Shown: piece by piece, positions 1-29,111 of the stretch | How positions within the stretch are numbered: position 1 is the first letter of the stretch | How the letters are laid out: each line of letters starts with the position of its first letter | Virus record (IMG/VR): IMGVR_UViG_3300001450_000067 | Coordinates: 15,026 to 44,136 of that record | Length of the DNA stretch: 29,111 nucleotides | Origin: a virus | Direction: 5' to 3' (one strand) | Translations under genes and position numbers: made by a program | The notes under the pieces: generated by a model | Database searches by the model: none | Told to the model about the DNA's origin: nothing | Seen by the model: only the letters and a program-made list of their open reading frames with translations

Positions 1-861
1 GGTGCTGTCTATGTTTCAGACTACAGACAGGAAGTGAAGGCAGTTAATGTGTCCAACCAAGCAGTCAACATGGAGGCCTACCTTGCCTACTTCAAGGCAA
101 GGGTAGTTGCTGGCATGGGGATGACCGCAATGGACTTTGGAGATGGGTCTGGTACGACAAGATCCAACGCTAGCACAATGTCAAAGAACATGATGCTGGA
201 TATTGAGGCAATGTCTCTCGTTGCAGAGCAGTTCCTCAACTTCTACATCATTCGCCCCATGTTGATGGAGGGGGGATACTACCCAATTGAAAACACCTTC
301 GACAATGTGGAAATTAAGTTTGGTGTAATTGACAGAGAAGAAAAAAGAGCTTCTGAAAACCATATTACACAGATGTTCCAGAACAACGTAATCACAATGG
401 AAGAGACGAGAAAGAAGCTTGGAGAAAGTCCATGGACTGATGAAAGCTTTGATCGGTCGCACCAAAAGATGTTTTCTGAGCCAAAGATTATGGTTACAAA
501 CTACTCTCCGGAAAAGCCCTTTGACAGCATTCTTTCAGATCTCCCGGTGAGTAATTTCTCCAAGAAGGATGTGATGCCCAATGGTGGCTCAGTGGGGTCT
601 TCGTACACGAAAGATCCCAAGCTCGAAAGAGGGGAAAAGTCAAGCCGAGGTAGGAGTGAGCCTTCAAATCAGCATGGCAGAAGGGTCACAGCAAAGACTA
701 CTCGGGATATGCTTCTTGATGAATTGGCTCTCGGCCACGAAGCTGAGAAGCTAGAAACTTGGACTGAGTTGGTTGACGCAAGAGTATCCCTGACGGGAGA
801 AGAAGTCAGCTGGTGTTCGGTCGCAGAAACCCTTCTTTGGAGACTTGAAAATGAGCATTAA
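1..861 (+). CDS. Portal protein, C-terminal part (5' end outside window)
   Basis: The reading frame is open from base 1 (first codons give GAVYVSDYRQEV), so the gene starts upstream; the GTG at 34 is an ordinary internal valine. About 286 residues are visible. The segment with ARVVAGMGMTAMDFGDGSG, followed by a helical stretch and IDREEKRASENHITQMFQNN plus TMEETRKKLGESP, looks like the stem/wing end of a phage portal, the dodecameric ring through which DNA enters and leaves the head. Residues after about 160 are low-complexity, polar and probably disordered, followed by a short helical tail. Its place just before the protease-scaffold gene is the standard head-gene order, and the last 11 bases overlap that gene. 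Arginine codons are mostly AGA, as expected for a low-copy component. The portal call rests on remembered family resemblance and gene order. Confidence 0.78.
   Translation, partial: GAVYVSDYRQEVKAVNVSNQAVNMEAYLAYFKARVVAGMGMTAMDFGDGSGTTRSNASTMSKNMMLDIEAMSLVAEQFLNFYIIRPMLMEGGYYPIENTFDNVEIKFGVIDREEKRASENHITQMFQNNVITMEETRKKLGESPWTDESFDRSHQKMFSEPKIMVTNYSPEKPFDSILSDLPVSNFSKKDVMPNGGSVGSSYTKDPKLERGEKSSRGRSEPSNQHGRRVTAKTTRDMLLDELALGHEAEKLETWTELVDARVSLTGEEVSWCSVAETLLWRLENEH
839..842 (+). promoter_or_regulatory. Ribosome binding site choosing the start at 851
   Basis: GGAG lies 8 bases before ATG 851 inside the end of the portal gene. This favours ATG 851 over the in-frame TTG at 845, which would be only 2 bases from the site. 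Confidence 0.7.
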
Positions 862-3676
862 AGCTACAATCAAAGATCTCTTTACTGTTGGCCTAGCCAA
901 TGGTGGACAAGAGATTAGCAAGGAGGAAAAGATCAAGCTGATGGATGCAGCCCTGGACGACTCGATGGGTCGTCCGAAGGGTCTGCTTGTTACAGCAAAC
1001 TTTTCCAACCCTGGCAAGAGAATCAACAACAGAGTGTACGCTCCAATTGCCCAGAGAGACTCAATGGGCCTCTGGACAGCCCCTGCTCCTCTGCCGCTTT
1101 TGAAGAACCACGACACTGAGTCTGAGCCTCTTGGCCGTGTTGTCTCCGTAGAAATGGTCGACTATAAAGACAGAATCTCTAACTACTTTAGAGACGGCAA
1201 GGAGATGAACTCCTTTATGTCGGACATGTATTCTGACGACCCCAAGAAGATCCAGGCAGCTATGAACAGAAGAGGTCTTCTCATGAACGCGCAGTGGCCC
1301 GGTGTCGCAGAGCTTCGTGGAAAGGTCAGAGTCAGTGACAAGGAGGCAATTGAAAAGTTCCTTGACAGTCGCTACCTGACGCTCAGCGCATCTGCAATGG
1401 CTTCCCAGATCATGTGTGGAACATGTGGTACAAACTGGGCCATGGGCGATATGTGCGAGCACCATCCTGGCGATGCTGTCGAAGACGGCCCTGGATACAA
1501 CACAATCATTGCCATGGACTACCTGCCCAGAGAGATCTCTGTTGTGAACATTCCTGGCAACAAGACAAGCTTTGTTCAGTCGATGCAGATGATTGATCAC
1601 GAGGGTAACGATATTCTTGAGAACATGAAGAAGGCAAACCAGAAGCGCTGGTCCTTTCCAATTGATCTTCGTGATGGGTCTTCTGTGGAGGTCTTCAACG
1701 ACTACCATGGTGGCGAGCCCTGCAAGGAATGTGGCAAGAGCGAGTGCGAATGCGAGGCAAAGGATGAGGCTCCCGAAAAGGAGTTTGATCACTCTATGAC
1801 AATCAGCGAGCCCCAGATGAGAGAGCTTCATGAGTCTGGCAAGGTTGACATTGAGCAGTCTGGCGAGAAGGGCGAGAAGATGATCATCAGGGTCATGTAC
1901 AACTCTCCCGAAGCAAGAGACTCCGAAGAGGCCGAAGATGTGATCGAAGATGCTGCCAAGAAGTTCAAGGTTCCTGCTGGAGCTCGTGGCAACGCGAAGC
2001 AGGTCCTGAAGTGGAAGGAGGAGCACGGCTCCGCTGTTAAGGGAATGACCCCTGTCGGCTGGGCTAGAGCTAGACAGCTTGCTTCCCAGGCAGAGATCCC
2101 CTTGTCCACTGTCAAAAGAATGGCTGCTTTCAATCGGCATCGCAAGAATGCCGCTATTGACCCCAAGTTCAAGGATGAGCCTTGGAGAGATAGGGGCTAC
2201 GTCGCATGGCTTGGCTGGGGCGGAAACACTGGCATTGACTGGGCTATCAAGATCTCCCAGGCCAACGACTCCGCTACTGAGGACTTTGACGGCGACAGTT
2301 GGTACTCAGATCTTATTGAGGATGAAAAGGGCAAGGGAGCCAAGACTCCAGCAAAGCCCTCTGAGAGAATCAAGGGCTCCAAGAAGAACAAGGAAGGCTC
2401 AGCCAAGAAGGGCAGCTCTAGTATTGTCGTAGGTGCTGCTGCTGAAAAGTCTCTTAAAGAGAAGGTAGAAAAGCACAACGAAAAGCATGGTGCCAAGAAG
2501 GGCAAGAAAGTCAGCCTTGGAATGCTTAAGGCAGTGTGGCGCAGAGGTGCCGGTGCGTTCTCTTCGACGCACCGCCCGAACATGAGCCGAGCTGGATGGG
2601 CAATGGCCAGAGTCAATGCCTTCCTCAAGCTTGTTGCAAGCGGGTCTCCAGAGAATAAGAAGTACAATACAGACAACGATTTGCTTCCAGCAGGTCACCC
2701 CAAAAAGAGCAATAGCGATATGCAACAAGCAGAATCGCAAGAATGCACAAACACAAACGATTCGGAGGATACTATGTCTGAAGAAATGTTGGACCTAATT
2801 GATAGCATCCTGACTCAGAAGGTACTCAGCTCCAAGGAGAGCTATACTGCACTTTCTACCATGGATGATAGCTGCTTCCTGTTTGAGGGTCGCAAGATCC
2901 CTGTCGCTGATAAGAAGCAAGTAGAAATGGCTCTGGAAGTTGTTTCTAAGATTAATCTAAGTGACGAATTAAACAATCTGCTAACCGAGCGTCTCCAAGC
3001 AAAGATGGATTCGCTGCAGGACTCGGAGACAAAAGAAATGGAAGAGCTAATTTCCAAGTTTGTTGGTCTTGGGCTCAATGATTCTGAAGCACGTGCTGCT
3101 GCTGTACTGCATCTTGTGAAGACTGCAGACCTGTCCGACGAGGAGCGTACTGCTCTCTTCGCACCGGAAAAGGTTGAAGTCAAGGACGAGAAGCTGGAGC
3201 AGGACTACGCACAGCTTGCAAAGGATCACGCCCAGCTGAAGGAAGAACTCGAATCACTCAAGGCATCCAACGAGAAGGCTGATGAAGCTGTCGAAGTTAA
3301 GGACGCAGATGAGAACGTCGAGGAGTCAACCAAAAAGACTGCCACCGAAGTGGTTGAGGATGCGGCAACAGAAGAGGCTGAAGTTAAGACTGAAGCTGTT
3401 GAGACTGAAGTTGCAGAGCTAAAGGATAGTGATGAGCAGGAGACCAAGGTTGTCGATACTGTTGAGAAGATCGACAACCCTTCTGCATCTGTTACCGATG
3501 CTGTTAACAACCAAAGCGAAGTTGCTGAGCTCACTGACTACCAGCGTCAGAAGGTGAATCGTTACAAGCATATTCGCGACAGTCAGTCAGAAGAGGCAGC
3601 GGGTGCATTTATTTCTATGCTAAAACGTAGTAATAGATTGCCTGGTGACTTTGATGTCACACCCCATCTCAAGTAA
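851..3676 (+). CDS. Prohead protease - inserted domains - scaffold polyprotein
   Basis: This 941-residue protein combines a capsid maturation protease with a scaffold. Residues about 1-245 look like a serine prohead protease: H87 in LLKNHD followed by EPLGRVV, then RYLTLSASAM with S179/S181, a Cys/His cluster (C189, C192, C202, H204, H205; motifs CGTCG and CEHHPG) and a closing EISVVNIPG strand (E228). Residues about 365-465 and 537-620 hold two compact basic domains not needed in a protease (described separately). From about residue 640 the protein is acidic and helical, with a probable coiled coil near 780-816 and a long Glu/Lys/Val-rich tract, as in scaffolds. The expected role is to form the core of the procapsid and then digest it and trim capsid proteins before DNA packaging. 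The start is ATG 851 with GGAG 8 bases upstream. The catalytic triad is inferred by pattern, not by alignment. Confidence 0.82.
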   Translation: MSIKATIKDLFTVGLANGGQEISKEEKIKLMDAALDDSMGRPKGLLVTANFSNPGKRINNRVYAPIAQRDSMGLWTAPAPLPLLKNHDTESEPLGRVVSVEMVDYKDRISNYFRDGKEMNSFMSDMYSDDPKKIQAAMNRRGLLMNAQWPGVAELRGKVRVSDKEAIEKFLDSRYLTLSASAMASQIMCGTCGTNWAMGDMCEHHPGDAVEDGPGYNTIIAMDYLPREISVVNIPGNKTSFVQSMQMIDHEGNDILENMKKANQKRWSFPIDLRDGSSVEVFNDYHGGEPCKECGKSECECEAKDEAPEKEFDHSMTISEPQMRELHESGKVDIEQSGEKGEKMIIRVMYNSPEARDSEEAEDVIEDAAKKFKVPAGARGNAKQVLKWKEEHGSAVKGMTPVGWARARQLASQAEIPLSTVKRMAAFNRHRKNAAIDPKFKDEPWRDRGYVAWLGWGGNTGIDWAIKISQANDSATEDFDGDSWYSDLIEDEKGKGAKTPAKPSERIKGSKKNKEGSAKKGSSSIVVGAAAEKSLKEKVEKHNEKHGAKKGKKVSLGMLKAVWRRGAGAFSSTHRPNMSRAGWAMARVNAFLKLVASGSPENKKYNTDNDLLPAGHPKKSNSDMQQAESQECTNTNDSEDTMSEEMLDLIDSILTQKVLSSKESYTALSTMDDSCFLFEGRKIPVADKKQVEMALEVVSKINLSDELNNLLTERLQAKMDSLQDSETKEMEELISKFVGLGLNDSEARAAAVLHLVKTADLSDEERTALFAPEKVEVKDEKLEQDYAQLAKDHAQLKEELESLKASNEKADEAVEVKDADENVEESTKKTATEVVEDAATEEAEVKTEAVETEVAELKDSDEQETKVVDTVEKIDNPSASVTDAVNNQSEVAELTDYQRQKVNRYKHIRDSQSEEAAGAFISMLKRSNRLPGDFDVTPHLK
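1937..2710 (+). other. Two extra domains inside the protease-scaffold protein
   Basis: Residues about 365-465 contain VKGMTPVGWARARQLAS, STVKRMAAFNRHRKNA and VAWLGWGGNTGIDWA. Residues about 537-620 contain MLKAVWRRGAGAFSSTHRP, WAMARVNAFLKL and YNTDNDLLPAGHP. From memory both resemble small domains of unknown function that recur in large phages and giant viruses (DUF6321-like and DUF5824-like; these names are not verified). They are joined by a Lys/Ser/Gly-rich linker. Confidence 0.6.
2764..2768 (+). promoter_or_regulatory. Internal ribosome binding site for a nested scaffold
   Basis: GGAGG stands 5 bases before an in-frame ATG at 2774, deep inside the protease-scaffold gene and exactly at the domain boundary where the scaffold part begins. 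It is as good as any gene-start ribosome site in the window. Confidence 0.6.
2774..3676 (+). CDS. Nested scaffold protein (internal in-frame start)
   Basis: This in-frame internal product would have 300 residues, starting MSEEMLDLIDSIL at ATG 2774, five bases after a GGAGG. It consists only of the helical, acidic scaffold part: an N-terminal helical region, a coiled coil, a long Glu/Val/Thr-rich acidic tract, and a conserved-looking basic C-terminal segment (YQRQKVNRYKHIRD ... FDVTPHLK) that could bind capsid protein. Phage lambda makes its scaffold Nu3 in the same way, from an in-frame start inside the protease gene C. Here that would give many free scaffold copies and fewer protease-scaffold fusions. 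The upstream sequence is low-complexity linker (SNSDMQQAESQECTNTNDSE), consistent with a junction. The start is inferred from sequence only. Confidence 0.6.
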   Translation: MSEEMLDLIDSILTQKVLSSKESYTALSTMDDSCFLFEGRKIPVADKKQVEMALEVVSKINLSDELNNLLTERLQAKMDSLQDSETKEMEELISKFVGLGLNDSEARAAAVLHLVKTADLSDEERTALFAPEKVEVKDEKLEQDYAQLAKDHAQLKEELESLKASNEKADEAVEVKDADENVEESTKKTATEVVEDAATEEAEVKTEAVETEVAELKDSDEQETKVVDTVEKIDNPSASVTDAVNNQSEVAELTDYQRQKVNRYKHIRDSQSEEAAGAFISMLKRSNRLPGDFDVTPHLK

Positions 3677-3698
3677 TTAATACGCAGAGGAGTTTTCA

Positions 3699-5075
3699 AT
3701 GCGTCTAAGTGATACATCCCCTTTCCTTCGTGAAAACCTTCTGGGGCGAATTGCCCCTAAGGTTGACTATGGCGAGAACATCCAGGACCCCTTCGTTCCT
3801 GAACTACAGGTTGCCAAGTGGCTTCCCGTCGCCTTCACCCAGACTGCTAACCGTGGCAACGGCCAGTCCGCTTACGTAATCGCCAAGGGCAAGCCAGTTG
3901 CTATGTGTCGCGGTGGAGACTTCGGTCTTGTCCCCGCTGGCATTGCTGCTGACATTATTGCCGGTTCAGCTACAGCACTTATCTACTCAGCTGACGATGT
4001 CACCTGGAAGACCGAAGATCTTACCACTGGTGCTGCTGTCACTGGTGCTGTCACCTACAGCCTTGGTGATGTGGCTCAGGCCGTCTGGGACCGTGGTCTA
4101 GTTGACGCTGCCATGGCTACAGAGGCTGCTGCCAAGTATGCCATTGCAGGCTACGATGCTGCTGACCTTCCTGGCGTCGGAGGAGGAACACCGAGTCCCG
4201 CCGAAGACGAAGCAATCGTTCGCGCTCTAATCTCCAGCCCCGTTGGGCATGCCAAGGATCACCTTTGGGTCTACCTTGGATCTGCTGAAGCTGGTGACTT
4301 TAAGTTCCAGAACTACGCTCCCAAGGCCAAGGCTTCCCTTCGCACTGCTGGCGTTCTTCGAGTCCCCCACATCGTTACTGCTTCTGCCACTCAGGTGGTT
4401 GATGGTACCGGTGCTACTGGCACTGGTGGCGCAAGCGCTCAGCCAACTGTCGGAGCATGGTACAACGCTACAAATGCCGCCCTGTTCGCTCGCTACTCCG
4501 AGCGTGGCTTGTCTGCCACTTCCAGCGTTGCACTTGTCATCCTGACTGCTAACGTTCTTGCCAAGAACATTGCTGGCCGCACTCCCATTAGCTCCAGCCT
4601 TACTGGCCTTCTTCTTCGCGAGGTTTCCTCCATCGCCAAGATTTCCAAGTCCGGTGACTTCTGGGTTGACGAGATGGGTGGAGCCCTGGTTGTGTTCAAC
4701 ACCGCCTGGACCGCAACTCCGACCAGCACCACTTTCACCTTCTCGCACTATGCTGCTAACGTTGCTTCCACTTCAGCTGAGGTTTCCTTCGCTGGTGAGG
4801 CTCGCCCTGGTGACCTTGTCACCTTCGATGCTGCCTCCAACTTCATTGCCGCTGGCAGCACTGTTGCTTCCAGTGAGATCGTTGGTCAGGTTCTTGCAGT
4901 TCTCAAGGGACCACGTGGTGGCCTAGAGCGCGTTCGTACCGGTTACCACGACTCCGCAGTCAGTGCCAGATCCAAGATGCCTGGTTCCGCAACTGATGGT
5001 TACTCCGACCTTATTACTATGGCCGAAGAAACCGCAGCTGATGAGACCATTATCATCAAGTTCTGTGTCAAGTAA
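3699..5075 (+). CDS. Capsid-associated structural protein (decoration or accessory capsid protein)
   Basis: This 458-residue protein is encoded between scaffold and major capsid protein, with GAGGAG 6 bases before the ATG. It begins MRLSDTSPFLRENLLGRIAP and has a block AYVIAKGKPVAMCRGGDFGL near residues 60-80, followed by Ala/Gly/Thr/Ser-rich beta-type sequence throughout. I do not recognise the family. Position, beta-rich composition and codon choice like the major capsid protein (CGT/CGC arginine, GCT alanine) suggest an abundant head protein such as a decoration protein or minor capsid subunit. A capsid fibre or vertex protein is possible. No signal peptide, membrane segment or enzyme motif was seen. 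Confidence 0.6.
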   Translation: MRLSDTSPFLRENLLGRIAPKVDYGENIQDPFVPELQVAKWLPVAFTQTANRGNGQSAYVIAKGKPVAMCRGGDFGLVPAGIAADIIAGSATALIYSADDVTWKTEDLTTGAAVTGAVTYSLGDVAQAVWDRGLVDAAMATEAAAKYAIAGYDAADLPGVGGGTPSPAEDEAIVRALISSPVGHAKDHLWVYLGSAEAGDFKFQNYAPKAKASLRTAGVLRVPHIVTASATQVVDGTGATGTGGASAQPTVGAWYNATNAALFARYSERGLSATSSVALVILTANVLAKNIAGRTPISSSLTGLLLREVSSIAKISKSGDFWVDEMGGALVVFNTAWTATPTSTTFTFSHYAANVASTSAEVSFAGEARPGDLVTFDAASNFIAAGSTVASSEIVGQVLAVLKGPRGGLERVRTGYHDSAVSARSKMPGSATDGYSDLITMAEETAADETIIIKFCVK

Positions 5076-5097
5076 CCCTTCTTAGGAGACTAATACA

Positions 5098-6417
5098 ATG
5101 GCTTTCAAGCTTAAGACACTAAATGCAGAATACGTACTGCCTGATTCTGAGAAGGGAATGACCAACGTCATTGCACAGATCTTCTCGAACCGTGGTCGCG
5201 TTTCTTCGGAAAACATTGTTCTCGATTCTGAGGACATGAAGAACCTAATCATGCGTCCCCGCGACGTGGTTCTTGCCGACGCCACTACCTCGACCGACAT
5301 TCTTCCCCTTATGGAAGTTGCTCTGTCTGAGGCCATCCGCATGCCCATCGAGCCCCGCATGGTTCTTTCTGGCCTGTTCACCAAGATCAACCAGAAGGGT
5401 GGCATCACCCAGATTGTCACTGGTATCATCGGCGCTGTCGCCGCTGAGGACATTGACGAGGGTGAAGATTACCCTGAGGTCATGATCCAGCGTGGTGACG
5501 GTTCCCAGGTTGTGACCATGGGCAAGTCTGGTATCAAGATGGGCTTCACTGAGGAAGCACTTCGCTACAGCACCTGGGACCTTGTGTCCATGGGTCTGCA
5601 GCTTATGCGTGACGCTCTCATGCGTCTGAAGGAGCAGAAGGCTGGACGTTACATGCGCAACCATGGTGTTGTTCTGTACGACAACCTTTCCCCCTCCTCC
5701 TCTCTCTTTGGTACCCTCACCGGTCGTGCTCGTGACATGACTGCTAACGGTTCCATGCGCATGGAAGATCTCTTCCGTGGCTACGCTCACATGAGCGAAG
5801 AGGGCTTCCCTCCGGACACCCTGCTTATGCACCCCCTGCATTACCTTGCTGGTTATCGTGACCCGGTTATGCGTGAGATGCTTATCCACCACGGTCAGGG
5901 TGCTTACATCAAGGCCTACAGTGGTTCCTTCGGCAACAACGTCCCCTGGGATACCCTTGGTGGTCGCGCTGGTTCGACTGGTCTTCCCGTCACCCCCGGC
6001 GACAACGTTGCAGGTTCGGCTGCTGGCCCCCAGCATGGTCGTGACTTCGACATCGATGTCACTGCTCCCATCGTCTCGGAGGTCTTCCCCTTCCCGCTTC
6101 GCGTGATGAGCTCCCCCTACCTTCCCTTCGACCACACCAACATGCTTGGTGACATGTTCCTCATTAAGACCGGCGCTGTCGGCCTTGAGATGCGTGACGA
6201 AGAGATCACTCTGGTGGAGTGGGACGACAAGGCTACCGACAAGACCTACATCAAGCTTCGTGAGCGCTATAGCCTCAACGTGATCTTTGATGGCATGGGT
6301 ATTGGTGTTATCCGCAACGTTCCGGCTCTTGCTCAGAACTACGATGGCAACCTCCAGTACACTGTTGCTGGTAGCACTGCTGAAGTTGTTCAGTCGACTC
6401 CGATTGCTGGCCTCTAG
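5098..6417 (+). CDS. Major capsid protein, HK97-type fold
   Basis: This 439-residue protein is the main shell subunit. Typical features are a helical N-terminal region (about 1-60), PLMEVALSEAIRMPIEPRMV before a beta-rich E-loop-like part, AVAAEDIDEGEDYPEVMIQRGD, the spine-helix-like stretch RYSTWDLVSMGLQLMRDALM (about 160-180), then TLLMHPLHYLAGYRDPVMREM and a C-terminal A-domain ending ITLVEWDDKATDKTYIKLRERYSL. Length suits the family and it follows the protease-scaffold gene. AGGAG lies 9 bases before the ATG. Arginine codons are essentially all CGT/CGC, a mark of very high expression. It ends in TAG just before a strong terminator. Which N-terminal residues, if any, the protease removes cannot be read from sequence. 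Confidence 0.85.
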   Translation: MAFKLKTLNAEYVLPDSEKGMTNVIAQIFSNRGRVSSENIVLDSEDMKNLIMRPRDVVLADATTSTDILPLMEVALSEAIRMPIEPRMVLSGLFTKINQKGGITQIVTGIIGAVAAEDIDEGEDYPEVMIQRGDGSQVVTMGKSGIKMGFTEEALRYSTWDLVSMGLQLMRDALMRLKEQKAGRYMRNHGVVLYDNLSPSSSLFGTLTGRARDMTANGSMRMEDLFRGYAHMSEEGFPPDTLLMHPLHYLAGYRDPVMREMLIHHGQGAYIKAYSGSFGNNVPWDTLGGRAGSTGLPVTPGDNVAGSAAGPQHGRDFDIDVTAPIVSEVFPFPLRVMSSPYLPFDHTNMLGDMFLIKTGAVGLEMRDEEITLVEWDDKATDKTYIKLRERYSLNVIFDGMGIGVIRNVPALAQNYDGNLQYTVAGSTAEVVQSTPIAGL

Positions 6418-6441
6418 TCTTTAAATAGATACTAGAGCCTT

Positions 6442-6473
6442 ATGGCCCCCCGTAAGGGGGGCCATTCTTTTTT
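6442..6473 (+). terminator. Rho-independent terminator after the major capsid gene
   Basis: A perfect 10-bp stem, ATGGCCCCCC paired with GGGGGGCCAT, closes on a GTAA loop (a GNRA tetraloop) and is followed by TTCTTTTTT. It lies 25 bases after the capsid stop codon. Confidence 0.93.
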
Positions 6474-6478
6474 GTAAG

Positions 6479-6489
6479 GGTATAAGATG
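6479..6489 (+). promoter_or_regulatory. Candidate late promoter motif GGTATAAGATG
   Basis: It lies just after the terminator and 36 bases before the next ATG. It matches GGTGTAAGATG at 20186-20196 in 10 of 11 bases; both are in non-coding gaps upstream of a gene. TATAAGAT resembles a -10 or a T4-like late promoter core. No convincing -35 was seen. Confidence 0.4.
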
Positions 6490-6525
6490 TAAGTCGAAAA
6501 CCAATACAGATTATGGAGCTACATA

Positions 6526-7614
6526 ATGGCAGCACCTACAGTTACTTCAGTATTTCCTGCAAATGGAGACACTGGCATCCCTATTGGGGCGCAGCCCTAT
6601 GTGGAGTTTACAGGCCTTGTTGATACCAAGCGTATTGTAGATTCTTTTGTCATTCATGGAGTGGAAGAGCAGTTTGTCTCTGGCCACGCTATGGGAGTTC
6701 TGGACCCACCTTCGCAGGTAGAGAGTCCATACTATTTGACTACGCCCGGTTTGAGAGGCGTAGTCAAGAAAGACATCGAGGTGAAGGTGTACTCGTCTGG
6801 AACAGAGTACACATCTGACATCTCTGACGAAGCAGACGTAACAAGTCTCACACTCACCACAAGAGTTCTGTTCAAGCCCAGTGTCTTGCTGGGGCACGAA
6901 CAGGTCTATGAGGCTATCCTTGTTGGTGACCAGGGCAACACCCTTGGTGTGTCTAAGAGAACAGTCTATGATGCTGCTGCAGGCGGCAGCAACACAGGAA
7001 GCGGTTCGCTCAAGACATACGGTGGATACACTGGTGCCTCTGATGACACCATCAACATCACAGTCACCTCAGCTGGCAATCCTGGTTATGCCAAGTTTTC
7101 TTGGTACTACAGTAGCGACTCGTCAACTGTAAAGACAGGACTAGTTGCCCAGAGAAGGTACCAGATCATCTCCGATGGTGTGCAGGTTGCTTTCCGTGGA
7201 TCAAGTCTTCAGGTTGGCGACACTTTTTCCATCAAAGTTTACGCTGCAGAATTGCTAGCAGTAAACTACAAGTGGAGCTTCACCACAAACGATGGCAACT
7301 ACACTGCAGTCCCCGACTCGCCGTCAACACCGGCAGAGTCGCTTCCTCCTGCAAGCGTTCTTCCAAGTGTGTCAACGTCTACAGACCTAGAGGTTCTGTC
7401 TTCAGTGCCCCAGTCTGGTCACTATCGAGTTGATCCTGGTATCGATACTATTACGATTACTTTCGATGCGGTAGTAGATGCAGCAACTGTGTCAGAGGAC
7501 AGCATTAAGGTCTTGGTACATCCAGCCCTTGGATTGTTTGGTGGACAGGAAGGCATCAAAGAGTTGGCTACAAAGCTGACAGTAAGTGGCTCTACTCTAA
7601 CCATTGAATTCTAG
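6526..7614 (+). CDS. Ig-like virion protein of the neck region
   Basis: This 362-residue beta-rich protein starts with GGAG 7 bases upstream of the ATG. Residues 1-156 plus about 245-256 form a bacterial Ig-like domain of the SbsA/Big_5 type (VTSVFPANGDTGIPIGAQP ... VNYKWSFTTND), interrupted at about 157-244 by a second beta domain (YGGYTGASDDTINITVTSA ... VAFRGSSLQVGDTFSIKVYA). A Pro/Ser linker follows. A second Big_5-type domain starts near 287 (VLSSVPQSGHYRVDPG, DTITITFDAVVDAATV) but stops at STLTIEF, before its expected final strands. Those strands appear inside the next gene. Probable role: head-neck or tail-surface structural protein. No enzyme motif was found. Confidence 0.68.
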   Translation: MAAPTVTSVFPANGDTGIPIGAQPYVEFTGLVDTKRIVDSFVIHGVEEQFVSGHAMGVLDPPSQVESPYYLTTPGLRGVVKKDIEVKVYSSGTEYTSDISDEADVTSLTLTTRVLFKPSVLLGHEQVYEAILVGDQGNTLGVSKRTVYDAAAGGSNTGSGSLKTYGGYTGASDDTINITVTSAGNPGYAKFSWYYSSDSSTVKTGLVAQRRYQIISDGVQVAFRGSSLQVGDTFSIKVYAAELLAVNYKWSFTTNDGNYTAVPDSPSTPAESLPPASVLPSVSTSTDLEVLSSVPQSGHYRVDPGIDTITITFDAVVDAATVSEDSIKVLVHPALGLFGGQEGIKELATKLTVSGSTLTIEF

Positions 7615-7617
7615 GAG
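7613..7617 (+). promoter_or_regulatory. Ribosome binding site overlapping a stop codon
   Basis: AGGAG shares two bases with the TAG stop of the upstream gene and stands 6 bases before ATG 7624. This arrangement favours coupled translation of the two neck genes. Confidence 0.7.
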
Positions 7618-7623
7618 TCCCTC

Positions 7624-8703
7624 ATGGGTACAAGATCACAGGTGAGAACTGGAGAGAGCCTATATCTCCGTTGCACTCTTACAGATGGAAGCGGTGACAG
7701 AGTCAATGCTGACTCTGCACCTCTTGTCTACATCTATTCTTCTGCTGTTGCCTCTGAAACGATTACAGCAGAGACAGAAGCTGGAACATTTACATCTGCT
7801 ACCGCAGGCCCATTCACTTCGACAAATGTTGCAACTGGATTCTACGAGTACCAGTACACTGTTACAAGTGGAAGCACAGACGAGGGGCTCTGGACTGACG
7901 TCTGGGTATCAACCATTGACACTCAGACTGTGAATCAGTATCTGACTTTTGATGTAACCATCCCAGGGTCGATCTCAATCGAGGCTCAAAGCCTCTCACA
8001 GAACAAGTTGGTGATTGTCGAAATCGACTCCTCAGTTGCTGACACAAGTGGAAACACCCTTTCTGCTGATCAAGTTATCTACTTCCTCACTGAACTGAAT
8101 CCGTTCTATGCTTCTCCAGACTTGGTTCGTGGAGAGGTAGGGGCAGCTATTGACTATATCGATGACATCACTTTGTCTCTTTGTATTCATGTTTCTTCGA
8201 AGAAGGCCGACTACATTAAGCCTACTTCTACTTCTTATGGAGCAAGACTTGATGAGGCGCTAACATACTTTGTCATCTACGATGCAGCCCTGAGGGGGAT
8301 TCATCTTGCAGAGGAAACCATTTATAATGCCTCAGCTGGAGACAAGGTAACTCTTGGAGACTTCTCAGTTAACAAGTCTGGTGGATCTAGCCCAGGCGTG
8401 TCGAAGCACTTGACAGAGCTAAAGCAGAGGCTAGCAGAGCTAAGAGAAGATTGGTTCGTAGTTGTGCAGGCTGGTGGATCGCTTGCCCCTGGACAGTCCT
8501 ATGAGTCTCAGACTGCTGTTCGTGGACGTTATACCCCAGACAGAAGAAGGGGAGGAAGAAACTGGTTGGACCCAAGGTACCACCAGTACGACGTCCCAGC
8601 TCTGAACACTACTCTGAGCCCCGACGATGGTGGGTTCAACAAGCAGGGGTACGATAGCTCTCACAGAAGTGGAGCCATGAACTCTGATTGGGAGCTCTCA
8701 TGA
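7624..8703 (+). CDS. Neck / head-tail adaptor-like protein with Ig-like modules
   Basis: This 359-residue protein has three parts. Residues 1-111 form a beta module common in phage virion proteins (GESLYLRCTLTDGSGDRV ... TGFYEYQYTV ... LWTDVWVS ... YLTFDV). Residues about 120-158 look like the last strands of a Big_5 Ig-like domain (SLSQNKLVIVEIDSSVADTS, then GNTLSADQVIYFLT). Residues 159-359 begin NPFYASPDLVRGEVGAAIDY, with helical ALTYFVIYDAALRGIHLAEE and an Arg-rich stretch RGRYTPDRRRGGRNW, and resemble a head-to-tail adaptor or connector. It is in the same frame as the preceding gene, separated by TAG and three codons, and overlaps the next gene by ATGA. The adaptor role is inferred from this part and from the gene's place between capsid and sheath. 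Confidence 0.62.
   Translation: MGTRSQVRTGESLYLRCTLTDGSGDRVNADSAPLVYIYSSAVASETITAETEAGTFTSATAGPFTSTNVATGFYEYQYTVTSGSTDEGLWTDVWVSTIDTQTVNQYLTFDVTIPGSISIEAQSLSQNKLVIVEIDSSVADTSGNTLSADQVIYFLTELNPFYASPDLVRGEVGAAIDYIDDITLSLCIHVSSKKADYIKPTSTSYGARLDEALTYFVIYDAALRGIHLAEETIYNASAGDKVTLGDFSVNKSGGSSPGVSKHLTELKQRLAELREDWFVVVQAGGSLAPGQSYESQTAVRGRYTPDRRRGGRNWLDPRYHQYDVPALNTTLSPDDGGFNKQGYDSSHRSGAMNSDWELS
8691..8694 (+). promoter_or_regulatory. Ribosome binding site choosing the start at 8700
   Basis: GGAG lies 5 bases before ATG 8700, whose ATGA overlaps the upstream stop. The in-frame TTG at 8688 lies before this site and is unlikely to be used. Confidence 0.65.
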
Positions 8704-9323
8704 GCTTCAAGAAAAGACCTTCCAAATATGGATTTGGCTCTCCGTCCCTTACCGGACGGAGCCAACTCTCAAGCAGCCCTGCAGGAACAACTGGTGTTGA
8801 TCTTAGAAGCGAGTTCGATAGGATTGTGTTCGGCACAGGGGATTGCCCCCGTCAGGGGCATCCCATTCAGATATGGAAAACCAGAAGGTCTTCAGATGGG
8901 GAGCCACAGGCCTGTGTGTGTCTTGATAACTTGACAAGAGATCCTGACATCCACTGCAAGTACTGCAGAGGGGTTGGCTACTACTGGGATGGAAGTTGGA
9001 CCCTGACACGCAATGTCTGGGTCAGCTCCTCTGGTGGATTGGCAGCAAAGGAAAAGATGTCCCAGCCTGGGTATGTGGAATCAGAAAGCAAAGTATTCTA
9101 TCTGAGATACGATATTGGAATTAGAACGGGAGACTTCATTGCAGAGTGCCTGCTTGACCAAGAGGGAGAAGTGATCCTGGATTCCAAGAAGCAGCCTATC
9201 GTGACAGCAATTTATAGGCCACAGACAGTTGCTGACCGACGAGGTAAAAACGGGAGGATTGAGTATTATGCTGTATATTGCTTAGAGCGAAACTCAATTC
9301 GACCAAATGTGTTTACCAGCTGA
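8700..9323 (+). CDS. Neck protein with a Cys-rich, possibly zinc-binding motif
   Basis: This 207-residue protein is translated from ATG 8700, coupled to the gene before it. C72-x-C74 and C86-x2-C89 (ACVCLDN ... DIHCKYCRGVGYYWDG) form a likely zinc-ribbon-type site; C49 and H54 are also near. The C-terminal half is beta-rich (YLRYDIGIRTGDFIAECLLD, TAIYRPQTVADRRGKNGRIE), as in small neck and head-completion proteins. I recall similar Cys-pair proteins between adaptor and sheath genes in other myophages, but cannot name a family. It is probably a low-copy structural part of the head-tail joint. A regulatory DNA-binding role is less likely given the location. Confidence 0.6.
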   Translation: MSFKKRPSKYGFGSPSLTGRSQLSSSPAGTTGVDLRSEFDRIVFGTGDCPRQGHPIQIWKTRRSSDGEPQACVCLDNLTRDPDIHCKYCRGVGYYWDGSWTLTRNVWVSSSGGLAAKEKMSQPGYVESESKVFYLRYDIGIRTGDFIAECLLDQEGEVILDSKKQPIVTAIYRPQTVADRRGKNGRIEYYAVYCLERNSIRPNVFTS

Positions 9324-9330
9324 GGGATAA

Positions 9331-10080
9331 ATGTCCAAAGACGCTATCATAAGTGATCGCGACCCGACTCCATTGGAGAGGGTCACACTTGACTTTGAAG
9401 ACGGACTGGGGCAGTCTGACAGCAGAAGTTTATCTGTAGAACTAAGTGATGATTTCGAGCTAGACCTTTCATCTCTTGCGCCGAACGCAATGCTTCTAGA
9501 GGGCTTTGTGTCTACTATCAAGGACATTCTTGATAAGGTGCAAGAGGTAAAGGGAATCGAAGAAAGCAAAAGAATCATTCTTGTGGACGACCATTCTGGA
9601 GACAGACTTGGTAACCTACTTAGAAACAGGAAAGCCGTAATCACATATCGCGTAATGTCACGCAAGCCAGCAAACATGTCTGCTGACGGTCGCAAGTTTA
9701 AATCTCGTTTGCATAGACCACAGAGGGTTTATCAAGACCCATCAAAATTTGATAGAGCTATCGAAGTAAAGGTTCGATATATAATGCATAATATCGAACT
9801 GGCAGTTTGGTCGCCTAATGCTACTGCTGCCAATCAAGTTGCTTTGTGGCTAGAGAGAACTCTAGTCATGGAGACTTGGAGGGTCAAACAGCAGGGGGCA
9901 GTTTCGTTTGAGTGGACTGGGCGTGGAATGGATACGGCGACTAACGTTGCTGGCCAGAAGATAGAAACACGTCCACTAAATTTCCAGGTTCAACTTGCTG
10001 AGTTGATTACATCTTCTCATCCCAAGATTCGTTCTATTCGACTACGTTCTGGCCTATACTTAGTAGGCCTGGAGGACTAA
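9331..10080 (+). CDS. Tail-completion / tail-terminator-like neck protein
   Basis: This 249-residue protein starts with GAGGG 4 bases before the ATG. The N-terminal 60 residues are acidic and end in a helix (LEGFVSTIKDILDKVQEV). The rest is a mixed alpha-beta domain: DRAIEVKVRYIMHNIELAVW, a helix NQVALWLERTLVMETWRV, then FEWTGRGMDTATN and RPLNFQVQLAELI. This strand-helix-strand pattern, with the R-P/L-x-F/Y-x-V ending, resembles small phage proteins that cap the tail next to the head. Position immediately before the sheath gene supports that. Family assignment is from pattern and context only, and a second neck protein is an alternative. Confidence 0.5.
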   Translation: MSKDAIISDRDPTPLERVTLDFEDGLGQSDSRSLSVELSDDFELDLSSLAPNAMLLEGFVSTIKDILDKVQEVKGIEESKRIILVDDHSGDRLGNLLRNRKAVITYRVMSRKPANMSADGRKFKSRLHRPQRVYQDPSKFDRAIEVKVRYIMHNIELAVWSPNATAANQVALWLERTLVMETWRVKQQGAVSFEWTGRGMDTATNVAGQKIETRPLNFQVQLAELITSSHPKIRSIRLRSGLYLVGLED

Positions 10081-10084
10081 AAAA

Positions 10085-12430
10085 ATGGCTTTCAACAACA
10101 TCCCTGGAATCCGAGCACAGTTCGGTGACCAGTTCTTCAACAAGACAATCTCAAGTAACCAGCCGCGTATCGTGGTTCTTGGGTTTGCTTCTTCCGGTAG
10201 CAGCTACAAGCTGCGAAGTGCCGCAAACATTTCTACTGAAGACTCCTACTACGGTCTAAGCTCTGAGCTTATGCGTGGTGTGCATGAGGTCTTCTCCCAG
10301 GGTGCTGAGAACATCGCAACAGTTCGCATCGGTGGCTCGCCTGGAAAGGTGACCCTGACAGACAGTGCAGGTGGAACTCTTGTTATCGAGACTGAGCGTC
10401 GAGACGACACTGTTCTTTCTCGCTACCATCTGATCATCGAGCGCAACAGTGATGGCGACAACCGATATCTTCTCTTTGATGTGGAAGATGCTTCCTACGT
10501 CTTTGACTCCGAAGAGATCAAGGTTATCGATACTGGACTAGTGATTGTTACTGACACCAACTTTGGTGACTTCAACTGTGGAGATTCGACTGATCCGTCA
10601 GACACTGCCACAAATGTTGATCTCGCTAGTCTTGTTCCTGGAAGTTTCACTGATGCTCTTGGTGGTGCAGCAACTGTTGCCGTAACACTAGTCGCTGGTG
10701 CTGATGGCTCCAACCCTTCTTTGGTTGCTCGCTACGCTGCCTTGTCTGAGGCTTACGAGCTTCTCGACAACAACGACCTGAACATGATTTATCCGGCAAA
10801 TGCGCTTATCGACGACCTCAACATCGTCGATGACACTAGCGCTGACGTAGCCAGCTACGGTTACTTCGGAAAGGGCATCCCATATTACAAGCACAGCAAC
10901 AATGGTCTTGGCTACCTCTGGCAGTATCGCTACCAGGGTAAGGTCTACACCTACTTCACTGATTCTGCTACCTACTTTGCAGGCATTGGATCTGCTGCCA
11001 AGGCCTCGCTGCCTGTGGTCGGCAGCCTTGTCGTTACTGCTTCTAAGGCTGGAATCGGCGGCAACGCTCACACTGTAGAGATTGTTGTTGGTTCTCCTGG
11101 GCCAACTGTAAGCGTCTCTGAGACTGCATTCGGAATTGATATCACCGTCACCGACGATGGTGCTGCAAGCGAAAGCGCCACCGCTACTGCTATTGACGCT
11201 GCTCTTGATGCATTCACCATGAAGAATGGCAACAAGGCGTCAACATTGTTTGATGCATCTGTCGGTACAGCTTCTGCCCTGGGTGGTGGTGCCACCAAGG
11301 CCAACCTTACTGGAGGCACTGGTCCGAACCCTGCCCTTTCGCATGCTGACCTTACTGGCGACACTGTTCCCGCAGCAGTCACCACTCGCTGGGCAGCTGG
11401 TGCAGATGGTGAGCTTCGTGAAGCTAACTTCTACCATCAGGCTCTTTCCTTCTGTGACCGTATCAGCCGTAGCCACAACATGGTTATGACTGCTATGAAC
11501 TTCAAGCGTCCTTCTTCTGCTGCCCCCAGCGGTCTTGGAGCTTGGGCTGGCGACAAGCCGACCTACAGCACCATTGGCGAAGTTCAGGCTGTTGACGCTG
11601 TCGCAGACAACGGCAACGGAATTCTTGGCAACAAGTTCTTTGCTGGTAAGGCTGCTACTTCTGCAGGATACCGTTCTGCTCTTGTCGTGGAAGGCAACAG
11701 CACCGATGGCTACGCTTTCGGTGGACTGATCAAGACAAAGGGAAGCAACCTTCCGGTTGGTTCTGACTGGGCTTACGGCATCAATGATGGTGACGAGGAA
11801 GCAGGATTCAACAACGCTCCCGTTGATATCGGTCGCTACGGCATCGCTTGCGCTGGCTGGCCAGTTCACCAGCACTCCTTCAATGGTTCCACCGCTTATC
11901 GTGGACCGCAGGCTGGTCTTGTTCTTGGACTGCTTGCTAGTCTTCCCGAGAACATTGCCCCAATTGGCCCCAACGGTCGATTCGCTAAGATCAGTAACCG
12001 ACTTCGTCTTCAGGCTGACCAGATTGATTCTTTGGCTTCCATCAGAATCACTTCTGTCTCTGTTGATGACGGTGCTCTCATCAATGTCAAGGGCGACACT
12101 TCTGCGCATCCCGATTCCGACTACAACAAGGTCAGCACCATGCGCTGTCTTTCGCGTCAGGTTTCCGGTGTCCGCAGCATTGTCAAGCAGTACATTGGCA
12201 AGCCTTTCACCAGTGTTCAGCTTCTCAGCATGAAGAACTCTATTGAAGGATTCCTCACTGCAGAGCGATCTGATGAGTTCAACAATGGCTTTGCTGAGCC
12301 TGTCTTCGAGGTAACTCAGCTTGATAGAATTCTTGGCAACCTTACTGTTGTTCTTCGAATCGTTCCACCCTTCTCAATTGAAGCAGTCACTCTCCGCACC
12401 TCCCTTGCGGCTGATGAGACAGACCTCTAA
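10085..12430 (+). CDS. Contractile tail sheath protein
   Basis: At 781 residues it is long for a sheath. The N-terminus MAFNNIPGIRAQFGDQFFNK, the hallmark C-terminal part (MRCLSRQVSGVRSIVKQYIG, FTSVQLLSMKNSIEGFLT, then FEVTQLDRILGNLTVVLRIV) and the tube gene directly after it support the call. Sheath subunits form the outer contractile cylinder that drives the tube into the cell. Residues about 303-412 look like an added domain (KAGIGGNAHTVEIVVGSPG, VSVSETAFGIDITVTDDG, GGGATKANLTGGTGPN). GGAGG sits 9 bases before the ATG, inside the end of the preceding gene. Codons are of the CGT/CGC/CGA class with very few AGA, fitting high expression. Confidence 0.9.
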   Translation: MAFNNIPGIRAQFGDQFFNKTISSNQPRIVVLGFASSGSSYKLRSAANISTEDSYYGLSSELMRGVHEVFSQGAENIATVRIGGSPGKVTLTDSAGGTLVIETERRDDTVLSRYHLIIERNSDGDNRYLLFDVEDASYVFDSEEIKVIDTGLVIVTDTNFGDFNCGDSTDPSDTATNVDLASLVPGSFTDALGGAATVAVTLVAGADGSNPSLVARYAALSEAYELLDNNDLNMIYPANALIDDLNIVDDTSADVASYGYFGKGIPYYKHSNNGLGYLWQYRYQGKVYTYFTDSATYFAGIGSAAKASLPVVGSLVVTASKAGIGGNAHTVEIVVGSPGPTVSVSETAFGIDITVTDDGAASESATATAIDAALDAFTMKNGNKASTLFDASVGTASALGGGATKANLTGGTGPNPALSHADLTGDTVPAAVTTRWAAGADGELREANFYHQALSFCDRISRSHNMVMTAMNFKRPSSAAPSGLGAWAGDKPTYSTIGEVQAVDAVADNGNGILGNKFFAGKAATSAGYRSALVVEGNSTDGYAFGGLIKTKGSNLPVGSDWAYGINDGDEEAGFNNAPVDIGRYGIACAGWPVHQHSFNGSTAYRGPQAGLVLGLLASLPENIAPIGPNGRFAKISNRLRLQADQIDSLASIRITSVSVDDGALINVKGDTSAHPDSDYNKVSTMRCLSRQVSGVRSIVKQYIGKPFTSVQLLSMKNSIEGFLTAERSDEFNNGFAEPVFEVTQLDRILGNLTVVLRIVPPFSIEAVTLRTSLAADETDL
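10994..11320 (+). other. Domain inserted in the sheath protein
   Basis: Residues about 303-412 form an Ala/Gly/Thr/Val-rich beta domain between a sheath segment ending KVYTYFTDSATYFAGIG and one starting SHADLTGDTV. From memory the pattern KAG-x-GGN-x-h-x-V ... itVt ... A-x-AIDAA ... NLTGGTG recurs as an insert in many unrelated phage structural proteins and is likely exposed on the tail surface. Confidence 0.5.
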
Positions 12431-12447
12431 AATAGGAGACACTAAAA

Positions 12448-13080
12448 ATGTCAACAACACCCATTCAGCGGTCCCGTCAGTATTCGTCCTACAGTGGTGC
12501 GGACATCCGCATTGTCATCAATGGCGAATACTTCGGAGCCTCCCAGGCCCTCTCTCACGCTATCCAGCGTGAGAAGGTGCCCGTTTATGTTCTCGGTAGC
12601 CCTGACCCGCTTTCCTTCTCAAGAGGAAAGCGTGGTATTGCAGGAACAATGGTCAACCTTGTTCTCGGTCAGGACCCCATCTACACTGAGCCTTTCGCCG
12701 ACATGAAGTATCTTGCCCGCAAGGACGAGATCTTTGGATCGATTGACAACCTCAACGATGCAAGCGCTGGCCAGGATACTCTGAGCAATGTTGCAGATGA
12801 TCCAAACTTTCAGTTTGACACAGGCGATCTGACTAGTAACTATGTTGCTCGAAGTGCTTTCTACATGGACCAGCTTCCCCCGTTTGATGCGGTTGTTGTG
12901 GCTGCAAATGAGTACGGCAACGCTGCTAGCATGAGAATTCTTGGAATTGAGATTCTCAATCAGGCAAGCGGAGTCAGTGTTGACGACTCTGCCATTGAGC
13001 AGCAGTCAACATATGTTGCTATCAGCATCGTTGGTTGGAGAGAGCTAGACATGAACGACTTCCAGGATCAGCTTGACTAG
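12448..13080 (+). CDS. Main tail tube protein
   Basis: This 210-residue protein follows the sheath gene directly, with AGGAG 9 bases upstream. Features are SGADIRIVINGEYFGASQAL (16-35), REKVPVYVLGSPDP (41-54) and FSRGKRGIAGTMVNLVLGQ (57-75). These fit the tube fold shared by phage tail tubes and Hcp: a beta-sandwich with an exposed loop that stacks hexamer rings. Two downstream genes encode proteins with the same layout; this one is the best candidate for the abundant tube subunit because it is next to the sheath, its codons are closest to those of the sheath and capsid genes, and a terminator follows it. It ends in TAG immediately followed by in-frame TAA. Confidence 0.75.
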   Translation: MSTTPIQRSRQYSSYSGADIRIVINGEYFGASQALSHAIQREKVPVYVLGSPDPLSFSRGKRGIAGTMVNLVLGQDPIYTEPFADMKYLARKDEIFGSIDNLNDASAGQDTLSNVADDPNFQFDTGDLTSNYVARSAFYMDQLPPFDAVVVAANEYGNAASMRILGIEILNQASGVSVDDSAIEQQSTYVAISIVGWRELDMNDFQDQLD

Positions 13081-13107
13081 TAAGTCATTAAAACCCTGAA
13101 AGATTCT

Positions 13108-13137
13108 GAGGCCCCTTAACGGGGGCCTCTTTTTCTT
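13108..13137 (+). terminator. Rho-independent terminator after the tail tube gene
   Basis: An 8-bp stem, GAGGCCCC paired with GGGGCCTC, has a 6-base loop and is followed by TTTTT C TT. It begins 28 bases after the tube stop codon. Confidence 0.9.
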
Positions 13138-13157
13138 GGTAGATGTATAGTGTAAAC
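13138..13157 (+). promoter_or_regulatory. Candidate promoter motif after the tube terminator
   Basis: GGTAGATGTATAGTGTAAAC shares GGTA and AGATGTA with the motif at 6479-6491 and contains TATAGT as a possible -10. It sits between a terminator and the ribosome site (GGAG at 13161) of the next gene. The match is weaker than that between the other two sites. Confidence 0.28.
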
Positions 13158-13170
13158 ACTGGAGAGAAGT

Positions 13171-13896
13171 ATGTCCTACAAAAGAGAAATTGCGCTGTCT
13201 GGTGCAGATGCAAAGTGCTACTACTATTTTCAAGAGACCCCTGAGGAGAAAAAGCTTCTTACAAGCATCAACTCACTCAACCTTTCCGTGCACGAAGCCA
13301 GAGGTGCAGCTAGAGGCCTGGGATACAAAGGAGTCAAGGGATATGCTTCTGGCATCAGGACAATCGCAGGCAGCATGATCCTGCAGCAGCTGGGAGAACA
13401 CCCCCTAAAGGGTCTGATGGACTCCTATCAGACTATGGTAGGCAGAAGAAAGGGGCGAGTCCCTCACTGGAGCGTAGACTCTGCACTAAATGGTGTTGGA
13501 AGCTACTATGGTATTGACTACACGAATAGGCTGATGTCGTCTTTGCCTCCTTTCAATCTTATTGTGATGTATAGAACAGAGACACTTAATCCTTTTGAAA
13601 CTCGACTTGCAGGAACTGATGCAAGTCAAAGAAACAAGAAGACTGAAATTGGAGGCGCTACTGCTCCAGGCAGGGGCGCATCCGAAATGATTGTGGGCGT
13701 AAACTTTGTAACTGAAGCAAAGACCATCTCAATTGATGATGGCCTCATTCAGATTGCAGCAGAGTTTACAGCATGCGACTACAAGCCTTTCTCTTGGGAC
13801 AAAGAGCTTCGGCAGGGTGCGTACAGCAGCAACGCTGGAGAGACATATGGTATCTCTTCTGATGCAGCTTTAAGAGTAATTCTTTTTGGAGACTGA
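13171..13896 (+). CDS. Tube-like tail protein, second paralogue
   Basis: This 241-residue protein shares the layout of the main tube protein: an early SGADAKCYYYFQE (10-22), a stretch LNLSVHEARGAARGLGYKG (36-54), then ASGIRTIAGSMILQQLGEHP (59-78), which lines up with RGKRGIAGTMVNLVLGQDP of the main tube at the same distance from the N-terminus. Arginine codons are mainly AGA/AGG, unlike the sheath and capsid, so it is probably a minor component. In T4 the tube subunit gp19 has low-copy relatives gp54 and gp48 that start the tube at the baseplate; an equivalent role is the leading inference. It starts with GGAG 6 bases before the ATG, after a terminator, and the next ATG begins 2 bases after its stop. 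Confidence 0.6.
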   Translation: MSYKREIALSGADAKCYYYFQETPEEKKLLTSINSLNLSVHEARGAARGLGYKGVKGYASGIRTIAGSMILQQLGEHPLKGLMDSYQTMVGRRKGRVPHWSVDSALNGVGSYYGIDYTNRLMSSLPPFNLIVMYRTETLNPFETRLAGTDASQRNKKTEIGGATAPGRGASEMIVGVNFVTEAKTISIDDGLIQIAAEFTACDYKPFSWDKELRQGAYSSNAGETYGISSDAALRVILFGD

Positions 13897-13898
13897 CA

Positions 13899-14675
13899 AT
13901 GGGTTCATACTCTTTTTCTGACATGTACAAATGTGGGGCTCAGTGCACGGTCCACGTTAACGGCTATCCAATCTTGGAGACTGTTGGTATCAGCTATCAG
14001 CTCCAGGAAAGCAAGCTTCCCATCTACGGTTATTCTTCTACCCACTTTGATGCAGTCGGGAGGGGGCAGGTTCTTGTCCAGGGCTCTTTGGTTTGCAACT
14101 GGGTTCACCAAGACTACTTATACAGAGCAACTGAAATGGCTGAAAGGGAGCTTGGATCTGTTCAGGTCAATACTGCTTCTGTGGGGAACCTGACTCCGGA
14201 AGATGCCTATGCCGCAATTGAGCAAGCTGTTTTCTCTTACAACCAAGGTGAAGATGTAGATGGAATTGCTGAAACAATGAAAGCCCTAAAAGAGAGCTAC
14301 TGGTCAAGCACAACATTGGGTGGCAATTCTGGGTTGGCATTTACAGCCAACCCCAGTGACATTGGTGGAGTGACAATCACTATCAAAGCAGGCCAGCCAA
14401 CTGCACAATTGCCCAATGGCGATTGGGGTGTAATGCTCACAAGTGTGCACTTCCTTGGGCGTGGAAAACAGATCCAAGTAAGTGAGGATGTTATCTTGGA
14501 ATCGTATCCATTCATTGCGAGAAATGAACTTACATTGGCTTCAAAGAAGCAGGAACCTGTGGTGGTCCAGCCAGAGCCAAAAGAGAGTGATATCGACTCT
14601 ACTGAGCCTCCTGAAGGATCTCTTTGGGACGGAATTGACCCCGACGTTAAAAACGCCTACATCAGACCCCAGTAA
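13899..14675 (+). CDS. Tube-like tail protein, third paralogue
   Basis: This 258-residue protein begins two bases after the previous stop, with GGAG 7 bases before the ATG inside the upstream gene. The parts CGAQCTVHVNGYPILETVG (12-30), QESKLPIYGYSSTHFDAVG (36-54) and GQVLVQGSLVCNWVHQDYL (56-74) correspond to the main tube's SGADIRIVING, REKVPVYVLGS and GKRGIAGTMV blocks. The last 50 residues are an acidic Pro/Glu tail (VVQPEPKESDIDSTEPPEGS) that neither relative has. The likely role is a low-copy tube component such as a tube initiator or baseplate-tube adaptor. AGA/AGG usage and close linkage with the second paralogue support a shared, minor role. Confidence 0.6.
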   Translation: MGSYSFSDMYKCGAQCTVHVNGYPILETVGISYQLQESKLPIYGYSSTHFDAVGRGQVLVQGSLVCNWVHQDYLYRATEMAERELGSVQVNTASVGNLTPEDAYAAIEQAVFSYNQGEDVDGIAETMKALKESYWSSTTLGGNSGLAFTANPSDIGGVTITIKAGQPTAQLPNGDWGVMLTSVHFLGRGKQIQVSEDVILESYPFIARNELTLASKKQEPVVVQPEPKESDIDSTEPPEGSLWDGIDPDVKNAYIRPQ

Positions 14676-14691
14676 TTGATTAGGAAAACAA

Positions 14692-15516
14692 ATGAACACA
14701 AATGATCTGCCAGCTCACCTGAGCGGCATGCTTGATGCAAATGCAAGAGGGCCTGCACTGCCCAGGGCAGATGACTCTCTTGCAACCAAAATCCTTGCTC
14801 ACAAGGATGCTCTTAACCAGGAAATGATGGGCGAGAACTATATCGACCCTAATGACTACAAGCCAGATGTTCACGACTCCAGAGGAGATGTAAACAAGGC
14901 GAGAAAGGAAGTGGCGAGAAAGACTCAACCAGCACCGAAGAAGGTTGAGCCAAAGAAGGCTAAGTCAGTTAAGAAGGCACTCAAGCCAGCACCAAAGAGA
15001 GAGAAGAAGATGGAAGATCTAGATGCAGTCATGAAGAAGGCAGAGCAGCACATCCAGGATGAGACTCCCGAGCAGGAGCCACAGGAGCAGAAAACTGTTG
15101 ATGACTTCATCAGAGAGCGTGCTATCGCCATCCTTGCTGCACGTGGTACAGAGGACCCAGAGGCCGCTCTGGCGACACTAAAGCAGAAGCATGGATCGAT
15201 CTACTTGACTCTGTTCAGCGAGGAAGAGCTGTACATCTACACCTCTGTAAAGCGTTCTAAGTGGAAGCAGATCCAGGGCTACATTACCCAGCTTCAGGAA
15301 AACAACAGCAAGGAGGGCCGAGCTTTGGAAGAAGAGCTAACCAGAACCCTGGTTAGAAACTGCTTGGTTTATCCAGCTCTGAACAATGCTGACAAAGCTG
15401 AAGCTTTCTTTCAGAATGCACCGGCTGGAGTTATTGACTCACTGTATACTGCAGTTCAGCAGGTGTCTTACTTCTGGACCCCACAGCAGGTTATGTCCCA
15501 GACCATTCGCATCTGA
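14692..15516 (+). CDS. Tail assembly chaperone-like protein, first
   Basis: This 274-residue protein has AGGA 6 bases before the ATG. Residues 1-65 are polar, and about 66-125 form a Lys/Ala/Pro then Glu/Gln-rich linker (EPKKAKSVKKALKPAPKREK; DETPEQEPQEQK). Residues about 125-274 form a helical domain (DDFIRERAIAILAARGTEDP, LFSEEELYIYTSVKRSKWKQ, LVRNCLVYPALNNADKAEAF, AGVIDSLYTAVQQVSYFW). Similar helical proteins between tube and tape measure genes are tail assembly chaperones, which coat the tape measure protein before tube polymerisation and are not in the final particle. Here the chaperone function is split into two separate genes rather than joined by the usual ribosomal frameshift. The call rests on position and fold-like pattern. 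Confidence 0.55.
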   Translation: MNTNDLPAHLSGMLDANARGPALPRADDSLATKILAHKDALNQEMMGENYIDPNDYKPDVHDSRGDVNKARKEVARKTQPAPKKVEPKKAKSVKKALKPAPKREKKMEDLDAVMKKAEQHIQDETPEQEPQEQKTVDDFIRERAIAILAARGTEDPEAALATLKQKHGSIYLTLFSEEELYIYTSVKRSKWKQIQGYITQLQENNSKEGRALEEELTRTLVRNCLVYPALNNADKAEAFFQNAPAGVIDSLYTAVQQVSYFWTPQQVMSQTIRI

Positions 15517-15528
15517 TAGGCGGGTGTC

Positions 15529-16239
15529 ATGGACGTTCAATCCATCCTAAAATCAGATGGAGTCTACCAAACTGAGATAGCAGGCTACACTTTTTTGTGG
15601 CGCCTGCTATCCATGCGTGAGTTTAGAATCATCTCTGGACTTCGCGACAGTGGGCAGATTACAGAAGAAAGGGCATGCGAAGAAGCATTCAAGAGAGTCT
15701 TCTTTGGCAACTACGACATGCTCTCCTCAAACATGCATGCAGGAGCCAGCGTATCGATTGGTCGCACCGCTCTTTGGTTGAGCGGTGATAACCAATCCAC
15801 AATCAAGGAAGACATCATTCTGGCTCGCAAGTACCATCCAAGGTATAGCGTGTACGAGAAGATTAAAAGGATTGTACTTATTGCATACCCCGCATACAGG
15901 CCAGATGACCTAGAAGAGTGGAGTCGTGTGAAGCTTCTTGAAATGTTTGCTGCAGCTGAAGCTCTGCTAATTGAGAAGGGGTTCCCATATGAAGCCTTTG
16001 ATGTCAATGACATCGGCAAGAAGGACAAGGGTCCTCCAAAGAACCAGAGGATTAGGACAGAGTCAGAGAATGCTTCGATGGAGTCTGCGTACCATGGACA
16101 GATGCAAGGGTCCACTGTTTGGGACAAGACCCCTGAGGAGCTTGGAAAAAGAGGTAAGATGGTTGGTAAGACAAGGGTGAGAAAAGAGAATCTATCTAGT
16201 CGAGATCTAGAAAGGCTAGATAGGCTCACTAATAATTAA
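15529..16239 (+). CDS. Tail assembly chaperone-like protein, second
   Basis: This 236-residue protein begins 12 bases after the first chaperone, in the same frame. The N-terminal two thirds are helical: IAGYTFLWRLLSMREFRIIS, RACEEAFKRVFFGNYDML, ARKYHPRYSVYEKIKRIVLI and EWSRVKLLEMFAAAEALLIE. The last 70 residues are polar, basic and probably disordered (KDKGPPKNQRIRTESEN; GKRGKMVGKTRVRKEN). The W-R-L-L-S-x-x-E-F start is like the input domain of tail chaperones. It lies directly before the giant tail genes, where the second chaperone product (gpT-like) belongs. The ribosome site is weak (GGCGGGTG upstream of the ATG), so expression may depend on translation of the gene before it. Confidence 0.52.
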   Translation: MDVQSILKSDGVYQTEIAGYTFLWRLLSMREFRIISGLRDSGQITEERACEEAFKRVFFGNYDMLSSNMHAGASVSIGRTALWLSGDNQSTIKEDIILARKYHPRYSVYEKIKRIVLIAYPAYRPDDLEEWSRVKLLEMFAAAEALLIEKGFPYEAFDVNDIGKKDKGPPKNQRIRTESENASMESAYHGQMQGSTVWDKTPEELGKRGKMVGKTRVRKENLSSRDLERLDRLTNN

Positions 16240-16251
16240 AGGTGCTAAGCC

Positions 16252-19200
16252 ATGGACTCTTCCGATCCATCAAACGATAGAAGCCTTCTGGCACCGGCCT
16301 TAGCAGCCGGTGTCAGTTCCATGGGCCTCATGTACGCAATGAGTACCAGAGGTGATGGCACTAGGTTCCTTGATGACATTGCAGACATGGCTACCTACTT
16401 GGGAGACAGCTCTCCTTTGGGCCTGATGCATACCTTCCGCATTAGAGAGTTTGCTAGTCCTTTTACCTCATCTGCATATCAGATGAGACAGATTAACAAG
16501 CAAAGCGTTCCAGGTGTTAGTGCCTCCATGGTCGACGACACACTGAGCGTAATGTATGATAGTTCGTTTTTTCAGAATAAAGAAAGCATAAGCTATCTGT
16601 CTGATGTAACTGGATTGTCTACGGAAGAGCTAAAAGAAAAGGGAATTCATTCTACTTCTAGTGCGCAAGAGTTTGATATCTTGTTCAAGAGAGAGAAGAA
16701 CGGAATAGGAAGCTTGCACGCTGTTCCCAAGCAAGGCGTGGACAAGAAGTCTGCTCTTTTGTCCTCCAATGTCAATTTGATGGAATACAGTGACACCAGT
16801 AGTGAGCTGTTGGACATTGGTAAGAGTACTCCAGTTAACCCTGCAGCCAAAGGCTACATGCAGGCTACTGATCAATATAGGCACGAGGGAGATCACAAGG
16901 TTGGCAGGATCTTCAAAAGAAAGATCAAGGGACACGCTGAGGAGCTGGGGGATAAGGCTGTACACGCCTATGCACCGTATCTTCCAGTCTCTTCTATTCG
17001 GGGAGATGTAGATGACGCTGCCGGCCTGATGAGAAGAACGGGGCTGATAAGAGGCGTTGCTGCTGCATCTGTCGAAAGATTCAACAGGCTTGTTGACCAA
17101 ACAGTTGGACTTATACCATCTCCAAAACTCCAGGAGATGGTCAGAGCTGCAGGAGTAGACAGAGTCAAAGAAGGGCCTGCTCTTAGACAGTACTTCATGG
17201 GATATGGCAAAAAGGCCATGAAGCTTGGAGCTATTGGCCTAGGCGTTTCTACACTCAGTGACTTCAGAGACGACTTCGGTGGACTGGGCAACATACCCAT
17301 ATCAGGCATTGTTAGCGCTGGCCTGGGCATGGCGTTCAAGAAGTTTAACTTCTCAAACAAGACCTCTTTCGGAGTAGCAGCGGCCAGCTTCTTTGGACAG
17401 GTGCTGACCCCTGGAATGTCGAATGGACTAATCTCTGGCTTTGCTGGCGCATATTCTTCACTGGATACTCTTAGAGGCAACACCCTCAACCCCTTCAACT
17501 ACTATCGAAGAACGATGGAAGGGTTGCTCCCAGGTGTGTCAACCGTAGAGATGGGTGCCTTCTCCGCTGCAGCGGCAGTCACACTTGGTGCTTCTCAGTT
17601 TCGTGGGAAGACACTGCTGCAGCATGGATTGGAGAAGGTTGGATTTGCGGCAGACGATTATGTTCGACCACTGAGATCCATTGTTGAAGAAAAGTTTAAT
17701 GAGAAAGCTCAAGGAAAGTTCAAGTTTGGGATGAGGCACCTTTTCACAGATGGCGAAGACCTGTCATACGACAGGGTCCGAGACTATGTGAGAACAAGAA
17801 ATGACGCTATGCGTTCGGCGAGAATTCAAAGAGAAGCTGAGTACCAAGATCTTCCTGCAGCAAAGAAGTATGAAAAAAGACTAGACCAGATTGCAAGTGA
17901 GTACCACCAGAGTGACTCCCCATTCAGGAGAGTGGAGCTGGAAGCAAGAGGGCTGTTTGAAGACGTCAGAGCGTCCATCATGGGGCTTGACCCAAAGCAG
18001 CATGTTGCACACGATGAGTTCAAGCTCAGGGGCCGGCTAGGAGCACTGGGCACACTTGGTGTCGCTGCCTTTATGGGGCAGCAACTTCTGACAGGTGGAC
18101 TGCTCGGGTCAATGGAGTCCTCAGAAGAGCTCAGGGACATCTACTCAGGCGACCAGCTTGTTGAAGTCAAGAGTGGTCGGTGGTGGCTCTTTGGATCAAG
18201 AGAGTTCGGAGGTGACGAAGCCAACGTGAAGCTTCGTCACTCCAGGATTGCCCAGATCATGAATGGCACAGATGATGCTTGGGAGTGGGGTAACAGACAG
18301 GACAGTCTTGCAATCACAAAGTTCTTCCTAAAGAACTTCACATACCAACAAGAAGAAGAGCTGATGTACAGAGACCCATCTCTTGCATCTGCGTCTGCAT
18401 TTGAAAACATTCCAATTGTAGGAGGCCTTCTTGCTGCCACCATTGGCAGGGTTGTAAAGCCTGAAAAGTATATAAGAGAAAATGAGTGGAACGATCCTGA
18501 CTTCCCATCTTACTCTGCACTGGGTGATCCAATTAGCGCAAACAGCTTTGGCACTAGAGCAGCTAATATGTATCAGCAGTTTACTGACATGATTGGTATG
18601 TGGGGTTGGGCCGCAAACACAGTTTCAAAGGCTACAATTGGTGACCAAAACTTTGAGTCAAGAAGACCTCATCTTGACACTATTGGTTACAGAACATCAA
18701 TGACTGCATCTTTCTGGGATTCAGAGATTGGTGACCCAGGAACAACTGAAGCAGTTCGACGTGTCCTGATGAGAAGAAGCTCAGAGTACGAGACATTCAA
18801 CCCTCTTCCGAACGACCAGCCCAGTTGGATGCCTATGAAGCTACGCATGGGTTCTCCAACTGCAAAGGCCGGTGGCCTAGCCAGATCCCTGCTTCCTGGC
18901 CCCTCAATGGAGAACATTTACCCAGAGCTGGCAGGAGTCCATCCTGAAGACTACCCGATGATTCACAGGATGAGAGTTCTATCTGCCCTTGCTCCAGAGA
19001 CAAGAGAGTTTAGAGAGACGCAGAAAGCTGTATATGAGATGGCCAAGAATGGTGCATACAAAGAAGAAGAGCTTAAACAGATTGAGCAGATGTCTCAAGA
19101 TGCAGGCAGAACCCTTAGGGGCTATGTCAATGAAAAGGTAAACCCCAGAGCTATTGAAGTCCCCCTGATGAGCAGTCTGACCCAAGCAGCTTGGCAGACA

Positions 19201-20169
19201 GGTTGGGCTGCAGCCAGAAGTGCCGCTGCCCCAGCGGAGTACTTGGTCCCATTTGGTTTCAGGCCCTTCCAGAAGTTCACTGGATTCATGAGAGACCCCA
19301 TTGAGCAGTACAAGTATGAAAATGTTTATGGCTCCCCGACTGGAGACTGGCAGGCTCCATGGAATGACTGGTTCAGACCAGCCTTCCTGACAGCTGGTTC
19401 ATTGCTTCCAGGCGAGTTCACTCCTTCTTACAGGAAGAAGATTCACGATACAAACGAATACTTCGACAAGTTGGAGTTCTACAAGTACGCTTCGTTGGCT
19501 TTAGAAGCAGAGAAGATGGGAGGCAATGCAAACGATCTGTATAGGCGCGCAGCTGAAACTCGATATGGAATCAATCCATATGGATCGACAATGGGTGTGT
19601 ACTGGTCTCTGCCCATCGAGCAGAGAAAGTACATGCACTCATTCCTTGAGGCAGGAGAAAAAGAAAGGTCTCAGATTCTGAAGATCCTTCCAGAAGACCA
19701 TAAGCATCTCTACAAGGCAATGTGGCAAAGGCTCGACTCTGGGGAAGACATGGAGCTGTTTGGTGGCAGTCGCTCTCGGGACGTTGACCCCAGATATATC
19801 CGACAGAGATTCTATGAGCTTCTTAACTACTTTGAAGAGAACCCCCTGCCTCCTCCAGACTTTATTGGCTGGGACCAAGGAGTCCAGATGGACGATATTC
19901 GAGTCCTCTTTATTAACGAAGAGGCCTCGAATATGCACAACTACAATGTGTGGGAGAAGCAGGTCCGATATGCAAGGGCAGAGCCCATGGCTGTCATGGC
20001 AGCACAGCAGCTTTCTGACATCACAGCAGGGGATGCATACAGGGCTGCAAGTCGCACAGGAATGGATATCTCAGTTACACCAACAGGTGGAAGAACTGGT
20101 AGCGCAAACTTGGAGCTTGGTGACACAAGAGAAGATGGGATAACAAGTACCCTGCAACGCTTCTTGTAG
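16252..20169 (+). CDS. Giant inner-tail protein at the tape-measure position
   Basis: This 1305-residue protein has AAAGGTG 7 bases before the ATG. Its place after the chaperones is where a tape measure gene is expected, but it lacks long regular coiled coils. It has several hydrophobic stretches: 11-30 (LAPALAAGVSSMGLMYAM), about 322-335 (LGAIGLGVSTL), 351-365 (ISGIVSAGLGMAF), 373-404 (FGVAAASFFGQVL and ISGFAGAYSSL), 432-449 and 597-619 (LGVAAFMGQQLLTGGLLG). These could insert into a membrane during ejection. A block SGRWWLFGSREFGGDEANV follows (R643-W644-W645), which I recall in similarly large proteins of other phages without knowing its function. The C-terminal half is rich in Tyr, Trp and Pro and probably folded. 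Arginine codons are mostly AGA/AGG. It is probably a virion protein released with DNA and working with the next gene's product. Confidence 0.55.
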   Translation: MDSSDPSNDRSLLAPALAAGVSSMGLMYAMSTRGDGTRFLDDIADMATYLGDSSPLGLMHTFRIREFASPFTSSAYQMRQINKQSVPGVSASMVDDTLSVMYDSSFFQNKESISYLSDVTGLSTEELKEKGIHSTSSAQEFDILFKREKNGIGSLHAVPKQGVDKKSALLSSNVNLMEYSDTSSELLDIGKSTPVNPAAKGYMQATDQYRHEGDHKVGRIFKRKIKGHAEELGDKAVHAYAPYLPVSSIRGDVDDAAGLMRRTGLIRGVAAASVERFNRLVDQTVGLIPSPKLQEMVRAAGVDRVKEGPALRQYFMGYGKKAMKLGAIGLGVSTLSDFRDDFGGLGNIPISGIVSAGLGMAFKKFNFSNKTSFGVAAASFFGQVLTPGMSNGLISGFAGAYSSLDTLRGNTLNPFNYYRRTMEGLLPGVSTVEMGAFSAAAAVTLGASQFRGKTLLQHGLEKVGFAADDYVRPLRSIVEEKFNEKAQGKFKFGMRHLFTDGEDLSYDRVRDYVRTRNDAMRSARIQREAEYQDLPAAKKYEKRLDQIASEYHQSDSPFRRVELEARGLFEDVRASIMGLDPKQHVAHDEFKLRGRLGALGTLGVAAFMGQQLLTGGLLGSMESSEELRDIYSGDQLVEVKSGRWWLFGSREFGGDEANVKLRHSRIAQIMNGTDDAWEWGNRQDSLAITKFFLKNFTYQQEEELMYRDPSLASASAFENIPIVGGLLAATIGRVVKPEKYIRENEWNDPDFPSYSALGDPISANSFGTRAANMYQQFTDMIGMWGWAANTVSKATIGDQNFESRRPHLDTIGYRTSMTASFWDSEIGDPGTTEAVRRVLMRRSSEYETFNPLPNDQPSWMPMKLRMGSPTAKAGGLARSLLPGPSMENIYPELAGVHPEDYPMIHRMRVLSALAPETREFRETQKAVYEMAKNGAYKEEELKQIEQMSQDAGRTLRGYVNEKVNPRAIEVPLMSSLTQAAWQTGWAAARSAAAPAEYLVPFGFRPFQKFTGFMRDPIEQYKYENVYGSPTGDWQAPWNDWFRPAFLTAGSLLPGEFTPSYRKKIHDTNEYFDKLEFYKYASLALEAEKMGGNANDLYRRAAETRYGINPYGSTMGVYWSLPIEQRKYMHSFLEAGEKERSQILKILPEDHKHLYKAMWQRLDSGEDMELFGGSRSRDVDPRYIRQRFYELLNYFEENPLPPPDFIGWDQGVQMDDIRVLFINEEASNMHNYNVWEKQVRYARAEPMAVMAAQQLSDITAGDAYRAASRTGMDISVTPTGGRTGSANLELGDTREDGITSTLQRFL

Positions 20170-20185
20170 TCTTTCTAGCACACTT

Positions 20186-20196
20186 GGTGTAAGATG
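20186..20196 (+). promoter_or_regulatory. Candidate late promoter motif GGTGTAAGATG
   Basis: It lies in the 71-base gap between the two giant tail genes and matches GGTATAAGATG at 6479-6489 in 10 of 11 bases. It would place a transcription start about 35-40 bases before ATG 20241, giving the polymerase-like gene its own promoter. The gap shows no terminator. Confidence 0.4.
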
Positions 20197-20240
20197 ATTT
20201 GTAAAACGATTCTAGACACAACAGAGGCTTCGTAAACACT

Positions 20241-23200
20241 ATGGCACAGCCCCCCGATAATGATTCTGTTTTCAAAGATGTATTTGGCTTGTCAGTGGCA
20301 GCATCGCCGCTGCTGATTGGTGGCCTGTATGGCTACGGACAAGTGGTGTCCAACAGGTCGTCAGCCAATGCGCTTGATGCTGCTGTTGCTGTCGCTTCTG
20401 GCGAGTCCCCCAATGTGGCCCTGTCTGCCCAGAGCGGAAGGCTTGGAAGACTGGGCAGAGATGTTGGATCGGATGTAAGGAGGCAGGCCGAAGCAGTTGC
20501 GGAAAGACAAGTAAAAAGAAATGACCAACTCATAACCGAGCTAACTGACGCTATCACAAGCGAAGAAAAACTATCACAGATGCTAGACCAGCAGGGTGCT
20601 GTGTTCCAGGCATTGTCTTCTACGATTGAGGACCCCAACTCTGGCATGTCTGACGTCGTCAAGAAGCAAATGGGTTCCATTCTCGAAGACGCAATGAGAT
20701 TGGAAAGCAATCCTGATGAGGTCAAAAAGGTTCTTGCTGGTGCTATCAGAACCATCATGGAAGGGGGAGAAAACAGAGATGGCCAAATTGCTTTCTCTCG
20801 ACACCTGAAAGAGTATAGGAAGATAGGAAAGCATCTTAGCGTTCCCAAAACTGGAAGAAGCTTATCAGGTGCGTTCCCCCCTCCATCTCCCGCTCTTGCT
20901 TCAAGCGCACGAGGGAGGGATCTTAGATCGGGCCTCAGCAAGGCGGGAGTGTCGAGGCTTGAGGCTATTCAGAAAGCAGTTCAAGGACAAGGCACTGTTG
21001 GCCTTGTCAGAAAGGGTGGTGTTACTACAGCACAGATTAGAAGCAACAGGGGCGGTGGCTCTTTCGGCTCTGGTGCTTTTGTCACGAATGTTTCCTTGAC
21101 AGACATCGAGTTTGGAAAACACAGGGTTTATATGGGTGAGCAGCTGCAGACCCCCTATGTCGCCCCAAAGGGAATGATTAGCGAGAAGGATGCTTCTCAG
21201 GCTGTGGCAATGATGAGAAGAGGAAACACACAAGGAGCTCAAGCTTTTGTCGCAAGCTCAAGAGTAAACTTTGCAGATTTTCAAACAAGAAGATTTCTTA
21301 CTGAGCTGGAAGAAGCTGGAAGCTTATTTGGATTGGGGCGAAGAAAGAATGCTTTCAATGCGTCACTAACAGAAGTTATGCTTGTCGGTGACAGAAGCAG
21401 AGACAGTGTTACGAACACACAAGGAGCACCAGGAATTACCCAATTCGAAAGAGAGAAGATGAGCCATCTTAAGGTATTTGGATTGGAGAACATTCAAGAC
21501 AAAGAAGCACAGATGGCCCTGATCAAGGGCATGAGTGTCATGCCTGGGTATGATCCAGGTGTTAGCCCAGATGCAATCCAGACAACAATTAAAGACCCCA
21601 TTCTTGCAGGAGGCAAGAGAGTGTACACCAGCGTAATGTATGCCCAGGGCGGAACTCTTGATCAAATGATGTCTGGGAGGGTAGGAGGGCATACAAGAAA
21701 AAGCCTGCCTATTACTGCTCGCGAAAGGCAGTTCTTTGGTAGAAGCCAGTTCTTTACTGTTAAGAAGAAAGACGGACGCATGGGAAAAAGCGGAAGAGGC
21801 GCTGGGTTCAGGTCTGGTGAAGGAAGGATTAACAAAGCTGTCATTATGGACGTAAGACCAAAAGAGGTAATAGGAAGCCTTGCTAGTGTGACATCTGAAA
21901 CAGGTGGAACTGTTTTTACAACCAGAAAGTTTACCAGCACAAAGCTGTCAACCATACCAGTGCTAGACCCCAATGTCCACAAGAGTGCTATTAGTCCAAT
22001 CTTGCAAAGGGTTTTAGATGAGGGCATGGGCGGTGAGACTGTTACGTTCACCCCAGCAGAGCTAGCAGAGCATGGAAGAGTTCTTGGTATGAGCAAGTCT
22101 GGTGTCAGACGCCTTACCCAAGAGGCGTCTGCTGCAAGTGGAGATGTGAGGATCAAGATTGCTGGATACTCAAGTGCATATGGACAGCATCTGATCAACC
22201 TTGCTATCGAGACAGACCAAACAGCTGGCACAGGAGTTAAGCTGTTCGGGCCTTTGGCCAAGGGTATCACTGACGAGATTGGCGAAGCCGAGGCAATAAA
22301 GCTGGTAGGGGGAGGCGGTGACCTAGCCAGCCTTGTCAGGGAAGGAGCATTGGTCACGGAAGGTTCAATGCTGAAGAAAAGCGCCGCCTTTATGGAACAC
22401 CAGTTTCTTACAGGTGCTGCATACTTCTCAGTCTCAGAAGATCCAGATAGGTCAGTAGGCCGGATTCACAGTGTCTTTGGTGAAGCCAAGAATGTTATTA
22501 GCGATATTCTTAAAACAGAAAAAGGAATGACAGAAACAGAAGCTTTGTTCAGGTTTTCTCTTCGGAAGATGAGGGATGCTGGGGTCACCCCCCAAAGAGT
22601 TGGTCTTGTAGCTGGTGGCATGATGGCGCATGGTGAAAAGCTTTTGAGCGCCAACATGACTGTCAACCAGATTATTGAAAAGGAGTTTGGAAAAGACAAA
22701 GCAATGAAAATTATCGAAGAAGCAAAAAAAGGCTTTACTTTTGGTATTAGCGGTTTTGCAAAGGGAGAGGGCGCTGAGACTTTCGTCAACGCCCGAGGTT
22801 CAGTAGAGCGCAGAACCTTTGAGCAACTGCAGCACCAGCTAAGACTTAACCCAGATATGAGTGAAGACCAGATCTCAAAGATTCTGTCTGGAATCTACAG
22901 AAGAAAGGTTGGCGCTGCCGAGCACTTGGTTCTTGCTGAGTCAATGACTGCAATGGTCGGTTCCATGAAAGGCAAGGATTTTATAACTGAAGAAGCTGCA
23001 GAGAAGATGCAAAGGATTGGACTGGCAGAGTTGATCTCTAACAGAATGGCGAAGGGTGAGAAATTGGTTGACGTCTTAAAGGAGTCAGACAGTGGAACCA
23101 TTCTGGATCTGTCTGATGTTGATGAGATGGTTCAGGGGGGCCGGAAAGCCGAAGAGTTCAAGTCTCTGGCAGCGGAGCTCAGAAAGAAGTTTGGTGGAAC

Positions 23201-25496
23201 TGGAGAGATCTTTCTTCCAGGTGCAGATGCTTTTAAAGCAGTCAGAGAGGTCTCTATAAAGACAGACAAGGGTGCACGGATTGTTGATGCACCATTCAAC
23301 AGAATGGTCAATGAGCTTGGCGCTAGCATGTTTGAGAGTGCCGGAACAGGTAGCAGTATCATGCCAGCACTTGACAAGTACGAATCAGAAGCCATTGACA
23401 TGTACTCCAATGTCAGATCAAGAGTTCTGAGTGGCAAGATCAAGGGATCAGGCACTCATACGGCTGTAATGATCGACCCCTATTCTGGGGTCGGACTGAC
23501 AGACAATCAGCAAAAGAGTGCCATGAAGGCTATGAGGGCCTCAGGTGGGATGGGAATCTTTATGGACTCCAATGCCTTCCTGTCTCAGATGGCAAACTTC
23601 AGCAACTCTGATGGAGCCCTTAGTGACATAGAGCCTCATGGAAATGTTAACAAGTTTGTTGATAGAAAAATAAGCAAGTTCGGAAAGGTAATAAACCGAT
23701 CTGACGATGTCACTCCTGAAGGCAGGATGATGAGAAGGTTCTTCACAGGCCTGGAAACAGAAAATGCTCAAGCCACTGTAGGGTTAGCTACAAGACACCC
23801 TATTCTTGCTCAGGGTAATGTGCAGATGACTAGTATCTTTAGGAGTGTCAAAGAAGTTGGAGGCTCGACAGAAGATATTGCCTTTAACATGTTTAAGCAA
23901 ACAAAAAGCGGCAAAAGAGCAATTGCAAGGCTCAAAAGAAGAACAGGTTCCACAGTCAACAGCTTTGGAGCCATTGCCAATCTCATGGGCGAAGGTGGTA
24001 ATCACAGAAAGGCTGTAGATGCTTTCTTTACTTCAATGCACAGAAACCTTGGAGAATGGTTTAGTAATGAAGGTGGAGGAGTTGTCTACCAGCCTGTAAG
24101 AGAGTTGGACGTGCATGCTAATGGTCAAAGGAACAAGTATAGGATCGACTTTGGTGTTGCTGCCCAAGCCTTTGGTGATTTCGATGGTGATGCTTGGTCT
24201 GTTGTTCTCTTTTCAGAAGACGTACTCAAGTCAAAGAACGCTGGTGGCAAATCTGCAATGAACGTGCTTAAGGATTCTAGAGACCCAACCAGCCAGTACA
24301 TGAAGAGACTGAACAGATACCAGACTACATTTGCAGTGTTTGGTGCAGAGGCAAAAGATGCACTCGAAATGATGGGAGGCAAATATGGCAAGACAGAAGA
24401 TCTGGACAAGAGGATTGTTCAAGACCTGATGAAAGAGCATGCAGCTAAAACAGAAGTTGGAATGGTTGATGTAAACCTTTCCAAGATCAGAAGATCAATT
24501 CTCAATATGTCTGACCTGAGTACTGATGCTGCAACAGAAGCACTTGCTCTTTTGCAGGTGACTCAAGAGCATGCGGTAATTAAGGGAAAGAAGCTTCCAG
24601 TGTTCCTGCCTTTTGCAGCAGAAATGGTGGAAGCGTCGAGGGAACTGTTTGCAGGGAACGACAAGATGTTTAGAAGCTTTATGGAGAAAAGGATTTTTGG
24701 AGGCAGCGCATTTGACGATGGTGGGGTTGTTAAGATTACTGGAGCTGGCGATGATCCAGCTGAGGCGATCTCAAAGAATCTTAACAAAAAGCTTACCGAT
24801 GGAACTGTGGATCAGCACACAGTCGATCTCAGGAGAGCCATAGACACTGTTGTCGCTGCAGTCACCCAGAGCAGACTCGACCCTCAAATCGAGGCTGCTT
24901 CTGCAGGCACTCTTGCAGCCATGCTGAAGAGAGACATAGATGACCCAGCCCTAAAAGAGCTAATGCTTGCAGAGAATGATGCAATTGGTGGAATGCTAGG
25001 AGGGGCTTCCAAGGGCTCAAGGATTTCTGTTGCAGACGCTCTAAACCTATCGTCAGATCAGTTGGCAAGAAGTGCCAAGCTCAACATGAAGGCGATGCTT
25101 GTTCCGACTGCAATAGGTTTGGTTGGCACACTCCTTGTTGGTGGAGTGATGAGCAGAGTCGGCTCGGCCCCCGGAGGAGGGGCCTCTGCCGAAGACTTGG
25201 CTCTAAGAGAGCAGCAAGCTGGTGGCTCTATGTTCAACCCACGTCCGAATCCAGAGCAGGCTCAGAAGTATGACAAGTCTCAAAGTGGTGGAGTTAGCAA
25301 CAACCCACACCACATGAAGAGAGTTAAGACTAGGCAGAATTTCAATGTCAATGGTAAGCTGGGTGACAGTAGCCAGATAGGCCCTACAGCTGCAGCAATG
25401 TCTAGCATGCCAAACATGTCCGGTGGCATTAGGGTGTATGATGACAGACAGCCCATTACAGGCTCGTATGTAGAAAGAATGCTTGGTCTTGACTGA
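20241..25496 (+). CDS. Giant virion-type two-barrel RNA polymerase candidate in tape-measure locus
   Basis: This 1751-residue protein contains YRIDFGVAAQAFGDFDGDAW with D1313, D1315 and D1317. DFDGD is the magnesium-binding loop of the double-psi beta-barrel of RNA polymerase beta-prime (NADFDGD) and of single-chain relatives such as YonO and crAss-like phage virion polymerases. Upstream, RHPILAQGNVQMTSIF (R1185) resembles the R-x-P-x-L-H element before the same loop in beta-prime. Downstream, KTEVGMVDVNLSKIRRS (1403-) and QEHAVIKGKKLP (about 1442-) may be trigger-loop-like and clamp elements. K1066 and K1068 (SGKIKGSGTH) are candidate lysines of the first barrel. Hydrophobic segments occur at about 10-32 and 1620-1640 (LVPTAIGLVGTLLVGGVM). 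The last 100 residues are flexible. The ribosome site (AGAGG, 13 bases from the ATG) is weak. The gene's place implies packaging in the tail and entry with DNA. Apart from the DFDGD loop the match is by pattern only, and the first 900 residues are unassigned. Confidence 0.68.
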   Translation: MAQPPDNDSVFKDVFGLSVAASPLLIGGLYGYGQVVSNRSSANALDAAVAVASGESPNVALSAQSGRLGRLGRDVGSDVRRQAEAVAERQVKRNDQLITELTDAITSEEKLSQMLDQQGAVFQALSSTIEDPNSGMSDVVKKQMGSILEDAMRLESNPDEVKKVLAGAIRTIMEGGENRDGQIAFSRHLKEYRKIGKHLSVPKTGRSLSGAFPPPSPALASSARGRDLRSGLSKAGVSRLEAIQKAVQGQGTVGLVRKGGVTTAQIRSNRGGGSFGSGAFVTNVSLTDIEFGKHRVYMGEQLQTPYVAPKGMISEKDASQAVAMMRRGNTQGAQAFVASSRVNFADFQTRRFLTELEEAGSLFGLGRRKNAFNASLTEVMLVGDRSRDSVTNTQGAPGITQFEREKMSHLKVFGLENIQDKEAQMALIKGMSVMPGYDPGVSPDAIQTTIKDPILAGGKRVYTSVMYAQGGTLDQMMSGRVGGHTRKSLPITARERQFFGRSQFFTVKKKDGRMGKSGRGAGFRSGEGRINKAVIMDVRPKEVIGSLASVTSETGGTVFTTRKFTSTKLSTIPVLDPNVHKSAISPILQRVLDEGMGGETVTFTPAELAEHGRVLGMSKSGVRRLTQEASAASGDVRIKIAGYSSAYGQHLINLAIETDQTAGTGVKLFGPLAKGITDEIGEAEAIKLVGGGGDLASLVREGALVTEGSMLKKSAAFMEHQFLTGAAYFSVSEDPDRSVGRIHSVFGEAKNVISDILKTEKGMTETEALFRFSLRKMRDAGVTPQRVGLVAGGMMAHGEKLLSANMTVNQIIEKEFGKDKAMKIIEEAKKGFTFGISGFAKGEGAETFVNARGSVERRTFEQLQHQLRLNPDMSEDQISKILSGIYRRKVGAAEHLVLAESMTAMVGSMKGKDFITEEAAEKMQRIGLAELISNRMAKGEKLVDVLKESDSGTILDLSDVDEMVQGGRKAEEFKSLAAELRKKFGGTGEIFLPGADAFKAVREVSIKTDKGARIVDAPFNRMVNELGASMFESAGTGSSIMPALDKYESEAIDMYSNVRSRVLSGKIKGSGTHTAVMIDPYSGVGLTDNQQKSAMKAMRASGGMGIFMDSNAFLSQMANFSNSDGALSDIEPHGNVNKFVDRKISKFGKVINRSDDVTPEGRMMRRFFTGLETENAQATVGLATRHPILAQGNVQMTSIFRSVKEVGGSTEDIAFNMFKQTKSGKRAIARLKRRTGSTVNSFGAIANLMGEGGNHRKAVDAFFTSMHRNLGEWFSNEGGGVVYQPVRELDVHANGQRNKYRIDFGVAAQAFGDFDGDAWSVVLFSEDVLKSKNAGGKSAMNVLKDSRDPTSQYMKRLNRYQTTFAVFGAEAKDALEMMGGKYGKTEDLDKRIVQDLMKEHAAKTEVGMVDVNLSKIRRSILNMSDLSTDAATEALALLQVTQEHAVIKGKKLPVFLPFAAEMVEASRELFAGNDKMFRSFMEKRIFGGSAFDDGGVVKITGAGDDPAEAISKNLNKKLTDGTVDQHTVDLRRAIDTVVAAVTQSRLDPQIEAASAGTLAAMLKRDIDDPALKELMLAENDAIGGMLGGASKGSRISVADALNLSSDQLARSAKLNMKAMLVPTAIGLVGTLLVGGVMSRVGSAPGGGASAEDLALREQQAGGSMFNPRPNPEQAQKYDKSQSGGVSNNPHHMKRVKTRQNFNVNGKLGDSSQIGPTAAAMSSMPNMSGGIRVYDDRQPITGSYVERMLGLD
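24177..24191 (+). other. DFDGD catalytic-loop codons
   Basis: The codons GAT TTC GAT GGT GAT encode D1313-F-D-G-D1317 of the polymerase candidate. The three aspartates would bind the catalytic magnesium ion. Flanking hydrophobic strands (YRIDFGVAAQAFG before, AWSVVLFS after) match the barrel strands expected around the loop. Confidence 0.7.
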
Positions 25497-25504
25497 GGTA
25501 GATA

Positions 25505-28500
25505 ATGCCAAACAACTATACTGACAGTGAAAAAGTATTCGTTATCAATGACGTAAGTCTAAAGATTGCACCAACAATGATCCAGCTCAACGAGCAAGAT
25601 CTAACATACTCTTGGAAAACACTAAGAACAAAGTCGACAACGAAGATGGCATCTGGTCACACCAAGAAGGTGATCCACGTCCAGATCCCTTTTAAGAGCG
25701 AAATGATGCTTGATCTCCACAGGCTACTCGTGGAGTTCAGGCACTCTCCTTTTATGTTCATCGAGAACAGATACCTCAGAGAGGTTTTGTGTCCAGAATG
25801 GGGACCGAACAATAATCAGAAAATGGCCTTTACACTGCGTAATGCAAATGTGCAACCAGCTGCAGGCCTTACTGATGTATGGATTCTCGACCTTCAGCTG
25901 TCTTGGTTTAACTACTTTCCATACACAAACAACTGGCTCTACAGAGAAGACTGGTGTACCAATTGGCAGTTCTCTCAGAAAGAGGGAGAAGTCGGTCCAG
26001 GTTACAAGTACTCCATTGGTTGGACATACGACGAGAACGGAAAGAAAGTAAACAGGCCCAGTTTGATTGACTACAACATAAATGCTGGCACCCAGAATGG
26101 AGTCCTGCCCTGGTCTGCTGTCCAGAAGGATTATGAAAGCCTAGACAAGAAGACCATCATCGACATGGAAAGGATGCATCAGGGAGAAGTCTTTGACCTT
26201 CTACCCTTGCCCTCAAACATGTCTCCTGCAAAGTTTGTAAACAAGCCGTCTGACTCCAGAATCTATGTTCGTTATATCAACCTTCTTCAAAGAGATGCTT
26301 TGAAAAGGAACTTCAACATTGATTGCGAAGCAGATATTGTTGCACAAGATGGGTTCGACTACTTCTTTGCAGCAGCAAAAACTGCAGAAGGAAAGCTTAC
26401 TACGCTCTCCCTCCATGAAGGAGGAGAGCTGCCCTGGTACGCTGGTCTGAAGAGCTCTTGGATATCTAAGATGCTTTATGAATCAGATGGGAATCTTTAC
26501 AGCGAAGGGGTTGGTGGTGCTGACCAGCTTTCTTTTGCAGCATCCAAGGGAATCGAAGATAGAGACTTTGTCAGATCTATTAGAACAAGAAAGCCTGAAG
26601 TCGCCTCTGGAGTGAGGTTCTCATTCGAGAAGTATGCAAGTGTTCGCTACCCAGACAGCTGGGTTGAGAACCAGTATGTTCAAAGAAAGTCAGTACTCAG
26701 CAAGATTGAACTTGGTGCAATGAAGGACATGCTTCACGATAGATACTCAAAACATGATTCGAAAGTGGAGAATGCAGCTCTCATTGCTCAAATGCTCAAT
26801 GAAAAAGGGGCAAGCGGAATGATGATTATTGCTGCGATTGTTAACTCTGTTGCAGAATCTGGTCTGGATCATGAAGCTGTCAATCAGAGCCCCCATCCAG
26901 ATGGCGACCCTAATAGGTCTTCAGAGGGCCGAAGAAAATCTAATCACAATGCATACAACGTTGGGTATCCAAACGATCCAAGACCAGACAAGCCAAACTG
27001 GGCTGTCTCTGCTGGTCTTTTTCAGATTAATGACTCTTCAGCAGCATGGGGCAACAAGGCTGGTACTGTAAAGCAAAGATGGGATCCTGTATTTAGCATT
27101 AACACGATTCAGTTAGACGAGGGCTGGCCACTATTTGAGGCTGTAGCGAACGCAACAGGCGACTACAAGATTGCTGTAGCCGCATTTTGTCAGTTCGTAG
27201 AAAGACCACAGCACACAAATGATGCAAGCATTTATAAAGATTTGGAAGATTTAAGTACAAATACTCAGCAGAATAAAATAAACTTTCTGCTGATGAAGAT
27301 CAACAAAAACGATCTTAACCTAACAGAGTTTGGCAAGCATGCCCAGACTAGAGCAAGAGGTGCGAAGGGAGTCTTTCCTGACATTGAGTCATATATTGAT
27401 GGAAAATACAACAACAAGCCCAGCAATTCGACATCGCCTTCAACTCTTTCGAATAAAGGCACTGCGTCGACTGATGCAACAGAAGAGGAGCAAGAGGCAG
27501 CAAGGCTTGTAACGGAGAAAAAGCAGAAGAAAGTCCAAGAGCAAATGGCAGATTTTATGTCACAGATGCATGTTGACGGCTGGAGATACTACACAGAAAA
27601 CTCCTATGTCACCAATGTTTGGTACAAGTACGAAGACATTTCTCTCACCCTTTCAAATAGCGAGTATTCGAATGGAGAGGTTGGGCAGTTGTTCAACCAA
27701 CACAGTGCTGTTGTCACACATGTGTCAGCTGGACTCAGACATGTTGTTGCTGACATTCCCATCATCGGGCAGAACACACCGACCCACCAGTTTCTGGGGT
27801 CGGTGCAGCCGTACTACGAGATGGAAATCACCTACAAGGATGGAGACTCTCCCTTGGGCGTGGGAGACAGGGAGGGCCTGCCCTTGGAGGCCAGAGAGAT
27901 TAACAGTATGAAGAACATCTTGCAGAACAGCGCAAGGAACTTCAGACAGATTCCAGACTCTTGGTGCGCATCGGTAGACTGTTTCATAACTAGACTTTTT
28001 GGAAGCTATGAGTACGACGACCTATCTTTGCTAGAGTCAAAGTCCAATGCAGGTGGTGGTGTCAACCTCTTGGACTGGGAGATGACCAAGAGGATGGCAT
28101 TCACAGGAAGTGCTCATGCGACTCTGCCTGGACACCCTGGTGTGTCTACTGTCAAGCTGACGATGGAAGAGACCTCGCCCTACATCGAGGGCGAGACCCT
28201 GACGCCTACATCAGTTGCTGCAGATGGGCTTGATGCGGCCAGATCAGAGGTCCTCAATGCAGTTTACAACTGGGGGCTAGACAAGTACGATCCGACTTTG
28301 ACATCGCTCTATCTTGCTCAGCATGCAGGGTCCACCGATGATGAGCTGCTTGATCTTGGTTCGATGACCAACACTACGAGACCAGATGAGGAGAACTTTG
28401 GCAAGTTCGTACTGGATGACATCTTGTACCATCCAAGTGAGACTGCACTGTTTGTTCCCAATGATGACTCGATTGCAAGCGCTCTGAATGCCCTTGGTGC

Positions 28501-29111
28501 AAACATGGGAGAGCCTGCAAGCAATGTTGGTGCGGGTGTTGGTGCAAACATGGGAGAGCCTGCAAGCAATGTTGGTGCGGGTGTTGGTGCAAATGGACAG
28601 CCAATTATATTTGCCAATAGTGACTATTACGATGGCTACACTCAAGTAAGACTAGAAGACGATCAGAAGTACTTAGACTTTTCCCAAAGCAGTGTAACCT
28701 CTGGCGGTCATGTGTCTGGAGACATTAGCCAGCTGTTGGAAGAGAATCCAGATCTTGGAGACATTCCAATCAAGAAGCTTTTGGACTATAGGTTTGGACT
28801 TCATGGTCTGGTGGATAATGTCAGCTTGATGATCGCAGAAGACCATCAAGCTGGTGGTGTAGACTTGTATAAGGATATTCAAGATCATAAACCAATCTAT
28901 GGAGAGGCCCTGCCTCGCAAAGCTGTAGTTGAAGCGCTATACGGGCTCCCTGTCGAGCCTTCAATGTGGAGAGCATTTGCTTTGTACACGAGTACATATG
29001 CAGCACTTACATACAGAGGCAATACTGACACTTACACGATTTCCCCAAATAATGGTGCAGCACAAAGAGTAACGGGAAGTGTTGACTACTTTAAGGATCT
29101 TGAAGATGAAT
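25505..29111 (+). CDS. Giant tail/baseplate protein with lysozyme-like domain (3' end outside window)
   Basis: The frame is open from ATG 25505 to the window edge without a stop, giving at least 1202 residues. GAGG lies 6 bases before the ATG, overlapping the upstream TGA. The N-terminal part (about 20-150: LKIAPTMIQLNEQDLTYSWK, VIHVQIPFKSEMMLDLHRLL, FMFIENRYLREVL) resembles structural domains of tail hub proteins. Residues about 435-575 form a lysozyme or transglycosylase-like domain: IAAIVNSVAESGLDHEAV with probable catalytic E451, SAGLFQIND (502-510), and AAFCQFVERPQ with E566-R-P, a pattern of phage tail lysozymes. Next come a Lys/Glu/Gln linker, a beta-rich structural part (HVVADIPIIGQNTPTHQFLG), and a 45-base tandem repeat. 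The likely role is to cut peptidoglycan as the tail penetrates. Hub, spike or tape-measure-linked identity remains open. Confidence 0.72.
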   Translation, partial: MPNNYTDSEKVFVINDVSLKIAPTMIQLNEQDLTYSWKTLRTKSTTKMASGHTKKVIHVQIPFKSEMMLDLHRLLVEFRHSPFMFIENRYLREVLCPEWGPNNNQKMAFTLRNANVQPAAGLTDVWILDLQLSWFNYFPYTNNWLYREDWCTNWQFSQKEGEVGPGYKYSIGWTYDENGKKVNRPSLIDYNINAGTQNGVLPWSAVQKDYESLDKKTIIDMERMHQGEVFDLLPLPSNMSPAKFVNKPSDSRIYVRYINLLQRDALKRNFNIDCEADIVAQDGFDYFFAAAKTAEGKLTTLSLHEGGELPWYAGLKSSWISKMLYESDGNLYSEGVGGADQLSFAASKGIEDRDFVRSIRTRKPEVASGVRFSFEKYASVRYPDSWVENQYVQRKSVLSKIELGAMKDMLHDRYSKHDSKVENAALIAQMLNEKGASGMMIIAAIVNSVAESGLDHEAVNQSPHPDGDPNRSSEGRRKSNHNAYNVGYPNDPRPDKPNWAVSAGLFQINDSSAAWGNKAGTVKQRWDPVFSINTIQLDEGWPLFEAVANATGDYKIAVAAFCQFVERPQHTNDASIYKDLEDLSTNTQQNKINFLLMKINKNDLNLTEFGKHAQTRARGAKGVFPDIESYIDGKYNNKPSNSTSPSTLSNKGTASTDATEEEQEAARLVTEKKQKKVQEQMADFMSQMHVDGWRYYTENSYVTNVWYKYEDISLTLSNSEYSNGEVGQLFNQHSAVVTHVSAGLRHVVADIPIIGQNTPTHQFLGSVQPYYEMEITYKDGDSPLGVGDREGLPLEAREINSMKNILQNSARNFRQIPDSWCASVDCFITRLFGSYEYDDLSLLESKSNAGGGVNLLDWEMTKRMAFTGSAHATLPGHPGVSTVKLTMEETSPYIEGETLTPTSVAADGLDAARSEVLNAVYNWGLDKYDPTLTSLYLAQHAGSTDDELLDLGSMTNTTRPDEENFGKFVLDDILYHPSETALFVPNDDSIASALNALGANMGEPASNVGAGVGANMGEPASNVGAGVGANGQPIIFANSDYYDGYTQVRLEDDQKYLDFSQSSVTSGGHVSGDISQLLEENPDLGDIPIKKLLDYRFGLHGLVDNVSLMIAEDHQAGGVDLYKDIQDHKPIYGEALPRKAVVEALYGLPVEPSMWRAFALYTSTYAALTYRGNTDTYTISPNNGAAQRVTGSVDYFKDLEDE
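28496..28593 (+). repeat. 45-base exact tandem repeat inside the tail lysozyme gene
   Basis: Two identical 45-base copies (28496-28540 and 28541-28585) are followed by 8 bases of a third. Each encodes GANMGEPASNVGAGV. The unit is a multiple of three, so copy-number changes keep the frame. It forms a flexible Gly/Ala linker between two folded parts. Confidence 0.95.

Follow-up and report, generated by a model that had tools for sequence, protein, structure and literature searches.

A predicted single-chain two-barrel RNA polymerase encoded in the tail locus of contractile-tailed phages

Phage RNA polymerases of the two-barrel type have been described for Thermus phage P23-45, which possesses one polymerase at the tail locus and one free polymerase (PMC10770324). 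The enzyme at the tail locus, gp96, is a tape measure of 5002 aa that carries the polymerase at its N-terminus and belongs to a phage with a non-contractile tail (PMC10770324). Furthermore, P74-26 gp62 is a single-chain phage polymerase, and two barrels are shared by PolD and QDE-1 (PMC10770324). YonO-like polymerases are named in 0305phi8-36, where the gene is orf99, and in c-st, and according to PMC7824862 no further jumbo phage outside its group 1 encodes one. Among crAss-like phages, phi14:2 encodes a single-chain two-barrel polymerase, gp66 (gp077 in KC821624), which carries a virion-protein annotation. For Bacillus phage 0305phi8-36, gp146 (orf146) was assigned as the tape measure, mainly from its length, and the passages of PMC2147016 dealing with this gene report no polymerase for it. 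Acinetobacter phage ME3 has been described as a distant relative of 0305phi8-36. In the lineage of 0305phi8-36, ME3 and KLEB27-3, the gene at this place is termed tape measure, hypothetical or structural. No published polymerase was found in the literature searched at this locus in contractile-tailed phages, and the supplementary survey of viral two-barrel genes in PMC10770324 may already name some of the genes.

The window, i.e., the whole stretch of 29,111 nucleotides analyzed here, corresponds to bases 15026-44136 of a virus record that is 44,136 bases long. As claimed in the original prediction, it harbors an ORF of 1751 residues containing GDFDGD; according to the window ORF list it is a single ATG ORF with this motif at residues 1312-1317 (Table 1). 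RHPIL and EHAVIKGKK are located at residues 1185-1189 and 1443-1451 of the deduced protein, respectively. The same 1751-aa protein is encoded on the 68.5-kb contig IMGVR_UViG_3300001450_000030 (100% in the best segment).

Table 1. Positions in the window of the candidate polymerase gene, its predicted parts and neighboring genes.
Feature	Position	Strand	Basis
Tail sheath gene (contractile tail)	10085..12430	+	tblastn 1e-4 to 2e-4
Two presumed tail chaperonin genes	14692..16239	+	Position alone, versus ME3_33/34
Upstream 1305-aa virion protein, ME3_35 homologue	16252..20169	+	tblastn 3e-25 to ME3_35, 4e-12 to MTATph1
Predicted single-chain two-barrel RNA polymerase, 1751 aa, tail locus	20241..25496	+	ORF; family, motif and fold evidence
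Weak hydrophobic segment close to N-terminus, residues 14-32	20280..20336	+	Hydropathy 1.43
Predicted beta/RPB2-like half with barrel B, residues 480-851	21678..22793	+	VIA-align Z 10.8-9.7
KLFGPLAKG, residues 667-675, candidate barrel-B catalytic pair K667 and K674	22239..22265	+	Invariance
Predicted beta-prime-like half with barrel A, residues 1066-1359	23436..24317	+	Model of residues 1040-1560, VIA-align Z 7.1-5.9
R1185-H-P1187, counterpart of beta-prime NRAPT	23793..23801	+	R and P invariant in 19/19
DFDGD, D1313/D1315/D1317, predicted Mg-binding triad	24177..24191	+	Invariant in 19/19
E1443-K1450, conserved motif past barrel A	24567..24590	+	K1450 invariant
Hydrophobic segment close to C-terminus, residues 1619-1637	25095..25151	+	Hydropathy 1.97
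Downstream hub/lysozyme gene, continues past window end	25505..29110	+	PHROG, Pfam

The sheath gene matches annotated sheath genes of ME3, MTATph1 and KLEB27-3, which supports a contractile tail and thus the myovirus assignment made beforehand. Moreover, the capsid gene (5098-6417) matches Moorella phage MTATph1, Bacillus phage KLEB27-3 and ME3. Directly after the capsid gene, the region 6526-7614 encodes a C-terminal bacterial Ig-like domain (Big_5, 1e-9). The gene order corresponds to that of ME3, namely sheath, structural genes, two presumed chaperonins, the 1305-aa virion protein, the polymerase-like gene and the hub/lysozyme gene; KLEB27-3 and MTATph1 show the same order with additional genes interposed. 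The placement originally given, between the tail chaperones and the tail lysozyme, holds on the lysozyme side, where the downstream gene matched a PHROG endolysin (1.6e-9) and Pfam Phage_lysozyme2 (7.1e-4, below its cut-off). On the other side the 1305-aa gene intervenes, and the two presumed chaperonin genes had no family match in the PHROG search.

When the 1751-aa protein itself was used to search PHROGs, Pfam and PDB sequences, all matches obtained were at chance level: the sole Pfam listing was Dynactin_p22 (E 0.16), PF05183 was not matched, and tblastn in the named phages returned matches at E 8-9 alone. Polymerase signals originated from distant members of its family. Each of the nine PDB sequences retrieved at E <= 10 with profile A6, which represents eight distant members, is an RNA polymerase largest subunit, the best match being phiKZ nvRNAP (0.0028); profiles A5, A7 and A8 retrieved no polymerase from the PDB. 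PF00623 (RNA_pol_Rpb1_2) was found over the triad in two of eight distant members scanned, at E 7.6e-4 and 0.0043 and below the curated cut-off, and a PHROG RNA polymerase beta subunit in one of four (8.5e-4). These members are connected to the window's protein by hhalign comparisons of family groups: the close family matched the L019-L032 group (99.7%, E 1.7e-25), which in turn matched three further groups (95.4-97.7%, E 1.8e-12 to 1.6e-8), compared with 4.0% for the ME3 group. None of the six family groups matched gp96 of P23-45, gp64 or gp66 of phi14:2 significantly in hhalign (probability 0.4% for gp96), nor did the close family match E. coli RpoB or RpoC. Distant family members thus matched polymerase profiles weakly but specifically, so that a complete lack of profile matches, named beforehand as refuting the prediction, did not arise; no match was obtained for the 1751-aa protein itself or with gp96, gp66, beta-prime or PF05183 as the target.

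Predicted structures of both halves matched RNA polymerases, in agreement with the two-barrel fold proposed at the outset. Model 1 (residues 480-1660, 13 sequences) is of low overall confidence (pLDDT 61.1, pTM 0.39). Its first 372 residues, 480-851, were aligned by VIA to polymerase second-largest subunits over 241-271 residues, and this class accounts for all 50 of the best 50 matches listed; Foldseek returned polymerase chains in nine of the first ten rows for this part (best E 0.011, not significant alone). Model 2 (residues 1040-1560, 19 sequences) reached pLDDT 75.5 and pTM 0.74, and all of the best 50 VIA matches listed are of the largest-subunit type, among them P74-26 gp62. Its Z-scores (Table 1) do not reach 8, the value under which the tool advises caution, and are insufficient alone; they carry weight because class, range and motif agree. 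Most of the model 2 alignments begin close to position 346 in E. coli beta-prime, and shorter ones terminate at 507-554 in plastid or cyanobacterial chains. Judged by range rather than residue by residue, this agrees with the DxDGD register. In Foldseek, the matches of model 2 were weak, the best one being AR9 beta-prime (AR9 nvRNAP; E 0.34, prob 0.80), and an uncharacterized ME3 protein ranked first in the set of predicted viral structures (E 1.5e-3, prob 1.00). Since the beta side matches 480-851 and the beta-prime side 1040-1560, both barrels appear to reside on one chain. The two halves were modeled together in the low-confidence model 1 alone, so the facing of lysines and aspartates is presumed.

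In 19 of 19 homologous core segments with 14-28% identity to that of the 1751-aa protein, the residues R1185, P1187, D1313, D1315, D1317 and K1450 were invariant in three alignment modes, and G1069 was also invariant in a second alignment of the same segments. Hence, the aspartates are conserved in homologues, and the non-conservation that the original prediction had named as evidence against itself did not occur. Its conserved flanks stood in part: RHP and K1450 are retained, whereas position 1443 is occupied by either E or Q and position 1448 (K here) is variable. The residue between the triad aspartates also varies widely across the family. In the beta-like half, K667 and K674 were invariant in two sets of homologues (13/13 and 12/12), and K667 was only nearly invariant in alignment A5; owing to its long insertion, one homologue, L067, had been excluded from the 13-sequence count, A5 and A7. 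The stretch K-LFGPLA-K-G is similar to DKMAGRHGNKG in E. coli RpoB, the lysines of which are catalytic. K667 and K674 are the likely candidates for the barrel-B lysine pair, hhalign to RpoB being not significant. EHAVIKGKK was considered for this site and rejected, as it follows barrel A and K667/K674 fit better.

Whether DFDGD occurs in a large tail protein merely by chance, as the empty profile searches with the 1751-aa protein might suggest, was evaluated by motif counts. The motif arose in 28 of 20,000 shuffles of this protein. Among position-matched genes of the family, DxDxD was present in 38 of 39 (shuffles of the 39: mean 9.9, maximum 17) and RxP followed by DxDxD 30-140 residues later in 30 of 39 (shuffle mean 2.1, maximum 9), compared with 22 and 5, respectively, of 98 other large ORFs from the same loci; these control ORFs have a lower mean length (1304 vs 1884 aa), and the 39 genes, being related in sequence, are not independent trials and include the window's own near-identical contig. 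Together with the invariant residues and the fold matches of both halves, these counts make a chance origin of the motif extremely improbable. The 39 genes comprise 37 loci, KLEB27-3 gp034 and MTATph1 CDS0027, with ME3 counted once (as L025). Repeat or near-identical contigs were dropped (L001, L007, L023, L041, L042, L045, L050, L051, L054, L056-L059, L061, L062, L064-L066, L068, L069, L073, L075), as were loci with the gene truncated or absent at the contig end (L028, L035, L044, L047, L071) and, before the count, L021, which has two motif-free ORFs at the polymerase position. The regex counts are crude: DIDPD in L049 and RxP in L067 are probably chance occurrences, for L019 pairs other than the aligned RHP and DYDFD were picked, and in L017 and L072 RHP is present with the regex distance exceeded or not met. 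No R-x-P at the set distance was observed in the groups L024, L027, L033/L034/L036 and L074, which are outside the 19-sequence alignment. A search of viral contigs for the GDFDGDxW DNA pattern yielded six stretches, namely four short ORFs, one DnaB-type helicase by sequence and one near-identical contig.

Queries with the upstream neighbor yielded 36 + 18 loci and those with the polymerase-like gene 8 + 9, the sets overlapping; the genome contig scan yielded no relative, and KLEB27-3 gp034 as a single query found no match in viral contigs. At the same position, family members feature DFDGD, DADGD, DYDGD, DFDAD, DFDQD, DHDQD, DSDGD and similar forms. The distance from R-x-P to the triad start is 38-40 residues in nine members (L032, L037, L038, L039, L040, L043, L046, L048 and KLEB27-3), compared with 38 in P23-45 gp96 and 35 in E. 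coli beta-prime. It amounts to 128 in the 1751-aa protein owing to an insertion and to 66-208 in its close relatives, most of which also possess a C-terminal hydrophobic segment like residues 1619-1637. In the homologue L067:13178-19723, several hundred inserted residues separate the R-x-P region from DFDAD.

MTATph1 CDS0027 is devoid of a DxDxD triad, and by its sequence the polymerase part seems to be absent there; likewise, some relatives of P23-45 are without the fused polymerase (PMC10770324). In this phage (L012:6513-13869, CDS0027-CDS0031), transposase and ATPase-like genes directly follow CDS0027 in the tail locus. The gene at the polymerase position of L049 (12540-16274) encodes just 1245 aa within an otherwise related locus and probably lacks polymerase and triad. 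Four scanned members of 2260-2456 aa (L037, L039, L043, L046) feature an exonuclease-like domain near the N-terminus. Residues 279-408 of L039:12427-19794 matched PHROG 192 at 9.9e-8, and the N-terminal parts of the other three matched RNase_H_2, RNase_T or DNA_pol_B_exo2 below cut-off. Nuclease and polymerase therefore seem to be joined in one tail-locus protein in these members.

Some relatives encode an additional polymerase elsewhere. PF05183 (QDE-1/YonO-like) was matched over its cut-off in 6 of 32 related records (2/12 + 4/20). Loci with such a separate gene are L083, L084, L085 and L087-L090, six over cut-off and a seventh just under. This below-cut-off match (E 0.0013) sits in a 952-aa frame with DDDGD, and a further one in a 138-aa frame with a stop looks spurious. 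The full records of ME3, KLEB27-3 and MTATph1 gave no PF05183 match; many of the related records are fragments, so absence from them means little.

A second, separate polymerase is a feature that these relatives have in common with P23-45. The 1751-aa protein also resembles gp96 in being a giant tail-locus protein with DFDGD, a preceding R-x-P and hydrophobic segments. In contrast to the N-terminal position in gp96, the polymerase-like halves are located here at residues 480-851 and about 1066-1359 of 1751 in a contractile-tailed phage, and membership in the gp96 family was rejected on account of this different layout and the lack of a significant sequence relation. R-x-P is likewise present in phi14:2 gp66, but the hhalign match was not significant and phage group and gene surroundings differ. 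YonO/QDE-1-like enzymes including orf99 of 0305phi8-36 share two barrels on one chain; affiliation to PF05183 was nevertheless dismissed, since the 1751-aa protein does not match this family and sits in the tail locus, and the PF05183 genes of relatives are separate. Within the phiKZ/AR9 group, phiKZ nvRNAP was the top PDB match for the profile of distant members and AR9 nvRNAP the top Foldseek match for barrel A, whereas the enzymes of this group consist of several subunits and both halves are on one chain here. Going by its sequence and predicted fold, the protein would work in the manner of the P23-45 and crAss virion polymerases.

Considering family, motif and fold evidence together, the gene probably represents a new family of single-chain two-barrel RNA polymerases at the tail locus, which would be built into the tail, delivered and responsible for transcribing the first phage genes. 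From the N-terminus, the chain would consist of the beta-like half with barrel B, a long connector, the beta-prime-like half with barrel A, and helices, with hydrophobic segments near both ends; its gene is flanked by those for a large virion protein and the baseplate hub/lysozyme. Incorporation into the tail appears most likely because only orfs 143 and 144 near the 0305phi8-36 locus are called non-structural (PMC2147016). Contraction of the sheath would then deliver the polymerase with or ahead of the DNA, and the delivered enzyme could transcribe the first phage genes without the host polymerase. In some relatives, the second, free YonO/QDE-1-like polymerase might take over later. A more far-reaching proposal is put forward tentatively and is, on balance, doubtful: throughout the 0305phi8-36/ME3/KLEB27-3 lineage and many uncultured relatives, the single-chain polymerase might replace the assigned tape measure, fill the tail lumen, be driven in on contraction, sit at the entry pore by means of its hydrophobic ends, transcribe during DNA entry and perhaps help to pull the DNA in.

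Alternatively, the protein could be a two-barrel relic that has lost catalysis and functions solely as a structural or tape-measure tail protein. This would fit the tape-measure assignment at this place in 0305phi8-36 (PMC2147016) and the variable residue between the aspartates. However, triad, R-x-P and K1450 are kept in 19 of 19 segments at 14-28% identity, which is hard to explain without catalysis, and this explanation is considered unlikely. Similarly low probability is given to an active polymerase synthesized inside infected cells and left unpackaged, the tail locus reflecting merely gene order. Packaging in this phage is indeed deduced from the locus, but the gene lies inside the virion-gene block in every relative placed, the 0305phi8-36 genes around the locus other than orfs 143 and 144 are said to be structural (PMC2147016), and several relatives possess a separate polymerase gene anyway.

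Two barrels being common to PolD and QDE-1 (PMC10770324), the product could also be a PolD-like DNA polymerase or an RNA-dependent polymerase. The best 50 fold matches listed for each model are all DNA-dependent RNA polymerases, and the 1751-aa protein left PF05183 unmatched in the Pfam scan; such an enzyme is considered very improbable. The absence of PolD from these listings carries no weight in this respect.

If the preferred reading of a tail-delivered RNA polymerase is true, tail-borne transcription, as in the Thermus P23-45 group, would be extended to a divergent contractile-tailed lineage. Sequence and models suggest that phages of this group may deliver a transcription enzyme of their own to the cell by way of the tail. 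A function would thereby be provided for a gene so far known under its tape-measure, hypothetical or structural annotation, and a highly divergent single-chain family, useful for reconstructing the origin of the cellular enzyme, would be added to the two-barrel polymerases. Rifampicin-resistant early transcription and polymerase activity in virions are predicted for a cultured relative such as KLEB27-3.

The gene had also been placed at the tape-measure locus. It occupies the same position as 0305phi8-36 gp146, one gene past the chaperonins and before hub gp147, this equivalence being drawn from the ME3 annotation rather than from sequence. The location is therefore upheld, but it is doubtful that the 1751-aa protein itself is a tape measure; a compact polymerase seems to occupy a large part of it. 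The 1305-aa upstream gene may be the real tape measure and represents an alternative candidate. Across the lineage, this gene was more conserved than the polymerase gene, with best-segment identities of 33-36% at several loci.
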